Source: a virus
Strand: one strand, 5' to 3'
Length of the DNA stretch: 64,000 nt
Virus record (IMG/VR): IMGVR_UViG_3300033148_003055
Coordinates: 1-64,000 of that record
Part shown: in pieces, positions 1 through 64,000 of the stretch
Numbering within the stretch: the first letter of the stretch is position 1
Layout: each line of letters starts with the position of its first letter
Made by a program: the position numbers and the translations under genes
The notes under the pieces: generated by a model
The model's database searches: none
What the model was told of the DNA's origin: nothing
Seen by the model: the letters and a program-made list of their open reading frames with translations, nothing else

Positions 1-154
1 ACTTCGTGACGCCCTTGTCGTAGGAGTACGTCACACCCCCGGCGGTCTCGCCGAGGGCCTGACGCTTCTTGGTGATCATCGTGGAACCGGGGAAGGGGCC
101 GGGGAGAGTGATGTCTCCCCCGGCCCCGTCGTCGAAGGTTACGGTGACGGCCAT
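1..154 (-). CDS. 5' part of an unidentified phage structural-region gene
   Basis: The first 51 codons are visible (MAVTVTFDDGAGGDITLPGP...) and the gene runs off the left edge. The ATG at 152-154 is preceded by a strong GAGGAGG ribosome site. It follows the major tail protein gene in transcription order, so a tail role is likely by position. No domain can be recognised from this fragment. Confidence 0.6.
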   Translation of the reverse strand, partial: MAVTVTFDDGAGGDITLPGPFPGSTMITKKRQALGETAGGVTYSYDKGVTK

Positions 155-186
155 GTCGGCCTCCTCGCTGAACTAGGCCGCGCGGC

Positions 187-705
187 TTACGCGCCCGCTT
201 CCGGAGCGTAGAGCGCCCAGAGCATCGCGCCGTTGCCCTTGGTCGTGTCGAGCAGCCCCTCGAACGTCACAGCAACCAGGCGGTCGCCGTCGTTCGTGTA
301 GGAGATGTCCCCGACCTCGCGGACGTAGGCCTTCTTGATAACCGTGTCCTCGGTCGAGCCCGTCGCGCCGTATGGCCGCAGGATGAGCTCCTCGGACTCG
401 GTGGACATCAGCTGGCCGGGCTCGCCGCCCGCATGGATGTAGTCACCGGTCCCCTTGGTGGCCTCGGGGTACGCGATGAGCAGCGTGTCGTAAATCCACT
501 GCGCGATGTTCAGCGTCACCTCGACCTGCATTCCGACGAGGACCTGATCGACGAGGGAGTCGCCGTACTGGTCGACCTTCCTCTCCGCCAGGGTCTTCGT
601 CAGACGGGCCGTCTGCCCCTCTTCCGTGTGACCGAGCGTCACGGTGGCCCACAGGGCCTCCGCCGCACCGATCTTGATCTCGCTCGCAACCTTCGTGATA
701 GCCAT
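187..705 (-). CDS. putative major tail (tube) protein
   Basis: The protein has 172 residues. Its layout matches siphophage tail-tube proteins: an early basic/polar strand segment (AERKVDQYGDSLVDQVLVG), a middle helix with YPEA, and a C-terminal strand (VTFEGLLDTTKGNGAMLW) like the usual VTFEAL.D..K..G ending. Such proteins polymerise into the hexameric tube around the tape measure. The start has a GGGGAAGG ribosome site. It lies downstream of the tape measure gene, the reverse of the usual order, so the call rests on sequence pattern and neighbourhood. Confidence 0.7.
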   Translation of the reverse strand: MAITKVASEIKIGAAEALWATVTLGHTEEGQTARLTKTLAERKVDQYGDSLVDQVLVGMQVEVTLNIAQWIYDTLLIAYPEATKGTGDYIHAGGEPGQLMSTESEELILRPYGATGSTEDTVIKKAYVREVGDISYTNDGDRLVAVTFEGLLDTTKGNGAMLWALYAPEAGA

Positions 706-735
706 TATGGCCTTCCCCTTCTCTCCCCGCCGTCG

Positions 736-1134
736 TCAACCTTCGAGACGTCCGTCCGCGATCATGTCGAGCCTTCGTTCTTCGAGGGCGTCGAGCAAGT
801 CCTTCTTGTGTTCCTCGTCCAGCGCCGGGTTCCTGCGGAGCGAATCGGCGAACTGCGCCGTGACCGCCTTACCGGCCAGGAGAACCCCGGTCATTTTCCA
901 ACGCGCGGCCTTGAGAACGCTCGCCCGCGTGCGCTCCTTGACTTCGCGTTTCCAATCCTCATCCCCAGGCTTCTCACCCTTCTTATCGGTTTCCCGCGTG
1001 CCTCCTTCAAGACGTTTCAACGTCGGCAGAATCAGCACCTTCGACCCGCTCTGGGCGTCGGCGGTGTACAGTGCCGTCTCTATGAGTCGTTCTGTCTCGA
1101 CGTCCAGCCGGACCTTGATCTCATCCACCTGCAT
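736..1134 (-). CDS. hypothetical tail-region protein
   Basis: A 132-residue, charged, mostly helical protein (KRLEGGTRETDKKGEK; LDALEERRLDMIADGR) with no recognisable domain. It sits between a chaperone-like gene and the major tail protein gene, so it could be the second part of a tail-assembly-chaperone pair. I saw no clear slippery site joining the two. The ribosome site is weak (GGGGGTCGAG), consistent with coupling to the gene 21 bases upstream. Confidence 0.6.
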   Translation of the reverse strand: MQVDEIKVRLDVETERLIETALYTADAQSGSKVLILPTLKRLEGGTRETDKKGEKPGDEDWKREVKERTRASVLKAARWKMTGVLLAGKAVTAQFADSLRRNPALDEEHKKDLLDALEERRLDMIADGRLEG

Positions 1135-1154
1135 CTCGTCGAGCTCGACCCCCG

Positions 1155-1520
1155 TTACTCGGAGTCGTTGGCAGGCTCGCCAGGCTCCGCGAGGGTCACC
1201 GCTCCCCCCAACGTCTGTACCACCTCGGACATAGAGGCCGTGTGCTTCACGAACCAGGCCATCGCCTCCTTGAATATCTCGAGGGCCTGGTCGAAGTCTA
1301 GCTCGTTCAACTCGTCGGCGTCTAGTCCCCGCAAACAGATGAGCGAAAGCTTCTCGAGGGCGTCAAAGACTGACACCGGGTTTTCGTCGTCCCCGTCCTT
1401 CATGCCCATGAAGGCGCCCATGCACGCCTTTGACTCACCATACGTCGGCTTGCTATCCCGAAGTTCAACCGTCCCATCAAACCCTTCGATGTCCAGTGCC
1501 CTATACCTCTTCTTTCCCAT
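1155..1520 (-). CDS. tail assembly chaperone-like protein
   Basis: I place the start at the ATG at 1518-1520 (MGKKRYRAL) because AAAGGAGGAG sits just upstream; a longer frame to 1547 would lack this and overlap the tape measure. The 121-residue product has the strand-rich N-terminus and acidic helical C-terminus (FDALEKLSLICLRGLDADEL) seen in gpG-type chaperones, which keep the tape measure soluble during tail assembly. It follows the tape measure stop by about 10 bases. The family assignment is tentative. Confidence 0.55.
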   Translation of the reverse strand: MGKKRYRALDIEGFDGTVELRDSKPTYGESKACMGAFMGMKDGDDENPVSVFDALEKLSLICLRGLDADELNELDFDQALEIFKEAMAWFVKHTASMSEVVQTLGGAVTLAEPGEPANDSE

Positions 1521-1530
1521 CTCTCCTCCT

Positions 1531-3534
1531 TTAAGGACTCTCGCCACCGGCGGGCTCAGAATGCCCTCGGCGCTCCGTCCTTTTGACCTTGGCGTTAAGA
1601 CCCTCGTCTGCGGTCACGATGATGTCCAGCTTCACCCGCGCGTCGCTCAATGTGTCGGTCGTATTCTTGTCCGCGGTGGCAGTTTCGAGAGCTAATGCCG
1701 GGAGACTGAATGGGTTCGCGGCCCCGAGAGCACCAACAGCAGTCTCCCCGATAAACTGCCCCGCCGCCGGAAGTCCCGGTATTGATCTTGAAGCATCTCC
1801 GATCGCTGCGGCTGTGTTGATTGCAGTACGGCCCGCGCCTACGATGCCTTGACCAACTTTCAGGAACGCCATGATGAGCGGGTTCTTTTTCAGCTCGGCG
1901 ACAATGTGGTCGATAACGAGCTTGAACCCCGATTGTATATCACCCACCATCGCGAGAATCTGGTTTGTCACGTACTCGGTCGCGGACTTCCACGCGACCC
2001 GCATTCCAGCCGTGACGATCGCCCATGTGATGTCCCACACCAGCTCGATTCTTTTCGCGAGGTTCCCAACTCCAACGAGCATCGAGGTCATTGCGTCGTT
2101 CCACATGTCCTTGATCTTCACGATGGCCGCGTCCCAGGCCTTGACGATCGCCTTGTAGGCCTCCGTCTCTTTCATAGCATCCATGAAGGCTTTCCAGCGC
2201 GACTTCCCCTTGATGATGCCCATCTCGTACCAGTGCATGAACGTCTCGAACTCGGCGACCGCTATCTGGAAGGCGATCCCAGCTTGCTTCTCGAATGATT
2301 TGAATCCGACGATCCAATCGTCGCGGAATTGCGTCATAGCCTCAGAGTTTTCGGACACGAAATCCGTTACCGCGTCGATTGCGCTACCGATCGCATCGGC
2401 TACCGCGATAACTGCAGGCTCCAGGAACTCACCAATGCTAAGGCCCATGTCCTTGATTCTAGCTGTGACCAGAGAGAAACGGAAACTAGCTGTCTTACTC
2501 ATCTTTTCAAAGGCGACGTTCGTGGCGTTCGTGGCGTTGCTCACGGATTCAAGAACACGAGCGAACTCGGCCGCCTGGGTCCCGGCGAGGGGGGCGATGG
2601 CGGTGAAAGCGCGGACGTTTCCGAACAGTTTGGTCAGAAGTTCTGCAGCGTTGCTCTTCCCCTTGATCGCTTTAGAGATACTTGCGATTGCCCCGGCCAG
2701 ACCCCCCTTCCCTTTGAGAGCACTTCCAGAGAGGTTGATCCCAAGCTCCTTCGCGGCCTCCTTCGCGTCGTCGGTCGGCTGGATGAATGCAGTGATGGCG
2801 GCTCTTAGTCCCGTCGCTGCTCTGGCCGCCGGAATCTCGCCCTTTGTGAGGGTTGCCATTGCGGCGGAGATTTCCTCGAAGCTGACACCGGCGAGAGCGG
2901 CCGAAGCGTTGACTACACCGAGGGTGTCCGCGAGAATTGGAAGCGTAACCGACCCCTCCTTCACGGTTTGGAAGAGAATGTCTGAGATGTTCTCGGCCTC
3001 GTCCATTTCAAAGTTGTAGGCGTTGAGTGTTCCGATGATTGCTTTCATGGCTGTGTTGACGTCCGTGACCCCAGCGACCGCCGCCTTGTTGGCGACCTCA
3101 AGCACAAACAACGCTTCGCCCGAAGCGTCGGCACCGGACGAAAGGGCAGTATAAAGAGCCACAGCTTCCGTAATTTGGTCCCCCCCAAACTGGAGAGACA
3201 GGTCCCGCACACCCCGAGTGAGCTTCCCCATATCCACGACCGCCGTGTTGACAAGAGTCGACACCTCGGCCATCGCCTTCCCGAAATTCGCAGAGAACTT
3301 CACAGAGAATGCCGCCGCGGCGGTCCCGGCGGCGATAAGGGCGGCAGCGATCTTAAGGGCGACCTTGGCAATCGCCTTGCCCATCCTCACCGCGGCCCTC
3401 GCAACGGCCAGGAATCTTCCAGCCGTTGCGGACGCGAAGGCCTTCAGCCCCTTCGTGACAACCTTGATCCCGGCCATCACGCTGGTCGTGTTCGCGGTGA
3501 ACTCTACCCTCAGCTCTTTGATCGTCTCGGCCAT
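1531..3534 (-). CDS. tail tape measure protein (TP901 type)
   Basis: A 667-residue protein of the phage tail tape measure family. It fixes tail length inside the tube and helps genome passage at infection. The N-terminus is followed by an Ala-rich hydrophobic segment near residues 45-80. The TP901 core (FGKAMAEVSTLVN through SFEEISAAMATLTKG) covers about residues 85-330, with hydrophobic helices towards the C-terminus. From the general length relation, 667 residues suggests a tail near 100 nm. The preceding gene stops at 3536. Confidence 0.92.
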   Translation of the reverse strand: MAETIKELRVEFTANTTSVMAGIKVVTKGLKAFASATAGRFLAVARAAVRMGKAIAKVALKIAAALIAAGTAAAAFSVKFSANFGKAMAEVSTLVNTAVVDMGKLTRGVRDLSLQFGGDQITEAVALYTALSSGADASGEALFVLEVANKAAVAGVTDVNTAMKAIIGTLNAYNFEMDEAENISDILFQTVKEGSVTLPILADTLGVVNASAALAGVSFEEISAAMATLTKGEIPAARAATGLRAAITAFIQPTDDAKEAAKELGINLSGSALKGKGGLAGAIASISKAIKGKSNAAELLTKLFGNVRAFTAIAPLAGTQAAEFARVLESVSNATNATNVAFEKMSKTASFRFSLVTARIKDMGLSIGEFLEPAVIAVADAIGSAIDAVTDFVSENSEAMTQFRDDWIVGFKSFEKQAGIAFQIAVAEFETFMHWYEMGIIKGKSRWKAFMDAMKETEAYKAIVKAWDAAIVKIKDMWNDAMTSMLVGVGNLAKRIELVWDITWAIVTAGMRVAWKSATEYVTNQILAMVGDIQSGFKLVIDHIVAELKKNPLIMAFLKVGQGIVGAGRTAINTAAAIGDASRSIPGLPAAGQFIGETAVGALGAANPFSLPALALETATADKNTTDTLSDARVKLDIIVTADEGLNAKVKRTERRGHSEPAGGESP

Positions 3535-3535
3535 C

Positions 3536-5938
3536 TTACTTCTTCCTCGCCTTCATGACGAAGGTCATCTGGAGCTGCCACAGCTCCTTGCCGGTCGACG
3601 TGTTCTCGATGCCGGTGCGCTGGGGACCGAACGAGTCGGACCTGCGGGAGCTCTGCACGCGCCAGGCGGTCGTGTCCATGTCGCGGTTGTCGTAGAGAAC
3701 GGCGTCGACCTGCTCCTGAATCTGGGCGATGACGTCCGGGGAGTAGCCCCAGACGTTGACCTCAAGCGTGACGTTCCGCGAGTCCGCCGACGTGTCGAGG
3801 GCCGTGTCCGGGTCCTCGAGGATCGAGAGCGTGATCTGGGGGACGGCCCTGGAGTTCGGCTGGAACCCCCGGCGGATGTCCGCGCTGGAGTTGAGCAGGG
3901 CGACGAGGGTCGAGTTGGCCTGGAGTTCGTCGATGACGTAGGCGAGTATCTCGTTCGCCGTATCGTCCACCCCGAAGAAGAGCCACTTGATGTCCGCGAT
4001 GCCCCACGAGTCGCTCGACTTGTTCCGCACCTCGACGAGGCCGAATACCCCGAGCGCCGGGAGCGTGAGGGTCTCGTCGCCGTCGGCCACGAGCGGGTCG
4101 CCCGAGTTGTCGACGAGGGACGTGCCGTCCTTGTCCTTGATGTAGACGTAGCCTTCGGTGACGACGCCGGTGACCGGGATCGTGACGACGGTGCTGGCGT
4201 GAGTGATCGCGCCAATGGTCGGGGTGCCAGGCACCGAGACGGCGAAGGAGTCGAACGTCTGGTCCAGCGTGTATTCGTTCCCGTCCTCGTCCTCGACGGT
4301 CGCCCTGACGTAGTAACCGTTGCCTGCCGCCGGGGCGGTGAAGGTCGCGGCGCTGCCCTTAATCGTCGCCCACGTCTTCTGGGAGTCCTTGGTGTAGCTG
4401 ACGTTCGCCTGCGGAATGGGCGTGGACTGCAGCACGTCGGACGAGTTGAACAGCTCCACCTTCGTGGGGACCGTCGTCATGGCGTTCTTGCGGGACGTGA
4501 CGCCGCCGACTATCGTGATCGTCGCGCCTGGTGCCACTTTGCCAGCATCGGCGCCCGAGACCTGCAGGCGCAGGTCGATGTCCGGAGCGCCCTCGTCGAC
4601 GTAGGACGGGGCGAACTCCGTACCGTCTGCGCCGTAGGTGCCCGAGCCCGTTTTCGTGACCGCCTCTAGTGCGTCGGTGCGCGTGCCGAGCACGCCGTTG
4701 ATTGTGACACCAGCCTTGACATCGCCTGCCGTGACCGCCGACGCTGGAGCGACAGTGTCGGGATCGTTGTATCCCATGTAGACCTTGCCCGGCGTGCCGT
4801 CGCGCTTGCGGAGGGCTCCGGTGGCGTCAACGTAAGTTCGCGGCACGCCCTCAAAGACGCAGGCAACGCTTGTGTTGAGTAGCGTGAAGTCGTCTGTGCC
4901 GCGACTGGTGAAGACGGCATCCGTAAGGCCGGTGACCGGACCACCACCCGGCGCTGTTGCATCCTTGGAGCCGTTGTTGCGGCAGAAGAGCGCCTGCGAC
5001 TGGGTGTAATCTGTCGTGTTGTCGATGGCGAGACAGCCAATGCACACGCCGTCAGTCGTATTCCCGTGGAAGCCGGTAGTGCAATCAACGGCCGTGCAAT
5101 GAACGGCGCTGGCCGCATTGCCGCCCTGCCAGAAGCCGGTGGTGCAGTCGTAGGCGAGGCAATTCTCGGGCCCGGCGCCGTCGCTGCTAAACGTCATGCC
5201 GTGGCCATTGACATTAACAACGATGCACCGGAAGGCGCGGCAATGCTGGCTGTCCAACCCAACGCCAACCGTCGCCCCCGACAGGCCGTCAATCGTGAAG
5301 TTGTGTATCTCCCCAGCGCGGTCACTGAATGCAACAACGGACCCGGTGTTTTTAGATATAGTAATGCCTTGGTCGGCAACCATTCCGTAGACCATGAGCT
5401 GCTTGCCGATGCTCACGGCCTCGTTGTAGTTGTTGGATGCGCCCCCAGCGAACACCTGAATCGCGTCACCGTCACTGGCGGCAGAGACCGCAGCAGAGAT
5501 GGTCGCGTGCGTTTTTGAAGTGCCGACGGTCTCGGTGTCATTCATGCGCGTATTGTGAGCGTCCGAGTGGGCCTCAGCATCAGCCGTGCTTAGAAGTTCC
5601 GTGGCGGCCTTGTCGTGCTTCCGAACGTTCTGGCAGAGGCCGGAAGCCACCACCCGCTGTTTGGCCGCGCAGTCTGCGGCCACGAGCCGCGTGGTGGGCA
5701 CCCTCTTGGGGCAGTCGCCACTCTCATCCCAGCACCAGAAGTTATCCTCCTTCAACTCCGACAGCGGCCCCTCGCGTATTTCGAATATCTTGCCATTGCC
5801 CTCGCCGAAGGGGTGCATGTCGAAGTGACCCTTCGACTTCGTGATGACGTGGATATACGCCTTCTCGCCCGTAGTCGGGTCGATGCGCACGTCAAAGACG
5901 GCGTGGACGATAGGGTCTAGGACGACAGGGTCAAGCAT
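3536..5938 (-). CDS. beta-helix protein fused to tail-terminator-like domain
   Basis: An 800-residue protein with at least three parts. Residues about 130-340 look like a right-handed beta-helix (pectin-lyase-like fold) with repeating short strands and many Asn, Gly and Cys (CLAYDCTTGF, CTAVDCTTGF). About 340-650 looks like Ig-like/bacterial-surface modules. The last ~140 residues (NEILAYVIDELQANSTLVAL ... LWQLQMTFVMKARKK) resemble a tail terminator/minor tail U-type domain. It precedes the tape measure, where a tail terminator is expected. The fusion suggests a tail-anchored decoration or adhesin. The ribosome site is GGAG before the ATG at 5938. Confidence 0.7.
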   Translation of the reverse strand: MLDPVVLDPIVHAVFDVRIDPTTGEKAYIHVITKSKGHFDMHPFGEGNGKIFEIREGPLSELKEDNFWCWDESGDCPKRVPTTRLVAADCAAKQRVVASGLCQNVRKHDKAATELLSTADAEAHSDAHNTRMNDTETVGTSKTHATISAAVSAASDGDAIQVFAGGASNNYNEAVSIGKQLMVYGMVADQGITISKNTGSVVAFSDRAGEIHNFTIDGLSGATVGVGLDSQHCRAFRCIVVNVNGHGMTFSSDGAGPENCLAYDCTTGFWQGGNAASAVHCTAVDCTTGFHGNTTDGVCIGCLAIDNTTDYTQSQALFCRNNGSKDATAPGGGPVTGLTDAVFTSRGTDDFTLLNTSVACVFEGVPRTYVDATGALRKRDGTPGKVYMGYNDPDTVAPASAVTAGDVKAGVTINGVLGTRTDALEAVTKTGSGTYGADGTEFAPSYVDEGAPDIDLRLQVSGADAGKVAPGATITIVGGVTSRKNAMTTVPTKVELFNSSDVLQSTPIPQANVSYTKDSQKTWATIKGSAATFTAPAAGNGYYVRATVEDEDGNEYTLDQTFDSFAVSVPGTPTIGAITHASTVVTIPVTGVVTEGYVYIKDKDGTSLVDNSGDPLVADGDETLTLPALGVFGLVEVRNKSSDSWGIADIKWLFFGVDDTANEILAYVIDELQANSTLVALLNSSADIRRGFQPNSRAVPQITLSILEDPDTALDTSADSRNVTLEVNVWGYSPDVIAQIQEQVDAVLYDNRDMDTTAWRVQSSRRSDSFGPQRTGIENTSTGKELWQLQMTFVMKARKK

Positions 5939-5990
5939 ATCATCTCCAGCTCGCTATGGAAGGCCCCGCAAGGCAGGGCCGACCGTAGTC

Positions 5991-6743
5991 TCAGCCGTTG
6001 TCGTCCCTGGCGGCGACGCGGAGAATCTCCAGTTCGTCCTCGGACAGGGTCGAGCCTGCGAGGGCGACCTTGATCTTCGCCTTCACCTCGTCGCTCGCCT
6101 TCCCGTCGTCGTCGACGGCGGCACCTGCGGACGTGACCTTGAAGGCGGTCTTCCACTTCTTCACCTCGGCGACGAGACGGCCGATGGTGCCGATGATCTT
6201 GATGGCTCCACCTCCGGTCAGCAACGTGCCGATTGTGGCGATGACCACCGCGAGGACCCCAGGCTTATCCCCGCCTTCGGCCTCTACGCGGTCTTCCACC
6301 GCCTTCTCGAATGCCTTGGTTTCGGCCATGACCTCGTCGACAGCAGCCTTCGCCTCAACGGCGTCGGTAGCAGCCGCGTCGGCCATCTTCTTCAGCTCCG
6401 GTAGGGACTCCTCAAGGTCTTCCTTCATCCCGGTCAGCTTGCCCCAGAGGGCGAGACCGTCGTTGTAATCGACGCTCCCGTCCTGGACGGCTGCGGCGAG
6501 GGAGGCGATCTGACTGATCACGACCTTCGTCCGGTTGGCAAGCTCGGCGACTGCCCCCGCGAGCGCGCGGGAGTTCGCCGAGGCCTCGATGGATTCGGTT
6601 GCGGCGTTGTCGAGCTTGTCGGTCAGCTCGTCCATCCGCACCTTCTCCTCTGGGGTGAGCTTTACCTGGAAGAGGTCGCACCCCGGCGCGAAGACCCCGA
6701 GGGCCGCCGCCAGTACCACCAGTACCATACTCCTCGCTCTCAT
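5991..6743 (-). CDS. predicted lipoprotein with internal hydrophobic segment
   Basis: Starting at the ATG at 6741-6743 (GGAGGG ribosome site) the product has 250 residues. The N-terminal signal MRARSMVLVVLAAALGVF is followed by a lipobox ending APGC, so the mature protein should be lipid-anchored. A long Ala/Glu/Lys coiled-coil region follows. A second hydrophobic stretch lies near residues 165-190 (VLAVVIATIGTLLTGGGAI). It directly follows a small single-membrane-span gene (stop and start in TGAGATG), so the pair may act together in lysis (spanin-like) or envelope passage. The function is not proven. Confidence 0.7.
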   Translation of the reverse strand: MRARSMVLVVLAAALGVFAPGCDLFQVKLTPEEKVRMDELTDKLDNAATESIEASANSRALAGAVAELANRTKVVISQIASLAAAVQDGSVDYNDGLALWGKLTGMKEDLEESLPELKKMADAAATDAVEAKAAVDEVMAETKAFEKAVEDRVEAEGGDKPGVLAVVIATIGTLLTGGGAIKIIGTIGRLVAEVKKWKTAFKVTSAGAAVDDDGKASDEVKAKIKVALAGSTLSEDELEILRVAARDDNG

Positions 6744-6744
6744 C

Positions 6745-7020
6745 TCAGTTCCCTCCAACTTTCCCCTCGATCCTGCCGAGGGAGCCTACCATCTGGCTCT
6801 GCACATTGACCACACCCTTCAGGACGCGGGCCGTTTCTCCCTGCGTGTCCGCCAGGTGGGTCAGGTGGTTGTTGATCAACAGCTTCGCTTCGTCGATCTG
6901 GTCGTCGCTACGCTTGAGCGTTCGCCGGAGCATCCACCAGAACCCGGCCCCCAGGACCACGATGAGGACCGCGGGCAGCCCGAACCTTTCTACCAGCGTC
7001 AGTGTCGACTCCGGATTCAT
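6745..7020 (-). CDS. small membrane protein with coiled coil
   Basis: A 91-residue protein with one N-terminal membrane segment (residues about 15-31, GLPAVLIVVLGAGFWWML), then a charged helical tail (DDQIDEAKLLINNHLTHL...). This resembles inner-membrane spanins or membrane-anchored coiled-coil accessory proteins. It overlaps the ribosome site of the lipoprotein gene, suggesting they work as a pair. No enzymatic motif is visible. Confidence 0.7.
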   Translation of the reverse strand: MNPESTLTLVERFGLPAVLIVVLGAGFWWMLRRTLKRSDDQIDEAKLLINNHLTHLADTQGETARVLKGVVNVQSQMVGSLGRIEGKVGGN

Positions 7021-7024
7021 GATG

Positions 7025-7519
7025 TTAGACCTTTCTCATTCGTCGGATGTGTCCCGGCTGCACGTCGAGCTTCCATGCCGGCTGGAGCCAGGGCATAGTC
7101 TGCTTCGCGAGGCCGCCCCCGCCGACCCCGGCTTCGCCACGGTCCTTCTTCGCGTCCCACATCGTAGTCGGGAACTCGGCCGTCCCGACGTTGATCCGCT
7201 TATTGGCACCCTGTATTTCCGTGAACTGAGCCTTCCACCCCTGCGGCGTCCCGACGAACCCGATGAGCTTGCGACCTCGGCGGAGCATCCCGGAGAATAT
7301 GCTGTTCTTCATGTGGCCGCCGCGGCCTTTGACCCCGGCACCAGTCCGCTTCTTCCCACGACCCTTTCTGATGTTCGCCGACACCGGCACGCGACGCTTC
7401 GCCGCAGCGTCGAGTTCCTGCACCGAGCGGAACATCTCCTGGGCAACGCGCTTCTCGAGCTTCGTCCCCTCCTTCTCGAGCCACTTGATGGTCTTGCGGG
7501 TCTCTGACGCCGTAGACAT
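7025..7519 (-). CDS. HK97 gp10-like neck/tail-completion protein
   Basis: The true start is the ATG at 7517-7519 (MSTASETRK), with GGAGGAG upstream and a TAATG overlap with the previous gene. The 164-residue product has the pattern of HK97 gp10-family morphogenesis proteins: a basic N-terminal helix, a PVxxNIRKGRGKKR-type segment, a buried GFVGTPQGW strand and a Trp-rich end. These proteins join tail to connector. A longer frame reaching 7726 is non-homologous upstream. Confidence 0.72.
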   Translation of the reverse strand: MSTASETRKTIKWLEKEGTKLEKRVAQEMFRSVQELDAAAKRRVPVSANIRKGRGKKRTGAGVKGRGGHMKNSIFSGMLRRGRKLIGFVGTPQGWKAQFTEIQGANKRINVGTAEFPTTMWDAKKDRGEAGVGGGGLAKQTMPWLQPAWKLDVQPGHIRRMRKV

Positions 7520-7878
7520 TACGCGCTCCTCCGGAGGCCGACGATGAGGAACTTGTGACGTTCGGCAGGGTCCACGACGTCGGTGACGCGGTAGTCCTTG
7601 GAGTTGATCGTGACCTTGTCCGCCATCCCGTTCGCTTCCTCCAGGTCTGGGCGGATGTCCGTCCCGTAGGGCACCTTGAGGACTGCGGTGGCGTCGAGGG
7701 TGAGGCCCTGCGCCTCCAGCGCCCACGAGGTCCCCGCCGGTTCCAGGAACCCGTACACGGTCGTCCCGGATGCGTCGAAGCCGACGGTCGTGAGCTCGCC
7801 CGTGGCCGAGACCACGTCGTTGTCGGTGTTGCGGTGCTTGATCACGACGGCCTTGTTCATGAGGGCGAAGAGGCTCAT
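7519..7878 (-). CDS. head-closure / head-tail joining protein
   Basis: Starting at the ATG at 7876-7878 (MSLFALMNK) gives 119 residues. The small beta-barrel-like protein (VVIKHRNTDNDVV ... VTINSKDYRVTDVVDPAER) fits head-closure stopper proteins of the SPP1 gp16 type, which seal the portal after packaging. It lies between the gp6-like connector and the gp10-like gene, the standard order. The assignment is by pattern, size and position. Confidence 0.65.
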   Translation of the reverse strand: MSLFALMNKAVVIKHRNTDNDVVSATGELTTVGFDASGTTVYGFLEPAGTSWALEAQGLTLDATAVLKVPYGTDIRPDLEEANGMADKVTINSKDYRVTDVVDPAERHKFLIVGLRRSA

Positions 7879-7880
7879 CG

Positions 7881-8474
7881 TTACAGCTCCCAGTGCTTGT
7901 ACTGGGCGAGCCAGCCGATCGCGTCCTCTGGGATGTCGCCCATGAGATATTCGGCGGAGTACTGGGATACCTTCATCGATGCGAATCCCTCGGCGCCCTC
8001 CTGAGACTTGCGGTAGACATACGCGCACCAAATCTTCGCGGCCATCTTCAGGGCCGCCGGAATGTTCGCGACCAGAGCACCGAGGCCCCCGGTGTAGACG
8101 ACCTTGAGGGACCGGATGCCGTTTGGGAACTTCGACCCGTAACGCTCAAGGATTCCCTTCACGTCGTCAATCAGGTAGTCGGTCGTGGCGAGCGCCGTCG
8201 CCCCAGCGTGATCCCGCGGGACGGAAGTGGACTCGGTGATCGTGACGTCCTTGGTGAGGTCGACAGGCCAGCGGTTGAGGTTGACTTTACTGGCCCCCTC
8301 GGCATCGAAGTGCTCGGTGAGTTCCGCCTTCAGGAACGTCCGGTTGCAGTACAGCTCGATGGCCTCGGAGACGGCGGAGACGATCGGGGTCATGCGGCCG
8401 GTGTCGCTGTCAGCGACCACCCCCGTGTAGACCTCGAGTTCCGCGACGGTGATCAGCTCGACGGATGCAGCCAT
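7881..8474 (-). CDS. HK97 gp6-like head-tail connector
   Basis: A 197-residue adaptor with the typical N-terminal helices (VSAVSEAIELYCNRTFLKAE), the RWPVDLTKDVTIT segment, and a C-terminal helix (LKMAAKIWCAYVYRKSQEG). The family forms the adaptor ring below the portal. The ribosome site GAGGAGG lies upstream of the ATG at 8474. Its start overlaps the end of a glycosyltransferase gene by 22 bases, so the sugar island is physically coupled to the structural operon. Confidence 0.82.
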   Translation of the reverse strand: MAASVELITVAELEVYTGVVADSDTGRMTPIVSAVSEAIELYCNRTFLKAELTEHFDAEGASKVNLNRWPVDLTKDVTITESTSVPRDHAGATALATTDYLIDDVKGILERYGSKFPNGIRSLKVVYTGGLGALVANIPAALKMAAKIWCAYVYRKSQEGAEGFASMKVSQYSAEYLMGDIPEDAIGWLAQYKHWEL

Positions 8475-9490
8475 GTCCGGTCAACCTCCTCGAGGATTTC
8501 GCGCAGGCGCTTCCCGGTGTGCTCCCACGTGAATCCCGACCTTATCCTAGCCGCCGCGAGCTGGCCCCTGGCGACTGCCTGCTTGTAGTGCTGGAAGACC
8601 CAGATAAGCCGGTCGCAGATGCTTCCGACGTCTGGGCTCGCTACCAACGCTTCACCGCAGAGGTCCTCGTAGTTGGGCCAATCTTCCGGCAGGTTCGGAC
8701 TTATATCGGTCCGGACGGCCTCGTATTTCAAGGGAAATGCTACCCGCCCGTCGCAGTAGTCCGTCATCGCCGACCACGGCGTGAACAGGCACGGCAGTCC
8801 CGCCGCCATCGCCTCGGCCAGCGTGAGGCCGAACCCCTCCCCACCGGACGGGAAGACGAAGGCGTGGGCGTCGTGGTAGACTTGCACAAGCTCGTCAAGT
8901 GGGAGCTTCCTGGAGTCGACGATGAGCCGGGCGTTGGAGCCGAGGCGCTTCGTCTCGACGCCCTTCTCTGCACCTCCGGGAAGCGTCGTCTTCAGGTAGA
9001 AGTCGAAGGGCCAGTCCTGCAGCATGTGGGCCGCCGCGAGGAAGGCTGGGTACCCCTTGCGCTGGTTCGGCGCCCCGAGCCAGAGCACCCGGAACCGCTC
9101 GTTCTTTGCGAGCTTCCGCTTCTTTTTCCTGGCGAACCGGTCGTAGTGAACGCCGAGAGGGCAGACGTAGATCGGCGTCGACTCCCCCACGATCTCACGG
9201 TACGTCGGGACGAGGTAGGAGGCGGTCGAGATGATGAAGTCGGCCTGCTTGAGGCACCGCATCGCTGGCATGGCCGTCGGAGAGTCCCAGGCCGTGTAGA
9301 TGCCGTGGACGGTCCCGGTGTCCTGGGGGAAGAAGGAAAGCGGCGACTGGACGGTCAAGGTCATCTCCGCCCGCGGGTCTATCACACCACCGGCCCGCTC
9401 AAGGGCGGCCTTGGACTCGCGGTTGTGGACGGCGAAGCCGAGGTGGTTCCCCTCGGCGTCCTCCGGCCGCTCGACCCAGTTCACTCGCAT
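8453..9490 (-). CDS. GT4-type glycosyltransferase
   Basis: A 345-residue GT-B fold glycosyltransferase. The C-terminal half carries the retaining GT4 signature FPSGGEGFGLTLAEAMAAG, including the EX7E motif that binds the nucleotide sugar. An FRVLWLGAPNQRKGYPAFL strand-loop marks the start of the second Rossmann domain. I use the ATG at 9488-9490 with GGAG upstream rather than a GTG at 9502. It is the last gene of the sugar island and overlaps the connector gene. Substrate unknown. Confidence 0.85.
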   Translation of the reverse strand: MRVNWVERPEDAEGNHLGFAVHNRESKAALERAGGVIDPRAEMTLTVQSPLSFFPQDTGTVHGIYTAWDSPTAMPAMRCLKQADFIISTASYLVPTYREIVGESTPIYVCPLGVHYDRFARKKKRKLAKNERFRVLWLGAPNQRKGYPAFLAAAHMLQDWPFDFYLKTTLPGGAEKGVETKRLGSNARLIVDSRKLPLDELVQVYHDAHAFVFPSGGEGFGLTLAEAMAAGLPCLFTPWSAMTDYCDGRVAFPLKYEAVRTDISPNLPEDWPNYEDLCGEALVASPDVGSICDRLIWVFQHYKQAVARGQLAAARIRSGFTWEHTGKRLREILEEVDRTWLHPSS

Positions 9491-10065
9491 GGTGCGCTCC
9501 ACATCCAGTACCCCCGACTGCTGGGGATGTAGACCCCCGGGACGTCCTGGGCAAGGCAGGCCTTAGTGACCCCCGGCTCCGTCCCCATGTCGTGGACGAG
9601 AACGATCTCCCGGGCAACTCGGCGTGCTTCACGAATGTCGGCGAGGGCGGACTCGTAACTGTGATTGGCGTCGACGATTACGAGGCCCCAGGTCTTGTCC
9701 TTCTGTGCCTTGAGGTATTCAAGCGAGTCGCACGTCTTGAAGGCCATGATCTCCGGGGAGGAACCGTCGCGGACGGTGTTCTCTCTCGGGACCTTCCGCC
9801 CGTCCGACCGTCCCCCGTACTCGTGACTCCAGTCGTCGACCCCGCAGTACTTCCCCCGGGCGTTCTCGGTCAACGCCCGACAGATCACGACAGCGCCGAT
9901 ACCGTCGGACACCCCGAGCTCGAGGACGGTGTAAGGCTTCATGGCCCGAACGAGAGCGTAAACGAACAGGCGCTCCACCGGCCAGTCGAGCGGGGACTTC
10001 CCAATGACGGACTCGATATCGTTCTGGCCGTCGCCCTTGCGACGTTCGGCGTTTTGACGGTCCAC
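9481..10065 (-). CDS. class I SAM methyltransferase (CmcI/Methyltransf_24-like)
   Basis: The start is the GTG at 10063-10065, preceded by GGAGG; upstream in-frame sequence is low-complexity and overlaps another gene. The 194-residue product has motif I VLELGVSDGIGAVV, an acidic motif KYCGVDDW, LVIVDANHSYESALADI and IVLVHDMG. This suits small O- or N-methyltransferases that modify sugars or secondary metabolites. It overlaps the GT4 gene by 10 bases. Confidence 0.75.
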   Translation of the reverse strand: MDRQNAERRKGDGQNDIESVIGKSPLDWPVERLFVYALVRAMKPYTVLELGVSDGIGAVVICRALTENARGKYCGVDDWSHEYGGRSDGRKVPRENTVRDGSSPEIMAFKTCDSLEYLKAQKDKTWGLVIVDANHSYESALADIREARRVAREIVLVHDMGTEPGVTKACLAQDVPGVYIPSSRGYWMWSAPCE

Positions 10066-10066
10066 G

Positions 10067-10612
10067 TCAGGCCTCCGCTCTCCGTAGAACGGCAGTTGTG
10101 CGGAAGACTTCGACGAGCTCGAAGTCGGTCTCGGCGATGAACTCCTCGACGGCCTCCCCAACGCCCTTGAGGTGATCGAGTTCCCAACGGCCGTAGTCGT
10201 GGACGCACAGGGTCCCGTCTTCCTTGAGTAGCCAGGCGACCCGGCGACAGTCCGCCAGGCAGGCGTCGTGGCTGTGGTCCCCATCGACGAGGACGAAGTC
10301 GAAGAGCTCCCGCCGGACGTACCGGTCCAACTCTTTGAGAGTTCCGTGGAAGAGATTCATGTTCTGGCGCCCGTTTCCGTTTGCGTCCCAGAGCTCCGCG
10401 ACCCCGGCTCCCGTCCCCTCTCCCTTACGGAACGGGTCGACCGAGAGGAAGTTCGCCCCCGGTCGACGATCAGCCCAGTACGCACACGTCGCCCCGTCGA
10501 GGGTTCCGATTTCGAGGACGTTCCCCTGTTCTGGCAGGACGGTGAGCATGAACTCCCGCTCCGTCTTGTGCATCGCGCTCCGGCCCTGGTAGCCGTCCAT
10601 CTTGTCGCTCAT
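10067..10612 (-). CDS. class I SAM methyltransferase
   Basis: With the ATG at 10610-10612 the protein has 181 residues. It shows motif I VLEIGTLDGATCAYW, NFLSVDPF, the FDFVLVDGDHSHDACLADC catalytic/metal-type segment and GTLCVHDYGRW. It is clearly paralogous to the methyltransferases at 14212-14754 and 16192-16713, suggesting local duplication. The likely role is methylating a glycan made by the neighbouring transferases; this is inferred from context only. Confidence 0.78.
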   Translation of the reverse strand: MSDKMDGYQGRSAMHKTEREFMLTVLPEQGNVLEIGTLDGATCAYWADRRPGANFLSVDPFRKGEGTGAGVAELWDANGNGRQNMNLFHGTLKELDRYVRRELFDFVLVDGDHSHDACLADCRRVAWLLKEDGTLCVHDYGRWELDHLKGVGEAVEEFIAETDFELVEVFRTTAVLRRAEA

Positions 10613-11328
10613 CTTGAACCCCTCTCTCCCTTGTCGATGCCGCACCGTTTACAGATCGGAATATCCCGCCGCCCGGACATGAGGTCGCGGTAGACCTTCT
10701 TTGCCCGAGGACTATCAACGAAGGCGCCCAGACCGTCCTTGAGGTTACCAAAGGTGATCGACGTCGCCCAATCGAAGCAGCACAGAGCGATGTCGCCCGT
10801 GCACCGGACCACGACCGCACCGAACGGAGAGTCACACTTCGAGTCCGGGCCGAGGTCGATGAGGTCGCGGCCGTACCAGTTGAGTCTGTCATCGAGTCCG
10901 TGCCTGGCCACTCGAAGGTCGACCCCTTCTGGCGCCGTCAGCCCCCGTAGTCGCGCCCCTTCAAGGTCTGTGTACGCGGTCACTTCGACCTGTTTCACAT
11001 TCGGGCGCCTACACAGGTCGTCGAGGAGTTGCTGACTCAGGTTCCAGCCGTTGGTCATGATGAAGACACGGGCGTCCGGGCACGCACAGTCCGCGAAGTC
11101 GATCAGGCTGAACAGACGCGGGTCGAGCATCGGCTCGCAGTAGTTGTGGAAGGCCAGACGCCCGTTGAAGTCGTGATCCCCAAGCTCGACCAGCGCGAGC
11201 TCGACCCAGAGTTCTGGGAGGTGCCTGACCCCGTCGGCGTGGTCGTGGAGTGGGCACTTCGCGTGCTGGTCGGCGAAGTTGCAAACGTTCGACAGCTCGA
11301 AGGTGACACGCTTGATTTTATCCCACAT
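10609..11328 (-). CDS. radical SAM/SPASM-like protein with altered cluster motif
   Basis: The start is the ATG at 11326-11328 (GGAGGTG upstream); 239 residues. The fold markers of radical SAM/SPASM proteins are present: an N-terminal strand then Cys, the YCEPMLDPRLF loop in place of GGEP, FIMTNGW, and a C-terminal SPASM segment (CTGDIALCCFDW ... GNLKDG ... CKRCG). The usual CX3CX2C iron-sulfur motif is absent; instead VCNFADQHAKCP gives C-X5-H-X2-C. The same pattern occurs in the second copy at 13520-14215. Substrate unknown. Confidence 0.72.
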   Translation of the reverse strand: MWDKIKRVTFELSNVCNFADQHAKCPLHDHADGVRHLPELWVELALVELGDHDFNGRLAFHNYCEPMLDPRLFSLIDFADCACPDARVFIMTNGWNLSQQLLDDLCRRPNVKQVEVTAYTDLEGARLRGLTAPEGVDLRVARHGLDDRLNWYGRDLIDLGPDSKCDSPFGAVVVRCTGDIALCCFDWATSITFGNLKDGLGAFVDSPRAKKVYRDLMSGRRDIPICKRCGIDKGERGSR

Positions 11329-12100
11329 GACCGCACCTCCGGAGGATGCTATCTCTAGACGCCTCGTCAAGAAGCGGTCCGATCTTCGCAGCGATCTTCG
11401 GGTTCTTCCACATGCTAGTCGTGTTCTTCTCGTGCACCACGACCACGAACTGACCACCAGGGAGGTCGACCCGGTTAGCGCATTCCCTGAACCGGTTGTG
11501 GGGCAGGCAGAAGTTCCACCGTTCCTCGTAACCGTCCGGGTCGTCGAGGTAGTCGCGCGCGTACGTCTTCGCGAAGAATGGCGGAGGGCACGAGCCCGGG
11601 GTGTAGGTGCACATCTCCCCCGTCGCCGAGTTGTATATGTACCCGGCTCGGAAGAGCTGGATGAGCCCGGGCGAGACGTCCTTGAGTTCGATATGCTTGC
11701 GGGCGGACTTGAGGTACATGTCGTCGGAGTCGACGCAAAGGAACGTGATCGCCTCGGCATCGTGTCTTTCAAGAAACTCGAACACAGCCTCCCGCGCCGG
11801 GCCCTTTCCATACTTCTCGGAGTCTCGGGCGGGGTGGAATATCGGGATCGCTTTGAAGTCCTTGAGGACGTCAAGTACCGGCTTGGCGATACCCTTGCTC
11901 TCCTCTGGGATGCCCGCCCAGATGCTCTTACCGTGGGCAAGGCGGCAAAGTGACGGCAGCGTAAACTTACGGAGGACCTCCGCGCGCTCCGCCCACCACT
12001 TCGGCTTCCCGGAACCGCGCCGCCAGTACCACCCGCCCACCTCGGTCTCGTGGTGGAGGAGCTCGCCGAACGGAACCCAGATTCGCAGCGCCGACTTCAT
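11318..12100 (-). CDS. GT-A glycosyltransferase, rhamnosyltransferase-like
   Basis: Starts at the ATG at 12098-12100 with GAGGAGA upstream; 260 residues. It has the features of the putative rhamnosyltransferase family: WWAERAEVLRKFTLPSL near the N-terminus, a FLCVDSDDMY acidic DxD-type motif for metal and nucleotide-sugar binding, and PHNRFRECANRVDLPGGQF near the end. The gene at 12738-13523 shares these blocks. It overlaps its neighbours by 4-11 bases. The sugar donor cannot be told from sequence. Confidence 0.68.
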   Translation of the reverse strand: MKSALRIWVPFGELLHHETEVGGWYWRRGSGKPKWWAERAEVLRKFTLPSLCRLAHGKSIWAGIPEESKGIAKPVLDVLKDFKAIPIFHPARDSEKYGKGPAREAVFEFLERHDAEAITFLCVDSDDMYLKSARKHIELKDVSPGLIQLFRAGYIYNSATGEMCTYTPGSCPPPFFAKTYARDYLDDPDGYEERWNFCLPHNRFRECANRVDLPGGQFVVVVHEKNTTSMWKNPKIAAKIGPLLDEASRDSILRRCGHVG

Positions 12101-12741
12101 CGCACAGTCTCCTCGAAGAAGTCGAAGTTCCTGAGGAGCTCGTAGCCGCTCTTCTGAAGTTGGACCACGAGACTCTTCAGGAGGCCGTGCAGTCCGTTGA
12201 CCCGAACCTGCCAACCGTGAGAGACGACGTGGACTGGAAGCCCTTCCGTCATTGCCGTCATCGTGATCTCGCCGTCGCTCCTCCGTTGGATGATCTCCGT
12301 CACCGGGAGAAGGAGCGGGTTGTCCGGGGCTTCGACCTTTCGGTAGTCGCCTCGGATGCAGGTCCGGGCGTACTTCATCCCGCAGCCCTGAACGTACGCC
12401 GCGCTTCTTGGGCAGAACTTCCCGGCCGGGTAGGCGAAGCAGTTCACGTCGTGGATCGGGAAGAAGGTCTGGAGCTCCCTGCGGGCGCGGTGGATTTCGT
12501 CGCCGAGTTCCTCTGGTCCAAGGTCGGGCACCCAGCGATGGGTCCGGGTGTGGTTCCCGACTTCGTGACCGTCGTAGAGTCGGCAGATTTCCTCGCGGTG
12601 CATCCCATCGTAGACGGAGGGCAGCAGTAACGCGGGACAGAGGTAGAACGTCGCCGGGATCTCCATCTTGTCAAAGAGTCGGATGACATCGATGTCCCCC
12701 GCCCCTCCGTCGTCGAAGCTGAACGTGGCGATCTTCTTCAT
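12097..12741 (-). CDS. polysaccharide deacetylase (NodB/CE4 family)
   Basis: A 214-residue carbohydrate esterase family 4 protein from the ATG at 12739-12741 (ATGA overlap with the upstream gene). The NodB motifs are clear: TFSFDDGG (motif 1, catalytic Asp), GNHTRTH (motif 2, metal His pair) and CFAYPAGKF (motif 3). The family removes N- or O-acetyl groups from sugars such as GlcNAc. No signal peptide is seen, so it likely acts in the cytoplasm on an intermediate. Confidence 0.85.
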   Translation of the reverse strand: MKKIATFSFDDGGAGDIDVIRLFDKMEIPATFYLCPALLLPSVYDGMHREEICRLYDGHEVGNHTRTHRWVPDLGPEELGDEIHRARRELQTFFPIHDVNCFAYPAGKFCPRSAAYVQGCGMKYARTCIRGDYRKVEAPDNPLLLPVTEIIQRRSDGEITMTAMTEGLPVHVVSHGWQVRVNGLHGLLKSLVVQLQKSGYELLRNFDFFEETVR

Positions 12742-13523
12742 GACTGTGTCCAATCCTTCACCCCGAAGACGCCAAGCACCCGTGCGCGCTCCGCACTGTT
12801 GGTGATCTCCCGGCGGAGCTTCTTCTTGGTGTGGCTGTTCTCCCAACTCGACACAACGTTCTCGCCGTGGATGAGGTAGCAGAACTGGCCACCGGACATG
12901 ACTATGACCCTCGGGCAGTCCCGGACCTTGTGATGCGGACCCTGCAATCCCCACTTGTCTCGGTAGGCCCACCACGCCTCGTCCGATTCGAAGGCCTCCC
13001 CCGAGAACATCATCGCCAGGAACGGCGGGGTCGAGTCGGTGGAGTCGTACTCGAAGAGGCGACCGTCGACCCCAAGGATGTAGCCCTCCTCGAAGACGAG
13101 ACACAGGCCACCACCGGGGGCGATCGCGTCGAAAGATCGGAAGGCGTACCGCCCATACATATCATCGGAGTCGAGGTTGATCAGCACGAGATGGTCGCAC
13201 CACCCCCTGTAGTTCTCGCGGATCGCCTCCGCGCCGCCAAACATGCCCTCGCTCGGCTCGGTGTAGACGCACTGACCTCCTGCCGCCTCGATGGCCTGGC
13301 GGACCTCGGCGGAGTTCTCGTCGTCCTGACGCAGGAACAGACCGTACAGGTCGAAGTCCTGGAGCGACTGGTTCGCCAAGCTCGGGAGCGTAAACCGCTG
13401 GAGGATGTCCAGCCTGCTCACCCACCATTCGCGTCGTGCCATGTTCTTCCGGTAACGCCACGCATTCTTGACGCCGGAGTCGTCGCGGTTGAATCTCATG
13501 ATGACGGCTAGTCGCTTCTTCAC
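12738..13523 (-). CDS. GT-A glycosyltransferase, rhamnosyltransferase-like
   Basis: The start is the GTG at 13521-13523 (GAGGG upstream, GTGA overlap); 261 residues beginning MKKRLAVIMRFNRDD. It carries WWVSRLDILQRFTLPSLANQ, LVLINLDSDDMYGRYAF as the DxD-type site, and VRDCPRVIVMSGGQF. These blocks match the gene at 11318-12100, so the two are diverged paralogs flanking the deacetylase. It probably adds a sugar in the same pathway; donor and acceptor unknown. Confidence 0.7.
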   Translation of the reverse strand: MKKRLAVIMRFNRDDSGVKNAWRYRKNMARREWWVSRLDILQRFTLPSLANQSLQDFDLYGLFLRQDDENSAEVRQAIEAAGGQCVYTEPSEGMFGGAEAIRENYRGWCDHLVLINLDSDDMYGRYAFRSFDAIAPGGGLCLVFEEGYILGVDGRLFEYDSTDSTPPFLAMMFSGEAFESDEAWWAYRDKWGLQGPHHKVRDCPRVIVMSGGQFCYLIHGENVVSSWENSHTKKKLRREITNSAERARVLGVFGVKDWTQS

Positions 13524-14215
13524 TTCCAAACCCTCGCACACTTGCGGCAGACATCGTAGCACCGTTTCCCGTTTTCCAGGTTCTCCACTGCCTTGAGGCG
13601 CCGCTCGCTTTCGAGAATCTCGGCAAGCGATTGATCGTTCAGGTCCCCGAGTATGCACGTATGTTTCCAGTCCCGGCAGCAGAGCCCGACTTCCCCCGTG
13701 TGCCAGATCGTCAGGTTCTTCTTCGGCGCGTGACACGGCATCGACAGGTCGACCGGGTCTCGGTCGTACATTTGCAATCGCGAGTCGAGCCGCTCTTCCC
13801 TGACCGAGTACCTGGCGCCGCCCTTGAGAGTCCGGAGCCTGGCGGCCTCTTCTGGGGTGTACCCGTTCGTGATAACGCGGGCGCCGTAAATCTGCGTAAG
13901 CCTTGTGAGGAGGTACTGATCGAGGCAGCGCCCGTTCGTGATGACGTACGGTGTGGCTTTGATCCGCATGTTGACACGGAGAAACTCGAGGAACTCGAAC
14001 AGCCTTGGGTCTTCCAGAGGCTCGTTGTACACCGAGAAGATCACCTCGCCGGTGTATCCATGATCAGCGAAGTGGTCAAGAACCCGGTAGACGATCTTGT
14101 CGTCCAGGTACTTCGTCTCGGTGACGAGGCTCGCCGGGCACCTCGGGTGCATGTGCGCGTAGCTGCACCGGTTGTTGATTTCAAGCTGGACCTGATGGAT
14201 GCCTTCGATACTCAC
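13520..14215 (-). CDS. radical SAM/SPASM-like protein with altered cluster motif
   Basis: Starts at the GTG at 14213-14215 (GAGGAGG upstream, GTGA overlap); 231 residues. Like its paralog at 10609-11328 it has ELxxN-C then C-X5-H-X2-C (RCSYAHMHPRCP) instead of CX3CX2C, a YNEPLEDPRLF loop, YVITNGRCL and a SPASM-like end (TGEVGLCCRDW ... LGDLNDQ ... CRKCARVW). It may be a sugar- or peptide-modifying enzyme using SAM, or an inactive derivative. The conserved His in both copies argues for retained metal binding. Confidence 0.72.
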   Translation of the reverse strand: MSIEGIHQVQLEINNRCSYAHMHPRCPASLVTETKYLDDKIVYRVLDHFADHGYTGEVIFSVYNEPLEDPRLFEFLEFLRVNMRIKATPYVITNGRCLDQYLLTRLTQIYGARVITNGYTPEEAARLRTLKGGARYSVREERLDSRLQMYDRDPVDLSMPCHAPKKNLTIWHTGEVGLCCRDWKHTCILGDLNDQSLAEILESERRLKAVENLENGKRCYDVCRKCARVWK

Positions 14216-14754
14216 GACGCCCTCCTCATCACGGCCATGTGATCGACTCTGGCCGTCATCTGCCAAACGCTATCCCCAACGAACTCGTCCACCGCCTTCG
14301 TCACGCGCTCCCCTGGGATGCGCCCGTAGTCGTGAGCGAGGAGGACCCCGCCCTTCTTGATGACGGCCGAGCAGACCCGAAGGTCGAGCAGGCAGTTCTC
14401 GTAGTTGTGGCACCCGTCCACGAGGACGACGTCGAAGAGGTTGTCGACGATCATCGCGAGGTCGACCGACGTCCCGACGTGAAGCCGCATGTTCGGTTGC
14501 GCGTTCCTGGACCAGATCACCTCATCGCCCTCTACCCCGTTGTCCGCGTCCCCGGTAATGAACGGATCGACGCAAAGGAGCCGAGCGTTCGGACGGGCCA
14601 TCGAGACCATCGCCGCGGTGACCCCGTGGTACGTTCCAATTTCGAGGAGGCGGCCGTCGTCCGGGAGGGCAGTGATGATCGTGGACAGCTCCCGCTGTGA
14701 CACGAGGGCCTTGCCCTGCAGGTCCGGGTGGGTGAGTCCGAGTGGCGTTCCCAT
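14212..14754 (-). CDS. class I SAM methyltransferase
   Basis: From the ATG at 14752-14754 (TAATG overlap) the protein has 180 residues. Motifs: LLEIGTYHGVTAAMVSMA, LLCVDPF, FDV-VLVDGCHNYENCLLDL and VLLAHDYGRI. The block order and HDYGR ending match the genes at 10067 and 16192, so this is one of a small paralog set. It sits between the sulfotransferase and a radical SAM gene. Confidence 0.78.
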   Translation of the reverse strand: MGTPLGLTHPDLQGKALVSQRELSTIITALPDDGRLLEIGTYHGVTAAMVSMARPNARLLCVDPFITGDADNGVEGDEVIWSRNAQPNMRLHVGTSVDLAMIVDNLFDVVLVDGCHNYENCLLDLRVCSAVIKKGGVLLAHDYGRIPGERVTKAVDEFVGDSVWQMTARVDHMAVMRRAS

Positions 14755-15566
14755 TACTCGTACCCCCACTGTCTTAAGGCATTGATGAACCTATCGTCCA
14801 ATTTGCTTTCGAGGTCCGGCTGCTCCGCCTTCCACCGTCCGACGTGGATCGGGTTGTAGAACGTGACGAAGGACTCCTCGTCCCCGTCGTGGTCGTCGAG
14901 ACCGACGAAGGCGGCGATGTCCCGGAATACCTTCGCCCGATCCTTCACGGCTTCCTCAAGACGTACGGTCATGATCCGGTCACGGAGGGACGGAAGCATG
15001 AGAGCGGCTTCGAGACCCTCCATGCACTTGATCCACCAGTCCGCCGCGAACTGCGGCTCATGCTTGCGGGTCATCAGCGACGTCACTGCATCCCGCCCAT
15101 CCCGGATGCAGAAGATGACGCGGGCGTCCGGGTACTCGTCGAAGACCTCCGGCAGCTGGTCGCAGTACGTGAGCGGAGTCTTATCCCCGTAGAGGCGGAG
15201 GGAGCCCTTCGAGAGTTCGGCCATCTGGAAGAGGACGTACTGGAGGGTGCTGAGTTCGGCGTCCGGCCCGACCTTCTCGACGAGCTTGCGTATCTCGCTT
15301 ATCGGGATCGTCTGGGCAAGCGGGTTTCGCAGCAGGAACGGGCGCTCCAAAATCTCCTTCTTCGTGTACGGGCCGTCGCCGTGGTGCCGCTCGATCATAC
15401 GCTTCAGCCGATCCATCGAGGCCACGTACGCACGTCCTTGGGTTGAGTAGAGTTCCAGCTCGTACCAGATGCAGATGCCCGGCAGTGCCGACAGGGCCAT
15501 CTGCAGGCCGGTGGTCCCGGTCCTGGGGCAGCCGGTAATGATGAGGGGCTCGTTGTACTTCTTCAT
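14754..15566 (-). CDS. sulfotransferase
   Basis: A 270-residue sulfotransferase from the ATG at 15564-15566 (GGAGGAA upstream). The 5'-phosphosulfate loop is IITGCPRTGTTGLQMALSAL and the 3'-phosphate site is FCIRDGRDAVTSLM; YGDKTP is the usual core turn. It moves sulfate from PAPS to a hydroxyl, here most likely on the glycan built by the surrounding transferases. It lacks a Golgi-type membrane anchor, as expected for a soluble bacterial/phage form. Confidence 0.85.
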   Translation of the reverse strand: MKKYNEPLIITGCPRTGTTGLQMALSALPGICIWYELELYSTQGRAYVASMDRLKRMIERHHGDGPYTKKEILERPFLLRNPLAQTIPISEIRKLVEKVGPDAELSTLQYVLFQMAELSKGSLRLYGDKTPLTYCDQLPEVFDEYPDARVIFCIRDGRDAVTSLMTRKHEPQFAADWWIKCMEGLEAALMLPSLRDRIMTVRLEEAVKDRAKVFRDIAAFVGLDDHDGDEESFVTFYNPIHVGRWKAEQPDLESKLDDRFINALRQWGYE

Positions 15567-16195
15567 CCGTTCCTCCGGATGCTGACAACGCCGTTGTCGT
15601 AGCGGGCGATGGTCACGCCGAGGTCGGACCTGAACTGCTTGAGCTTGTCGAGCCGCATCTTCGGAAGGGTCGGGGCCCTGAGCCCATTCTTCGGCCCCCA
15701 CCTGGATGCGAACTGCTTCTCGTTCGTCCAAATCGTTCCTTCCGGAGCGAGCATGTCAAGATAGAGCAGGAAGAGGTTGACCCCGTGCCACTTGCAACAC
15801 GCATAGCAGGTCAGGTCCGAGTCGACGATCCAGTCGTACTTCGGGTTGTTCCCGAACCGCTTGTACGTCGGCCAGAGGTGCTTGTCCCCTACGACGACCT
15901 TGTAGTTCTCGATGGCGAGCAGGTCCGCGCGGTCCTTCTCCTTCGGGTTGATCGTGACACCCTTGATGGACGCGACACTGGGCGCAAGCTCCCTCGCCAG
16001 CCGCGAGTTCCCGACGCCGACGTGGAGGACGCGGTGGTCGCCGATTCCGGCGCAGCCAACGAGGAAATCGATCGTCGTGCGCTCGCCTTCGCTGCACGCC
16101 GACCGAGCCGCCCAGTTCTCCTTATCCTCAGCGAGGTCGTAGAGCGGAGTCGGTGTCTGGGCGCAACGCTCGTGGTCCTGTAGTCTCCACCTCAT
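15563..16195 (-). CDS. divergent class I methyltransferase-like protein
   Basis: A 210-residue protein (ATG 16193-16195, AAAGGAG upstream). VLHVGVGNSRLARELAP is a motif I-like glycine-rich loop, followed by GVTINPKEKDRA and the acidic strand YDWIVDSDLTCYACC. It lacks the DPF and VDGDH blocks of its neighbours, so it is a separate methyltransferase lineage. The Cys pair after the acidic motif is unusual. The role is likely in the same pathway. Confidence 0.65.
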   Translation of the reverse strand: MRWRLQDHERCAQTPTPLYDLAEDKENWAARSACSEGERTTIDFLVGCAGIGDHRVLHVGVGNSRLARELAPSVASIKGVTINPKEKDRADLLAIENYKVVVGDKHLWPTYKRFGNNPKYDWIVDSDLTCYACCKWHGVNLFLLYLDMLAPEGTIWTNEKQFASRWGPKNGLRAPTLPKMRLDKLKQFRSDLGVTIARYDNGVVSIRRNG

Positions 16196-16713
16196 GACTT
16201 ACTCCTTTCGAGAACTGCAAGGTTGTCGCAGCGTTCCTTGATCGTGAACCCGGTCCGCATTGTGAAGTCGTAGACGGCCCGCTCGACCGGCTCACGGTCG
16301 TAGTCGTGAACGGCGATGAGACCCTTCGGCTTGACAAGGCTCTTGGCGTAGTGGAGGTCCGTCGTCGCCCCGTTGAAGGTGTGGTCGCCGTCGACGACTA
16401 TCAGGTCGAACGGGCTCCCGTCCCAGACCTTCGCGACGTACCCTTGGATGGTTCCCTTGAAGAGCATCATCCCGGTCACCGCGTTGTCGTGCCACGCCTT
16501 CTCGCACGCCGGTCCGGCCTCCCCGACGAACGGGTCGACGCAGGCGATGTAGATCGAGGGGTGATGGTCCTTGACCTGGCAGGCGGTCACGCCGCACCAC
16601 GTCCCGATCTCCAGCATCGAGCCGACGTCGGGTGTGCTCTGAACGAGGCACGCCAGCTCGGCGCACGACATTTGGGAGGAACCCTTGTAACCTTCGGGCC
16701 AGCGAGTGGTCAT
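16192..16713 (-). CDS. class I SAM methyltransferase
   Basis: From the ATG at 16711-16713 (ATGA overlap) there are 173 residues. It has MLEIGTWCGVTACQV, IACVDPF, FDLIVVDGDHTFNGATTDL and LIAVHDYDREPVERA. It is a close paralog of the methyltransferases at 10067 and 14212. Together with 9481 and 15563 it makes five methyltransferase genes in 7 kb. Confidence 0.78.
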   Translation of the reverse strand: MTTRWPEGYKGSSQMSCAELACLVQSTPDVGSMLEIGTWCGVTACQVKDHHPSIYIACVDPFVGEAGPACEKAWHDNAVTGMMLFKGTIQGYVAKVWDGSPFDLIVVDGDHTFNGATTDLHYAKSLVKPKGLIAVHDYDREPVERAVYDFTMRTGFTIKERCDNLAVLERSKS

Positions 16714-16985
16714 TTCCTGAAGAACCCCCAGATGCGTTCGTGGGCGACGTAGAACCCGAGCTTCGTGATGAACTCGGTGATGGCGATACCGGCGCTGATC
16801 TTGAAGTCCTTGGTCGTGAGGTACGCGATCGTCAGAGTGGCCAGGCTCCCGAGCACCCGGTAGCTCAGGGCCTTCGCGACGCTGCGCGCCCACGAGCCCG
16901 TCTCGAGCATCCCGACCCACATCGGGCGGATCATCGAGTCGACCCACGCTTCCTGCGCCTTGGGATCAGTCGGAGGCCAGAGCAT
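16710..16985 (-). CDS. DUF2061-family membrane protein
   Basis: A 91-residue protein matching DUF2061: AKALSYRVLGSLATLTIAYL, then a second hydrophobic helix with AGIAITEFITKLGFY, ending HERIWGFF (the typical Y.xHERxW ending). It should have two membrane helices. The family's function is not established; small membrane proteins of this kind often occur near polysaccharide genes. Ribosome site AAGGA precedes the ATG at 16985. Confidence 0.75.
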   Translation of the reverse strand: MLWPPTDPKAQEAWVDSMIRPMWVGMLETGSWARSVAKALSYRVLGSLATLTIAYLTTKDFKISAGIAITEFITKLGFYVAHERIWGFFRK

Positions 16986-17184
16986 TACGTATCCTTCGTT
17001 TCATATTCACAAGGAAGACCATGACGCACGCCGGGCACACCTTGATGAAGTCCTTCCCGTCGGACCCGACAGAGATGAACGCGATCGACATGAACCGCGT
17101 TCGCGCCCCGTCCTTGTCAATCTCGTGCGTGACGAACTCATCCTTATTCTCGAACTTCTCGCCGCACAGTGTGCACGTCTTCAC
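16966..17184 (-). CDS. small zinc-finger-like protein
   Basis: From the GTG at 17182-17184 (AAGGAGG upstream, GTGA overlap with the large glycosyltransferase) the product has 72 residues. TCTLCGEKFENKDEFVTHEI resembles half of a C2H2 finger and CPAC near the end supplies a second pair, so a single zinc site is likely. The role is unknown. It overlaps the DUF2061 gene by 20 bases. Confidence 0.65.
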   Translation of the reverse strand: MKTCTLCGEKFENKDEFVTHEIDKDGARTRFMSIAFISVGSDGKDFIKVCPACVMVFLVNMKRRIRNALASD

Positions 17185-20042
17185 TTCAACGCCTCCTTCA
17201 CGATCTTTGGCAGCTTCCAGTCGACCATCTCCACGACGCCGTCTTCGGTCTGCCCGGCCTTGCCGTTCCATTCCTTCCACGCCTTCTCTCGTGACGGGTT
17301 GGCGCGGTCGCGCTCGGCGTAGAACTTGTACTTGGCGTCGAGGACGTCTGACGGAAGGGCGTGGCCGAGGTGGTAGATGGTCGTGCCCGGGACGGCGAGG
17401 GCCGCGTCGGGCGTGACCTCCATGACCGGCCTGCCTGTCGCAGAGCCGGGGATGCAGTGGCGGAGCCACATGAACGAGTTCCGCCAGTACGACCAGCGAT
17501 AGTGAGGACAAAGCGACGCACCCCCCTCAAGTGGGTAGCCCCAGTGGAGCGACTCGCCCGGGCCGTCGTGGACCCAGTACTTCCCGCCGTGCCACAGGTT
17601 CACCCAGCGAGGGGAGCCTTGAGGGAGGCCCGCCGCGATCCATTCCTCGAGGCCAGTCCAGATTTCGTCGCCGTCGAGGAGGAGATGATAATTGCCTTGG
17701 AGCTTCGAGGTACCCCACGCCCGCATGGCCTTCTTGTTCGGCCAGACGTCGCGGACCTCGAGTGTGATCTTGTTGTCTGGGTCGGGGAAGGCGCGAAGCC
17801 GGTCGAGGCTCCCGTCGTCGATCTCCGGAGCGAGGCGCACGCGCCCGAATGCGATCTTGATCTCGTCGACGTGGGGGTAGATGGACTCGAGGCTCTGGGG
17901 GACGAAGCCCCAGTACGCGATCATGTGTGCTGAGACGTGACGCTCCCGGACGCCGAGGAACGGGATGGCCTCGAGCTCGGCTCGCATCGTCGCGTGCCCG
18001 AACTTGGCGACGTGGGGGGCCGGGTCGATTACCTTCTTAGGCCGGGTGGCGTACTCCCTGACCTTCTCGGTGAAGGCGTCTTCGTCCCCCCACGCCACGT
18101 ACTCGAGCACGTCGCCGTACTCTTCCCTCATGACCGGAAGGTCGTACACGAGCGCGGGCGTCCCACTGCACAACGCTTCCATTGGGACCATCCCGAACCC
18201 CTCGAACTTCGACGGCGCCAGCGCCATGTGCGCCGCGCGGAGCAGGGCGTACTTCTCGACATCCGGGCGGTTGGGGTAGGTGTAGAGCTTGTGGAGGGCG
18301 GTCTCGGGAAGCTTGCAGTTGGGGTGCCCGAAGGTGACGATGTCGAACGGAACGTCCAGAGCCCAGATCGCCTTCATCGCAATGTCGCCGCCCTTGTACT
18401 TCGACGGCCTCGCCGACCAGAGGGCGAACGGGCGGGTCGGCAGCTCCACGTCCGCCGTCTTCGACATCTCGAGGGCGTACGTGTTGACCTTCGGCGCGTT
18501 GACGTATACAGGCTTGTCGGTCTCGAGCCATTTCTGAAGGTACCTGCCGGACTCCCTGGAGTTGGCGATGAGAGCGTCCGCGTCGGCGAAGTTCTCCTTC
18601 TCCTGCCCGCCGAGGGCGACGGCGTAGTCGGGGAGGAACTCGTGGACCCAGTTCGGCGTCTCGAAGTTCACGCAAGCGAACGGCCGTCCGCGAGCCTCCG
18701 CCCACTCCTGGGCCTTCTGCCCGAAGCCAACCTTGGAGTCGGTGATGGCAACGTCGATGTCCTCAGGGATCGGGTCGACCCCACTGATGATGAGGTGGAT
18801 GCGTTCGGTGGCGGCGTAGTCCTTCGCCCAGCGCGGAGCCCCGCCGGTGATCAGGAATACTTCGGCCCCGAGGTCGGCCGCCCAGGTGATCGCGTCCTGG
18901 TACATGTGAATGCGCCCGCCCGAGTAGCTGCCCGAGTTGGCGAGCCAGATTCCGAATCGTTTCGTGAACGTCCCGGCGAGGTCGCTGAAGGTATCCTCGA
19001 GCGCGTTGTCGTCGTCGAGGAGGAGGCCCTTCCGGGCGCGGAGCTGGTAGCGGTAGGTGTTGGTGCCCTGCTTCGCGGCCATCTTCGTCGACATGGAACT
19101 CTGCGTCCGACGGCACCAGGCGAGCCTTTGTTCAAGGGCGACGATCTGCCTCCCCTCCGTGGCCATCTCGAACCGCAGGAACATCGCGCAGTCGCCCGCG
19201 GGGATTTCCTTCTCTCTCCAACCGCCGACGTAGTCGTACAGGCTCTTCCGGTACGCCCGCACGCCGCACACGTAGCAGCCGTCCGATAGGATCGACCCGG
19301 AGCGGTAGAGAGGTTTGTCGAAGCGACGGAAGGCGAGGCCCTCCCCGACGGATGCCTGGTCCTCCTCGACGAACCAGTCCTCCGGTTGGAAGTTGGGGTG
19401 GAGGTGGTCGGCCGCGGCAAACATCATCGCCCCGCCATACACGAAGCTGTTCCCGGCCCGCATCGCGTTACGCATGAGACGCAACGCTCCGGGGCAGAGC
19501 AGGTCGTGGTCGTCCAGCTCGACGACCATCGCCTCGTCGGGCACGTGCGCCATCCCCGTGGTCCTCGGGACGTTCGGTGCGCCGGTGTGTTCAGGCAGCC
19601 CTTCCACGATGACCTTCGTGGTGATCGTTGAGCACGCTTTCTTCACGATCTTTGTGACCTCGTCCAAACCCTCCGGCCCGTCGTTGATCACAACGATGCC
19701 GGCTGGCTCGAGGTCCTGGGCGACGAGAGACTTGAGGCACTGTCCAAGGTGGAGGCTACGGTCGAACGTCGGAATCACAACCCAGATCGGGCCGGGGTCG
19801 GCCTTCGCGATCTTGTACTGGCCCGACGGCCGGGACGAACGCTTGGGTGTCGGGGTTGGGGTCGGGGTGGCAGTCTCGAGTTGCTTGCGACGGTGTGGGT
19901 CGACGCCACATTCGACCGCCTGCTTATTCGCGAGCAGGAGGTTGGCGTCGTCGTCAGTAATTCTACCAGGGGACCGAAGGACCGCGCCGACGGCGTAGGA
20001 TTCGCCACCGACCTCGCAACTCTCGATGAGCTTGACTAGCAC
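17181..20042 (-). CDS. trimodular glycosyltransferase with head-protein-like N-terminus
   Basis: A 953-residue multidomain protein (GTG at 20040-20042, GAGGAGGGG upstream). Residues 1-50 (VKLIESCEVGGESYAVGAVL ... DDDANLLLANKQAV) resemble small proteins encoded next to phage capsid genes. A Thr-Pro linker follows. Residues about 85-320 are a GT2 GT-A domain (WVVIPTFDRSLHLGQCL; VVELDDHDLL). About 345-655 are a GT4 GT-B domain (APSKFEGFGMVPMEALCSG). About 665-930 are a third GT-A-like domain (YHLLLDGDEIW). It is the first island gene after the capsid gene and may build a chain of several sugars. Confidence 0.82.
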   Translation of the reverse strand: MLVKLIESCEVGGESYAVGAVLRSPGRITDDDANLLLANKQAVECGVDPHRRKQLETATPTPTPTPKRSSRPSGQYKIAKADPGPIWVVIPTFDRSLHLGQCLKSLVAQDLEPAGIVVINDGPEGLDEVTKIVKKACSTITTKVIVEGLPEHTGAPNVPRTTGMAHVPDEAMVVELDDHDLLCPGALRLMRNAMRAGNSFVYGGAMMFAAADHLHPNFQPEDWFVEEDQASVGEGLAFRRFDKPLYRSGSILSDGCYVCGVRAYRKSLYDYVGGWREKEIPAGDCAMFLRFEMATEGRQIVALEQRLAWCRRTQSSMSTKMAAKQGTNTYRYQLRARKGLLLDDDNALEDTFSDLAGTFTKRFGIWLANSGSYSGGRIHMYQDAITWAADLGAEVFLITGGAPRWAKDYAATERIHLIISGVDPIPEDIDVAITDSKVGFGQKAQEWAEARGRPFACVNFETPNWVHEFLPDYAVALGGQEKENFADADALIANSRESGRYLQKWLETDKPVYVNAPKVNTYALEMSKTADVELPTRPFALWSARPSKYKGGDIAMKAIWALDVPFDIVTFGHPNCKLPETALHKLYTYPNRPDVEKYALLRAAHMALAPSKFEGFGMVPMEALCSGTPALVYDLPVMREEYGDVLEYVAWGDEDAFTEKVREYATRPKKVIDPAPHVAKFGHATMRAELEAIPFLGVRERHVSAHMIAYWGFVPQSLESIYPHVDEIKIAFGRVRLAPEIDDGSLDRLRAFPDPDNKITLEVRDVWPNKKAMRAWGTSKLQGNYHLLLDGDEIWTGLEEWIAAGLPQGSPRWVNLWHGGKYWVHDGPGESLHWGYPLEGGASLCPHYRWSYWRNSFMWLRHCIPGSATGRPVMEVTPDAALAVPGTTIYHLGHALPSDVLDAKYKFYAERDRANPSREKAWKEWNGKAGQTEDGVVEMVDWKLPKIVKEALK

Positions 20043-20069
20043 TAGACCCCTCCTCGCTTAGGGGTGGGC

Positions 20070-20091
20070 GGGGCGGCGAGATTGCCGCCCC
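20070..20091 (-). terminator. hairpin after the capsid gene
   Basis: An 8-bp perfect stem (GGGGCGGC / GCCGCCCC) with a 6-base loop lies 25 bases past the capsid stop. There is no T-run after it, so it may be an attenuator or mRNA-stabilising hairpin that sets capsid expression above that of the island rather than a full terminator. Confidence 0.55.
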
Positions 20092-20115
20092 AACCCAGGT
20101 TTGCTACATCACGGC

Positions 20116-21261
20116 TTAGACGCCCGTGATGTCCTTGCCGAGCGCGAAGGCGTCTTCGAGCGCGACCTTTCCGTCGAAGCGGCCGACCATCTTGACGCCG
20201 GTCGTGCCCTGCTCCCAGAAGCGTCCGCCGGACTCCGTGGAGAAGTCGAGCTTCATGCGGTCGAACCACATGTAGGACATCAGGTCACCGAGGTAGAGGA
20301 CGTCGGTGGCGAAGTCGTCCTGACGCGAGTAAGCGAATCCTGCGATCGTTGCGGGCTGACCCTCAACGATACCCCGCTCGAAGATCGGGCGGTTCTGAAG
20401 GTCGACGAGACCTGCGATCTCATCGATAACGCTCGTGTTTCCGATCCAGCGAGCATTCTTCCGGTACTTGGCCGGAAGCTTCTTCTTGATCTCGATCAGG
20501 CCAGCATACGTGATGCTGTTCGAGAGCGAGACGGACTGGGTGATCGTCGCCGAAGCGATACCGGTCGGCTGCGTGGTGCCAGCGCCGATTGCGACCATCT
20601 TGTCCTGTTCCTCGATCAGTCCCTGGGTGAAGAGACGCGTGACGTCGGCGATGACGTTGATCGGGGAATCCTGCAGGAGGTAGTAGGAAACCTCGGTGAA
20701 CAGATAGCACTCGTACGCGGTGAACGTGATCTGGCCGTAGGCCGGATCGCTCGCCGTGTAGGCAGCTGCCTCTGTGCGGTTCCAGCGCCGCGTTACCGCG
20801 GAGCCTTCCTTGGGGACCGTGCCCGTGTCGCTCGTCACCGGAACCCGGCGAACGTGCGGCATGAGCTCGGAGAAGTCTCCCGCCTTCTCGATCATCTGGG
20901 CGATGTACTCGACGGGCGTGAGGTCCGCTCCTTCGGTGCTCTCTGTGAGGGCCTTCTGGCGAATGTCCTCGACGTACGGCAGCGTGCTGTTGAGCCACGA
21001 CTGCTTGGCGAGCATCTGGGCCTTGGCGATGTGAACCGCCTGGTCCGGGCCCTGCTTGCCGGCGAGCACCTTGTAGAGGTACCACTGGCCGAGCAGCTGC
21101 TCGGGCGTCAGGTCATTGATGCCCTTCTTCTCGGCACCGAAGACCATCTCGACGCGCTTGTCCTTGTTCATCGCAGCTGCCTTCTTCTCGATCTCGCTCG
21201 CCACCATCTTGGGGATGGAGTCTGCGATCTCGCCGAGCGCTGCCTTCAGCTTCTCATTCAT
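20116..21261 (-). CDS. major capsid protein (HK97 fold)
   Basis: A 381-residue HK97-family capsid protein. An N-terminal helical part (residues 1-100, scaffold-like, possibly cleaved) precedes the core with VRRVPVTSDTGTVPKEGSAV, the EVSYYLLQDSP helix, GAGTTQPTGIASA and NARWIGNTSVIDEIAGL, all typical of the family. It forms the icosahedral shell. The gene follows the protease-scaffold gene and precedes the sugar island. AAGGA lies 8 bases before the ATG. Confidence 0.92.
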   Translation of the reverse strand: MNEKLKAALGEIADSIPKMVASEIEKKAAAMNKDKRVEMVFGAEKKGINDLTPEQLLGQWYLYKVLAGKQGPDQAVHIAKAQMLAKQSWLNSTLPYVEDIRQKALTESTEGADLTPVEYIAQMIEKAGDFSELMPHVRRVPVTSDTGTVPKEGSAVTRRWNRTEAAAYTASDPAYGQITFTAYECYLFTEVSYYLLQDSPINVIADVTRLFTQGLIEEQDKMVAIGAGTTQPTGIASATITQSVSLSNSITYAGLIEIKKKLPAKYRKNARWIGNTSVIDEIAGLVDLQNRPIFERGIVEGQPATIAGFAYSRQDDFATDVLYLGDLMSYMWFDRMKLDFSTESGGRFWEQGTTGVKMVGRFDGKVALEDAFALGKDITGV

Positions 21262-21349
21262 GTCGGGTCCTTCCGTTCTCCTCGCAAGTTGTTGTCGTCG
21301 TCGGTGGCCTGCGACTTTCAGCCCGGAGGGCCTGCGCCTTTCAGCCTTC

Positions 21350-22894
21350 TTAGTCGAGCACGCGACCGAGGTGCTTGTCGATCTCGCGCTTTACCGTCTC
21401 CACGATCCGCTCCTTCAGGTCCGCGGCGAACTCCTTGGCCTCGTCGTCGGTGACCTCGTCGTCGTCTTCCGGTTCCTCGTGTCCGGCATCCTTATCGGTT
21501 GCTGGGGGTGCCTCCTTCAAGCCGATCTTGTCACGAAGTTCGACAAGCCTCTCGAGGGTCTCGGCCGTCTCCTTCATCTCGTCCCGCAGTTCGACGAGCG
21601 CGACCTTGGCCTGGGTGGTGTCGAGCTCGAGTTCGGCCTTGATGACTGCGACCCGTTCGTTGACCTGATCTTCGACGTAGTCAATGATCGCATCGGCAGC
21701 TTCGTCGCTTACACCGAAGGTGTCCTGGAGGCCCTGGCGAAGTGCTTCCTCGGCGTCGTCTTCAGCATCGCTCCCGTCGTCGGTCTCCTCGTCTTCGCCA
21801 TCGTCGTCGTCTGCTTCGGGCTCGTCGACCGTGTCGCCGTCGGCGGGCTTCCCTTCGTCCTCCGGGTCGGTCTCAACCGCACTGTCATCGGACGCGGGTT
21901 CCTCAGGCGCGGCTTCGCCTTCGTCGTCCCCCGCGTCCGTTTCCCCCTCGGAGTCCTCGACCGGTTCGGCGGACCCGTCGGCCTCGTCGCCTTCTGCGGG
22001 AGCTCCATCGCCACTGGGCGCGGGGGTCGCGTCGGGAGTCTCCTCGGGGGTGCCACCCTCATCGGGCTCCGGCGCATTGGTCTCTTCCGGTGTCTCTATG
22101 ACGTCGTCGGCATCCTTGCCGGTGCCGGGGCGCTTCGCCCTCCGCATCTCGCCACCGCACTCCGGGCACTCGATCTCGCGGCAGTGTTCGTCGGACGACA
22201 TCTTGTGCCCACAGTCCAGGCACTCGCATTCGTACTTCATCTCCTCGTCCTCCTCGCTCTTGATCCCCTTCTCTCTCATCTCGTGCGCCCAGTCAGCGAC
22301 GGACTTGACGACGTCCGCCGTTGTGCCGGTATGCATGGCGTTGGTCAAGGCGCTGGGGCAGGCGCCGACGGTGACGGCGGACAGCTCGAGGAGTTCCCAC
22401 GACTTGATGTCAACCGGACCCCACAACTCTCCGTCACTGTCCTTGTCGCCTTCGATGGCGTCCCACTTGAGCGGGATGAAGCCGATACTCCAGGCGCTCA
22501 TGAAGCCGTTCTTGTACAGGTAGAGGAGTTCCATTCCGAGAGCGGTCTCGGCGAACTTGACCTTGGCGGTCACAGAACCGGCACCCTTCTTGATGGAGCC
22601 CTTAACGACCTTCCCGACGGCGGGCAGATCGTTGCGGTGACCGAAGAGGACCACCGAGTTCTTCCGGTAGTTCTGGAGCTTGGCTCCGCTGGAGCGAACG
22701 ATGTCGCCGTGGCGGTCGGTCTCGGTCGCGGTCATGGTGACCTCGATCTCGTCCTCCGCCAGGCCCGCGCCCTTCGTTCGAATCGACGGGGTGATCGTCA
22801 TTGCGATCATGTCCGGACCGCGGTGCTCCGCCCCCTTGCACTCCCGCTGGAACCGGGCGACCAGCTCCTTGCGTTCCGTCATGTTAATGTCCAT
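21350..22894 (-). CDS. prohead protease fused to Zn ribbon and scaffold
   Basis: A 514-residue fusion. Residues 1-190 are an HK97 prohead protease (U35): VVLFGHRNDLPAVGKV holds the catalytic His and FMSAWSIGFIPLKW the Ser. Residues about 215-250 form a zinc ribbon (CECLDCGHKM ... HCREIECPECGGEM). A long Asp/Glu/Pro-rich linker follows, then a C-terminal coiled coil (about 400-514) that should act as scaffold. Protease and scaffold in one chain is known in several phages. Confidence 0.88.
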   Translation of the reverse strand: MDINMTERKELVARFQRECKGAEHRGPDMIAMTITPSIRTKGAGLAEDEIEVTMTATETDRHGDIVRSSGAKLQNYRKNSVVLFGHRNDLPAVGKVVKGSIKKGAGSVTAKVKFAETALGMELLYLYKNGFMSAWSIGFIPLKWDAIEGDKDSDGELWGPVDIKSWELLELSAVTVGACPSALTNAMHTGTTADVVKSVADWAHEMREKGIKSEEDEEMKYECECLDCGHKMSSDEHCREIECPECGGEMRRAKRPGTGKDADDVIETPEETNAPEPDEGGTPEETPDATPAPSGDGAPAEGDEADGSAEPVEDSEGETDAGDDEGEAAPEEPASDDSAVETDPEDEGKPADGDTVDEPEADDDDGEDEETDDGSDAEDDAEEALRQGLQDTFGVSDEAADAIIDYVEDQVNERVAVIKAELELDTTQAKVALVELRDEMKETAETLERLVELRDKIGLKEAPPATDKDAGHEEPEDDDEVTDDEAKEFAADLKERIVETVKREIDKHLGRVLD

Positions 22895-22901
22895 CTTCCC
22901 C

Positions 22902-25064
22902 TCAACCTTCCTGCTCTTGGATGAGCTTATCGAACGCGGCGAGCTCCCGCTTGCCCTGATCCCGGAATGACTTCGACATGGTCGTCTTCATCGAGGCGTA
23001 GCCTCTGCTCTGCACGCCCTCCGCGATGACGGCGTGGGCGAACTTGACCTCGTACGAGGCGCCCTTGTTCTTGTAGACCCCGAGGGCGGTGCAGTTGCAG
23101 TTGACCGTCTCGGCGGGCGAGCCGCTGAAGTCGCCAGGCCTGAACAGCACTGAATCCCCTACGTTGAAATAGCCGTCGTTCTTCACGACCTGACCGTTCG
23201 CCGAGGCGTGCGTGTCTCGGGTGTTGACGAAGATCGCAGACCACTCCTTGTACGGCACCTTCATAGCCGTCCGCACGTCCTGGCTCGCGGCGTTCTGGGC
23301 GTCGGTGGCCTCGGTGCGCGCGATGCGGTCGGCCCGGTAGTCGGACTGGCCCTTGTAGACCTCCTTGACCCTGTCCCTCAACTGTTGCCACGTCTCGCCA
23401 GCCTCAAGGCCCTGGGCGAGCGTCGCGGACAGCTTGGCCCGCGTGGAGGCGAGCAGGTCGTCGAAGTACTCCAGGTCCTTGCCCTCGAGGTACTCCGTGA
23501 TGAACGGGTCGAAGTCGGGGATGTCCTCGGCCCCGGGGACGTTCGCCATCTCGAGGTCCCAGCCGCCCTTGAAGACGGTGCGGTACCGAGGCGTCATGAC
23601 CCCGGACATCGTCGCCGCCTCTTCGGACCAATCCAGCGAGCCCGCGACCCAGACGTCCGGGCGGAAGCCTCCGGCGGGATCGTCAAGGCCCTTCTGTTGC
23701 TCCGGAGCGTTGGTTGCTCCGGAGGGATTCGAACCCCCGTGACGCGGTCCAGGGCCGCGCATCTTGCCGCTAGATGACGGAGCAACCGTCGTCTCTGTCT
23801 CTTCCGGTATCCCGGTGTCTGCGATGGGGATGAGCCGGTTGTTGACCATGAGCGCGTCGGCGTTCTCATCCTGCGACGGCTCCACTCCGATCTGCTCACG
23901 GGCCTCGTTGCGGGAGATGATCCCGGCGTCCACATCCTCCTTGCGGCGGGTGTGCATAGCCTGCTCGTCAAGTGGGATGACCGAGTCGAACTCGCAGAAG
24001 AGGCGCTCGTCGAACGCCTGGCACACCTCGATGGTCAGGAGGTCCTGCCACTGACGGAGCAGGGGCGTGACCGTGTTCGACTTGAAGCCGTAGTCGGCGG
24101 ACGCAGACGACGCCCGGTTGGCGTCCTTCAGGATGCCGAGGATCGCCTCCGACACTCCGTACACCCCGAGCAGCTCTTCGCGGTTCGCCTGGCTCGACTC
24201 GAGGTAGTTCATTTCCTTCGGCGACATGCGCCACGGCGTAGCCGTCAGGCCACCACCCAGGAGCAGGGACTTGCCGGCGTTGGCCGAGCCCTCGTACTTC
24301 GCCCGGAGCTGGGTGCGGATACGCTCGATCTGCTCCTTGCCGAGCTCCTGTTCGGAGGTGATGAGGAGCGACGGGTCGGCGCCCTGGGAGAAGGTCTTGT
24401 CCTGAGACTCGTGGATGGCCCGGTGGACGTTGACGGCCTCGGTGGCGGCCTGCAACGGACTGACCCCGTACACCTCACTCTGCGGATCGGGGTAGAGCCC
24501 GTGTCCTACCTGATCGGCGTCGAAGGTCTTGCGGTTCCCGAAGCTGATGTTGTACTGGAACTGCGGCTCCCCGCCGACGCCGACGGAGATGTCGACCTTG
24601 TCGGGGAGGAGAATCCAGAGCTTGTCGATCCGCCCGAGCCCCTCGCGATCCTTGAGGAAGTAGCAGTCCCCGGTGAGGTCGAGGTAGACCTGCTGCTTGT
24701 ATATCCACTGCCACCACGTCTGGAGCGGGTTGGGCCGATTGAGAAGCTGAACGACGCGCCCGGCTCCGGCTTCGTTCGCCACAACCTCGCGCCGGTCCCC
24801 GTCCGGGAGGCGGACGTAGACCCGCAGCTTGGCCTGGGCGACGGCGGTGGCACGGGCGTTGACCGCGGCGTATATCCAGTGCTTGAAGTGCTTGAGTTGC
24901 TCGGCGGGGTCCTGGTTCTCTGATAGGCGCGTGCCAGAGTTCCCGCTGAACGCCTCGAGGAGCCCGGCCCCAGGACCGCCTCCCGTAATGCTGGTGACCG
25001 CCTTCCCCTTTGCGTCAACCCCCCGGAGGTAATCGAGCGCCCTGCGGATGATCGACCTCGGCAT
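22902..25064 (-). CDS. portal protein fused to MuF-type head morphogenesis domain
   Basis: A 720-residue protein from the ATG at 25062-25064 (AAGGAG upstream, TAATG overlap). Residues 1-430 are an HK97/SPP1-type portal (HWIYAAVNARATAVAQAKLR; LSPKEMNY-like MSPKEMNYLESSQANREELL; GVYGVSEAILG). Residues about 470-720 are a MuF/gp7 domain (RADRIARTEATDAQNAAS; NTRDTHASANGQVV; ETVNCNCTALG). The linker (about residues 427-452) is encoded by a complete tRNA gene (23711-23784). Confidence 0.88.
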   Translation of the reverse strand: MPRSIIRRALDYLRGVDAKGKAVTSITGGGPGAGLLEAFSGNSGTRLSENQDPAEQLKHFKHWIYAAVNARATAVAQAKLRVYVRLPDGDRREVVANEAGAGRVVQLLNRPNPLQTWWQWIYKQQVYLDLTGDCYFLKDREGLGRIDKLWILLPDKVDISVGVGGEPQFQYNISFGNRKTFDADQVGHGLYPDPQSEVYGVSPLQAATEAVNVHRAIHESQDKTFSQGADPSLLITSEQELGKEQIERIRTQLRAKYEGSANAGKSLLLGGGLTATPWRMSPKEMNYLESSQANREELLGVYGVSEAILGILKDANRASSASADYGFKSNTVTPLLRQWQDLLTIEVCQAFDERLFCEFDSVIPLDEQAMHTRRKEDVDAGIISRNEAREQIGVEPSQDENADALMVNNRLIPIADTGIPEETETTVAPSSSGKMRGPGPRHGGSNPSGATNAPEQQKGLDDPAGGFRPDVWVAGSLDWSEEAATMSGVMTPRYRTVFKGGWDLEMANVPGAEDIPDFDPFITEYLEGKDLEYFDDLLASTRAKLSATLAQGLEAGETWQQLRDRVKEVYKGQSDYRADRIARTEATDAQNAASQDVRTAMKVPYKEWSAIFVNTRDTHASANGQVVKNDGYFNVGDSVLFRPGDFSGSPAETVNCNCTALGVYKNKGASYEVKFAHAVIAEGVQSRGYASMKTTMSKSFRDQGKRELAAFDKLIQEQEG
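23696..23724 (-). repeat. 12-bp direct repeat at the tRNA-Gln 3' end
   Basis: GTTGCTCCGGAG occurs at 23713-23724, within the tRNA acceptor/T-stem end, and again at 23696-23707 just past its CCA end. A duplicated acceptor end is the kind of scar left when DNA recombines at a tRNA gene. The reading frame of the portal gene is kept through both copies. Confidence 0.75.
23711..23784 (-). tRNA. tRNA-Gln (CTG) nested in the portal gene
   Basis: A full cloverleaf can be drawn: acceptor TGCTCCG/CGGAGCA, D stem ATCT/AGAT, anticodon stem CGCGG/CCGCG with loop CCCTGGA (anticodon CTG, reading CAG), T loop TTCGAAT, A73 and encoded CCA. It lies on the same strand as the portal-MuF frame, which stays open through it. 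It is separate from the main tRNA cluster 5 kb away. Confidence 0.9.
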
Positions 25065-25186
25065 TACTTCTTCTCCTTGAGGTCGCGGATGGCCCTGTAG
25101 ATCAGCCACATCATCGCGACCTGGACGAACGGGATAAACGGCGAAACCGCCGCGACCATCATCTCGAATAGCGAGGGCTGGGGCAT
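25064..25186 (-). CDS. 40-residue membrane peptide
   Basis: MPQPSLFEMMVAAVSPFIPF is followed by a hydrophobic stretch (VQVAMMWLIYRAIRD) and a Lys-rich end: one membrane helix with a basic tail. It sits directly upstream of the portal gene, with TAATG coupling. The function is unknown; a small holin or membrane accessory peptide is possible. Confidence 0.55.
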   Translation of the reverse strand: MPQPSLFEMMVAAVSPFIPFVQVAMMWLIYRAIRDLKEKK

Positions 25187-25365
25187 CACTTGAGCATCAC
25201 CCTTCGGGGCTCGCGATCGGGATCGGGGCGGACCTCGCCAGACCCTCGGTGGCAGACCGAGCACGTCAGGATGCTGGCAGTCTTCGTCGTGACCAGGGTC
25301 GTCTTCCCACCGCAGAAGCGACAGGTCCCGTTACGATGGATCGTTGCTACCTTCGGGTTCGTCAT
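25186..25365 (-). CDS. small Zn-ribbon protein
   Basis: From the ATG at 25363-25365 (TTGGAG upstream) there are 59 residues with CRFCGGKTTLV and LTCSVCHRG, two CxxC knuckles that would bind one zinc. A basic C-terminus suggests nucleic-acid binding. It is coupled to the membrane peptide gene. No family is recognised. Confidence 0.6.
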   Translation of the reverse strand: MTNPKVATIHRNGTCRFCGGKTTLVTTKTASILTCSVCHRGSGEVRPDPDREPRRVMLK

Positions 25366-25657
25366 CCGGTTCTCCAATCACGTCTCGCTCGATGGCCTGG
25401 AACTGCTCGAACCCCTTCCGCGTCATCGACGGCTCCGCGCCTGTGACGATGTCGATGAGGTGGTTGGTCAGCAGCGTGTCGAATTCCTCCAGGTCTACGC
25501 ACTCGACCCACCCGTCGGTGAGCCCGAACACCCGGCCGCTGTAGCCGAGCATGTAGATACGCCGGGGTCTGTCTTCGTCTTCCATGCGCTCGTTCACGCG
25601 GAGGACTTCGACGGACTCTATGCTGGCGAGCTCTGCGATGAATTCGCGCTCGGTCAT
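25331..25657 (-). CDS. hypothetical acidic protein
   Basis: A 108-residue acidic protein (MTEREFIAELASIESVEVLR ... DEPEGSNDPS) with strands in the middle (RIYMLGYSGRVFGLTDGWVE). It overlaps the next gene by 35 bases. The ribosome site is AAGGGGG. I do not recognise a family. Confidence 0.6.
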   Translation of the reverse strand: MTEREFIAELASIESVEVLRVNERMEDEDRPRRIYMLGYSGRVFGLTDGWVECVDLEEFDTLLTNHLIDIVTGAEPSMTRKGFEQFQAIERDVIGEPDDEPEGSNDPS

Positions 25658-25711
25658 ATCACCCCCTTATCGGTACGGGAGCGATTTGATTTCAAGGGGT
25701 TTTACGAAGCG

Positions 25712-25734
25712 CCCCCGACCAGGACGATCGGGGG
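25712..25734 (-). terminator. GC-rich hairpin between small genes
   Basis: A perfect 7-bp stem (CCCCCGA/TCGGGGG) with a 9-base loop lies just past the stop of the gene at 25750-25935. No T-run follows within ten bases. It could be a weak terminator or an mRNA 3' end stabiliser. Confidence 0.4.
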
Positions 25735-25749
25735 AGTGGGGTGATTCTA

Positions 25750-25935
25750 CTATCGGTTCGAGATTGCCGCTTCGATAGCGGCCCGAACCTCCTCGTTCTT
25801 CTCTTGATCCAGGCTCATGTTAAAGCACTGCCCCCGTTCCTTGCCCTGGTCGTCCGTCCAGAACAGGGTATAGAAGTAGCGCCCGGTCCCGTCCGGCCCT
25901 CTATGAATTTCAGCGCGGATTGTTTTCTTACGCAT
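25750..25935 (-). CDS. hypothetical small basic protein
   Basis: A 61-residue protein (MRKKTIRAEIHRGPDGTGRY ... FYTLFWTDDQGKERGQCFN) with two predicted strands and a C-terminal helix, a shape seen in many small phage proteins. GAGGAAA precedes the ATG. Function unknown. Confidence 0.6.
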   Translation of the reverse strand: MRKKTIRAEIHRGPDGTGRYFYTLFWTDDQGKERGQCFNMSLDQEKNEEVRAAIEAAISNR

Positions 25936-25944
25936 TTGGTTTCC

Positions 25945-26205
25945 TCACATCATGACGGTGATGGTTTTCACGCAGTCGCCAAGGTCGCTAACGGCCTGCT
26001 TCGGCAGCTGGACGCCGAGTCTGCGCGCCGACTCTACGGCGTCCAACACTTCCTCGAAGGCCTTGGTCAGTCTGGTCTTGGCCGTCTCGCGCATAAAGGA
26101 GGAGTAGCACTTGCCGCAGATGCTATCGTGCATTCCTTTTTCGCAGGCAGCCAACTTGACGCCACACGTGCTGCAGGTCTCTTCGGTCTTCGTCTTGGTC
26201 GTCAT
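25945..26205 (-). CDS. small Zn-ribbon protein with helical tail
   Basis: An 86-residue protein. TCSTCGVKLAACEKGMHDSI followed by CGKC supplies a four-Cys zinc knuckle, and the rest is a helix ending in KTITVMM. It resembles small phage zinc proteins but no named family is clear. GAGGAG lies upstream of the ATG. Confidence 0.6.
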   Translation of the reverse strand: MTTKTKTEETCSTCGVKLAACEKGMHDSICGKCYSSFMRETAKTRLTKAFEEVLDAVESARRLGVQLPKQAVSDLGDCVKTITVMM

Positions 26206-26251
26206 GGTTTTGTTCTCCTCAGCGTCCCACCACGGGCCGCCACTCCCGACC

Positions 26252-26268
26252 CCCCCTTCCAGAGGGGG
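26252..26268 (-). terminator. GC hairpin after a small gene
   Basis: A 6-bp stem CCCCCT/AGGGGG with a 5-base loop lies between the stop at 26282 and the next gene start. No T-run follows, so any termination would be weak. Confidence 0.3.
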
Positions 26269-26281
26269 CGGGGTGGGGGTC

Positions 26282-26500
26282 CTAGATGGTGATGGACTCG
26301 ATGGCCTTCTCCACGGCCTTGGAGGCGCGGTGGCAGGTGCTGCGAGTGGCGGGGTCGAGCTCGGCAGCGTCGGCCTTCATCTCGGTGTAGTCGTTGACGA
26401 TGAACTTGAGAAGGAGGATGTCCTTGGCAGTGAGCGTCACGTTCTTCGTTACGTCGATCATGATTCCGGTCTCCTTGGTTGCGGTCGTTGTGTTGTTCAT
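26282..26500 (-). CDS. hypothetical small helical protein
   Basis: A 72-residue Thr-rich then helical protein (MNNTTTATKETGIMIDVTKN ... SKAVEKAIESITI). It is the first gene after a sigma70-type promoter at 26524-26551 and so heads a short transcription unit of small genes. Function unknown. GGGGA precedes the ATG. Confidence 0.6.
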   Translation of the reverse strand: MNNTTTATKETGIMIDVTKNVTLTAKDILLLKFIVNDYTEMKADAAELDPATRSTCHRASKAVEKAIESITI

Positions 26501-26523
26501 TTCTCTGTCCCCTATCTACTAGT

Positions 26524-26551
26524 AATATACACCATCTATCGGCGGATGCAA
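26524..26551 (-). promoter_or_regulatory. sigma70-type promoter
   Basis: On the minus strand a -35 TTGCAT (26546-26551) and a -10 TATATT (26524-26529) are 16 bases apart in an AT-rich patch of otherwise GC-rich DNA, 24 bases before the start at 26500. It would drive the small genes and then the portal, protease and capsid genes. Confidence 0.65.
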
Positions 26552-26588
26552 GGACAAAATCCACGGATTCTGAAAATAATTTTAATGG

Positions 26589-26620
26589 CCCGTAGACCCC
26601 TGTACGAGGCATTCTACGGG
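26589..26620 (-). terminator. probable terminator after large terminase
   Basis: An 8-bp stem CCCGTAGA/TCTACGGG with a 16-base loop, followed on the minus strand by an A/T-rich run with ATTATTTT, lies about 90 bases past the terminase stop. It sits just before the promoter at 26524-26551, forming a transcription boundary. Confidence 0.5.
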
Positions 26621-26709
26621 GGTCACGGCCTGAGGCCCTGATGGGGAATCCGTGGACTCCTCACGATGGGGGCGTCTCGGGCGGTCATCCGGACGCCACG
26701 CCCGGGACC

Positions 26710-28068
26710 TCAGAGAAGGACGGCCTGCGGCTTCGGGGGAGGGGGCTTCGGCGGGACGAACGTGAGGGCGAGAGCGTCGGCGTGGTCGGGCGAGCGGCCG
26801 ACCCGGGCCTTGACCTTCTCCTTGGCCTCGAGCTGGATACGGCCCTTGCCGTCGAACTTCTTGGAGATGGCGGCGAGCTGCCCGCCGAGCGCGGACCCCG
26901 CTCCCTTCAGCGAGAACTCCTCGTCGCGGAGGGCGAGCATCAGGTTCCAGTACATCTCGGCCCGGACGTTCTTGAACTGGTCGGGGTCGGTGGCGGACTC
27001 GGAGAAGATCACGGGGTTGACGTGGATGTCCTGCTCTTTGAGGATGTCGACTGCGCCGCCACCGTACCCTCCAGTGTTGTCGACGTTGACGTTGGTCGGG
27101 TCGAGCTTCCAGTCCTTGATCAGGTTAATGATCGTGCCGGCGGTCTCGGTCTCCCGCATCGAGCGGTGCCCCTCGACGTGAAGGACGCCGCCGTTGTCCC
27201 GGACGATGAAGACGTTCTCGTCCCCGCCGAACCGGGCGGTGTCGACTCCCATCTTCCTGGCGCCACCCTTGGCGTGGTCCCTGGCCTCGGCCTCTTCGAT
27301 CAGCGACAGGGCGATGAGCGCGTCGACGGCAGCGTCGGGGAACTCGCCCAGGACTCGGCTCTGCCACGCCGGGCTGCCCTCGCCCCACTCCTTCCGTCGC
27401 AGTTCGATCCACGCTTTGTCAGTCAGACCAGGGACGCCATCGGGTAGGTCGAAGGCGCTGATGTGGAGGTGATCCCACTCGTCAGCGATCTTCCCACGGA
27501 ACGCTTCGTAGAACGGACCTGAGGGTCGAAGAGGGTTGCCGGAGTAAATGAGGACGCAGTTACCGGACGACATGTTCCCCTCGAAGGCCTCTGCCATTCC
27601 CGCAGTGAGGCCCGACGATTCATCGACGATCTGGAGTACGTGCGGAGCGTGAAGGCCCGACGCGCTGTCGGGTCGGGCTGGCGACAGAACGTGGGCGAAC
27701 CACTTGGGCCCGAGTTGCCATCCGGTCTTCTGCATATCCCCGCCTAACCGCTCCTTCGAGTTGGCGTGCAGTCGGCGGACCTCGGCCCAGACTGTGGTCA
27801 AGGCCTGCTCCCAGGTGTTGGCGGTGACGACGGCGATGGAATCTTCGTGGCAGGCAGTGAACCAGAGCAGGAGGACTGCTAGGCACCAGCTTTTCCCAGA
27901 ACCGTGTGAGGATCGCACCGCCAGCCGAACCGCTCCCTCTGGGTTGGAGGCAGCGAGCCGGAGGATACGCTGTTGCTTCCCCCACGGCTCGACCCCGAGG
28001 ATGTTGCGGGCGAACCAGACTGGGTCGGTGGTGGCTTCTTCGATTACGAACTCGTCGCCCTTGATCAT
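26710..28068 (-). CDS. terL: terminase large subunit
   Basis: A 452-residue packaging motor. Walker A is RSSHGSGKSWCLA (near residue 55), Walker B VLQIVDESSG (near 145). The nuclease half has GVDTARFGGDENV, the DNTGGYGGGAVD loop and SPDHADALAL, carrying the RNase H-like acidic residues. It cuts concatemers and pumps DNA through the portal. It starts with an ATGA overlap and ends before the terminator at 26620. The small subunit is not adjacent. Confidence 0.93.
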   Translation of the reverse strand: MIKGDEFVIEEATTDPVWFARNILGVEPWGKQQRILRLAASNPEGAVRLAVRSSHGSGKSWCLAVLLLWFTACHEDSIAVVTANTWEQALTTVWAEVRRLHANSKERLGGDMQKTGWQLGPKWFAHVLSPARPDSASGLHAPHVLQIVDESSGLTAGMAEAFEGNMSSGNCVLIYSGNPLRPSGPFYEAFRGKIADEWDHLHISAFDLPDGVPGLTDKAWIELRRKEWGEGSPAWQSRVLGEFPDAAVDALIALSLIEEAEARDHAKGGARKMGVDTARFGGDENVFIVRDNGGVLHVEGHRSMRETETAGTIINLIKDWKLDPTNVNVDNTGGYGGGAVDILKEQDIHVNPVIFSESATDPDQFKNVRAEMYWNLMLALRDEEFSLKGAGSALGGQLAAISKKFDGKGRIQLEAKEKVKARVGRSPDHADALALTFVPPKPPPPKPQAVLL

Positions 28069-28388
28069 AGCTTCTCTACCTCGGACAGCCCGGGGACGGC
28101 CGCGTCCTGCAGGCGCTTGACCTCGGCTTCAAGCTCGGCGATGCGGAGGCGCTTCCGCTCGATCGTCCTGCACGCCTGGCTGTACGCCCAGGCAGTCGGG
28201 TACGGCTGCCAATCGTGTGCGACGGCCAGGTCACGCTCCTCCTTGACCCGAATGAGTTGAGCCTCGAGTTCCTGATACTTGGACATGGCACCCTTCGGTG
28301 GGTCGCCCAGCTTCCGGTCGGTCTCAGGCTGGTACGCCCGCGGCCACCCAAACTCTATTCGCCCGACCTTCATGTCGTCGCCGCTCAT
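28065..28388 (-). CDS. hypothetical protein with C-terminal coiled coil
   Basis: A 107-residue protein (MSGDDMKVGRIEFGWPRAYQ) with a C-terminal heptad-rich helix (LRIAELEAEVKRLQDAA). It shares the LxAEVKRLxxA element with the next gene at 28385-28693, so the two may be related. It overlaps the terminase start. Function unknown. Confidence 0.6.
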   Translation of the reverse strand: MSGDDMKVGRIEFGWPRAYQPETDRKLGDPPKGAMSKYQELEAQLIRVKEERDLAVAHDWQPYPTAWAYSQACRTIERKRLRIAELEAEVKRLQDAAVPGLSEVEKL

Positions 28389-28693
28389 AGTTTCACCTCG
28401 CTCTCGTTAAGGGCGGGGGCAGTGATAAGCGCCTTGAGCCGTTTCACTTCGGCGATCAACGCTGGCACGTCCTGACGAGATTGGGCGATGAAGTCGAGGT
28501 CGGCCTCGCACTGCTTATGATGCGCCATCCAACGCATGGCACACGCCGCCCACTTGAACGGATTGAGCCTCCCCACGATAGTCGTCGGCATGATCGGGTT
28601 GCCGGTCCACACGATGCCACAGTCGCCATGCCACGGCCCAGCAGTTGCCGCGTCGCACCTCTCCTTGATTGCTTTCAGATCGTCGTCGCTCAT
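28385..28693 (-). CDS. hypothetical protein
   Basis: A 102-residue protein beginning MSDDDLKAIKERCDAATAGP, with WTGNPIMPTTIVG, a Trp-rich middle and a VPALIAEVKRLKALIT ending. The DLKAIKERCDAATAGPW start resembles a common small phage protein type that often has an HxxQxxADLxFIAxxRxDVPxL pattern, also present here. Function not known. Confidence 0.65.
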   Translation of the reverse strand: MSDDDLKAIKERCDAATAGPWHGDCGIVWTGNPIMPTTIVGRLNPFKWAACAMRWMAHHKQCEADLDFIAQSRQDVPALIAEVKRLKALITAPALNESEVKL

Positions 28694-29040
28694 ATCCCAC
28701 TCCCCTCCTTCTGCTCATCGGGGTCGTCCTCCGGCCCCGGGCCCATCACACCGATCCGCAGACCATCCTCGAGGATGAGGACTTCGTGGTTCGGGAAGAC
28801 GTCCTTGAGGTGGTCGATGATCCGCTCGCTGTTGGCCTGACCGAGACGCTTCTCTGTGATGATCACCACCGTGTCACCGGGCTCGAGCCGGACGCGCTTC
28901 AGCTCCGTCACCTCGATCATGTCCTCCGGGGTCGGTGGGGTCTCGGCGACCTCGGCGCCGTCGTGACTGAAACTGCCCGGTGACGTGCAGCCGGTGCGCT
29001 TCACGCCGCCTGTCTTGAACGAGTCCTTGGTCATTGCCAT
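28690..29040 (-). CDS. hypothetical protein
   Basis: A 116-residue protein. The C-terminal half (RLEPGDTVVIITEKRLGQAN ... DHLKDVFPNHEVLILEDG) looks like a small alpha/beta domain found in many phage proteins of unknown role. It begins 16 bases after the end of tRNA-Met, with GAGGAG before the ATG, so it may be translated from processed tRNA-cluster RNA. Confidence 0.6.
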   Translation of the reverse strand: MAMTKDSFKTGGVKRTGCTSPGSFSHDGAEVAETPPTPEDMIEVTELKRVRLEPGDTVVIITEKRLGQANSERIIDHLKDVFPNHEVLILEDGLRIGVMGPGPEDDPDEQKEGSGI

Positions 29041-29055
29041 GTCGCTCTCCTCAGT

Positions 29056-29132
29056 TGGTAGCGGGAGCAGGATTCGAACCTGCGATCTCCGGCTTATGAA
29101 ACCGGTGTGCTAGACCACTGCACCATCCCGCC
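29056..29132 (-). tRNA. tRNA-Met (CAT)
   Basis: Acceptor GGCGGGA/TCCCGCT, D stem GTGC/GCAC, anticodon loop TTCATAA, T arm GCAGG-TTCGAAT-CCTGC, A73 and CCA encoded. G1 pairs with U72 and the anticodon stem lacks the three G-C pairs of initiators, so an elongator (or lysidine-modified Ile) is more likely. Confidence 0.88.
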
Positions 29133-29145
29133 CGCTACTCTCCAA

Positions 29146-29219
29146 TGGGGTGACCGGTGGGGGACGATCCCACGTCTGCTGGTACACAGCCAGCTATTCT
29201 TCCGTTGAACTACGGCCAC
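29146..29219 (-). tRNA. tRNA-His (GTG)
   Basis: Acceptor GTGGCCG/CGGTCAC, anticodon arm GCTGG-CTGTGTA-CCAGC (anticodon GTG), C73 and CCA. The T loop is ATCGTCC rather than TTCGAAT, which is unusual. C73 is typical for His; the usual extra G-1 is not obvious. Confidence 0.8.
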
Positions 29220-29227
29220 TATTAAGG

Positions 29228-29320
29228 GTCCTCGACCAGGATTCGAACCTGGATTACCGGCGGACCGGTGTTCCGACCTACCGCCGTCGCGCGCAGCACG
29301 GCTATTGGAAGACCGAGGAC
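29228..29320 (-). tRNA. tRNA-like element, isotype unresolved
   Basis: The T arm (CCAGG-TTCGAAT-CCTGG) and acceptor (GTCCTCG/CGAGGAC) are good, and a D-like arm CGAC-GGCGGTAG-GTCG is present. The hairpin where the anticodon arm should lie is ACCGG-TCCG-CCGGT, with only 4 loop bases, and about 20 extra bases separate the acceptor from the D-like arm. No CCA is encoded. It may be a degenerate, intron-like or class II tRNA that I could not fold. Confidence 0.45.
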
Positions 29321-29332
29321 CATTCTCTTCTC

Positions 29333-29407
29333 TGGCGCCCTGACGGGGTGTCGATCCCCGCTCTCCCGCTAGACAGGCGGGTGTTCTGGCCGATGAACTA
29401 CCAGGGC
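29333..29407 (-). tRNA. tRNA-Asp (GTC)
   Basis: Acceptor GCCCTGG/TCAGGGC, anticodon arm CCCGC-CTGTCTA-GCGGG (anticodon GTC), T loop ATCGACA, G73 (the Asp identity base) and CCA encoded. Position 37 is U, which is unusual. Confidence 0.85.
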
Positions 29408-29419
29408 GCGCTGTGTATC

Positions 29420-29495
29420 TGGCAGGGCAGGAGGGATTCGAACCCCCAATCGCCCGGTCCGTAGCCGGGTGCCTTATCCGTTGGGCCACTGCCCC
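29420..29495 (-). tRNA. tRNA-Arg (ACG)
   Basis: Acceptor GGGGCAG/CTGCCCT, anticodon arm CCCGG-CTACGGA-CCGGG (anticodon ACG), T arm with TTCGAAT, G73 and CCA encoded. A34 would need editing to inosine to read all CGN codons. Confidence 0.9.
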
Positions 29496-29497
29496 GA

Positions 29498-29573
29498 TGG
29501 TCGGTGGGGGAGGATTTGAACCTCCGCCTTCACGCTTATCAGGCGCGTGCTCTGACCCCTGAACTACCCACCG
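29498..29573 (-). tRNA. tRNA-Ile (GAT)
   Basis: Acceptor CGGTGGG/CCCACCG, anticodon arm CGCGC-CTGATAA-GCGTG (anticodon GAT), T arm GGAGG-TTCAAAT-CCTCC, A73 and CCA encoded. Confidence 0.9.
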
Positions 29574-29584
29574 ACTCGTCGTAC

Positions 29585-29672
29585 TGGAGGAAGGCGGAGG
29601 ACTTGCACCCCACCCCGTGAAGGGCGAACTGTTTTCTAAACAGGCCCGGCACGCTTGACCGGTTCGCCTTCC
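29585..29672 (-). tRNA. class II tRNA, probably Ser (AGA)
   Basis: An 88-base tRNA with a long variable arm. Acceptor GGAAGGC/GCCTTCC, D stem CCGG/CCGG, anticodon region CTGT-TTAGAAA-ACAG giving anticodon AGA, T loop TGCAAGT, U73 and CCA encoded. The discriminator base is atypical for Ser, so the isotype is uncertain. Confidence 0.65.
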
Positions 29673-29680
29673 AGTTACTA

Positions 29681-29756
29681 TGGCGGGCCGCACAGGGGTC
29701 GAACCTGCACCCTCCTGATTTGGAATCAGGCGCTCTACCCTCTGAGCTTCCGACCC
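29681..29756 (-). tRNA. tRNA-Trp (CCA)
   Basis: Acceptor GGGTCGG/GCGGCCC (one mismatch), D stem GCTC/GAGC, anticodon arm CCTGA-TTCCAAA-TCAGG (anticodon CCA), T loop TTCGACC, G73 (Trp identity) and CCA encoded. Confidence 0.88.
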
Positions 29757-29764
29757 TCGGACGC

Positions 29765-29840
29765 TGGACCGGACGGAGGGACTTGAACCCTCACCTCCAG
29801 CATGGCGAGCTGGCGTGCAGCCGTTGAACACCACGCCCGG
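29765..29840 (-). tRNA. tRNA-Gly (GCC)
   Basis: Acceptor CCGGGCG/CGTCCGG, anticodon arm CCAGC-TCGCCAT-GCTGG (anticodon GCC), T arm GAGGG-TTCAAGT-CCCTC, U73 (typical for Gly) and CCA encoded. Position 33 is C instead of the near-universal U. Confidence 0.85.
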
Positions 29841-29851
29841 TCGAATACTTT

Positions 29852-29927
29852 TGGTGGAGACGGTCGGAATCGAACCGACCACACGGACCTTGCAAGGGTC
29901 TGTCGCCCCCTTGGAACATGCGCCCCC
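29852..29927 (-). tRNA. tRNA-Ala (TGC)
   Basis: Acceptor GGGGGCG/CGTCTCC with wobble pairs, anticodon loop CTTGCAA (anticodon TGC), T arm GTCGG-TTCGATT-CCGAC, A73 and CCA encoded. The G3-U70 pair, an Ala identity element, is present. Confidence 0.85.
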
Positions 29928-29938
29928 ACTCTCGACTA

Positions 29939-30014
29939 TGGTAGGACTGGTGGGCTTCGAACCCACAACCGTCAGATTAAGAATCTGCTGCTCGTCCACT
30001 TGAGCTTCAGTCCT
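29939..30014 (-). tRNA. tRNA-Lys (CTT)
   Basis: Acceptor AGGACTG/CAGTCCT, D stem GCTC/GAGC, anticodon loop TTCTTAA (anticodon CTT), T arm GTGGG-TTCGAAG-CCCAC, A73 and CCA encoded. Confidence 0.88.
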
Positions 30015-30022
30015 CTCGTTCC

Positions 30023-30113
30023 TGGTTGGGCCGCCTGGACTTGAACCAGGAACCTCCCGATTTCGGGTGCTCTGCCTCGCGAACTGGTACCCCAGCCGCT
30101 CTGAACTACAGCG
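30023..30113 (-). tRNA. tRNA-like element, isotype unresolved
   Basis: The 3' half is normal: T arm CCTGG-TTCAAGT-CCAGG, acceptor 3' strand CGGCCCA, A73, CCA. A D-like arm GTTC-GCGAGGCA-GAGC is present. The anticodon position is a hairpin CCCG-AAAT-CGGG with a 4-base loop, and no fully matching 5' acceptor strand is found (best TGGG near 30091-30094). The 5' boundary is uncertain. Confidence 0.45.
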
Positions 30114-30124
30114 CCTTCGTATCT

Positions 30125-30199
30125 TGGTCGGCGTGGCAGGGATCGAACCTGCGACGTCCTGCTCCCAAAGCAGGCCCCCTACCGCTGGGTCACACGCCG
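30125..30199 (-). tRNA. tRNA-Pro (TGG)
   Basis: Acceptor CGGCGTG/CACGCCG, anticodon arm CCTGC-TTTGGGA-GCAGG (anticodon TGG), T arm GCAGG-TTCGATC-CCTGC, A73 and CCA encoded. Its 5' acceptor strand overlaps the last codons and stop of the protein gene at 30190-30420. Confidence 0.9.
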
Positions 30200-30420
30200 A
30201 CGATCATGTCCCCGGTCCTCCCGCACGCAGGGCAGACGACAGCGTAGAAGCTCGACGTCTGCCCAATCTGCAGGCGACCGTCCACGTAAAGCATCGGCGC
30301 ACCACATCCGGTCTTACTGCACAGCACCCCGGCCTCCCTCTTTGTGGCCTCCTCTTGGGCGTCCTTCGCCCGCCTCATCGCCGCTCGGTTGTGGTCCGCC
30401 AACGTTTCCATCTCACCCAT
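30190..30420 (-). CDS. small Zn-ribbon protein inside the tRNA cluster
   Basis: From the ATG at 30418-30420 (AGGGGAA upstream) there are 76 residues: a helical N-terminus, then LCSKTGCGAPMLYVDGR and VVCPACGRTG, a four-Cys zinc site. The final codons (IVGV-stop) lie within the 5' strand of tRNA-Pro, so RNA processing of the tRNA would cut off the mRNA's stop codon. Function unknown. Confidence 0.65.
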   Translation of the reverse strand: MGEMETLADHNRAAMRRAKDAQEEATKREAGVLCSKTGCGAPMLYVDGRLQIGQTSSFYAVVCPACGRTGDMIVGV

Positions 30421-30435
30421 GTCGCTTCCCCTATC

Positions 30436-30510
30436 TGGAGCCGGCGGAGGGTCTCGAACCCCCGTCTGCACTTTACGAGAGTGCTGCTAAGCCAACTCAG
30501 CTACGCCGGC
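30436..30510 (-). tRNA. tRNA-Thr (CGT)
   Basis: Acceptor GCCGGCG/CGCCGGC, anticodon arm GCACT-CTCGTAA-AGTGC (anticodon CGT), T arm GGGGG-TTCGAGA-CCCTC, U73 and CCA encoded. U73 is not the common base for Thr. Confidence 0.87.
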
Positions 30511-30520
30511 CCTTGTGAAC

Positions 30521-30589
30521 TGGTGGGCGGGGGCGCCCCATCGGCAAACAGCGGATTCGCCGTCGGAGTCTCGAACGCCTCCCCCGCCC
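30521..30589 (-). ncRNA. CCA-ended tRNA-like element (69 bases)
   Basis: A perfect 7-bp acceptor-like stem GGGCGGG/CCCGCCC is followed by A and CCA, exactly as in the flanking tRNAs. Inside are a GGAG...CTCC hairpin and a longer GC-rich hairpin with loop CCGCT. There is no normal T arm on the 3' side. It is spaced like a tRNA in the cluster, so it is either a decayed tRNA or a tRNA mimic. Confidence 0.45.
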
Positions 30590-30596
30590 CTTCCTA

Positions 30597-30657
30597 TGGT
30601 GCCGGCCTCCCGTCAGTCCGGGGCCCCGCGTGCTACACGGGGGTGCTAGCGGCCGGC
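30597..30657 (-). ncRNA. CCA-ended tRNA-like element (61 bases)
   Basis: Perfect 7-bp acceptor-like stem GCCGGCC/GGCCGGC, then A and CCA. A D-like arm GCTA...TAGC and a CCCG-GACTGA-CGGG hairpin lie inside, but the total is only 61 bases and no TTCGA-type loop is present. It directly follows the 69-base element and has the same plan, suggesting a shared origin or role. Confidence 0.45.
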
Positions 30658-30677
30658 GTCGTTGCCTTATCGGTCCA

Positions 30678-30851
30678 TCATCCCCAGACTTCAATGCCTT
30701 GTAGGGCGGCGTGTTGCCTGCATCCGAAGGCGGTGTGGATACTGCCCTTGAACTTCCCTTTCTGTACCGGGATCGAGGGGCTCCCCTCGAGCGGCCCGAA
30801 GCACGCCATGCACACCTTCCGGAAGTCCTGGGTCGGCTTGCGCTTGATCAT
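30678..30851 (-). CDS. 57-residue Cys/His protein
   Basis: ATG 30849-30851, stop 30678-30680. The peptide MIKRKPTQDFRKV continues with CMAC and later GCRQH, a possible CxxC...CxxH zinc site. Lys/Arg-rich. GGTGGA lies before the ATG. It is the first protein gene upstream of the tRNA cluster. Function unknown. Confidence 0.6.
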   Translation of the reverse strand: MIKRKPTQDFRKVCMACFGPLEGSPSIPVQKGKFKGSIHTAFGCRQHAALQGIEVWG

Positions 30852-30866
30852 CTCGTATCCACCCCC

Positions 30867-30977
30867 CTACAGCTTCGAGTCCAGGTAATAGATCGCCACC
30901 CCGACCGACACAGCGAAGCCCACCCACAGGGTCAGCACCCCGAGCGCGATCCCGAGGAGGAGCCAGAGGATGGTCAT
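30867..30977 (-). CDS. 36-residue membrane peptide
   Basis: From the ATG at 30975-30977 (GGGAGGA upstream) the peptide MTILWLLLGIALGVLTLWVG is almost wholly hydrophobic, ending IYYLDSKL. One membrane helix is expected. It overlaps the next gene by 4 bases. Function unknown. Confidence 0.5.
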   Translation of the reverse strand: MTILWLLLGIALGVLTLWVGFAVSVGVAIYYLDSKL

Positions 30978-31216
30978 GACTTCCTCCCCCACCTGGCGAG
31001 CCGGACGCCAAGCGTAGCCACGGCTTGGAACGGCCAGGTCACTGCACACGCGATCGCCACGACCAGGATGACCGCGGCCATCACCGGCCAGAAGAACAGG
31101 GCGATGGCGACCAGCTTCCAGTCTTCGTCATCGATCTTCGAGGGAGCGTACCGGAGTAACCCCACCCCCGTCAGGAACCCGACCAGTAGGTACCCCACTA
31201 TCGCTAGGTATATCAC
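30974..31216 (-). CDS. small membrane protein (tandem paralog 1)
   Basis: From the GTG at 31214-31216 there are 80 residues with two to three membrane helices: VIYLAIVGYLLVGFLTG at the start and LVAIALFFWPVMAAVILVVA later, with a basic end. The opening VI-x-VGYLLVG block recurs in the next gene, so the two are tandem duplicates. Confidence 0.6.
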   Translation of the reverse strand: MIYLAIVGYLLVGFLTGVGLLRYAPSKIDDEDWKLVAIALFFWPVMAAVILVVAIACAVTWPFQAVATLGVRLARWGRKS

Positions 31217-31437
31217 TCCCCACCCCCGTCTCTGGGCTTGCACACCGTCGCCAGCCACTGTACCGCCTTCGCCCACAACGCCAGTATCGTCAAGAGCAAA
31301 GCGATAGGCCAGCCGAAGACGAGGAACACGTTGAAGCCTTGGACCTCCAGCTCCGGCTGCGGGTCGAGCCAGCGCAGGTAAACAACCGCGAACACCGACC
31401 CGACCAACAGATACCCCACCACGTATACGGCGATCAC
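31213..31437 (-). CDS. small membrane protein (tandem paralog 2)
   Basis: From the GTG at 31435-31437 there are 74 residues: VIAVYVVGYLLVGSVFAVVY, then NVFLVFGWPIALLLTILALW. Both the helix pattern and the GWP/FWP turn match the gene at 30974-31216. Ribosome sites of both are the same GGGGTGGGGA type. Function unknown; a holin-like pair is one possibility. Confidence 0.6.
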   Translation of the reverse strand: MIAVYVVGYLLVGSVFAVVYLRWLDPQPELEVQGFNVFLVFGWPIALLLTILALWAKAVQWLATVCKPRDGGGE

Positions 31438-33083
31438 TCCCCACCCCCCGTCTTGCGGACCACGTCGCACTCCGTAGGCGCCAGCGGCATACGCTTGAGC
31501 GCAATCTCTGCGGCGACCCGGCTCTCATACCGACCCAGCGGCCTGAGGGCATTCATGCACCACACCTCCCAAGGCAGCGGCGCGGGGCGGGCCATCACCC
31601 GCTTGACCTCATCCACGAGCGTCGGCGTGCCGTGGAAGCCCTTCGAGCCGAGGACCTTGTGCGCTTCGTCGATCACGCTCATCCTGCGGTCGGCCCTAGC
31701 CCTCAGGTCCTCCACCCTGTGGACCAGACTGTCAGGACCCCACTCTAATACCCCATACACTCCGAGGGCCTTGGCGATCCGGTTCTGGTACTGCCTGTAG
31801 ACGTCGTTGAACTTGAGGTCGTACTTGAGCCGGTCGACCTCGTCCTGGGTCTTGGCGGCGATCACGACCATCTCGTCAAGCTCCCTCTCCAGCTGCCCGA
31901 TCATCATCTGGGTGCCGGCCTCGGACCTGCGCTTGAGCTCGATCCAGTCGTGCTGCGACTTGACCGCGTTCACGAGGTAGTCGACGTCCCACGGTTCCAC
32001 GCCGTACACGTCCAGGGCCTTGGCTACCCCGACCTTGAAGTCGTCGAGCTTCTCCTCGAAGGTGTCCCGCTCCGTCCTGGTTTGTGACGCCCGCTCGTTC
32101 GCCTCGGTCAGCTTCGTCTCGAGTTCGACCCGCTTTTCGCGGATGAGTCTGACCTCGTCGACGATGTGGTCATCCTTCCCCCCGCTCAGGCTCCAGCCGA
32201 GGATGTTAAGCAGCGAGCCCCGCAGGGCGTAGTACCGCTTGTCCAGAGCGGCGTAGTTCTTCTTGAGCTCGTCCCGCCCCCTGATCGTCCTGGCGAGGGT
32301 CTCGCCGGTCACGGCGACGCCAGCCTTGTAGGCCTTGGTGTCTCGCTCTGCAGAATCCCGGTCCTCCCTGGCCTTGTGCGCCTCCACCACCCAGGCGTTG
32401 GCCTTGCGTTCGAGCTGACCGATCTTCTCCTGGTACCCGCGTACCTTCTCAGCTACGTCGATGAGGCTGGGTTGGACATTCGCCCCGATGAACGACATCC
32501 ACACACTGTGAGCGCCGTCACGGATGCGAATGCCACCCATCTCAATGTCGACACTCCGGCCGAAGCCAACATCCTTCGTCGGCGGCTTCGGTGCGGTGAC
32601 GGTGTTGGCGTTCATCCCGGTACATGCGCCGCAGTTGACGGGCACGTGCCCTGGACTGGCTACCGGGAACCTCACCCCGCACTGCTTGCATAGACTCGTG
32701 GTCACCCTGCGCTCGATGCGGAGACCATCGAAGTCGTCGTCCTTGGCCTTCGGCTTCCCCCGCTCACCGTAGCAGTCGCGGCAGACCATGCCGTCGTTCG
32801 CCACGACCATCGCCGCCCTGTAGTACATGAAACCACAGTCCAGGCACGGGACCTCGGGCTTGTCGGGGAACTTCTCGCCGTCGAGGATACGTTCGACTGT
32901 GTCCACAAGCCTGGCGCCCGCGTTGTCGTCCGGCTCGCCGAACATGTCGATGGTCCCGAACGTCTTCCAGTCGTCGTCGACCTTCAGCACCTGAACCGCG
33001 TCGTACCCCAGGTACGTCATCGCGGACATGAAGGCCATTGCCCTCTGTTCAGTCCGATGGGTCACCTTCACCGTCTTGATCAT
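31434..33083 (-). CDS. large coiled-coil protein with Zn motifs and internal repeats
   Basis: From the ATG at 33081-33083 (GGAG upstream) there are 549 residues. The N-terminal third has CxxC knuckles (CLDCGFMY, CRDC, CKQCGVRF, CGAC), then long coiled coils. A repeated element occurs twice clearly, AKALDVYGVEPWDVDYLV and AKALGVYGVLEWGPDSLV, with weaker copies around NILGWSLSGG and KVLGSKGFHG, spaced by coiled coil. It may be a structural or regulatory scaffold. No family recognised. Confidence 0.65.
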   Translation of the reverse strand: MIKTVKVTHRTEQRAMAFMSAMTYLGYDAVQVLKVDDDWKTFGTIDMFGEPDDNAGARLVDTVERILDGEKFPDKPEVPCLDCGFMYYRAAMVVANDGMVCRDCYGERGKPKAKDDDFDGLRIERRVTTSLCKQCGVRFPVASPGHVPVNCGACTGMNANTVTAPKPPTKDVGFGRSVDIEMGGIRIRDGAHSVWMSFIGANVQPSLIDVAEKVRGYQEKIGQLERKANAWVVEAHKAREDRDSAERDTKAYKAGVAVTGETLARTIRGRDELKKNYAALDKRYYALRGSLLNILGWSLSGGKDDHIVDEVRLIREKRVELETKLTEANERASQTRTERDTFEEKLDDFKVGVAKALDVYGVEPWDVDYLVNAVKSQHDWIELKRRSEAGTQMMIGQLERELDEMVVIAAKTQDEVDRLKYDLKFNDVYRQYQNRIAKALGVYGVLEWGPDSLVHRVEDLRARADRRMSVIDEAHKVLGSKGFHGTPTLVDEVKRVMARPAPLPWEVWCMNALRPLGRYESRVAAEIALKRMPLAPTECDVVRKTGGGE

Positions 33084-33687
33084 CGCCACTCTCCTCGCTT
33101 AGAGCTTCCGATCCGTTAGAACCCTCGGGGGGAATATACCCCACTTCCGAGGGGTCGTCAACCTTTTTCTTTGGAGAATCTGGATTCGTTGCCTTGACCT
33201 CAATCGTCTTCACCTTCGCGGCTTCGAGTTCCTTCCGTTTTTCTGCAGACAAGGCCTTGACCAGTTCCGTGAACGCCGGGACCTCAAGCCTCCCCTTGAC
33301 CTCCACGCTCCTGGTATCTTGCCAGCCGCCTTTGTTAATCAACACGAAGACTTGGGCGCCGAAGTGGCCCATCCCGTCCTTGTCACCGTAAAGCGCCTTC
33401 CGGTACAGAGCATGCTCGACCTTGACGATGAGGTCGTCCTTCGCTTTGCGGATCGCCTCGGCGAACTCGGGCTTCGATTCCATCCACCGGTAGAAGGTTT
33501 GCTTCGAAATCTTGGCGGACCTGCATGCCATCTCCACGGTAGAGGCATGGCCGATCGCGTCGATCAGAACCTCCTCCTTTTTACGCGTCGCTTTCGTCAC
33601 GTCTTTGCTGTTACTATTTGGTTTCTTTTTCGTAGCCTTTTCCGTAGACGTTTCAGTAGCCTTTTCCGTACCCTTTTTCTTACCCAC
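33049..33687 (-). CDS. terminase small subunit-like HTH protein
   Basis: A 212-residue protein from a GTG at 33685-33687. After a Thr/Lys/Glu-rich repeat start (TEKA-TETS-TEKA-TKKK) it has a helix-turn-helix (STVEMACRSAKISKQTFYRW) and MESKPEFAEAIRKAKDDL, the usual pattern of small terminases. The C-terminus is acidic. Small terminases recognise the packaging start site; the 12-bp repeat array covering its own start fits that role. It lies about 5 kb upstream of the large subunit. Confidence 0.65.
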   Translation of the reverse strand: MGKKKGTEKATETSTEKATKKKPNSNSKDVTKATRKKEEVLIDAIGHASTVEMACRSAKISKQTFYRWMESKPEFAEAIRKAKDDLIVKVEHALYRKALYGDKDGMGHFGAQVFVLINKGGWQDTRSVEVKGRLEVPAFTELVKALSAEKRKELEAAKVKTIEVKATNPDSPKKKVDDPSEVGYIPPEGSNGSEALSEESGDDQDGEGDPSD

Positions 33688-33743
33688 TTACGTACCTGCT
33701 TCCGTGGTGAATTACATACACGATTACATACACGCTTACGTAC
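33627..33743 (-). repeat. 12-bp-period repeat array over the terS start
   Basis: Units of the form TTxCxTAC/G (plus strand) recur at 33627, 33639, 33651, 33663, 33687, 33699 (weak), 33711, 33723 and 33735, always in 12-bp phase. The clearest copies read TTACGTAC or TTACATAC. They run from the end of the upstream coiled-coil gene through the gap into the first codons of the HTH protein, where they encode the 4-residue repeats. Likely a protein-binding (pac-like or operator) array. Confidence 0.7.
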
Positions 33744-34353
33744 CCTTATCGGTAGACACTACCGTCTCCTTCAAGGCCTCCGCGTGCTCCTTCTTCAGCC
33801 GCGCGATCGTCGCGTCGTTCATCTTGCAGACCTTGTGCGCGGTGTCCCTCTCCTGCCGGGCAGCGTTGCGTTGGATCACGACCGCCGCGGTCTCCCGCTG
33901 GGCCTTCGCCACGTTATCCCGACAGGCGTCCCGTGAAACGGTCAACTCGTCGATTGCCAACGCCCGGTCCGCACACCCTGGACAAGCACCGACTTCATCA
34001 CCGATCGTTCCCTCGTGGTGCTTCAGGTCGTTCAGCAACCTGACGACTTCCGATTCTGCGGTCGCAAGCCGCTTCTTCAGCTTCACATCCATGCCGGCCT
34101 TCTTCTGTCTCTCGACGGTGAGCTTCCGCTCCATGTCCCGAGCGGAGTGCTCTGCCGCGGACGCCCGCGACTCTGCCGAGGCCACCTGGCGTATCTTCTC
34201 GAGGTCGGCCTTCCGCTCTGCCTGGAGCTCGGCAACCAGCTTCTCCGATTTCCCCAGGTCCTTCAGCACGGTCTCGACCTTCGCCTGCTGCGCTTTGAAA
34301 CCGGCCTGCGCGTTGTCCCGTTCCTTCCGTGCCTGTACCAACGCATCACTCAT
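33736..34353 (-). CDS. coiled-coil protein
   Basis: A 205-residue, nearly all-helical protein from the ATG at 34351-34353 (AAGGAG upstream). Heptads run through VLKDLGKSEKLVAELQAERK and KLKKRLATAESEVVRLLNDL. A CPGCA pair lies near the middle. Its stop TAA is the first unit of the repeat array. It may bridge proteins in packaging or replication; unknown. Confidence 0.6.
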   Translation of the reverse strand: MSDALVQARKERDNAQAGFKAQQAKVETVLKDLGKSEKLVAELQAERKADLEKIRQVASAESRASAAEHSARDMERKLTVERQKKAGMDVKLKKRLATAESEVVRLLNDLKHHEGTIGDEVGACPGCADRALAIDELTVSRDACRDNVAKAQRETAAVVIQRNAARQERDTAHKVCKMNDATIARLKKEHAEALKETVVSTDKGT

Positions 34354-34855
34354 CATCGACTCCTTCCAGGTCCAGTCGGACCCTCAGTTCCTTGATAGCC
34401 TCCTCAACGATCTGGCCCACCCGGGCCTTCGACACCCCCTCCACCTCCGCCACCTCCGCGAGGGTCCACCCCTCCCACATCCGCCACACCAACACCCGAC
34501 GCTGCCGCGGGGTCAGCATCTTCAGCAGCGACTCAGCCTCGCCTCGGTCGGACAGCAGCTCGGGCACCCCCACCCCAGGGGCCTCGATGGTACCCGGTAG
34601 CATGTCCAGCCGGATTACTGGCTCCTCCAGTAGTCCCCGCGCATAGTCCGTCATCGCTCCCCATGCTACGGTCCGGACGTAGGTGCCGCGAGTCGATGCT
34701 CCGTCCCGGAGCCTCGACCGGGCACGAAGCATGGCTTCGTACCCAGGCCACATCAACTCATCGACGTCGAACTCCACGCCCGACCACCTGGCCCGCACAC
34801 CCTTCGCAATTCGCTCCAGCATCCGCCAGTCAAGCGGGTCGATGTCGTCTCTCAC
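34346..34855 (-). CDS. sigma-factor-like protein (ECF/sigma70 region 4)
   Basis: Starts at the GTG at 34853-34855 with TTGGAG upstream; 169 residues. The C-terminus is a clear sigma region 4: LTPRQRRVLVWRMWEGWTLA, then EVAEVEGVSKARVGQIVEEA. The N-terminal half (STRGTYVRTVAWGAMTDYAR) fits region 2. It would direct host RNA polymerase to phage promoters. The AT-rich inverted-repeat region lies directly upstream. Confidence 0.75.
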   Translation of the reverse strand: MRDDIDPLDWRMLERIAKGVRARWSGVEFDVDELMWPGYEAMLRARSRLRDGASTRGTYVRTVAWGAMTDYARGLLEEPVIRLDMLPGTIEAPGVGVPELLSDRGEAESLLKMLTPRQRRVLVWRMWEGWTLAEVAEVEGVSKARVGQIVEEAIKELRVRLDLEGVDDE

Positions 34856-34880
34856 TGCGCACTCCAAAAGGTAAAACGTT

Positions 34881-35005
34881 CAAAATTACATTCTAACAAT
34901 AGGGGGGGGGTGGGGGTCTCTTTCTTTAAGAGTCATATATAACTTTTTAAATATTACCCTTAAGATGGGTACCACACCCCCCCCTGTTATTGAAGTGTAA
35001 TTTTG
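34881..35005. repeat. long imperfect inverted repeat in AT-rich gap
   Basis: Left arm 34881-34910 starts CAAAATTACA and ends in nine G. Right arm 34977-35005 is its reverse complement: the same CAAAATTACA and eight G, with an 11-base diverged middle. The 66-bp spacer is AT-rich and itself contains TTTAAG/CTTAAG symmetry. It lies upstream of the sigma-like gene and could be an operator, structured leader or replication origin. Confidence 0.7.
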
Positions 35006-35027
35006 GGCGTTTTTACAATCTACCATG

Positions 35028-35052
35028 TAAGTCCTATCTCCTAGGGGACTTA
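35028..35052 (-). terminator. hairpin downstream of the GIY-YIG gene
   Basis: Perfect 7-bp stem TAAGTCC/GGACTTA with an 11-base loop, about 35 bases past the stop of the gene at 35086-35754. It may end or protect that transcript. The downstream bases are AT-rich but not a clean T-run. Confidence 0.4.
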
Positions 35053-35085
35053 GATTTTCAGTCCAAACTCATCAATTTCACCTTC

Positions 35086-35754
35086 TCACCTAATCGAAGC
35101 TATTCGGTAGTCGAAAACGACCGGAAGCCACCGATCTTCAGTCGCTTCCAGGTCTTCGGCGAGCTCGATTCCTGGTGACATTCCGTCTTCCTGGTACACC
35201 ATTCGGTTGGCGGAGATCATTTCGATGTCGTGATCGTCATAAATTTCACCGAGCGCCGCAACAAATGCTTTGCTCATCCCGGCCCAAAAGATGATATGTG
35301 GGTTCAGGTCCGTCGAGAATTTGTGGGTGCCATCCGAGTCGATGCCGGCGTCGTCTAACTCCCTCGCCATCTCAACGAACGAGACGCCAGTCCCCATTCT
35401 CCGGAAGAGTTTCAGTAGTACCTTCTTCGCCATCTGGGCAGCTGTCAATACTCGCATAAACAACGGCTGTGCAACGACGGCAACGCTACCATCGTACACA
35501 CTTTCCAACCACAACAAGTACTTCTTGTCATCATCGTCAAGCCTGAACCACTCCCCTCTTGCCCTCTTCTCTTTGAACCTCCAGTGGAGATCGGTCTCGA
35601 TATCGTACTCGAAGAGCATCCACAAGCGCAGTTCCTGGGGCTGTGCCCCCTGCAAGTTCCTAAGCCTGCGTGTGACGTTTGCCGTCTTCCCTATCTTACA
35701 AAACCCCGTCCCAACCTGCTCGATCACGTAGGTGAGCATGACGTCGTCCCCCAT
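35086..35754 (-). CDS. GIY-YIG-type (T5orf172/Mug113-like) nuclease-domain protein
   Basis: From the ATG at 35752-35754 there are 222 residues. The start (MLTYVIEQVGTGFCKIGKTA, NVTRRLRNLQGAQPQELRLW, ETDLHWRFKEKRARGEWF) is the T5orf172/Mug113 branch of GIY-YIG domains: YVIE for GIY, KIGKT for YIG, then the Arg and His-x-x-F. The C-terminal part is unrelated and unknown. A structured leader lies just upstream (35761-35827). Confidence 0.72.
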   Translation of the reverse strand: MGDDVMLTYVIEQVGTGFCKIGKTANVTRRLRNLQGAQPQELRLWMLFEYDIETDLHWRFKEKRARGEWFRLDDDDKKYLLWLESVYDGSVAVVAQPLFMRVLTAAQMAKKVLLKLFRRMGTGVSFVEMARELDDAGIDSDGTHKFSTDLNPHIIFWAGMSKAFVAALGEIYDDHDIEMISANRMVYQEDGMSPGIELAEDLEATEDRWLPVVFDYRIASIR

Positions 35755-35760
35755 AACAAA

Positions 35761-35827
35761 AACGACTCCCCTAACGGTTGGACAGAACTTATCCCGGAAG
35801 CCGGGGTTCACCGCTAGGGGAGCCGTT
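35761..35827 (-). promoter_or_regulatory. structured leader / operator palindrome
   Basis: Two 17-bp arms, 35761-35777 and 35811-35827, are inverted copies with 15 of 17 matches (core CTCCCCTA/TAGGGGAG). Between them is a second hairpin CCCGG-AAG-CCGGG. The element lies 7 bases before the ATG at 35754, so it could fold over the ribosome site or bind a repressor. The whole gap 35755-35894 has no gene. Confidence 0.55.
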
Positions 35828-35894
35828 ATCGTTAACACCTTAGCAAGTCCTGTCCGCTTACTTATCGGTGCTCTGGAGGAAGTTTTCAAGCCAT

Positions 35895-36131
35895 TCACGA
35901 GCACGGTTTCTCCTCGCACCCCGGACACAGCACGTTGGGATCGGAGCAGGCATCCAGCCTCTTGGTCATCGAGCGCGACGGTACCGCATCCGGTTCGACC
36001 CACCCGTCCTCGCAGTCGGGGCAGGCCGCTAATGCCAGCTCGCCGTCATCGCAGAGGCGCTCGACCTTCTGGGTCCCCCCGCACGTCGGACACCTCCTGC
36101 GGCCACACTTGAAACAGCGATCGCCGATCAT
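35895..36131 (-). CDS. small Zn-finger (DnaJ-type CxxC) protein
   Basis: 78 residues from the ATG at 36129-36131. Four Cys pairs: CFKCGRRRCPTCGGTQ, CPDCEDGW and CPGCEEKPC. The CPTCGGT...CPDCxGxG rhythm is that of DnaJ-like zinc domains. It might be a zinc-bound chaperone-like or nucleic-acid-binding protein. Coupled to the macro-domain gene by TGATG. Confidence 0.65.
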   Translation of the reverse strand: MIGDRCFKCGRRRCPTCGGTQKVERLCDDGELALAACPDCEDGWVEPDAVPSRSMTKRLDACSDPNVLCPGCEEKPCS

Positions 36132-36607
36132 CACTCTAACCCTCCAGGAGTCCTCGATGGCAGATCGTACACGTAAACGTCAGCCTCCACGATCTCGTCC
36201 AGCACATCCTCCACCCTCGCCCACTTCCCCCCCGCGAGCCCGCATCCGATCCTGGGCATATGGATCGACGCGTCGAGGGCATCAGCCATCGCTTCGACCT
36301 TCAGCAGGCACGTGCGCAGTGCCTCGTACCGAATCGGCGCGCGCCCCTCACGACTTCGACGCGTGCCGTGCTGCGCAACCATGTTCGCGACCCACAACTC
36401 GTCTTCCACCCTGACCAGCTGGACCTTCCCGAGCTTGAGCTTGTACTTGCGCTTGAGCCTGAACACCTCCTCCGGCTCCGGCCACCTCCGTGACACCGCC
36501 AGCACGAACCCTTTACCCCACGCCCCGATGTCATTGCACACGTGCGCGATGATCGCCGGCCCTCGCCCTTCCGGTCTCGTTGCGTCTCCGCAAAGATACG
36601 TCGGCAT
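36131..36607 (-). CDS. macro domain protein (ADP-ribose binding)
   Basis: A 158-residue single macro domain. Signature parts: YLCGDATRPEG, IAHVCNDIGAWGKGFV (the ADP-ribose contact) and PRIGCGLAGGKWARVEDVL near the C-terminus. This matches the Poa1p/ALC1-type branch, which removes ADP-ribose or its 1''-phosphate. In a phage it may undo ADP-ribosylation or break down an NAD-derived defence signal. GGGAGG lies before the ATG. Confidence 0.85.
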   Translation of the reverse strand: MPTYLCGDATRPEGRGPAIIAHVCNDIGAWGKGFVLAVSRRWPEPEEVFRLKRKYKLKLGKVQLVRVEDELWVANMVAQHGTRRSREGRAPIRYEALRTCLLKVEAMADALDASIHMPRIGCGLAGGKWARVEDVLDEIVEADVYVYDLPSRTPGGLE

Positions 36608-36873
36608 CAGCTACCTCCCAACAGTTCCTTCGCCGCGGCCACCTGGGCGCGCAGCGTGCCCTTCGACTTCTTAACCTCGAGTTCGAGCTCCGCGATCCGG
36701 TCGTCCCGTTCGAGCAGGGCCGCGTCAATCTCTGCGGCGAGCGCCATGACCTCGGCCTCCCCGTCGTCGACTACAAGCATCCACGCCTTCGCGAACCTCC
36801 GCAGCTTCCCCTCCAGGCACCTCCGGTGATACGTCCAGCACTTCTCGTGATGCGTCTTCGCGTCTACACTCAT
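36607..36873 (-). CDS. hypothetical coiled-coil protein
   Basis: From the ATG at 36871-36873 (GGAG upstream) there are 88 residues: MSVDAKTHHEKCWTYHRRC, then a long helix (DRIAELELEVKKSKGTLRAQ). Cys/His at the start could bind metal. Function unknown. Confidence 0.6.
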   Translation of the reverse strand: MSVDAKTHHEKCWTYHRRCLEGKLRRFAKAWMLVVDDGEAEVMALAAEIDAALLERDDRIAELELEVKKSKGTLRAQVAAAKELLGGS

Positions 36874-37046
36874 AGCAGGTACTCCACAACAGCGAGCCCT
36901 GCTGCAACGGCACCAGCGGCCAACGCGATGACGAGGGCGTATCCACCCGCACCCCACCCGTCGGGGTAGAACAGATTGTCGTAGAGTTCCAACCCATCCT
37001 CGCAACACCCCCGCTTCACCAGCTCCTCTCGCGTCACGGTTATCAT
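36870..37046 (-). CDS. 58-residue membrane protein
   Basis: From the ATG at 37044-37046 (GAGGAGG upstream): MITVTREELVKRGCCEDGLE, then a C-terminal membrane helix (YALVIALAAGAVAAGLAVVE). The first residues (ITVTREE-LVK) resemble the start of the upstream gene (ITVTQEAYDLLVK), hinting at a shared N-terminal element. Unknown function. Confidence 0.55.
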   Translation of the reverse strand: MITVTREELVKRGCCEDGLELYDNLFYPDGWGAGGYALVIALAAGAVAAGLAVVEYLL

Positions 37047-38218
37047 CGTTTCGCCTCCTCGTCGATAGCCGCCTTCAGCGTGTCGATCATGCGCCGCTGG
37101 ACATAGCCGACGTTCGGGGCGAGGTACAGGTCGGCAAGCACCTTCTCCGCCGCCGTCCGCAACCCCTTCGCGTCGTCCCGCGTCTCGAGGTTCACGTCCA
37201 TCACCGGTATCCTCGACCCCGGCAGGAGTGCCGGGAAGTCCGGCGACCGGACGACGAAGACGACCACGTCCGGCACCGTCGGGTCCTGGAAGCACCGCAT
37301 GATCTTCGGCTCGCTCACCGGGTCCAGGATTTCGGATGCGCCAGTCCCGCGTTCGAGGACCATCGCGAACACCTCGAACGACACCTTCACCAGCTTCAGA
37401 CGGTCGTCCAGCTCCGCCGGCAGATCGTTGGCGAAGCACCTCCGCCAGAGGTCCTTCAGGTACCCGTGCATCTCACGGGCCTTCTGGCGAAGCTCTTCCA
37501 TGTCCTCCTCGTCGGCGTCCCCGTCACACTCTTCCTCGATCCGATCCCGAACCGCTGACCAACGTCCGTAGACGGTGTCCTCGCCGCAACCCTGCCCGTC
37601 CCGCTTCAGCAGGCAGTTCTTGCAGCCTTCGTCGTCGGAGTCGACCGCATCGCACACGTCGCATAAGGGCTCGTCCATCATCGGGTCCTCGATCAGCTTT
37701 GCCCACTTGCTATGTATCGACTGGGAGATGGCATCCTTGACCGCCTTGGGACACCTGTGCGTCGGCTTGCCGTCGAGCACCGACGGGATCGGGTCCGCCG
37801 CCGGCATGATGTCCGGCGGGTCGACGGCGCAGTTGTAGACGTGCAGGTCCCCGAACTTGACCTCACCCGCCTTCAGCTTCGGGTTGAGCAAGACTGGCTT
37901 CCCGAACAGCATCTGCTCCGTCTCGATCACGCACCGGTCGCGAAGACCCCGGAAATAGTCGAGCACCTTCCCGATCGCCACACCGGTCCACTCCGCCTCC
38001 GGATACGAGACGGCCATGTCTCTGCAACCTCGCCTCCCGAGGTCCTTATGAACCGGGCAACGGTCGTCGCAGTCGCCGAGCATCTCGTGATACGCTATGC
38101 AGAGCGGAACGTCCTCGTTAGTTCGTGCCGGGTCCTCTACCCTCGTCGAGAACACTTCGATCGTCTTGACCAGAAGGTCGTACGCCTCCTGCGTCACGGT
38201 TATTCTGCTAAGGGCCAT
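37043..38218 (-). CDS. hypothetical Cys-rich protein
   Basis: 391 residues from the ATG at 38216-38218. Cys clusters (DCDDRCPVH; CDVCDAVDSDDEGCKNC) suggest zinc sites. The middle is acidic and helical, the end is alpha/beta (VPDVVVFVVRSPDFPALLPG). No family is recognised. Its N-terminus resembles that of the following 58-residue gene. Confidence 0.6.
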   Translation of the reverse strand: MALSRITVTQEAYDLLVKTIEVFSTRVEDPARTNEDVPLCIAYHEMLGDCDDRCPVHKDLGRRGCRDMAVSYPEAEWTGVAIGKVLDYFRGLRDRCVIETEQMLFGKPVLLNPKLKAGEVKFGDLHVYNCAVDPPDIMPAADPIPSVLDGKPTHRCPKAVKDAISQSIHSKWAKLIEDPMMDEPLCDVCDAVDSDDEGCKNCLLKRDGQGCGEDTVYGRWSAVRDRIEEECDGDADEEDMEELRQKAREMHGYLKDLWRRCFANDLPAELDDRLKLVKVSFEVFAMVLERGTGASEILDPVSEPKIMRCFQDPTVPDVVVFVVRSPDFPALLPGSRIPVMDVNLETRDDAKGLRTAAEKVLADLYLAPNVGYVQRRMIDTLKAAIDEEAKR

Positions 38219-38880
38219 CACAGCACCGCCTTCCAGTCGAAGCCGAGCTTGCCGGCCGCCTCAATGTCGAGCGGGTACGCGGTCGAGTGCTTACTAGCGT
38301 AACAGAGACCCCACCGACGATCACCGTCCGCGTTCACGGGGATGAGCGGTGTGTAGTTCGTGCTGTTCATCCCTTTCTCCCACACGGAATCCTTCTTCAC
38401 CCGGATGTAGACCACGTCATCGTCGATCCCCATCAGAGTGAACGGCTGACCGAGGGGCATCCCCCCGACCGTGATCCTCTCCTTCTTCAAGACCAGCCGC
38501 TTCCCGAGGGCCCGCAGGTAGTCGAGTTCCCGGCCCTTGTTCTCGGCGGTGGGGTTCGCACGTGCGTCGCGGAACGGGGTGCCGTAGCACTCGTACTTTC
38601 CGGTGTCCGCCATGATCGGGCAGTCCTTGCAGGTGTTGCCGCCGTCGCCGCTGGCGTACTTTTTCTTTCTCCCGAGAACGCAGTACGCACACTCCTTCAT
38701 ACTGTCCCACCCCTCTTCCTTCACCCGCTCCTCCCACATGGCCTCGCTCGCCTTATGCGCGTCCATCGTCTCCTGGTCCACTTCGATCTTCGTACTCATC
38801 TCGAACTCCCTCGCTTTCTTGATCGCCCGTTTCAATGCCGCACATAACCTATCCGTGCTGGCCGTGAATACACACGTCAC
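38218..38880 (-). CDS. hypothetical Cys-containing protein
   Basis: I use the GTG at 38878-38880 (GTGA overlap), giving 220 residues; an ATG at 38799 with AGGGAG upstream would give 193. Four Cys (CAYCVLG ... CKDC ... C) may hold zinc. The C-terminal half is strand-rich (FTLMGIDDDVVYIRVKKDS). No recognised domain. Confidence 0.6.
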   Translation of the reverse strand: MTCVFTASTDRLCAALKRAIKKAREFEMSTKIEVDQETMDAHKASEAMWEERVKEEGWDSMKECAYCVLGRKKKYASGDGGNTCKDCPIMADTGKYECYGTPFRDARANPTAENKGRELDYLRALGKRLVLKKERITVGGMPLGQPFTLMGIDDDVVYIRVKKDSVWEKGMNSTNYTPLIPVNADGDRRWGLCYASKHSTAYPLDIEAAGKLGFDWKAVL

Positions 38881-39215
38881 CCCCGCACCGCCCTCTCCGC
38901 CTTCCGCCCGAGCCGGTCGGCTTCTCGCTCCTCCATCTCCACCCCAGGGAAGGTGAGGCCGTCCGCCTCGATCCTGAGGTGGCCGAGTTCGTGGGCGAGG
39001 TCTTTGGTGTGCGCCCTGGGGAGCCAGACCGTCGCCGCCTTGTCGTCCTCGTCCGCTACTACCGCCGCCTCCGCCCCCGGGAAATCCCTGGGGTAGACGT
39101 GAACCTCGACCGTCCAGTCCGTCAGCCCCAACGCCTCGAGCATCCGGTCGCACAGGCGCCGGAGCTTCGACGTCGGCATCTCGTCCAACCGTACCCGGTA
39201 GACGGTCGCGCTCAT
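38877..39215 (-). CDS. small HExxH metalloprotease-like protein
   Basis: A 112-residue protein. AHTKDLAHELGHLRIEADG contains the zinc-protease HELGH motif, and EMEEREADRLGRKAE gives a downstream Glu/Asp helix as in ImmA/IrrE-type peptidases. The N-terminus (CDRMLEALGLTDWTVEVHV) is the usual lead-in. It may cleave a host repressor or phage protein. Confidence 0.72.
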   Translation of the reverse strand: MSATVYRVRLDEMPTSKLRRLCDRMLEALGLTDWTVEVHVYPRDFPGAEAAVVADEDDKAATVWLPRAHTKDLAHELGHLRIEADGLTFPGVEMEEREADRLGRKAERAVRG

Positions 39216-39466
39216 TCCGTCGCCTCCTCTTCCACCGGAGGGTGGTAGTACGAATTCCGGGGGGTAACGGTAACTGCCAGGTAGCCCATCTCGACGGCTT
39301 TCCTCAGGCGACGACGCATGGTCGACTCGGAAATGTCCTCACCCTCCGCCTGCTTCTCCAACCGCGCCTCCGTGACCGTCACTGAATCGGGCGGACGATG
39401 CCCCGGCGACGCCGGGTTCGCTTTGTCAAGAGTATTGTCCAGGTCCCAGCTTCTTCCCTCACTCAT
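39212..39466 (-). CDS. small winged-helix-like protein
   Basis: 84 residues. The C-terminal part (ISESTMRRRLRKAVEMGYLA, VTVTPRNSYYHPP) has the helix-turn-helix and wing pattern of small transcription regulators; the N-terminus is disordered. GGAGGCG precedes the start. The target is unknown. Confidence 0.55.
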   Translation of the reverse strand: MSEGRSWDLDNTLDKANPASPGHRPPDSVTVTEARLEKQAEGEDISESTMRRRLRKAVEMGYLAVTVTPRNSYYHPPVEEEATE

Positions 39467-40607
39467 CATCGCCTCCGATCGGATCGACCACGGGTTCCCG
39501 CGTCGGGGTGTAGATGCCCGTCTCGGGGTCCGGTTTCAGGATGGGTACGTCGCCCAGGCGTATCTTGTACTCGGCAGTCAAGCCCTGCTCGTGGTGCATG
39601 AACCAGACCGTCTGGCTCGGGGTCATGGCAGCCTTGAGCACCTGCACGCTGAAGTTCGTCGGGCCCGGCCACGAGCCGTTGACCATGAGGGTCTGGTCCG
39701 GACCGATGGAGATGCCGGCGGTCTGGTGGTGGTGCGCCCGTAGGTGGAAGTGGATCGGGAAGCGGAAGATGCCGAGAGCCTTGAGCCCGTCGCGCTGCAG
39801 GCCGTAGTACGGCAGCCCCATCCAGCCCCGCGTCTCGTCACCGTGGCTGATGACGAAGCCCCACTTCTCCTGTATCTGTACGGCGGCGAAGCCGGGGTGG
39901 CAGTGGTGGATGCGTACACCCTCGACCCGGCAGAACGCCTGGGCCAGCCCAAGGATGAAGAAGTCGTCGAGGTTCGCCTTGATGACCCCGCGCTTGCCGA
40001 GGCGCCCGTGGTTGCCGGGTACGGCGATGAGGTCGATGCCCTCGTTGAACTCCCCCTCGATGTAGAGCCGGTAGATGGCCTTGGCGGTGACCGCGGTGCC
40101 CCATGCCACCTGATCGAAGCCGTCCATGTCGAGGTGCCACGCCTGCCCAGGGAAGATGTCCTCGCCCTCGACGTAATCACCGAGGCCCCAGATGACGAGC
40201 TTGTTCACCGGATGGTCCGCCCGCTGCACCTCGAGGATGCGAAGCTTCTTGTCCACCCACATGTCGAGGGCCTTGAGGTAGCTGTCGCGGTTCCACCCTC
40301 CCAGCCCCGACGTGTTCACGGCCTTGGCCTTCGTCCCGATCTGGGTGTCGCTGAATGCGCTGTGCATCTCCTCGGCGCTCGACTGCGGACGCTTGGACTT
40401 GCGGCGCTTCCTCGGCGTCCACGGGGGCAACGGAGTGTAGACCTCCCGGATCACCCGGTCGAAGGTGGCGTGGGCGGACTCCAACTTCCGGACGTTCGCC
40501 TTCAGTATCTCGTTTGCACGGATGAGGTCCTCAAAGCTCGGGGGCTCGTCCTTCTTCGCCGCCTTGTCCAGGGCGTCTTGCACGCCCTTCGGTATCTTCT
40601 TACCCAT
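39459..40607 (-). CDS. metallophosphoesterase (SbcD/Mre11-like)
   Basis: A 382-residue protein with calcineurin-like motifs: SDTQIG (Asp pair region), GLGDYVEGED, VPGNHGR, SHGDE and HFHLRAHHHQ. These bind two metals and cut phosphoester bonds, in DNA repair-type nucleases or phosphatases. The N-terminal 80 residues are a helical, Lys-rich extension. Likely a DNA nuclease in phage recombination or host DNA use. Confidence 0.8.
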   Translation of the reverse strand: MGKKIPKGVQDALDKAAKKDEPPSFEDLIRANEILKANVRKLESAHATFDRVIREVYTPLPPWTPRKRRKSKRPQSSAEEMHSAFSDTQIGTKAKAVNTSGLGGWNRDSYLKALDMWVDKKLRILEVQRADHPVNKLVIWGLGDYVEGEDIFPGQAWHLDMDGFDQVAWGTAVTAKAIYRLYIEGEFNEGIDLIAVPGNHGRLGKRGVIKANLDDFFILGLAQAFCRVEGVRIHHCHPGFAAVQIQEKWGFVISHGDETRGWMGLPYYGLQRDGLKALGIFRFPIHFHLRAHHHQTAGISIGPDQTLMVNGSWPGPTNFSVQVLKAAMTPSQTVWFMHHEQGLTAEYKIRLGDVPILKPDPETGIYTPTREPVVDPIGGDDE

Positions 40608-40945
40608 TATTCAGGTCCTCCGCCAGTGACGATGTAGTCGCCTTTCCTTCGGTCTATCAAGTTTCCAAGGGCGCTACGGTTCCAGTTAGATATACTGCTG
40701 TAGTAACCAACTATTCTGGTCATGTGGTCGATCACCTTCACGGCCTCGCGACCCTCGAAGATCGCTTCGAGCGTCCGCCAGTCGTTCTTGGCGACCGCGT
40801 CCGGGGTGATCCGCCACTTTGCCCCGGTCTTCGGATGGTCGACGCGGATGTACCGCACACCCTCATCGAAGTCGGGTTCCGTGACACCGACGTACTCGAG
40901 TTCCTCGTGCTCATCTACAGCGTCCCAGAAGTCTTCGCCCTTCAT
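40607..40945 (-). CDS. free-standing NrdD-like glycyl-radical C-terminal domain
   Basis: 112 residues from the ATG at 40943-40945. The C-terminus MTRIVGYYSSISNWNRSALG followed by DRRKGDY matches the end of anaerobic ribonucleotide reductase, where the Gly of R-x-x-GY carries the radical. The N-terminal part has only a small alpha/beta segment. No NrdD catalytic body is visible in this window. It may partner a host enzyme or be a repair-type fragment like GrcA. Confidence 0.55.
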   Translation of the reverse strand: MKGEDFWDAVDEHEELEYVGVTEPDFDEGVRYIRVDHPKTGAKWRITPDAVAKNDWRTLEAIFEGREAVKVIDHMTRIVGYYSSISNWNRSALGNLIDRRKGDYIVTGGGPE

Positions 40946-41337
40946 ATCCACACCGTCCTCTCGTGGTTGTCTGGGTCGGGTGTCCCCAGTTTCTTGGTCT
41001 CCGAGTCGTACACCCAAGGCATCCGGTTCGGGTCCAGCCCCGCCGTCGCCCAAGAGGCCAACGCCTCCGCCGCCAACATCCGGTGCTCCGGCGGTACGAG
41101 CATGTCGTACACGACGACTAGCCGATCCCCGTACTCCTTCTGCAGGACGGGCAGCCAGGTCTGGCAGTACCCTCCGATCACGCAAGCCCCCGTCGTAAAC
41201 AGGTAGGCCATGACGTCTCCGACTTCCCTCTCCTCGATGGTGTCAACTCGACCACGGCACCGCACGCGGTCCGCTTCCTTCCTCAGGTCCCCGTGCCGGT
41301 ACCCCGCCGGCGGTATCTTGGATCGCTTGCGCTGCAT
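40942..41337 (-). CDS. hypothetical protein
   Basis: 131 residues from the ATG at 41335-41337 (AGGAGG upstream, TGATG coupling). A basic N-terminus (MQRKRSKIPPAGYRHGDLRK) precedes a mixed alpha/beta part (YLFTTGACVIGGYCQTWLPV; DRLVVVYDMLVPPEHRMLA). I do not recognise a family. Confidence 0.55.
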   Translation of the reverse strand: MQRKRSKIPPAGYRHGDLRKEADRVRCRGRVDTIEEREVGDVMAYLFTTGACVIGGYCQTWLPVLQKEYGDRLVVVYDMLVPPEHRMLAAEALASWATAGLDPNRMPWVYDSETKKLGTPDPDNHERTVWI

Positions 41338-41858
41338 CACCGAGCCTCCTGCTCGCACTCGCGTTCGTATATCTCAAAGTGCCGATCCCCCTTGTTGAGA
41401 TCATAGACGACCGCCTCGTCGGCATCCTCGTCCCATTCCTGCCACAGGTCTTCGCTAACCGAGGTTCCGTGAAAGCCGATAGCTTCGGCGCTGGACGCCT
41501 CTATTAGGTCGGCCCACGCCGGGACGTGATCGACGCTGCCCGATGGGGCTGGGTTCAGCGCCACGAACCCACGCAAGTCTGCCGCCACCTTGCCGAAGTT
41601 CTCGCGGCGGATGATCGCGTAGTCAAACGTAGCCAGCATCGTGATTCTCTCACATGGCTCCAGCTTCTCGCTGGTCGCCAGCGCCCACAGCTTCGTTTCG
41701 TAGTCCATCAGCCAGGAGTCGTACTCCTTGGCGGGGTCTTTCATGTACTTGTCATAGAGCGAGGTCCAGATTCGCGCAGCGCCTCCCCACGAGTTCGGGA
41801 ACTCCGCATATGTATCGGGCTTCCCGTCTTTGAACTCTATCACGTAGCACCTGCTCAC
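41337..41858 (-). CDS. hypothetical protein
   Basis: 173 residues from the GTG at 41856-41858 (GAGGAGG upstream). Rich in Trp, Tyr and acidic residues (WTSLYDKYMKDPAKEYDSWL; DLWQEWDEDADEA). It looks like a compact cytoplasmic protein. No recognised motif. Confidence 0.55.
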   Translation of the reverse strand: MSRCYVIEFKDGKPDTYAEFPNSWGGAARIWTSLYDKYMKDPAKEYDSWLMDYETKLWALATSEKLEPCERITMLATFDYAIIRRENFGKVAADLRGFVALNPAPSGSVDHVPAWADLIEASSAEAIGFHGTSVSEDLWQEWDEDADEAVVYDLNKGDRHFEIYERECEQEAR

Positions 41859-42055
41859 GCCGTCACCCCCTCCTCGGCCGGCAGCGCCATCGGCTCTAGG
41901 CCCTTGAGCTTCTGGTTCTCGATCATGAAACGGCGGATGATCCGGTCCGCCTGCTTCGCCCCGGACTCGAGCTTCGCAACGCGGGTCTCCAGCCGGTTGA
42001 CCTCGCCCTTGAGTTCCCTGATCTTCGTGTCCTTCTCTGCGCTCGTTCTACCCAC
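41855..42055 (-). CDS. short coiled-coil protein
   Basis: 66 residues from the GTG at 42053-42055 (AGGAGG upstream). Heptads cover most of it (KIRELKGEVNRLETRVAKLE). GTGA coupled to the next gene. Probably a dimeric helical protein; unknown role. Confidence 0.55.
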   Translation of the reverse strand: MGRTSAEKDTKIRELKGEVNRLETRVAKLESGAKQADRIIRRFMIENQKLKGLEPMALPAEEGVTA

Positions 42056-42416
42056 GGTCCACCTCCTGCTTCGACTCAAGTGCGTAGGCCATGCCCATCA
42101 TCGGCCACTGGTGATTCGCATGAGCGTCACCGAAAGCGAACACGGCCCGTTTCTCTGCACACCGGAACCGGTCCTCGCGGTCCTTCATGATCGCCGCCGG
42201 GAACATCAGGACCTTCCCGCTCTCGATGCAGCGTTCGCTGTGCAGACGACCCGCAGCGATCGCGCACCCGCGCTTGCGGTTGAAGTTGTCGAGCGGGGAG
42301 CAGACCGCGGTCGCCACCCCGTACTGCCCGTCCTCACGTTCCTCCACGGCCACCGTCACGCCTCCCCGGGCGATCCCCGAATCCAGCCTCAGCCTGAAGT
42401 GATAGAACCAGATCAT
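42048..42416 (-). CDS. hypothetical protein
   Basis: 122 residues from the ATG at 42414-42416 (GAGGAG upstream). Strand-rich start (MIWFYHFRLRLDSG, GVTVAVEERED) and a Cys/His-containing second half (CIESGKVLMFP, FAFGDAHANHQW). No family recognised. Confidence 0.55.
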   Translation of the reverse strand: MIWFYHFRLRLDSGIARGGVTVAVEEREDGQYGVATAVCSPLDNFNRKRGCAIAAGRLHSERCIESGKVLMFPAAIMKDREDRFRCAEKRAVFAFGDAHANHQWPMMGMAYALESKQEVDRG

Positions 42417-42733
42417 CACCGTCTCCTCTTCTTCTTTGGCGCCGGCGCGGGAGTCATCGCGAGCTCCCTCACCACCTTGTCCAGCGCCTCACTCTCATCT
42501 TCCAACCAATCCCGTAGTTCCTCGATCGACCCGCCGAAGCAGACCACGACGCTGTGCCGCTTCCCTGGGGGGAAGACCCGAACGTCAACGTTGACCCCGT
42601 GGGCCACCCGCCTTCCTATGACGATCGCCTTGTGACCGAACCGCGCTGAGAAGTCCAGCATGTCGGTCCCAGAAACCTTCACCGGCTTGGCCTGAGCGAC
42701 AGGGCGGCGCTTGATCTTACGCTTCGTCGGCAT
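42416..42733 (-). CDS. hypothetical basic protein
   Basis: 105 residues with Lys/Arg tails at both ends (MPTKRKIKRRPV; PKKKRRR) and an alpha/beta core (HKAIVIGRRVAHGVNVDVRV). The tails suggest nucleic-acid binding. The next gene overlaps its start by 17 bases. Confidence 0.55.
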   Translation of the reverse strand: MPTKRKIKRRPVAQAKPVKVSGTDMLDFSARFGHKAIVIGRRVAHGVNVDVRVFPPGKRHSVVVCFGGSIEELRDWLEDESEALDKVVRELAMTPAPAPKKKRRR

Positions 42734-43424
42734 CCCGCCTCCTACGCTTCACCGAGCGCCGCATGACCTTCCGCTCCCAGGAGTTCATCTTCAACCACTC
42801 GTCCCCGGTGTCGAGGGGGAGCATGTACCCGATCGCCCGCTGGCCCGTCTCGACCCCGACGCTCCGGACCAGGAAGCCGTCGGTCTCCGACTCCCCGAAC
42901 TCGATGAAGGCCGAGTTGTCCGGGTTCGGGCAGGCCGACTCCATCGCCTGGAGCAACTTGATGAGGGCCTTGCGGTCGACGCAGACACGATGCTTGCACG
43001 CCTTCCGGGCACGTTGGAGGACGGGCCTCCATTCAGAGAACCGGCGGCGGGAGAGCTGCCCCTCCACCTTCAGGTTCTTGTTGAGGTCCGTCGCTGTCAA
43101 CTCGATCGTCCCATCTTCTTCATTATACCCCGTAACCGCCACGAATCCAAGCTCTAATCCGAGATTTCCTTTGGGGATATTCCGGAGGGCCTCGGTCACG
43201 ATCTCAGGGGGAATACCGGCCCCATCCTCCCCTACGTCGGTCTCGGTCTTGAAGTCGGGCATGGCCGCCGGGCGGTCGTCGATGGGCTCCACCGCCAGAA
43301 TCGCGGAGCCGTCAGAGGCGACGGTGGTCCCGTCAGCCTCAACCCGGAGTTGGTGCAGGACTTGGTCCCGCTTGTCCGCCCCGGCCACCTTGATCGGGGC
43401 CAGGTTCGCTTTACTCAGTAACAC
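42717..43424 (-). CDS. sliding-clamp-like protein (putative)
   Basis: 235 residues from the GTG at 43422-43424. The start (KRDQVLHQLRVEADGTTVAS, DGSAILAVEP) and the later LIKLLQAMESACPNPDNSAF and GQRAIGYMLPLD resemble phage proteins with a DNA polymerase III beta-type clamp fold (the 'TVATDG' strand). It is shorter than a three-domain bacterial clamp (about 365). A basic C-terminus follows. The call is a pattern match only. Confidence 0.5.
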   Translation of the reverse strand: MLLSKANLAPIKVAGADKRDQVLHQLRVEADGTTVASDGSAILAVEPIDDRPAAMPDFKTETDVGEDGAGIPPEIVTEALRNIPKGNLGLELGFVAVTGYNEEDGTIELTATDLNKNLKVEGQLSRRRFSEWRPVLQRARKACKHRVCVDRKALIKLLQAMESACPNPDNSAFIEFGESETDGFLVRSVGVETGQRAIGYMLPLDTGDEWLKMNSWERKVMRRSVKRRRRDADEA

Positions 43425-43584
43425 GGCGCCTCCTGATCTTCCGCTTCTTCTTCCCGCGGAAGGGGCGGACCACGATGGAGTGGTGGTCCTCTTCGGTGTA
43501 GGTCCACAGCGGGATCACCTCGACGGCGAGGCCGCGCTTCTGGAGCGAGGCCACCGCTTCCCTCAGCTGGCGCTCCGACCTCAC
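43411..43584 (-). CDS. 57-residue basic protein
   Basis: Starts at the GTG at 43582-43584 (GTGA overlap, GGAG upstream): RSERQLREAVASLQKRGLAV, then a PLWTYTEEDHHSIVV strand and a very basic end (RGKKKRKIRRRR). Likely nucleic-acid binding. It overlaps the clamp-like gene by 14 bases. Confidence 0.55.
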   Translation of the reverse strand: MRSERQLREAVASLQKRGLAVEVIPLWTYTEEDHHSIVVRPFRGKKKRKIRRRRVTE

Positions 43585-43940
43585 CACATCAGACTCCGGA
43601 ACCGCGTCACCTTCTTGACGCTCATGTTGCTGGTCTTGAGCAGCTTGACGGCGGCCTTCCACTCCCGGACGGCGACGTCCTTGATGACCCACCGGCTCTT
43701 CGTAGCATTCTCCCAGGACTTCTTGCTGCCGTGCCGGATGATCCGCCGGTCGGTGTCCCGGTCGGCGCAGCAGCTCTTGACGGCCTTGATGGCGGAGAGC
43801 ATGTCCCCCTGGAACCGGTCCGGCCCCCCGACCATGACCTCCCCCGGCCCTTTGTTCGGCTCCGGTGGTGTGAACACCAACCCGAAGACGAACGAGTCCT
43901 TGTCCCCATCCTGTGCACGTAGGATGTACTTCTCTCTCAT
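43581..43940 (-). CDS. hypothetical protein
   Basis: 119 residues from the ATG at 43938-43940 (AAGGAG upstream). Strand-rich N-terminus (YILRAQDGDKDSFVFGLVFT), then a helical, basic C-terminus (RWVIKDVAVREWKAAVKLLK). No recognised domain. Confidence 0.55.
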   Translation of the reverse strand: MREKYILRAQDGDKDSFVFGLVFTPPEPNKGPGEVMVGGPDRFQGDMLSAIKAVKSCCADRDTDRRIIRHGSKKSWENATKSRWVIKDVAVREWKAAVKLLKTSNMSVKKVTRFRSLMW

Positions 43941-44167
43941 GTCCTCTCCTTCGCTTTCCGAGACCACGTCACCCACCCGTAAATCGCAAGACCCGCGTAG
44001 ACGAGGAACAGGGCCGCCTGCGGGTAGGCCACCTTGTAGACGCTATACCCCGTGAACGCCAGGTTCGTCGTGATCCAGATCGGGAAGCACCATATCTTCT
44101 GCTTCGCGTTCGCGATCGTCCCGACGATCGCCGCCACGGTCACGCACCACATCACTGCCTCGATCAT
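43937..44167 (-). CDS. half-size PnuC-like membrane protein
   Basis: 76 residues from the ATG at 44165-44167 (GGGAGGGGG upstream). Three membrane helices with the PnuC-type pattern: GTIANAKQKIWCFPIWITTN and YPQAALFLVYAGLAIYGWVT. PnuC proteins carry nicotinamide riboside; this is about one third their length, so a dimeric or degenerate form is likely. Confidence 0.55.
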   Translation of the reverse strand: MIEAVMWCVTVAAIVGTIANAKQKIWCFPIWITTNLAFTGYSVYKVAYPQAALFLVYAGLAIYGWVTWSRKAKERT

Positions 44168-44703
44168 CACTCCCCCTCCCATAACTGGTTGAACCTATCA
44201 AGGAAGTCCGTGGCGATCGTTGGCGGGTCCGCTCCGATCACGGCGACGTTGCTGTACGGCTCCGGCAGAGGTTGCCAGTCGAACGTCGCCGGCGCCATGA
44301 GCTGTTGCTTTTCCGTCGCACACATCCGTTGGTCAACCTCCTTCACCCGCGGGTCTGGTGGCCAAGGGAGATTGAACGCCGCGGCGACGGCGGTCTCGAT
44401 CGCAACGAATATCTCCCGGACGTCGTGCGAGGTCTCGAAGAGGAGCTTCTTGAAGTCTGCCTGCACATCCGGCGTGTAGGCCTCCGCCGCATCGTGCATG
44501 AGCCCCTGCAAAGCGAGCTCCGGCGGGACCACCCGGCTTACGAGGATGCTATGCTCGCCCACCGAGTAGAACCGGGTGCAGGCCCCGTTGAACCGGCACG
44601 TCTTCGAGAGGTGCATCGCGATGTCAAGGATGTTGATGGACTCCGGGTCGGTGTTGACGAACTCGAACTTCTTCCCCGTATACGTCTGCATCTTCGCGTT
44701 CAT
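44167..44703 (-). CDS. HD-domain phosphohydrolase (YfbR-like)
   Basis: 178 residues from the ATG at 44701-44703 (AAGGAGG upstream). The HD metal site is spread as YSVGEHSILVSRVV, GLMHDAAEAYTPD and a later Asp. The family includes 5'-deoxynucleotidases. It sits next to a dNMP kinase, so it likely adjusts nucleotide pools. Confidence 0.75.
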   Translation of the reverse strand: MNAKMQTYTGKKFEFVNTDPESINILDIAMHLSKTCRFNGACTRFYSVGEHSILVSRVVPPELALQGLMHDAAEAYTPDVQADFKKLLFETSHDVREIFVAIETAVAAAFNLPWPPDPRVKEVDQRMCATEKQQLMAPATFDWQPLPEPYSNVAVIGADPPTIATDFLDRFNQLWEGE

Positions 44704-45245
44704 TCCCAGCCTCCTTCCATCCACGTCGTCACGCAACGACGGGTCTCCTGCTGAAGCCAGTCGATCGTGTTGACGTTTGACAGCTTCACGTCACACAGCT
44801 CCAACGTCTCGCCTATCGCCGTCTCGGTTGGGTCGTCGGCGAGGTCGCCTTCGAGCCCACCGCGATCGATGATGCCGATGAGGATGCCGCCCTTCGCCTT
44901 GACCCAGTGCGCCTCGACGGGGAATCGGATGTTCGGGATGTAGTACCCATCGGGGGGCGCAAGGATACCGTCGATCTCCAACTGGAGCATGCGGCCCCAC
45001 ATCTTGTCAAGCCAGAACGTCGGGCGCTTCGCTCTCCCGAGGTTGCCCGCCTCCTGAAAGCGTGCACGGGTCTCGGGGTCCGCGGTCCGCAGCTCATACG
45101 GCGCCTGCCCGAGCAGCATCCCAACGAGCACAGCGATCTCGTCCGCGACCCCGGCCCGGTAGAAGTTCCGGTCGAGCAGCGCCTTCCCCGCGGTGTCCTT
45201 CCCCGAGCGGGCCTTCCCCACGAATCCAATGATCGGCTTGTCCAT
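44700..45245 (-). CDS. deoxynucleoside monophosphate kinase-like
   Basis: 181 residues from the ATG at 45243-45245 (AAGGAG upstream). The P-loop is IGFVGKARSGKDTAGKAL; IPNIRFPVEAHWVKAKGG is the typical later segment of phage dNMP kinases, and DRGGLEGD lies in the substrate-side loop. It would charge dNMPs to dNDPs for phage DNA synthesis. Confidence 0.75.
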   Translation of the reverse strand: MDKPIIGFVGKARSGKDTAGKALLDRNFYRAGVADEIAVLVGMLLGQAPYELRTADPETRARFQEAGNLGRAKRPTFWLDKMWGRMLQLEIDGILAPPDGYYIPNIRFPVEAHWVKAKGGILIGIIDRGGLEGDLADDPTETAIGETLELCDVKLSNVNTIDWLQQETRRCVTTWMEGGWE

Positions 45246-45247
45246 GA

Positions 45248-45631
45248 CTACTCCTTCGTCTCGCGTAGATACGCGAAAGCACGGTCCAGAGCCGACTCGA
45301 TCTCTCCGATGTACCACGTCACGTCCTCGGACGGATACCCGAACATCGCCCCGCGGAAGGCCGCGTCCTCAGACTTCATGCAGGTCACGAAGGACTTCAC
45401 CATCCGCCGCCGGAGGCTGGCCGGGGTGTCCGGTGTGCAGGCGAGAACCTGCCAGTGGGGAAGGACGTCGAGGACTTCGAGCTCTTGCTCCCTGAAATAC
45501 GCAACGATCCCCTCGCGAGTCTCATCGTAGCCGATGCTGGTCCAGACGAACTTCCGAGCGTGCTCGGGGTCGACCGCCTCCGCGACCTCGCTCTGATAGT
45601 CGTCGTCGATGGTCCGCAGCTTATCGTTCAT
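45248..45631 (-). CDS. hypothetical protein
   Basis: 127 residues from the ATG at 45629-45631 (GGAGGAAGG upstream). Mixed alpha/beta (KFVWTSIGYDETREGIVAYF; WYIGEIESALDRAFAYLRET). It lies between the kinase and the C5-methyltransferase. Unknown function. Confidence 0.55.
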   Translation of the reverse strand: MNDKLRTIDDDYQSEVAEAVDPEHARKFVWTSIGYDETREGIVAYFREQELEVLDVLPHWQVLACTPDTPASLRRRMVKSFVTCMKSEDAAFRGAMFGYPSEDVTWYIGEIESALDRAFAYLRETKE

Positions 45632-46689
45632 CACACCTTCCTCCTCTTGATTTTCTTACGCGGGCGATCAAGGGTTTCATGAATTGCTGACGCGACGGTC
45701 CGTATCATGAACGGCGGGACGGCGTTGCCCAGTTGTTTACCGGTACTCAATAAGCTGGAATCCGCCCACCCAAACTGATCCGGAAACCCCATCAACCGTG
45801 TTGCTTCCCGGAAATTGATGTATCTCGGATGTTCCCAGTGGAAAATTCCTGTGGTTCTTGCCCCACCTTTTCCGGGCAACCGCTGAATAGTCGGGGAAGG
45901 TTTCATTGGGTCCAGTTTTCGACATGAAAACCAATGGCCGTCCGGATGCACGGAGTCAAAACCTTTCCCGAGTTTGCATCGAATCCAAGTAGACATTATG
46001 GCATTACTGGTAATTCCTTTCCTTGTGTCTTCCGGCAACCCAGTGAAAGCTTCGGCTGCCGTAACGACCTTCCCGAACGGCCGTGGGAATTCGAAATCCA
46101 ACCGCAGACCTTTCCTCGTCCCCACGAAAATCAACCTCTGACGCGTTTGCGGAACCCCATAATTTGCGGCGTTCATGATCCTGCACCGGACGTGGTAACC
46201 GCACCGTTTCAATTCGGTCATGATGGCGGCGAACACGATCCGCATTCTGCCTTTCACCATCCCGACGACGTTCTCCATCACGAACGTCTGCGGTTTCACC
46301 CCGATCAACAGTCTACAAAATTCTTTGAACAACGTGTTGCGTTCGTCCCCGATCTTACGTTTCCCCGACGTGCTGAACCCCTGACATGGTGGGGAACCGT
46401 CGAGCACGGTCAGCTCACCCTTTGCCAAACCAATCCGCCGCAGTAACTTCTTCGCATCGATGTTGGTGATGTCGTCCTCGCACACGACCATGTCGTCGAA
46501 ATTCAACCGGAGGGTGTCACACGCGTCGGCATCCCATTCCACCGCCGCCAATTCACGGAACCCGGCCATTCGATACCCCAACCCGGAACCGCCGCAACCT
46601 GCGAATGTTGAGACCACGGTCGGTGCGTTTTTCCCTCGGGGTCGTATCGACGCTGACCATGCCTCATTCAGTTCTTCCGTGTACTTCAT
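45631..46689 (-). CDS. C5-cytosine DNA methyltransferase
   Basis: 352 residues from the ATG at 46687-46689. All key motifs are visible: I (FAGCGGSGLGYRMAG), IV (DGSPPCQGFSTSGKRK with the catalytic Cys), VI (ENVVG), VIII (QTRQRLIF) and X (LGNAVPP). It methylates cytosine C5, probably to protect phage DNA. No restriction partner is adjacent; a ParB-like nuclease gene lies upstream. Confidence 0.92.
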   Translation of the reverse strand: MKYTEELNEAWSASIRPRGKNAPTVVSTFAGCGGSGLGYRMAGFRELAAVEWDADACDTLRLNFDDMVVCEDDITNIDAKKLLRRIGLAKGELTVLDGSPPCQGFSTSGKRKIGDERNTLFKEFCRLLIGVKPQTFVMENVVGMVKGRMRIVFAAIMTELKRCGYHVRCRIMNAANYGVPQTRQRLIFVGTRKGLRLDFEFPRPFGKVVTAAEAFTGLPEDTRKGITSNAIMSTWIRCKLGKGFDSVHPDGHWFSCRKLDPMKPSPTIQRLPGKGGARTTGIFHWEHPRYINFREATRLMGFPDQFGWADSSLLSTGKQLGNAVPPFMIRTVASAIHETLDRPRKKIKRRKV

Positions 46690-47288
46690 CACTTCCCCCA
46701 CTTCGGGATGAAGTGATTCCCACACTCCGGGCACTTCACTTCCGCCATGGATTCGTCAACGTCTTTTTCGTCGTACACCTTTTTGGGTCGGACGAACCCG
46801 TCTATTTCCAGTTGACTGAACCCTGTCACTTTCTCGAGCTCGGCCACCTCAATCTTGCGGCGGGACTTGAACATCTTCGCCAGCTTGGCGTGATCCCAGT
46901 CCGCGAACTCGCCCGCCTTGTTGTCGGACAGGGCGAACTCCTCGGCGGCCTTCCGAGTGTCGAAGGTCCTCCAGTGGACCCACACCGTCTCGGCCTGCTC
47001 CCACCCCTCCTTGCGGAGCTGGAGCAGGGCCTTGTATCGCGTGTTGCCGGCCCAGATCGTTCCGTCGGGTGTGGCGACGATCGTCCCGGCGAAGCCGTGT
47101 TCCTTGATGAGCTTGGCCACCTTCGGGACGGCGTCCTCGTTGAACCGCGGGTTGTCCGCCCACGGCGTCAGGTCGTCGAGCGACACCTCCTGATACTGGG
47201 CCTTTAACCGTGCCCGCTGGAGCTTGGTGTGCCCCCAGGGGGACGGCTCCGCCTTGATCGGGCGGCGTTTCACCGTTCGCTTCGCCAT
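46689..47288 (-). CDS. ParB/Srx-type nuclease-domain protein with C-terminal Zn knuckle
   Basis: 199 residues. The ParB N-terminal domain shows DLTPWADNPRFNEDAVPKVA, HGFAGTIVATPDGTIWAGN and TRYKALLQL. The C-terminus ends CPECGNHF, a half zinc knuckle. In phages such proteins often accompany DNA methyltransferases, as here. Activity may be CTP-binding or nuclease. Confidence 0.8.
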   Translation of the reverse strand: MAKRTVKRRPIKAEPSPWGHTKLQRARLKAQYQEVSLDDLTPWADNPRFNEDAVPKVAKLIKEHGFAGTIVATPDGTIWAGNTRYKALLQLRKEGWEQAETVWVHWRTFDTRKAAEEFALSDNKAGEFADWDHAKLAKMFKSRRKIEVAELEKVTGFSQLEIDGFVRPKKVYDEKDVDESMAEVKCPECGNHFIPKWGK

Positions 47289-49540
47289 TACTTACTCCTC
47301 GCATTTTGGATACGATCGTTCGCTATATCACACGACTCTTGATCCTTCTCGAACCCCAAGAATGGTCTGTCTTCCAACACGCACGCCACCCCTGTCGACC
47401 CCGACCCTGCGAATGGGTCGAGCACGAGCCCACCGGTCGGCGAACTCAGGAGGGTGAGCAGGTACCGCATCAGCTTCAACGGTTTTACCGTAGGATGGCC
47501 ATTCTTAGTGCCAGCAGGCAGACCCGCGTTGCGTTCCGCCTTGCTGGCCTTGGCGCAGTAGAAGAATCGCGACGCGCCTCCCGTATCACCATAGCAAGAG
47601 TCACTATCATAGCGACCGCCTCCGAAAGCAGCATTACTGCTATGCGTCGGTACTTGCGGATGACTGCCGGGGCATTCACCGCTCTGCTCATCGAGCATCG
47701 CTCCGGCTTCCTCATCCAGAATCAGATTCGCGGGCCAGCGGCCAGCTTGGCACCTCGTGCTAATCGACGGTTTGGGAGTGCTGCCCTGGCTCCCCCAATT
47801 ACAACCATTAGATTGCCCGCGATCTTCCCTGAAATTACCGCCATCACCATCGGCAATCTTTATCCTCCCCCCATCCACGTTCAGCCCTGCCACGCCATGC
47901 TCTTGCGCATTCGCAGCGTATGTCCCATCGAGCGGCTTCATGGCAAGGATGATCGGCTCCCAGGCTGGCTTCAGCGCCGTCCCCCAGCCATCCCACAACT
48001 TGGCGGCGTCGGTGGCGGGGGCTGTGACAACAGCTTCGTGACTCGGACCTAACCTCTTATTGTTTGGGTCTGTCGTAGCACCAACTGGGAGATTGCCCTT
48101 TCTGCCCCGATCTGCATACTTGCCCTGACCTACCACTGCCCGCTCTGCCCCAGCCGCCTTGTCTATCGCCTTGCTGATATCATGTGACTTCGGGAAACCC
48201 GAATTGCCGGTGACAAACACTTTACCGTTACGGCGAGCGACGAATGCCCCCGTTGGAACTTTCACACACCAGACCTTTCCGACGTAATGAAAGGGACTGA
48301 TCCTCGCCAGATCGGTTCTGGTGTGCCGTGTGCCTCGAACAGTTTGTGGTCCCGGTTGCTTCTGAACAGTGCTAGGTTGCAAAGCCGGTTGTCCTGTGGC
48401 TTGTGATTCATGTGATGGACCGTCTCGACCCGTTGTAGACATCGCCCTAATGCTTGCGCTACAAGAAGTCTGTGCTCCATCACGTAACCGTCCTTGCGGG
48501 CCATCGCCCGGAATTCCTGCGGGCATCTGACATACTTGATCGCCGGATAATTCCCGTGCTTCCTGAAGTACGTCACCCCGCCCTTCCATGCAGGATTGTT
48601 TGGCCCCATCATCTTTTTCCTGTAAGACTCCATTGATGTTTCCGTCCACCCGGCACGTCCTTTGTGTCCGTGCTTGCCCCATTCTTCCCCGCGCAACTTC
48701 CCGTTGCACTTTCGGGAGCAAGTCGGTTTTGCTGCTCGCACAAGGTGGCTCGGCGCACGGTGAAACCGCTTTCCGCACACAGCGCAAGTCGCGTTCAGCT
48801 TCGCCGTTCGTCTCTCTGGCCGCGGACCCATTATCGCTTTTGCCGCACACGCTTTCCCGCATGTCTTGTTCCGTGCCGCCTGCTCCCTCGTGCGACAAGG
48901 GAAAGGCTTGGAGCAGACCTTGCACATCTTCCAGAACGGGTACACGCACTTGGCGTTTGCGTGCGGCTTCTTCAGCAAGCTGGAATACGAAAGCTCCGCC
49001 TTGTTCAACAAGGCAGCGATGATTTCTGGAGACGATCTGGTCTGTAGAATCCGATTGAATTCTGAACGCGGTATCGTCGTAGTCGTAAACATACAGGGCC
49101 TCAATTTCTTGCCATGAGTACTCATCTCTGACATTATTATAGCATAATGCGAGACGCCCTGTCAAGGCTTTATTGTAAGGCTCCCACCGCCCGTCTACAA
49201 GAATCTCTGTGTCCTCACTCAGACATCCGTACAACCACATCAGACAATCGCGTATCTCCCAGCCCGCGTCCTCGATAGCGCACATCAGCCGGTGATGGGT
49301 TCGCGTGCCGCCGAAGGCCAGCATCATGGCTCCGGGCTTGCAAACACGCAGGGCAGCTTCCCAGAACTCGACACCGGGTACGCCCTTATCCCAGCCCTTG
49401 CCCATGAACTCCAGACCGTATGGCGGATCGGTGACGATGAAGTCGACTGACTCGGCCTCCATCTCGGCCATGCCTTCACGACAGTCCATGCACTGAACCG
49501 GAAGCGGACGTCGTTTGATAATTCGACGACGCTTGACCAT
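47288..49540 (-). CDS. DNA methyltransferase (DPPY type) interrupted by an intein
   Basis: 750 residues from the ATG at 49538-49540. Exteins form an N4-C/N6-A DNA methylase: motif IV VTDPPYGLEFMGKGWD near residue 37 and motif I DPFAGSGSTG near the C-terminus, so the motif order is IV then I (beta class). The intein (48203-49225) separates LMWLYG from SGFPKSHDISKAID, a conserved stretch once joined. After splicing the enzyme has about 409 residues. An HNH gene is nested in the intein in another frame. Confidence 0.88.
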   Translation of the reverse strand: MVKRRRIIKRRPLPVQCMDCREGMAEMEAESVDFIVTDPPYGLEFMGKGWDKGVPGVEFWEAALRVCKPGAMMLAFGGTRTHHRLMCAIEDAGWEIRDCLMWLYGCLSEDTEILVDGRWEPYNKALTGRLALCYNNVRDEYSWQEIEALYVYDYDDTAFRIQSDSTDQIVSRNHRCLVEQGGAFVFQLAEEAARKRQVRVPVLEDVQGLLQAFPLSHEGAGGTEQDMRESVCGKSDNGSAARETNGEAERDLRCVRKAVSPCAEPPCASSKTDLLPKVQREVARGRMGQARTQRTCRVDGNINGVLQEKDDGAKQSCMEGRGDVLQEARELSGDQVCQMPAGIPGDGPQGRLRDGAQTSCSASIRAMSTTGRDGPSHESQATGQPALQPSTVQKQPGPQTVRGTRHTRTDLARISPFHYVGKVWCVKVPTGAFVARRNGKVFVTGNSGFPKSHDISKAIDKAAGAERAVVGQGKYADRGRKGNLPVGATTDPNNKRLGPSHEAVVTAPATDAAKLWDGWGTALKPAWEPIILAMKPLDGTYAANAQEHGVAGLNVDGGRIKIADGDGGNFREDRGQSNGCNWGSQGSTPKPSISTRCQAGRWPANLILDEEAGAMLDEQSGECPGSHPQVPTHSSNAAFGGGRYDSDSCYGDTGGASRFFYCAKASKAERNAGLPAGTKNGHPTVKPLKLMRYLLTLLSSPTGGLVLDPFAGSGSTGVACVLEDRPFLGFEKDQESCDIANDRIQNARSK
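48262..49092 (-). CDS. HNH endonuclease nested out of frame in the intein
   Basis: The frame is open from an ATG at 49134, but the likely start is the ATG at 49090-49092 (TGAGG upstream, downstream of the promoter at 49136-49165), giving 276 residues. Two zinc-finger-like blocks (CKVCSKPFPC; CAVCGKRFHRAPSHL ... CSRKCNGK) precede an HNH_3 domain: YVMEHRLLVAQALGRCL, then VETVHHMNHKPQDNRLCNLA. It is on the same strand as, and fully inside, the intein, shifted by one base. It likely cuts inteinless alleles to spread the intein. Confidence 0.75.
   Translation of the reverse strand: MFTTTTIPRSEFNRILQTRSSPEIIAALLNKAELSYSSLLKKPHANAKCVYPFWKMCKVCSKPFPCRTREQAARNKTCGKACAAKAIMGPRPERRTAKLNATCAVCGKRFHRAPSHLVRAAKPTCSRKCNGKLRGEEWGKHGHKGRAGWTETSMESYRKKMMGPNNPAWKGGVTYFRKHGNYPAIKYVRCPQEFRAMARKDGYVMEHRLLVAQALGRCLQRVETVHHMNHKPQDNRLCNLALFRSNRDHKLFEAHGTPEPIWRGSVPFITSERSGV
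49136..49165 (-). promoter_or_regulatory. consensus sigma70 promoter inside the intein
   Basis: On the minus strand TTGACA (49160-49165) and TATAAT (49136-49141) are both perfect consensus hexamers, 18 bases apart. The transcript would begin near 49128 and reach the HNH start at 49092 after about 35 bases. It lies within the intein's coding sequence, in a local AT-rich patch. Confidence 0.75.
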
Positions 49541-51633
49541 CACTCACTCCTCTTCTTGGAAGGCCTCTTACGTTTCACACTCGCCTTCGACTTGAGCCAG
49601 TTCTCGTCCTGGGAATACAGTCCCAACGGACGCATCATCCGAAGCAAAGTCCTGCTCAGGCGCCACCGCTCCCCGCCGTACCCGCGTGTCTTCTCCGGGT
49701 CCTTCTGGAGCGTCCGTAGGAGCTCGAGGTCCTGAAGCAGGGAGAGCACAGTGGGCCGTGGCAGGTTGCAGGCCTTCGCGATCTCCGACGTCTCCATGTA
49801 ATCGTCCCGGGCGTTGAGGTAGACCTGCTTGACGACCTCCTCGACCTTGTCCGGGATCGTACTGCGGGCGACGTCGACCACGACCCGGTAGGCGGTGTCG
49901 TTCACTGTCTTGGAGCCGTGGAACATCGCCACGCCCATCCCGAGACGGGCGAACTGCTTCGCCAGGCGGGTCGCCTTCTCCTGGGTCGGCTTGAACTCGA
50001 CCTCCCTGGTGTACCGCTCCCGGCGGACGATCCCCCGGAGCACTGCCACCCACTGGGCGAGCTGGAGAATCTTCAGCCGGACGTCCCGGGTCATCGTCGG
50101 GGGCTCTGTCGTCGAGACCGCCACGTTGAGCGCCTCCCGTGCGGTGTCCCGGAGGTCCTCCCGCATCTTGGTCTCCTTGCCGATGTTGGCAAGGGCTCGG
50201 TCGATCAACTCCCGGTCCGCCTTCAGGTGCCCGGACTGGGGGATGCGATACTTGAGGAACCGCTCGCCGAGCATCGAGCTCGACGCGCCGAACGATTCGA
50301 TCACGGGGGTGACCCCGCCGATGATCCCGAAGGTGGACTTGTAGAATCGCTCGAGGCCGTTCCCGTATATCTTCTTCGTCTCCCCATCGTAGGCGTCCCG
50401 CAGGATGCCGAAGATTTCGTCCCGCTGGATCGTGGGCAAGGCGAGGATCGTGGTGAAGTCCTTGATCGTGAGGACCTTGCCGTCCAGCTTCGGGATCAGG
50501 CTCGGGTCCTCGTTCCCCTGGTTGGGCATCCCTGAGATCAGGGCGTGCGGTGTGAGCGAGGTTGTGCTCACGATGAGCGGGGCGTCATTCAGGCTCATGA
50601 TGAGCTCGGACTTCATCCCGCCAGGCGGGGCCACGAGGAAGAGCCAGATCGGGTCGCCGTCCAGCCGGTTCGCCAGGACCGCCCCGAACATGACGGACAG
50701 CACCTCGGCGTTCGGCATGTACAGCCACTTCCGGTACCGCTCAACGACCTCGGCCACCGAGAGGCCGTCGCCGTCGAAGGAGGGGGAGTCCTCCCCTAAC
50801 TCCCCCTCCCCGCCGTCCACCCCATGAATGGTCCCCGGGGCGAGCGGCTGCATCAGCTTCTTCAGGACTACGATCGTCTTCTTGCCGCGCTTCCCGTAGA
50901 GGTCCCGCACGTCATAGCCGTCGGGGAACCGCTCGGGCCAGTGAACGAACTTGAGGTCCTTGGCGATCCCCTTCAGCATGTTCTGGATGCGGACGCTGCC
51001 GCGCTCGCCGCCGTCATCGTGGTCGAGGCAGCAGAACACCCGCTTCTTCTGGAAGTAGGGGAGGGCGTGCTTCGGGAATGTGTTCGCCCCCGGGACGACG
51101 ACGACCGACCCGTGGGCTCCGTTCTCCTGGAGGCATTCCCAGAGCGCCATGCCGTCCCATTCTCCTTCTGCGATGAAAACGACGTCGGTGTCCGGGTCGT
51201 CGATGCCAATCAGTGATACGTTCCCACCGGTAGACCCGAGCATCTTCCGGCCGATCCGGTACCGGCGGAGGTCGTACGTCTTCCCGCAGAAGTCGACGGG
51301 GATCGTGTAAGACTCACCGTCCCACCCGACCCGCCAGGCCCGCAGCGTCTTGACCTTGAGCCCACGGCTCTTCGCCAACTTCTTCGCGATGGTCCCCTGG
51401 AGGTTCTCGGCGTTGATGATGGCGCGCTTCTCGAAGAAGGTCTTGACGTTTCCTGACTCGCCACACTTCTTGCAGTCCCACTGACCGGTCTTCGTGTTCA
51501 GGTAGAATTTGTCGGCCTTCCCGCAGAACGGGCAGTCGCCCCTCGCGTGTCCGGACCCCGCCGGTTCGAGGTAGACGTTGTGCTGCCGGAAGGTGTCGAT
51601 CGGCCCCTTGGCCTTACTTTTGCTCGACGCCAT
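49540..51633 (-). CDS. primase-helicase fusion
   Basis: 697 residues. N-terminal zinc site CPFCGKADKF ... CKKCG (near residues 34-57), a Toprim core (FIAEGEWDGMALW; CCLDHDDGGERG, about 150-215), then a P-loop ATPase with Walker A APPGGMKSELIMSL near residue 335, and a C-terminal winged helix (SEIAKACNLPRPTVLSLLQD). The order primase-helicase matches D5/gp4-like phage proteins that prime and open the replication fork. AAAGGA precedes the ATG. Confidence 0.85.
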   Translation of the reverse strand: MASSKSKAKGPIDTFRQHNVYLEPAGSGHARGDCPFCGKADKFYLNTKTGQWDCKKCGESGNVKTFFEKRAIINAENLQGTIAKKLAKSRGLKVKTLRAWRVGWDGESYTIPVDFCGKTYDLRRYRIGRKMLGSTGGNVSLIGIDDPDTDVVFIAEGEWDGMALWECLQENGAHGSVVVVPGANTFPKHALPYFQKKRVFCCLDHDDGGERGSVRIQNMLKGIAKDLKFVHWPERFPDGYDVRDLYGKRGKKTIVVLKKLMQPLAPGTIHGVDGGEGELGEDSPSFDGDGLSVAEVVERYRKWLYMPNAEVLSVMFGAVLANRLDGDPIWLFLVAPPGGMKSELIMSLNDAPLIVSTTSLTPHALISGMPNQGNEDPSLIPKLDGKVLTIKDFTTILALPTIQRDEIFGILRDAYDGETKKIYGNGLERFYKSTFGIIGGVTPVIESFGASSSMLGERFLKYRIPQSGHLKADRELIDRALANIGKETKMREDLRDTAREALNVAVSTTEPPTMTRDVRLKILQLAQWVAVLRGIVRRERYTREVEFKPTQEKATRLAKQFARLGMGVAMFHGSKTVNDTAYRVVVDVARSTIPDKVEEVVKQVYLNARDDYMETSEIAKACNLPRPTVLSLLQDLELLRTLQKDPEKTRGYGGERWRLSRTLLRMMRPLGLYSQDENWLKSKASVKRKRPSKKRSE

Positions 51634-52658
51634 TATATTCCTTTCCTTATCCGCTCCCGTGCCAGTGCGCAGTAATCAGCATTCAATTCTATCCCGATGA
51701 ATCTCCTGCCTTCCACCAGAGCCACAGAACCCGTAGTTCCAGAGCCCATGAATGGATCGAGAACGATTCCACCTTCTGGGCATCCTGCTAGAATGCACGG
51801 CTCGACCAGCTTCGGAGGGAACGTAGCGAAGTGTGCACCCGTATACGATCGCGTCGCAATCGCCCATACGTCACGACGATTGCGTTTGAGTGCGACCTCT
51901 TTGTCCGTTCGCTTCCGGTTCCCTGCTTGATCCGTCTGCCCCGGTGATGAGTTTCCACAACCCGTGGTGTCGTGATGATTCCTGCCTACGGTCGGTTCCT
52001 TCACTGCTTCATGATCATAGTAGTACCGCTTGCTCTTGGCCATCAGGAATAGGTACTCATGAGCCTTGGTGGGGCGGTCTGTAACCGACTCCGGCATGGG
52101 GTTCGGCTTGTGCCAGATGATATCCGACCTCAACCACCAGCCGTCGGCCTGGAGGGCGAAGGCGACACGCCAAGGCATCCCGACGAGGTCCTTGGGCTTC
52201 AAACCTTTCTGCGGCATTCGGTTAGGCTGGGTCCTCGGTCCCATCGCCTTGAGCGACGGACCATGCTTCCCAGAATTCTCCGCAGTGTGCGTACCGCGGT
52301 TTCCCTTCCACTTAGCTCCTTGCCTTCCACCCCCCGGGTGATCGCCGACCTTGCCGGCTCCGGTAGCATAGCAGTCGCCGTAATTGAGCCAGAGCGTCCC
52401 GTCCTTCCGAAGCACCCGACGGACCTCGGTGAAGACCTCCACCATCCTCTTGATATGTTCTTCATACGTAACCTCGATGCCGAGTTGCCCCTCCACGCCA
52501 TAGTCCCGAAGTCCCCAATAGGGTGGGCTTGTCACCACGCAATGGACCGAATCGTCATCGATCTGCCCGAGGCCGGTTAGAACATCGGCGTTGATGATCC
52601 TACATTCCTCAGGATCAATAATTCGTCGCCGTTCAATCTTACGACGTTTCGCGGCCAC
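51633..52658 (-). CDS. DNA methyltransferase (TSPPYW type)
   Basis: 341 residues from the GTG at 52656-52658. Motif IV is [13 protein letters not shown] near residue 37; motif I is [15 protein letters not shown] near the C-terminus, so the order is again IV then I (beta class). TSPPYW is frequent in N4-cytosine methylases, though N6-adenine cannot be excluded. The basic start ([10 protein letters not shown]) resembles the intein-bearing methylase (KRRRIIKRR). Confidence 0.88.
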
Positions 52659-52800
52659 GTCGGCCCCCCTTCCCGGCGACCATCGCCGCGAGCACCCGCT
52701 CGAGTTCCTGCTTGTCGAGGTACGTGTAACTCGGCCGCCTCCGTTCCGGAATCCCTGCTTCCTTGCAGATCGCCTTGATGAGGTCAAGTCTGTAAATCAT
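52639..52800 (-). CDS. 53-residue protein between two methylases
   Basis: ATG 52798-52800 with perfect AAGGAGG, stop TAA at 52639-52641. The peptide [20 protein letters not shown] continues with a helix-turn segment ([17 protein letters not shown]) and a basic Gly/Arg end. It overlaps the start of the methylase by 20 bases. It may be a small DNA-binding partner; unknown. Confidence 0.65.
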
Positions 52801-53438
52801 TTGCGTGCCTCCTTAACCGCAGGCAGCATTGTCTCGAACACTGCCTGTGCAAATCCACGAGGGGTGATAGACCCTAGCTCTGGTCTGTCTTTCCCAGACA
52901 AATAGTGAATGAAGTTCGGGTCCGTGATCTCTGTTTCCTTCTGAGGGGGTTGCTGGAAACCTGCCCCGCACCATATACAAGTCCTCTTCGGGTACCCATC
53001 CACCGGTGGGTCGAAGTATCCCCCGTACTCCCAAGGATGGAAGGTCCAGTCGGGCTTCCTCCATGCTCGCGTCAAGCGCCCTACGGGGTTCTCCAACATC
53101 CACGGGGCTCCGGCGGCTGTAAGCAAGTCACGGCAGCGGAAGGCGAGATGGGTCGCCTCGTGGTAGACTGGGGCGCCCTTACCTTCCCACCACCTAGCCC
53201 CGGACCCGGCTAAGTCGGTACACGGCGGGAACGCGAATCCGATCGCGACGCGTGACAACGGGAACGGGGGCGCCCAAGTTAGAACATTGGCTGCCACCCG
53301 CATTATACCGTCGGCCCCAAAACCTCGGCTGGTCAGGGCCGAGTCAACTATCCAGCAGTCGAAGCCTTCCTCAACCCACGGCCTTACCATGATCCCGGAT
53401 TTATCACAGAGACTCAGTACGATCCGGCGCCCTTTCAC
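52797..53438 (-). CDS. C5-methyltransferase-like phage protein
   Basis: 213 residues from the GTG at 53436-53438 (GGAGGTG upstream, GTGA overlap with the polymerase). GFAFPPCTDLAGSGARWW carries a PPC Cys motif and PWMLENPVGRLTRAW a motif VI-like ENPVG. The target-recognition part is small and Cys-rich (CIWCGAGF). It belongs to the Dcm-related proteins of phages, whose activity is often untested. Confidence 0.72.
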   Translation of the reverse strand: MKGRRIVLSLCDKSGIMVRPWVEEGFDCWIVDSALTSRGFGADGIMRVAANVLTWAPPFPLSRVAIGFAFPPCTDLAGSGARWWEGKGAPVYHEATHLAFRCRDLLTAAGAPWMLENPVGRLTRAWRKPDWTFHPWEYGGYFDPPVDGYPKRTCIWCGAGFQQPPQKETEITDPNFIHYLSGKDRPELGSITPRGFAQAVFETMLPAVKEARK

Positions 53439-55201
53439 TTCGGCACCTCCACTTCGCGTTTGCGTTCCCAGCTGATGGTCGACAGCTCCGCCTCGATCTC
53501 GAGGGGAACGTCGAACATCGGGAAATCAATCATCAGCACACGGATGTCCTTCAGATACCCCGGCAGGTCGCGGAGCCGGGCCCGTGGGTACTCGATCACG
53601 ATCTCGTCGTGGATCGGGAGCAGGATACGGACCTCACCGCCGGTCGCCTGCTCGTTGTAGCGGTGGACCCGGTTCTGCGCCCGCTTCAGGATACCGGCCG
53701 CCGTCCCCTGGACGTAGTAGTTCGTGCCCATGTAGGCCTTGTCCCTGGGGACGTAGAGCCGGCGGCCGAAGGCGGTCGTTACGTAACCCTGCGCCTTGAC
53801 GATCTCTGAGATCGTATCGCAGAGCCCGGTATACTTCGGGAACCGGGCCCGGTACGCCTGGATGCCGACCCGTGCCGCCTTGCCGGACAGGCCCAGGGTC
53901 ACCGCCAGCTTCCGGTCGGTGGCTCCGTAGGGCGCGGCGAAGTTCGCGTTCTTGGCGGCGGTCCTGAGGGTCTTCCGCATGGCCTTCTTGGCGTCCTTCC
54001 ATCGTCCACCGTAGACGTAGAACTCGGACCCGGCGAGGGAGTGCATGTCCCCGTCGCCGAAGTTGATGCACTTCAGCATCTCGTCGTCCCTCGACTCGTG
54101 GACGAGGATGCGAGCCTCGATGCCGGCGTAGTCGACGTGGATGTTGACGTACCCGGGGCGCGGCATGAATGCCTCGCGGGCCGGGACCGTGAACGGGTTC
54201 AGGAGCACAGAGGACTTCGCCACGTTCTGGAGGTTGGGGTTCTCACAGCTCTGCCGCGAGGTAACCGCCGCGCAGGTGTTGATCGTCGGATGGATGATCG
54301 CGTCGTCCCCAGCGAGCTCGAGGTACTTCTCCAAGGTCGTGGCCCCCTTCGAGAAGGTCCGTATCTTCATAATGAGGTCCAGGGCCGGGTGCGCCGTCTG
54401 CTCCCGGAGTTCCATGAGGACGAACTTGTTCGTCGACGCCTTTCGGTCCTTCTTGGTCAAGGCCAAGACCGGCATCCCCAGGTCCCGGTAGAGGAATTGG
54501 CGTAGCTGCGGTGGGCTGTCGATGTTGAACCGGCGTCCGGCGATGTCGAAGAGATCGTCGCGGAGCGTCTCCGTGTCTGCGCTGAGTACGCGTATCATCT
54601 TCTCGGTCCGCTTGCGGTTGACCATCAGGCCACGCTCTTCCATTCGCATCGTCGCCCAGATGAGTTCGATCTCGGTGTTGTAGCATTCCACCCACCGCGG
54701 GTCGGCCTGAATCTTTGGCCAGAAGAACAGGTACAGGAGCATCCCCCGCTCGGCATCTGCGTGCTGGTACTCGGTCATGATATGCTCGGGGACCTTGTGG
54801 TAACCTCCGCACTTGTTCGCCATCTTCTTGACCGGGGAGTCCACCTTCGGATACTCCGCCAGTTCCCAAGCGAGGTTGTCGAGCGAGTGACCGTAGTGAT
54901 GGTTCTGGAGCAATTTCGACATCATGAGGGTGTCGTGAACGGTGTGCTCGTCGAGCCTGCGCCCTAGCCATTTCTCCGTCATCTGCGCGTCGAACTTGAG
55001 ATTGTGGCAACACTTCGCCACCGACGTGTCGGACCAGAACTTCGCCAGCCTCTTCTTCCCCTGAAGCTGGCGGAGCGGTCGCCCGTCGAGCCGCTGGACG
55101 AATGTTTTCCCATCCTCATCGCACGTGCTGTACGAGAACATCCCGGCGCCATGATGGGCCCGGAGTCCCGTCGTCTCTGTGTCGTAAGCGATGGTCTTCA
55201 T
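53435..55201 (-). CDS. family A DNA polymerase with 3'-5' exonuclease
   Basis: 588 residues. The exonuclease has AYDTETTGLRAHHG (ExoI) and HNLKFDAQM (ExoII). Polymerase motifs: A HVDYAGIEARIL (near 355), B KNANFAAPYG (near 415), C IHDEIVIEYP (near 529). No 5' nuclease domain, as in T7. It is the replicative polymerase. Its start overlaps the stop of the hexapeptide-repeat gene (ATGA). Confidence 0.93.
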   Translation of the reverse strand: MKTIAYDTETTGLRAHHGAGMFSYSTCDEDGKTFVQRLDGRPLRQLQGKKRLAKFWSDTSVAKCCHNLKFDAQMTEKWLGRRLDEHTVHDTLMMSKLLQNHHYGHSLDNLAWELAEYPKVDSPVKKMANKCGGYHKVPEHIMTEYQHADAERGMLLYLFFWPKIQADPRWVECYNTEIELIWATMRMEERGLMVNRKRTEKMIRVLSADTETLRDDLFDIAGRRFNIDSPPQLRQFLYRDLGMPVLALTKKDRKASTNKFVLMELREQTAHPALDLIMKIRTFSKGATTLEKYLELAGDDAIIHPTINTCAAVTSRQSCENPNLQNVAKSSVLLNPFTVPAREAFMPRPGYVNIHVDYAGIEARILVHESRDDEMLKCINFGDGDMHSLAGSEFYVYGGRWKDAKKAMRKTLRTAAKNANFAAPYGATDRKLAVTLGLSGKAARVGIQAYRARFPKYTGLCDTISEIVKAQGYVTTAFGRRLYVPRDKAYMGTNYYVQGTAAGILKRAQNRVHRYNEQATGGEVRILLPIHDEIVIEYPRARLRDLPGYLKDIRVLMIDFPMFDVPLEIEAELSTISWERKREVEVPK

Positions 55202-55620
55202 GTCCTGACTACGCCCCTAATGGTGGGGGCGGGGTGTCCCGCCCCCGGTCGCTCTGCAAGTTTGATTCTCTCAGCCCGGATGGCTCGCTCATGAAAGATG
55301 GTTCTCTCTCCGTCCGTGGCTCGCTCGTACGTTATGGTTCTCTCGTAACGTTTGGCTCGCTCTGCGTCGCTGGTTCTCTCCGGCACTTTGGCTCGCTCGA
55401 ACCGCTTGGTTCTCTCACAAAGAATGGCTCGCTCGCGGACTGTGGTTCTCTCGAGGGCGGTGGCTCGCTCTGGCAACGTGGTTCGCTCATGAGCAATGGC
55501 TCGCTCCGGCAACGTGGTTCTCTCCGAAGGTCTGGCTCGCTCTTCAATTCTGGTTCCCTCGACGGTAGTGGCTCGCTCCTTTGCATTGGTTCTCTCAAGA
55601 CAAATGGCTCGATCTCTCAT
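55198..55620 (-). CDS. hexapeptide-repeat protein (ER[T/A]xxx)n
   Basis: 140 residues. After MRDRAICL it is about 20 tandem hexapeptides beginning ER, with T and A mostly alternating at position 3 (ERTNAK-ERATTV, ERTTLP-ERAIAH), then a short Gly/Pro end. The start overlaps the previous stop (TAATG) and the stop overlaps the polymerase start (ATGA), so ribosomes should pass through it. Alternating charges suggest a flexible or single-helix protein. No known family. Confidence 0.6.
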   Translation of the reverse strand: MRDRAICLERTNAKERATTVEGTRIEERARPSERTTLPERAIAHERTTLPERATALERTTVRERAILCERTKRFERAKVPERTSDAERAKRYERTITYERATDGERTIFHERAIRAERIKLAERPGAGHPAPTIRGVVRT

Positions 55621-55635
55621 TACTTTGGCTCGATC
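55263..55635. repeat. 18-bp-period array: conserved 10-mers with variable 8-mers
   Basis: On the plus strand TGGCTCGCTC and TGGTTCTCTC alternate at exact 18-bp steps from 55263 to 55614 (20 copies, a few with one changed base), and a 21st copy TGGCTCGATC lies at 55626-55635 in the end of the upstream gene. The 8 bases between copies differ at nearly every step. The array lies in the hexapeptide gene. Confidence 0.9.
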
Positions 55636-56513
55636 ACATGCACGTGGTCACCGTGGGCGATCGGGTACGGCAGCGGAACCGGAAGGCCCAACTGCTCTCG
55701 CCCCACCTGCCAGTAGTGCGAGATGAAGAGCTTGACGGCGTACCGCTTCGCCCTCGACTGGATGTGACCCGGGGGCAGCATCGGTGTACCCTCCCCCACC
55801 TCCAGCTTGGTCAGCTTCTTCGCCCAGTCGGAGGGGGCAAGCCCTTCCATCCTGAGGGCCTTCACATCGTCACCGTTGAATCTGGCGGCGTACCACGGGT
55901 GGGCGTCGGTACTCTTGCCAACGCGGTCCGCCCCCGCGGCGGCCTGCTCGGAGTAATCGCCGACCTCGTTCTTGGCCGCCTCGTAAGCCTTCCGCTCCTG
56001 GTAGTACCGGGCGTAGGTGGCCTTGTCATTGTTCGAGACTTTGACGAAGCTCTCCCCGATCTTCCAGCAGAGCACCTTCAGCTTGGCATTCCACGGACGC
56101 TTCTGCCCCTTCGCCCACACGGACGAGGGGTCCAACCCCGCGAACCGCCAGACCGCGCCCGCCGTCTGCGCCTTGTGGATGTCGATATGGGCCAGCAAAC
56201 CGGCGGCGATCACGGGTCCGATCCCGAGCTGCGACCGCGCCCACTCGCCCAGAGGGTTCGATTTGCTGTACTTGTCGAGGGCCTTCTTCACCTCGTTCTC
56301 CAGCAGCCGGGCGTTCTCGCCGAGCCACCCCACGACCGTATGCGGCTCTTCACTCTTGGTGAGAGCCCTGACCTGATTCTCGGCCCGCTTTCGGTTGTCC
56401 TGCATCTGGTAGTAGGAATCGACCAGATACCGAACCTCCTGGGGCGACAGGGTCGTGGCTGCGTTCCGTATGTCCTTGGTCATCTTCTGGGCCGCTTCGA
56501 GTTCTACACTCAT
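55620..56513 (-). CDS. IS110-type HhH domain protein
   Basis: 297 residues from the ATG at 56511-56513 (AAAGGAG upstream). The middle holds a helix-hairpin-helix like the Transposase_20 domain of IS110 elements: LGIGPVIAAGLLAHIDIHKA, then AVWRFAGLDPSSVWAKGQKR and LKVLCWKIGESFVKVSNND. The RuvC-like DEDD half of a transposase is missing. It is probably a DNA-binding phage protein rather than a transposase. The repeat array starts at its 3' end. Confidence 0.7.
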   Translation of the reverse strand: MSVELEAAQKMTKDIRNAATTLSPQEVRYLVDSYYQMQDNRKRAENQVRALTKSEEPHTVVGWLGENARLLENEVKKALDKYSKSNPLGEWARSQLGIGPVIAAGLLAHIDIHKAQTAGAVWRFAGLDPSSVWAKGQKRPWNAKLKVLCWKIGESFVKVSNNDKATYARYYQERKAYEAAKNEVGDYSEQAAAGADRVGKSTDAHPWYAARFNGDDVKALRMEGLAPSDWAKKLTKLEVGEGTPMLPPGHIQSRAKRYAVKLFISHYWQVGREQLGLPVPLPYPIAHGDHVHVIEPK

Positions 56514-56543
56514 CACACTCTCCTTTCGAAGCTACGGCTTCGG

Positions 56544-56572
56544 GGTGGGCGGTGTCCTTAGTCCTGCCCACC
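56544..56572 (-). terminator. hairpin between small membrane gene and HhH gene
   Basis: A 7-bp stem GGTGGGC/GCCCACC with a 15-base loop lies about 20 bases past the stop of the gene at 56591-56899. No T-run follows; it may be an attenuator. Confidence 0.35.
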
Positions 56573-56590
56573 CGTCAGCCGCTCCCCTCG

Positions 56591-56899
56591 CTACGTTGAT
56601 GCCCTCACGGCCCTCGACACGGGGCCGTACCATATCGTCGCGATCACCAGCAGGATGATAGCGGGCTCCGCTACGCGGACCCAGTTCTCCATCTGCCGGT
56701 ACGCCTGAATGCGGGCGTACCCGTCCCAGTCGTCCACGAGCTGGGAGACGGCTTCGGTCTGTATCTCGTCAACCTCAGCCCGCAGGATGTGCTGGCCGAG
56801 CGCCGCGACCACGGCCACGAGCGCCGTCGTCAGTAACACCCGAACCCCCAGGCCGAACGGCGAGTCCGTCTTCGGTCTCTCCAGCTCCCCGTAGATCAC
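56591..56899 (-). CDS. two-span membrane protein
   Basis: 102 residues from the GTG at 56897-56899 with perfect AAGGAGG. Two membrane helices (VLLTTALVAVVAALGQHI and EPAIILLVIATIWYGP) flank an acidic/aromatic loop. It could be a holin or membrane anchor. Function unknown. Confidence 0.6.
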   Translation of the reverse strand: MIYGELERPKTDSPFGLGVRVLLTTALVAVVAALGQHILRAEVDEIQTEAVSQLVDDWDGYARIQAYRQMENWVRVAEPAIILLVIATIWYGPVSRAVRAST

Positions 56900-56916
56900 T
56901 CGTCACCTCCTTCCGA

Positions 56917-56942
56917 CCGGGGGCGTTAGACCTCGCCCCCGG
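56917..56942 (-). terminator. strong GC hairpin after the SSB-like gene
   Basis: A perfect 9-bp stem CCGGGGGCG/CGCCCCCGG with an 8-base loop lies between the stop at 56957 and the ribosome site of the next gene. It may act as a terminator or shield the mRNA end. Confidence 0.5.
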
Positions 56943-56956
56943 CCTAGCCGCCGTGG

Positions 56957-57847
56957 CTACTTCTTCGTCTTCTTCTTCTTCTTGGACTTCTTCTTCTTCT
57001 TGTCCTTGGCCTTGGGCTTGTCCTTGGACTTCTTCTTCGCCTTGGCCTTCTTCTTGGACTTCGGCTCGGGCTCCGGCTCCGACAGCTTGATGCCGTGCTT
57101 CTCACAGAGCTCGACCTCTTCCTCGACCAGCTCGCTCGAGTCGTACTCGAACTTCTTGAGGCGCTTGACGAGGGACTCGACGTCGTCGTCCTCCTTGACC
57201 TTGGCCTCGAGGGTCTGGGCCAGGGCGATCAGCTCGTCCAGGTCCTCTTCCTCGTCGTCCCCGCCTTCGTCCTCGTCCTCGCCGTCCTCGTCTCCGTCGG
57301 AGTCGTCGCCGTCCTCATCGGCGTCTTCCTCTCCGTCCTCGTCCCCATCGTCGTCGTCCGCGTCCCCGTCCTCTTCGGCATCCTCATCCTCGGGCTCGCC
57401 ATCGTCCTCGCCACCGACCACGGCAGCGTCCCCGTCGAGCAGGCGGGTGATGGTGATGTTGGTGAACCCGTCCTTGCTGGTCTTGACCTTGACCATGACG
57501 ATCGGGTTCGCGTCGGCGATCTCTTCGATGACTTCCTCGAGGTCTGCCATCTGGTCGGGGACCTCGCGGCCGAGCTTCTCGATCCGCTGCATCGCGAACT
57601 TCCTAGCCCAGTCGCTCTCGCTCTCGAGCTGCGAGTAGTCGCGGATGTTCTCCCCGGCCATGTCGCCCTCGAGGCAAACCCATCCCCACTTGATCATGAG
57701 CTTGCTGGTGTTCTGGGACTCGACGAGCTCCGCGTCCTCAAGCTGGAGCTTGTAGATTCCGTCCTCGAACTCGGTGCCGCCCAGCGACTTGCTGGACTCC
57801 CAGTTGCCCTGCATCTTGCCAAGGCGTTTCCCGAAACTGCTACCCAT
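56957..57847 (-). CDS. SSB-like (DUF669-type) protein with acidic and Lys-rich tails
   Basis: 296 residues from the ATG at 57845-57847 (AAGGAGG upstream). The first ~135 residues (GIYKLQLEDAELVES, LMIKWGWVCLEGD, NITITRLLDG) match DUF669-like phage proteins thought to act as single-strand DNA binders. Then comes an Asp/Glu run of about 70 residues and finally a Lys-rich run. The split acidic and basic tails are unusual. It is next to the Sak4-like ATPase, a common pairing. Confidence 0.7.
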   Translation of the reverse strand: MGSSFGKRLGKMQGNWESSKSLGGTEFEDGIYKLQLEDAELVESQNTSKLMIKWGWVCLEGDMAGENIRDYSQLESESDWARKFAMQRIEKLGREVPDQMADLEEVIEEIADANPIVMVKVKTSKDGFTNITITRLLDGDAAVVGGEDDGEPEDEDAEEDGDADDDDGDEDGEEDADEDGDDSDGDEDGEDEDEGGDDEEEDLDELIALAQTLEAKVKEDDDVESLVKRLKKFEYDSSELVEEEVELCEKHGIKLSEPEPEPKSKKKAKAKKKSKDKPKAKDKKKKKSKKKKKTKK

Positions 57848-57873
57848 TCCCGTATCCTCCTTCTGGTAAATGA

Positions 57874-58851
57874 TTAGAGAGCACGTCGCCCGACCTTCCG
57901 CTTCCCTCCCTCCTTGGATTTCTTCTTGGACTTCCTCCTGGGCCGACGCGCTTCTTCCTTGCCCGCCTTCCTGAAGAACTTCTTCACCACAGAGCTGGCC
58001 GTCGCCGTCGGCACCAGAGTCTTCGGGTCGAGCCCGACGTCCTCCCCGTTGAAGGCGGCCTGCAGAATCTCGAACCCTCCCTCCTTGGTGAGCGGTATGA
58101 ACCGCGGCAGAGGGGCTCCGATCTCCCGGGCGCCCGCCCAGATGACCTCGTCCCCTTCGGTGATGATGACACGCTCCGTCGTCCCTGCGGACGAACGGAT
58201 GTACTCGACGTAGAAGAACAGGTCGACCAGAGCCTCGACGACCCCGCGTGCCTGTCCGCTCATCGTCGGCGTGATCCGGGTGTACTCCTCGCCGCCCTGG
58301 GGTTTGATACTGACCTCCTTGGCGTGCGAGGTGAAGCAGAGACCCCGGCCCGTCTGGAGGATGCGGTGGACCGTCGTCATGAACTCGGACCTGACCGCCG
58401 CCCACCCCTTGCCGTACGCCTCTTCTGACGGGTGGTCGATGCCGAGCTTCTCCCGGCAGATGTACTCCATGCACATGTCGTACGCCCGGTCGACCGTATC
58501 GATGACGACGGTCTTGAACCGGTCCGTCTTCTCCAGGAGATCGACCGCCGCCTTGAGCAGCTTCCAGTTCTTGCACCCACCACTCTCGTGGTTGTACTCG
58601 AATATCTCAAGGCCTTTCGTCCCCGGCTCCGTCGTCAGGAACAGGGTGTCCGGGTACGACGACAGGAACGTCGACTTCCCGATCTTCTCCCGCCCGTAGA
58701 GCAGGAGCGTGTACTGGAGCAGGTCCGTGATCGCCTCCTTCTTCTCGTCCGGCAGCTCCGGGGGCGGTGCCGGCTTCGCGAATTTACGCTTTCCTCCTTT
58801 TGACTTTGCGCTTTTGCTTGGCCGCTTTTTCTCCACCTTCTCCACTGCCAT
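57874..58851 (-). CDS. Sak4-like RecA-fold ATPase
   Basis: 325 residues from the ATG at 58849-58851. Walker A is LLLYGREKIGKSTFLSSYP and Walker B TVVIDTVDRAYD; SHAKEVSIKPQGG and SGQARGVVEALVD follow. This is the Sak4 (AAA_24) single-strand annealing/recombination family. The N-terminus and C-terminus are Lys-rich. It overlaps the nuclease gene by 68 bases, a strong sign of a joint recombination system. Confidence 0.85.
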   Translation of the reverse strand: MAVEKVEKKRPSKSAKSKGGKRKFAKPAPPPELPDEKKEAITDLLQYTLLLYGREKIGKSTFLSSYPDTLFLTTEPGTKGLEIFEYNHESGGCKNWKLLKAAVDLLEKTDRFKTVVIDTVDRAYDMCMEYICREKLGIDHPSEEAYGKGWAAVRSEFMTTVHRILQTGRGLCFTSHAKEVSIKPQGGEEYTRITPTMSGQARGVVEALVDLFFYVEYIRSSAGTTERVIITEGDEVIWAGAREIGAPLPRFIPLTKEGGFEILQAAFNGEDVGLDPKTLVPTATASSVVKKFFRKAGKEEARRPRRKSKKKSKEGGKRKVGRRAL

Positions 58852-59788
58852 CGTCATCATCCTCCAATTCGCGGAACAGTTTGCGCGTCTGCGCGAAGCC
58901 TACGTTGTCACCCGATGCACACATGTCCAGGAACTCGCACGACCACATCCCGACGCACGCCTGTCGGCGACGGTAGGTCGGAAGGTCGCCCGCCACCCAG
59001 GCGGCGAAGTCCTTCAGGATCGCCTCGAGCTCGTCCTCGAAGGTCTTCACAACCACCTTCGGGAATGTCAGCTCGAACCGCTTGAAGTAATGGTCGGGAC
59101 GCTCGTAGGCGTCCTTCCGAATACGGGCGATGAACCCGGTCTCGTCCTCCCCCTTCTTCTGCTTGAGCTGCGGGTTGCGGATGATGTTGTACAGCGCCCC
59201 CTTCACCGGGTCGTCCATCATCGCCTTCAGGGCCGTCAAGTAGAAGAGAGTCTGCCAGTCAAACGACAGGGACGACGTGAGGGCGTCCTCGGAGATTCTG
59301 CCCTTGGTCTTCGTCTCCAGCATCCAGACTGACTTCGCCTTCCTGAAAACCCCGTCGATCCTGCCGCGGAGGCGGAACCCACGGAACATCACGTCGAACA
59401 CCGGCTCGACCGCGATCCACTCCCGCTTGATGTCGGAGGTGTGCTCGTTCAGGTACTCCCCCAGGACGGCCCGGGCCCGGTTCGCCTCGAGCTCCATCTC
59501 CTGGGCTTGGTAGGCGTCCGAGCTGCCGACGATGTTCTTCCTCAGGGATTTGGTGATGCTCCGCTCGATCACCCGCTCCAGATTCCCGACGGCTCCCCTC
59601 CCCATCGCCTTGTATAGTTCCTCAAGTGCGGAGTGGACCATCGACCCAAACCGCATCGCCGACTTCGAGCTTGTCTTCTTCTCCCAGCCGGAGAGGGTCA
59701 AGCCCATCCTCTCCCGGCAGTCGAGGAACGCCGCCAGCATAGATTGCGTGGCGCCGTCTTCGATAGTGTACCCGGTCTTCCAAGTCAT
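58784..59788 (-). CDS. PD-(D/E)XK nuclease (Cas4/RecB-like)
   Basis: 334 residues from the ATG at 59786-59788 (AAGGAGGTGACGG upstream). The catalytic region is RGRIDGVFRKAKSVWMLETK; a C-terminal Cys set (CVGMWSCEFLDMC) with an earlier Cys may hold an iron-sulfur cluster as in Cas4/AddB. It would resect DNA ends for the Sak4-like annealase. Confidence 0.82.
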   Translation of the reverse strand: MTWKTGYTIEDGATQSMLAAFLDCRERMGLTLSGWEKKTSSKSAMRFGSMVHSALEELYKAMGRGAVGNLERVIERSITKSLRKNIVGSSDAYQAQEMELEANRARAVLGEYLNEHTSDIKREWIAVEPVFDVMFRGFRLRGRIDGVFRKAKSVWMLETKTKGRISEDALTSSLSFDWQTLFYLTALKAMMDDPVKGALYNIIRNPQLKQKKGEDETGFIARIRKDAYERPDHYFKRFELTFPKVVVKTFEDELEAILKDFAAWVAGDLPTYRRRQACVGMWSCEFLDMCASGDNVGFAQTRKLFRELEDDDDGSGEGGEKAAKQKRKVKRRKA

Positions 59789-59805
59789 TCCGTCACCTCC
59801 TTCTC

Positions 59806-60207
59806 TCACCCTACCACATTTCTGGTCCGCCATCCAGCCTGAAAATATCTCGACCCCGCGCAGATGCGGACGCCCTCGCTGCCCTTATCGTACGGAACGT
59901 CCCCCTTGTTGTCTGGCCAAGGCTTGTACGGCATCAGCTTGTCTGGGTCGAACCGACCGCCGAAGTACGACGGGCGCTTCTCCCTGCCGGTCATGGCCGG
60001 GAACACGAACCGCGTCGGGAGCTGGAACGGAAGCTCGAGTTCCCACCGCTCCTCGCACCGGGAGCAGAGGCACTTCGCGATCCCGACTGCCAGCTTGCTC
60101 TGGGAAGAGTACCCGGTCATCGTCACCTCGTAAGACCCGCACTTCGGGCACTTAGCCCGCCAGTCCAGCAGGTGGGCGACCACTATGTCCTTCGGCAGGA
60201 AACTCAT
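59806..60207 (-). CDS. Zn-ribbon protein
   Basis: 133 residues from the ATG at 60205-60207. CPKCGSYEVTMTGY ... CLCSRCEERWELEL is a classic four-Cys zinc ribbon. The C-terminal half (GREKRPSYFGGRFDPDKLMP) is Pro/Gly-rich. The ribosome site is weak. Possibly nucleic-acid binding. Confidence 0.62.
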   Translation of the reverse strand: MSFLPKDIVVAHLLDWRAKCPKCGSYEVTMTGYSSQSKLAVGIAKCLCSRCEERWELELPFQLPTRFVFPAMTGREKRPSYFGGRFDPDKLMPYKPWPDNKGDVPYDKGSEGVRICAGSRYFQAGWRTRNVVG

Positions 60208-60231
60208 CACCGTGCTCTCATTTCTCGAAGG

Positions 60232-60420
60232 TTAGCCACCATGTGCCTTCTCTTCACCAAACACGTCATCGACTCCCCGCACCACCAGCCTATCAACGAT
60301 GGCACGCAAAACCCCCTCCCGCTCAGCTGTAACGTCGGCGTGCGGGCGAAGGTCGTGGCGTCGGCATAACTCCCGGTGGATATGGTCTCGCAAGACCTCT
60401 AGCATCGTCTGCACTTCCAC
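60232..60420 (-). CDS. small helical protein
   Basis: 62 residues from the GTG at 60418-60420 with perfect AAGGAGG. MEVQTMLEVLRDHIHRELCR continues with a second helix. Its last codons (EEKAHGG) are part of an intergenic repeat copy. Unknown function. Confidence 0.5.
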   Translation of the reverse strand: MEVQTMLEVLRDHIHRELCRRHDLRPHADVTAEREGVLRAIVDRLVVRGVDDVFGEEKAHGG

Positions 60421-60455
60421 GCCGCACCTCCTTCACTTGGTAGCCAACCATGTGC

Positions 60456-60749
60456 CTATTCGTCCTCGACATAGCCGCCGCACTCGGAACACCGCTTCGT
60501 GGACATGTACTCCATGCACCACAGGAACATCGCTAGATTGGCAGTGTCTACGGCCTGGTCTGGGCAGCCGCGCGCAGTGTCCGCAGAATGGTCGAGCAAT
60601 GCCTGTTCGAGAACCTGCTTCCGGGAGGGGTCGTCCCATCCTGACCACCCATCACGCCCCTTTCTCAGCAGCTTGCGCTCCATCTCGCTCCAAAACGCCT
60701 CCATCGCGCGCGTCAGCTTCACTCTCTCGTCCTCTAGTGGTCTTGCCAT
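60456..60749 (-). CDS. hypothetical protein with CxxC
   Basis: 97 residues from the ATG at 60747-60749. Helical, with a C-terminal CSECGGYVEDE pair. WSGWDDPSRKQVLEQALLDH resembles the MazG-like/phage small-protein style but is not enough for a call. The intergenic repeat follows its stop. Confidence 0.5.
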   Translation of the reverse strand: MARPLEDERVKLTRAMEAFWSEMERKLLRKGRDGWSGWDDPSRKQVLEQALLDHSADTARGCPDQAVDTANLAMFLWCMEYMSTKRCSECGGYVEDE

Positions 60750-60964
60750 CATGCCCCCTTGGCGCCATTGCGCCTAAACGATCTGCACTGGTCGCAGTCC
60801 ATGCACCATCCTGCGGATCTTATTTCGCGCCGAGGCCCCGGGCCGCAAGACTTGGGCCTTGTGGCACTAGCCACCCGCGCGGGCGCGGTGCACCGGTATA
60901 TGCCCAGCTTGGTCCTGCGCCGCTTCCTGAACCGGCAGTCGAAACAGCAGCTATTCCGCGACAT
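60749..60964 (-). CDS. Cys-rich basic protein
   Basis: 71 residues from the ATG at 60962-60964 (GGGGGAG upstream). CCFDCRFRKRRR ... C ... CMDCDQCRSF gives up to eight Cys in a very basic chain, so one or two zinc sites are likely. Probably nucleic-acid binding. Confidence 0.55.
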   Translation of the reverse strand: MSRNSCCFDCRFRKRRRTKLGIYRCTAPARVASATRPKSCGPGPRREIRSAGWCMDCDQCRSFRRNGAKGA

Positions 60965-60996
60965 CACTCCCCCTCGTCTCTCGAAGGTTGCATACC

Positions 60997-61263
60997 TTAT
61001 GCCTCGCTGTCTATGATCTTGAAGTCGTCTTCCTTGAGCCACCAGCAGAGCGCCCACCGTTTGGCTGCGGACGCCTCAGAGAAGCGGCCCCAGGCCTCGC
61101 CGCTCTCCACGTCCACCACCTCCCACCTCAACGCGGCGGTCCTGTGTTCACGGCAGTAATTCATCGCCCCGCGCCCCTCAGCGAACTCAAACCAGCAGCC
61201 GCAGGGCAGCTTATGACGAACAGCGTTGCCCTCGTGGGCTCCACAACAGTTACAGCGTTCCAT
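60997..61263 (-). CDS. Zn-binding small protein
   Basis: 88 residues from the ATG at 61261-61263 (GGAGGGGAG upstream). MERCNCCGAHEGNAVRHKLP, CGCWFEF and YCREH supply Cys/His for two zinc sites. Ends in an alpha/beta segment (ALCWWLKEDDFKIIDSE). TGATG coupled to the PAPS-reductase-family gene. Confidence 0.55.
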   Translation of the reverse strand: MERCNCCGAHEGNAVRHKLPCGCWFEFAEGRGAMNYCREHRTAALRWEVVDVESGEAWGRFSEASAAKRWALCWWLKEDDFKIIDSEA

Positions 61264-62195
61264 CACTCCCCTCCGTTCTGCACGTTTCTGCATGGCTGCA
61301 TGCCTTGTGCCTTTTCACCAAACGGCATATCCATGAACTCCAGCACCTCGCGCAGCCCCAGCTTGTCCATGCAGTACGTCCAGAGCCTGGGGTGCGTCTC
61401 CTTCATGCGCTCAAAGCGGTTAGGACGCCCCTCCATGTGGAGCCCGAAGCAGCAGAACACGCAGCCGGTCCGGCCGTAACCCATGTCGTAGATGTCCGAA
61501 TACGGCACGTTGTTGTCATTGAGGTACTGCCAGACATCATCTTCGAGCCAGAACGACAGCGGCCTAGACAGTGGCGTTTTGGTATCGAAGGCGTTACACC
61601 CAGTAGCGAGGTAGCGTTGCCGACGGTTATTGGAGTCAGACGCCATTTCCCCGGTGATCCCGTGCAGCCCCGACTCCTTCTCGAACTTGTGGAACGGTCG
61701 CTTCTTCATCACCGCACAGCATCCCTCGCCAATCTTGAACGGGGCGTCCAAGAGCCACTTCCACTTCTCGCTTATCTTGCCCTTCGGGCCATTCGGGAAA
61801 CCCCAGAGGCGATAGAACTTCTGCACCTCCGACTTCGTGTTGTTGTACCGGCTGATTGCCATGGCCTGCTCCTTGGACACCACCGGCCACCCGTACTTGT
61901 CTATAACCTCACGGAACCGCATCTTCGGCTTGAGCCAGACGACGTTCTCTGTAGCCCGAACAAACCGCACAACCTCGGGGAACTCCAGCCCGGTGTTGCA
62001 GAACACGGCCGGGACGCGTGGGTAGATACTCCTTACGAGATGGAGTAGCGCAGTAGAGTCCTTCCCGCCAGAGAACGACACGTACACGTCACCCCGCCAA
62101 TGGTCGTGCCATTCGCGGATACGCCGATCCGACATGATAACCTTGCCGTCAAGCGGTTGGCCTTGCCGTTGAGCTAGTGTGGCCCTGCTGATCAT
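61263..62195 (-). CDS. PAPS reductase/DndC-family PP-loop protein
   Basis: 310 residues. The PP-loop YVSFSGGKDSTALLHLV (near residues 38-54) binds ATP or PAPS. GCCAVMKKRPFHKFE and TGCVFCCFG supply Cys as in the iron-sulfur forms, and LSFWLEDDVWQYL is the usual later helix. The family includes PAPS reductases and DndC-type DNA sulfur-modification enzymes; phage members are common and mostly untested. Good GGAGGGG site. Confidence 0.8.
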   Translation of the reverse strand: MISRATLAQRQGQPLDGKVIMSDRRIREWHDHWRGDVYVSFSGGKDSTALLHLVRSIYPRVPAVFCNTGLEFPEVVRFVRATENVVWLKPKMRFREVIDKYGWPVVSKEQAMAISRYNNTKSEVQKFYRLWGFPNGPKGKISEKWKWLLDAPFKIGEGCCAVMKKRPFHKFEKESGLHGITGEMASDSNNRRQRYLATGCNAFDTKTPLSRPLSFWLEDDVWQYLNDNNVPYSDIYDMGYGRTGCVFCCFGLHMEGRPNRFERMKETHPRLWTYCMDKLGLREVLEFMDMPFGEKAQGMQPCRNVQNGGE

Positions 62196-62229
62196 TCACC
62201 CCTCCGTCACATGGTACTTAACCATGTGA

Positions 62230-62472
62230 CTATTCGATCCGCTCCACGGTGATCTTAACGTTGCACTTGTCGCCGCCCTTAAGACCGCACGCTTCCTCAA
62301 GTGCTTGTCCTAGAGGCCCAAGCGCGTCAACGTGAATGCACCACGGCGACGTGAACCCGTGCCATAGACCTACTTGGTTGCACTTGATGCCCAGCCCAAG
62401 CACGAGCCGCCTCTCTCCGCAACTGGCCGCCATTGCGTCCTTGCCAACCTCGGCCTCGAAACTGGTCGCCAT
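62230..62472 (-). CDS. hypothetical small protein
   Basis: 80 residues from the ATG at 62470-62472 (AAGGAGGA upstream). Two Cys (CGERRLVLGLG, CIHVDALG) and a C-terminal CNVKITVERIE strand. No family recognised. Flanked on both sides by intergenic repeat copies. Confidence 0.5.
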   Translation of the reverse strand: MATSFEAEVGKDAMAASCGERRLVLGLGIKCNQVGLWHGFTSPWCIHVDALGPLGQALEEACGLKGGDKCNVKITVERIE

Positions 62473-62503
62473 CATTCCTCCTTGCCGCTCGATGGTTGCG
62501 TCC

Positions 62504-62719
62504 TCATGCCTTTGGCCCGATATGGAAGTCGCATGTGCCGTCAGCCTCACACGCTTCCGGGTTGCACGGCACCTTAACCCCGGCATGGCAATTGCCGCAA
62601 TCCTCGCAGCACGTCATGATGTCATTGAGTCCACAGCCGCAGTCCTCGCCGTAAAGCCCGTCGTAGCCGTTCGCCTTCAGGTACTCATAGACGATCTCGT
62701 ATACCGTAGGGTTCTTCAT
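62504..62719 (-). CDS. Cys-rich phage protein
   Basis: 71 residues from the ATG at 62717-62719. YEIVYEYLKANGYDGLYGED, then CGCGLNDIMTCCEDCGNCHA. The pattern GYDGL...CxC..DLxxCxxx..xC is common in small phage proteins of unknown function and likely binds zinc. GGGAGG precedes the ATG. Confidence 0.65.
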   Translation of the reverse strand: MKNPTVYEIVYEYLKANGYDGLYGEDCGCGLNDIMTCCEDCGNCHAGVKVPCNPEACEADGTCDFHIGPKA

Positions 62720-62750
62720 CTCGCCTCCCGTTCTGCACACTTCTGCATGG

Positions 62751-64000
62751 CTAGTTACCAAGTGCCTCCACCAATCGGAATACGTCCATCAACCCCCGCA
62801 CGAACATCCGGTATTCGGTGCTCTGCTCCCGGCCACGCCGCAGGATGTATGCGGGGTGGACGAGGTGAATCGTATCGGGCCAGTGGGTCTTGCAGACCCG
62901 TTCGGCCTCCCGGCCCAGGGCGATGATGTAGACGGGTTTGACCGCCCGCTCGATCCGGTGGAGCCTCGGCCAACAGGCCATCTGCTCCTCCTGGGTCGGG
63001 GGGCGGTTGTCGCCGCGCTTGCGATCTGTGGGCCGGCAGTTGTGAACCACCGCACCAGCCGTGACGAAGTTGTGCGCCTCTTCAACGTCGATACAATACA
63101 CCAAATCTGGCGTCGCGTCGTACGGTACCACGATCGCCGGTTTGAAATAACTGGTGGCCGGCTCTGGAGCGTAATACTCTTCGCAGAATTTCACATCCCG
63201 GAGGTTGGGCGGAAGCTTGTACTTCAAAGTCGGTGGTACGAGGTGGGCGATCTCAGTCAAGAAACGCCTCGCGTCTACGGAGCGAAAGTACAACCTCCAT
63301 GTTGCGAACTTCTTGATCCTAGGGCTGTACCCGCGTCGTTCGAACTCAGCCTTCGCGATTTCTGCATTGGCCTCTTCGAGGGGCAGTGCGAACTCAAGAC
63401 CCTTCGACTGTCCTCCCTTGTTAGCCCGCTGGTGGCCATCGTCCAAGAACCAAACAGCCAATCCCAACGGACCTAGCTTGCGGAGAGACTCAGGGTGGAA
63501 CACCTTCCCATGAGGATACCAGGTCTTCCAAAGGTCGCGCATGAACGGGCACAGTTTGGTCTCGGTACGCAGTATCACGTGACACGGCTCCAGGGTTTGG
63601 TGCCGGGCAGAAACCCTTGAATCAAACCCGTCTAAGACTGCGGCCTTTAGACGAAGATACTCAGCTTGTCGTTCGGAATGGGATATTGCAAATTGCCCAA
63701 ATGAGCTAACGGTTCCATCCCCAAGCATAGAGCCTATGATAATCTGCTCTGCTCGAGGTCCAGGTGCTGGGGTCCCTGTCGATACCAAATCCCCGTCCCT
63801 GATTTCGGCGGCAGGTATCCACCCCCGTGAAGTTGAGACGAGATGATCCTCCGTCAATCGAACCCCGGTGAACCCCTTGGGGTTACCTCTTATCCCTTCA
63901 AAACTCAAGTGCAGCAACTTCCTACCATCTCTACGAGTTCGGTGCCAGCCTACGATTTCTCTTAGAGCGAGTTCGCCGTTTGGAAGTACACAATGAACGC
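62751..64000 (-). CDS. uracil-DNA glycosylase (family 4-like), 5' truncated, with intein
   Basis: The frame is open to the right edge, so the N-terminus is outside the window. The C-terminal extein (62751-63038) has CRPTDRKRGDNRPPTQEEQM, PVYIIALGREAERVC and LVHPAYILRRGR, the NR.PT, ALG and HPA motifs of family 4/5 UDGs. The intein inserts right before the Cys of the CRP motif. It would remove uracil from DNA once spliced. Confidence 0.8.
   Translation of the reverse strand, partial: VHCVLPNGELALREIVGWHRTRRDGRKLLHLSFEGIRGNPKGFTGVRLTEDHLVSTSRGWIPAAEIRDGDLVSTGTPAPGPRAEQIIIGSMLGDGTVSSFGQFAISHSERQAEYLRLKAAVLDGFDSRVSARHQTLEPCHVILRTETKLCPFMRDLWKTWYPHGKVFHPESLRKLGPLGLAVWFLDDGHQRANKGGQSKGLEFALPLEEANAEIAKAEFERRGYSPRIKKFATWRLYFRSVDARRFLTEIAHLVPPTLKYKLPPNLRDVKFCEEYYAPEPATSYFKPAIVVPYDATPDLVYCIDVEEAHNFVTAGAVVHNCRPTDRKRGDNRPPTQEEQMACWPRLHRIERAVKPVYIIALGREAERVCKTHWPDTIHLVHPAYILRRGREQSTEYRMFVRGLMDVFRLVEALGN
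63039..63992 (-). mobile_element. intein with in-frame LAGLIDADG endonuclease
   Basis: 318 residues from Cys (CVLPNGELALREIVGWHR) to VVHN. Block B is VRLTEDHLVSTSRGW. A LAGLIDADG-type domain lies in the middle with IIIGSMLGDGTVSSFG and LGLAVWFLDDGHQRAN, and FAISHSERQAEYLRLK. The final HN then Cys is canonical. This is a normal self-spreading intein, in contrast to the one at 48203. Confidence 0.88.

What the first reader, a model, noticed from the sequence alone, without database searches (positions are those of the whole stretch)
3536..5938. Tail-terminator-like domain fused to a beta-helix
The C-terminus looks like a tail terminator, but ~500 residues of beta-helix and Ig-like modules come first. 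A terminator ring with attached beta-helices would display fibres at the neck, perhaps whiskers for adhesion or a glycan-active domain.
Basis: inference. Interest (0 to 1): 0.55.

Follow-up and report, generated by a model that had tools for sequence, protein, structure and literature searches.

The report
Tail-terminator fused to beta-helix neck appendage
In an uncultured tailed phage, the protein that caps the tail where it joins the head carries a large extra beta-helix and two Ig-like domains at its front end, so the phage probably displays an ordinary type of surface-binding module from its neck in an unusual way, by fusing it to an essential ring protein.

Summary
ORF 3536-5938 (minus, 800 aa) exists as described. 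Its last ~145 residues are a tail-terminator domain: two terminator families match it (phrog_78 E=0.0011, phrog_123 E=0.034), a single-sequence AlphaFold2 model shows the terminator order of elements, the 17 best Foldseek PDB rows are all phage tail/neck proteins, and its best tblastn match (E=0.7) lies in the terminator gene of Bordetella phage PHB09. In front lie a beta-helix with 21-residue coils (about 134-325), two Ig/FN3-like domains (about 451-655) and 133 unassigned residues. GC3 jumps from 0.75 to 0.95 near residue 477, suggesting that the front part was acquired by recombination. Neck display is inference: terminators form hexameric rings at the head-tail joint, so six copies would carry the module there. 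No enzyme signature was found. Neck-borne beta-helices are known (936-phage NPS, PMC6669499) and so are larger terminators; an N-terminal fusion of this kind did not appear in my searches. New variant of a known kind, moderate interest. No orthologue was found, so everything rests on one metagenomic genome.

The parts
3536..5938 (-). whole fusion gene, 800 aa
   Evidence: single open frame, ATG start
5540..5938 (-). residues 1-133, unassigned N-terminal region with four cysteines (69, 76, 90, 102)
   Evidence: no PHROG or NCBIfam match for the piece; cysteine positions
4964..5539 (-). residues 134-325, right-handed beta-helix with 21-residue coils
   Evidence: period 21; phrog_27126 'neck protein' 1.8e-5; weak WcaM match E 0.016
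4589..4963 (-). residues 326-450, probable C-cap of the beta-helix and linker
   Evidence: position only; no family match; the C-cap reading rests on recalled motifs
4229..4588 (-). residues 451-570, Ig/FN3-like domain 1
   Evidence: strand-rich in low-confidence model; tandem FN3 alignments 470-656 with high rmsd
3974..4228 (-). residues 571-655, Ig/FN3-like domain 2
   Evidence: many Ig/FN3 rows at 571-657, Z 4.7-6.0, rmsd 2.1-4 for single-domain rows
3536..3973 (-). residues 656-800 and stop, tail-terminator domain
   Evidence: phrog_78 and phrog_123; AF2 model and fold searches; nearest homologue PHB09 terminator
4500..4520 (-). GC3 change point at residue 477 (0.75 before, 0.95 after)
   Evidence: likelihood-ratio 56.3, 0 of 500 permutations; second largest of 15 genes tested
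1531..3534 (-). tape-measure protein, starts one base after the target's stop codon
   Evidence: PF10145 1.5e-26; phrog_991 4.5e-38
7881..8474 (-). head-tail adaptor
   Evidence: phrog_442 1.1e-21
7519..8031 (-). head completion/stopper-like protein
   Evidence: PF05521 E 3.4e-4, 21.6 bits, below its 25-bit cut-off
187..705 (-). probable tail tube protein
   Evidence: phrog_2175 5.2e-20; its relatives lie at the tube position in Nican01 and C7Cdelta

Best explanation
The gene encodes the phage's tail terminator with an N-terminal display module. The C-terminal domain forms the hexameric ring that caps the tail tube and docks on the head connector. The N-terminus of a terminator is at the outside of the ring, so the two Ig-like domains act as a short stalk and hold six beta-helices around the neck. 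These bind glycans or other surface polymers of the host weakly, holding the virion near the cell, as proposed for other neck, capsid and tail decorations. The front part was probably joined by recombination near residue 477 to an existing Ig-terminator protein. Shown here: one intact gene, terminator domain, beta-helix repeats, compositional break, position after the head-tail connector genes. Inferred: hexamer, exterior position, binding function.
For: phrog_78 0.0011 and phrog_123 0.034 on the C-terminal piece. AF2 model of residues 646-800 (pLDDT 55.9, pTM 0.53) with order H-H-E-E-H-E-E. Foldseek PDB: first 17 rows all phage tail/neck proteins, best 8iyd lambda tail cap E 6.3e-4. VIA: 6tba_4A Z 10.0, 114 aligned, rmsd 3.2; best unrelated row 7.8. 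The full-length model, made separately, again puts phage neck chains at 648-798 (Z 6.5, 6.3) and lambda tail cap (5.8). Best of 7 tblastn records is PHB09 (E 0.7), inside a 116-aa gene between a neck1/tail-completion gene and the major tail gene, which itself matches phrog_347, 123, 78 and 176, all tail terminators; pairwise E 3e-8 over 59 residues. Beta-helix period 21. Position after adaptor and head-completion genes and one base before the tape-measure gene. GC3 break. Literature: terminators are hexamers with helices at the periphery (R4C); an N-terminal tag on T5 p142 left it soluble while a C-terminal tag was suggested to fold into the lumen.
Against: Sequence matches are weak taken singly, and the models have low confidence (pLDDT 55.9 and 37.8); Foldseek TM-scores are only 0.26-0.37 among those 17 rows. 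hhalign against three putative terminators gave only 34% probability. The next gene is the tape measure, not the tube, so synteny is not canonical. No orthologue was found, so conservation of the fusion is untested. A search of the genome with phrog_78 did not even recover this gene, so it cannot exclude a second, free terminator. An N-terminal tag kept T5 p142 monomeric, which could equally mean that N-terminal additions disturb ring formation.
Confidence: 0.65

Rival explanations
1. The gene makes a terminator, but the N-terminal half is removed or made separately: proteolysis during assembly, or an internal start (GTG at codon 657) yields a free terminator, and only some or no copies carry the appendage.
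For: A GTG codon at 657 lies exactly where a stand-alone terminator would begin. The genome encodes a head protease (phrog_80 on 21350-22894).
Against: No Shine-Dalgarno-like motif from the list tested lies in the 18 bases before codon 657. No cleavage site can be read from sequence.
Confidence: 0.15
2. The protein is a tail fibre or spike whose terminator-like C-terminus is a ring- or tube-related domain used elsewhere in the tail (for example a minor tail protein), and a free terminator exists elsewhere.
For: The same C-terminal piece also matches two minor tail families weakly (phrog_5577 0.068, phrog_1892 0.17). Terminators are related to the tail-tube fold (passage read). The following gene is the tape measure, not the tube.
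Against: Terminator families score better, the nearest homologue is a terminator in its own slot, and the gene follows the connector genes. No other protein among those scanned against PHROGs (27 proteins, this one included) matched a terminator family.
Confidence: 0.12
3. The beta-helix is an active polysaccharide-degrading enzyme (neck depolymerase) rather than a binder.
For: Right-handed beta-helices are common in phage depolymerases (recalled); the NPS beta-helices of 936 phages resemble pectin and alginate enzymes.
Against: No enzyme family above its cut-off in Pfam, NCBIfam or PHROGs; no PDB sequence match to a beta-helix enzyme.
Confidence: 0.08

Closest known systems
Siphophage tail terminators (lambda gpU, SPP1 gp17, T5 p142, R4C gp18, GTA)
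   Same: C-terminal domain: same order of helices and strands, best fold matches, terminator profile matches, position after the head-tail connector genes
   Different: Those are single domains; all 50 BFVD rows listed are 107-223 aa. Here ~655 residues precede the domain. Larger terminators are known, but the example given is a domain that serves the sheath.
Lactococcal neck passage structure (NPS) proteins, groups D and E
   Same: Beta-helix presented at the neck; a phage protein of 500-900 residues; PHROGs names the family that matches the beta-helix part 'neck protein'
   Different: NPS is reported as an N-terminal BppU-like ring domain, then coiled coil, then C-terminal CBM or beta-helix, non-essential and attached to the portal (TP901-1); here the order is reversed and the anchor is the terminator
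Neck fibres of Anabaena phage A-1(L)
   Same: Appendages at the neck ending in a carbohydrate-binding module
   Different: Separate proteins gp82-gp81-gp80 anchored on a pentadecameric gp5, five fibres of ~100 nm; terminator is gp8 and unfused
Ig-decorated connector and tail proteins (R4C adaptor, Douge capsid and tube proteins)
   Same: Ig-like domain attached to a structural ring or shell protein
   Different: No beta-helix; fused to adaptor, capsid or tube, not to the terminator

Membership tests
tail terminator | terminator fold (four-stranded sheet flanked by two helices) | tested here: met
   models of low confidence but two independent models agree
tail terminator | match to terminator sequence families | tested here: met
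   phrog_78 0.0011, phrog_123 0.034; weak; nearest homologue matches four terminator families
tail terminator | gene between neck/tail-completion gene and tail tube gene | tested here: inconclusive
   follows adaptor and head-completion genes, but the next gene is the tape measure and the tube lies further on
tail terminator | hexameric ring capping the tube and joining the head | not testable with these tools
   no complex prediction or virion data
936-type neck passage structure | N-terminal BppU-like collar domain | tested here: inconclusive
   residues 1-133 match no PHROG or NCBIfam family; not folded alone
936-type neck passage structure | order collar domain, coiled coil, C-terminal binding module | tested here: not met
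   C-terminus is a terminator domain and the beta-helix lies in the N-terminal half
right-handed beta-helix | repeating coils of about 20-24 residues | tested here: met
   period 21 in residues 225-325, 0 of 300 shuffles
polysaccharide-degrading beta-helix enzyme | match to an enzyme family or known catalytic residues | tested here: inconclusive
   no family above cut-off; catalytic residues not examined structurally

The most novel reading that the evidence does not exclude
An 'evolved terminator': by analogy with evolved Dit and extended tail-tube proteins, some siphophages turn the terminator ring into an adhesin platform. An Ig-Ig-terminator cassette serves as a dock on which recombination places exchangeable beta-helix modules, giving each virion six neck adhesins covalently tied to an essential ring, with no separate collar protein.
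Probability: 0.45. Interest if true: 0.55.

Novelty: new variant of a known kind. Interest (0 to 1): 0.4.

Why it matters
Decorations for host binding have been described on phage capsids, tubes, adaptors, collars and distal tail proteins. If right, the terminator joins that list: a ring essential for head-tail joining tolerates a ~655-residue N-terminal load. That would explain how neck appendages can be fixed without a collar protein, would give a fixed copy number, and would mean that annotators who expect a ~130-residue terminator may overlook fused ones. It is a modest extension of known decoration schemes, not a new principle.

Tried and rejected
Orthologues: none by peptide-pattern scans of viral contigs with the whole protein (47 stretches, none confirmed), the C-terminus (9, none) and the Ig region (48, none). 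The N-terminal half gave 4 loci of 7 stretches, rejected as chance: the match is 62 residues around the peptide used as pattern, and in the two loci read (L012, L014; L013 and L015 not read) it falls in a 497-aa protein with no sign of this architecture. tblastn on phages: none for the whole protein, 3 records at E about 10 for the beta-helix, 7 records at E 0.7-10 for the C-terminus.

Phage relatives were found only through portal, capsid, terminase and the 953-aa glycosyltransferase (L002, L003, L008); these contigs end before the neck genes, so the fusion could not be checked in them. Tape-measure and capsid scans of viral contigs gave nothing. Two genome-contig scans gave nothing.

Structure: the full-length model is poor (pLDDT 37.8); I use it only for secondary structure and the domain-sized matches, which also includes unrelated Ig/FN3 rows. 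In one search unrelated proteins (ribosomal S6 permutants, antigen-like and pilus proteins) reach Z 6-7.8, so only the rows above 8 stand out. Enzyme reading of the beta-helix: no support. Idea that a sequencing error joined two genes: not supported, as frame and coding composition continue through residue 656, but a single contig cannot exclude it.

Literature: ten searches listed no paper whose title or abstract start describes an N-terminal adhesin fused to a terminator; I read only passages of six papers, and one whole section of one of them, so this is not proof of absence. Other listed papers were seen as search listings only.

Full report
What was examined. The window is the first 64,000 bases of an IMG/VR virus record of 81,558 bases. 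The first 114 bases of the window equal the last 114 of the record, so the record is probably a complete genome with a circular map. The late genes shown here run on the minus strand. Host unknown.

The gene. Window 3536-5938 minus is one open frame of 800 codons. The tape-measure gene (1531-3534) begins one base after its stop codon; tape-measure identity: PF10145 1.5e-26. Upstream lie the head-tail adaptor (7881-8474, phrog_442 1.1e-21), a head-completion-like protein (7519-8031, PF05521 at 21.6 bits, under its 25-bit cut-off), an unassigned basic protein (7025-7726) and two small genes (6745-7020 with a hydrophobic stretch, 5991-6758 with a lipoprotein-like start; my reading of the sequence, no family match). 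So the gene stands between connector genes and tail genes, where a terminator is expected.

C-terminal domain. The last 146 residues alone match phrog_78 (tail terminator, 0.0011) and phrog_123 (tail terminator, 0.034), and more weakly two minor tail families. Within the full-length protein phrog_78 scores 0.016. AlphaFold2 without alignment gave a model of 646-800 with mean pLDDT 55.9, pTM 0.53 and the order helix, helix, strand, strand, helix, strand, strand. The T5 terminator paper describes the family as a four-strand sheet flanked by two helices (section 5). Foldseek against PDB: the first 17 rows are all phage tail or neck proteins, among them the lambda tail cap (8iyd, 6.3e-4), gpU (3fzb), T4 gp15 and Mu; row 18 is ribosomal S6. 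TM-scores are low (0.26-0.37 in those rows), as expected for a rough model. VIA-align 2: best row a chain of the native GTA particle, Z 10.0, 114 residues, rmsd 3.2; then Mu terminator 8.3 and 8.1; best unrelated row 7.8. That the GTA chain is its terminator is my inference; the row does not name it. BFVD: rows named tail completion, tail terminator and DUF3168; all 50 rows shown are 107-223 aa long. In the independent full-length model, 648-798 again aligns best with phage necks (Z 6.5).

Nearest homologue. tblastn of the C-terminus against 50,697 phage records gave 7 records, the best (E 0.7) in Bordetella phage PHB09. On its own that is noise, but the hit lies in a 116-aa gene directly between a tail completion/Neck1-type gene and the major tail subunit, and that protein matches four tail-terminator families, best phrog_347 1.1e-9. 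The pairwise alignment covers 59 residues at 31% identity, E 3e-8 for that single comparison; since the pair was picked from a search, that E-value overstates it. hhalign of the window domain against an alignment of three proteins from the slot before the tube (PHB09, Nican01, C7Cdelta) gave probability 34%; only the PHB09 one is a terminator by PHROGs, the other two are labelled otherwise.

N-terminal parts. Residues 225-325 repeat with a period of 21 (0 of 300 shuffles as good); for 134-330 it is 10 of 300; residues 1-133, 330-440, 440-655 and 656-800 show none. Residues 134-229 match phrog_27126 'neck protein'. A PubMed Central paper on 113 phages of the 936 group reports that two NPS groups end in a beta-helix resembling pectin- and alginate-acting proteins (passages read), so a beta-helix at a phage neck is not new; that phrog_27126 holds such NPS proteins is my guess. 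Residues 451-655 look like two Ig/FN3-like domains, on the weak ground. Residues 1-133 are unassigned.

Mosaic origin. Third-position GC is 0.75 before and 0.95 after residue 477 (likelihood ratio 56.3; 0 of 500 permutations). Of 15 genes tested, five reach 0 of 500, and this one has the second largest ratio. So the break is real but mosaic genes are common here. The break lies inside the stretch I call Ig domain 1, near its start, so the donor junction and the domain border agree only roughly.

How it most likely works. Terminators are hexamers that cap the tube and dock the head. In R4C their helices lie at the periphery. A tag at the N-terminus of T5 p142 left soluble monomer, one at the C-terminus was suggested to fold into the lumen: an N-terminal load is therefore the sterically easier one, although the monomer result also warns that it may hinder ring formation. 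Six beta-helices on Ig stalks around the neck follow if the whole chain enters the virion. For function, the closest evidence is that NPS binding modules and Ig-like domains of Douge bind host cells or glycans; but the A-1(L) neck-fibre module did not bind its host. I therefore rate display at the neck about 0.65 and host binding lower within that.

Known or new. The domain kinds are all known; neck appendages are known; larger terminators are known. The combination, N-terminal beta-helix plus Ig on a terminator, was not found in 50 BFVD rows, 50 PDB rows or ten literature searches. These are limited looks, so the claim of novelty is modest: a new variant of a known kind.

Limits. One genome, no orthologue, low-confidence models, no virion data.

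Noticed in passing
187-5938: Tail gene order on the coding strand is terminator fusion, tape measure, 130 aa, 132 aa, probable tube: the tube and tape measure are in the reverse order of lambda, PHB09 and C7Cdelta.
   Followed up: partly
8453-20042: About 11.6 kb of sugar and modification genes (glycosyltransferases, methyltransferase, sulfotransferase, SPASM radical-SAM-type domains) lies between the capsid gene and the head-tail adaptor; the 953-aa glycosyltransferase next to the capsid gene is shared with contigs L002 and L008.
   Followed up: partly
56957-58576: GC3 jumps from 0.46 to 0.92 at codon 253 and DUF669 begins at 259: the real start is probably far inside this ORF.
   Followed up: no
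29056-30510: Cluster of ten tRNA genes, with an eleventh predicted inside the portal gene at 23711-23784 that is probably a false call.
   Followed up: no
L007 14799-18215: 1138-aa tail fibre/spike-like protein (phrog_4636 4.9e-21) with its own GC3 break at residue 489 (0.82 to 0.64), another mosaic adhesin candidate.
   Followed up: no
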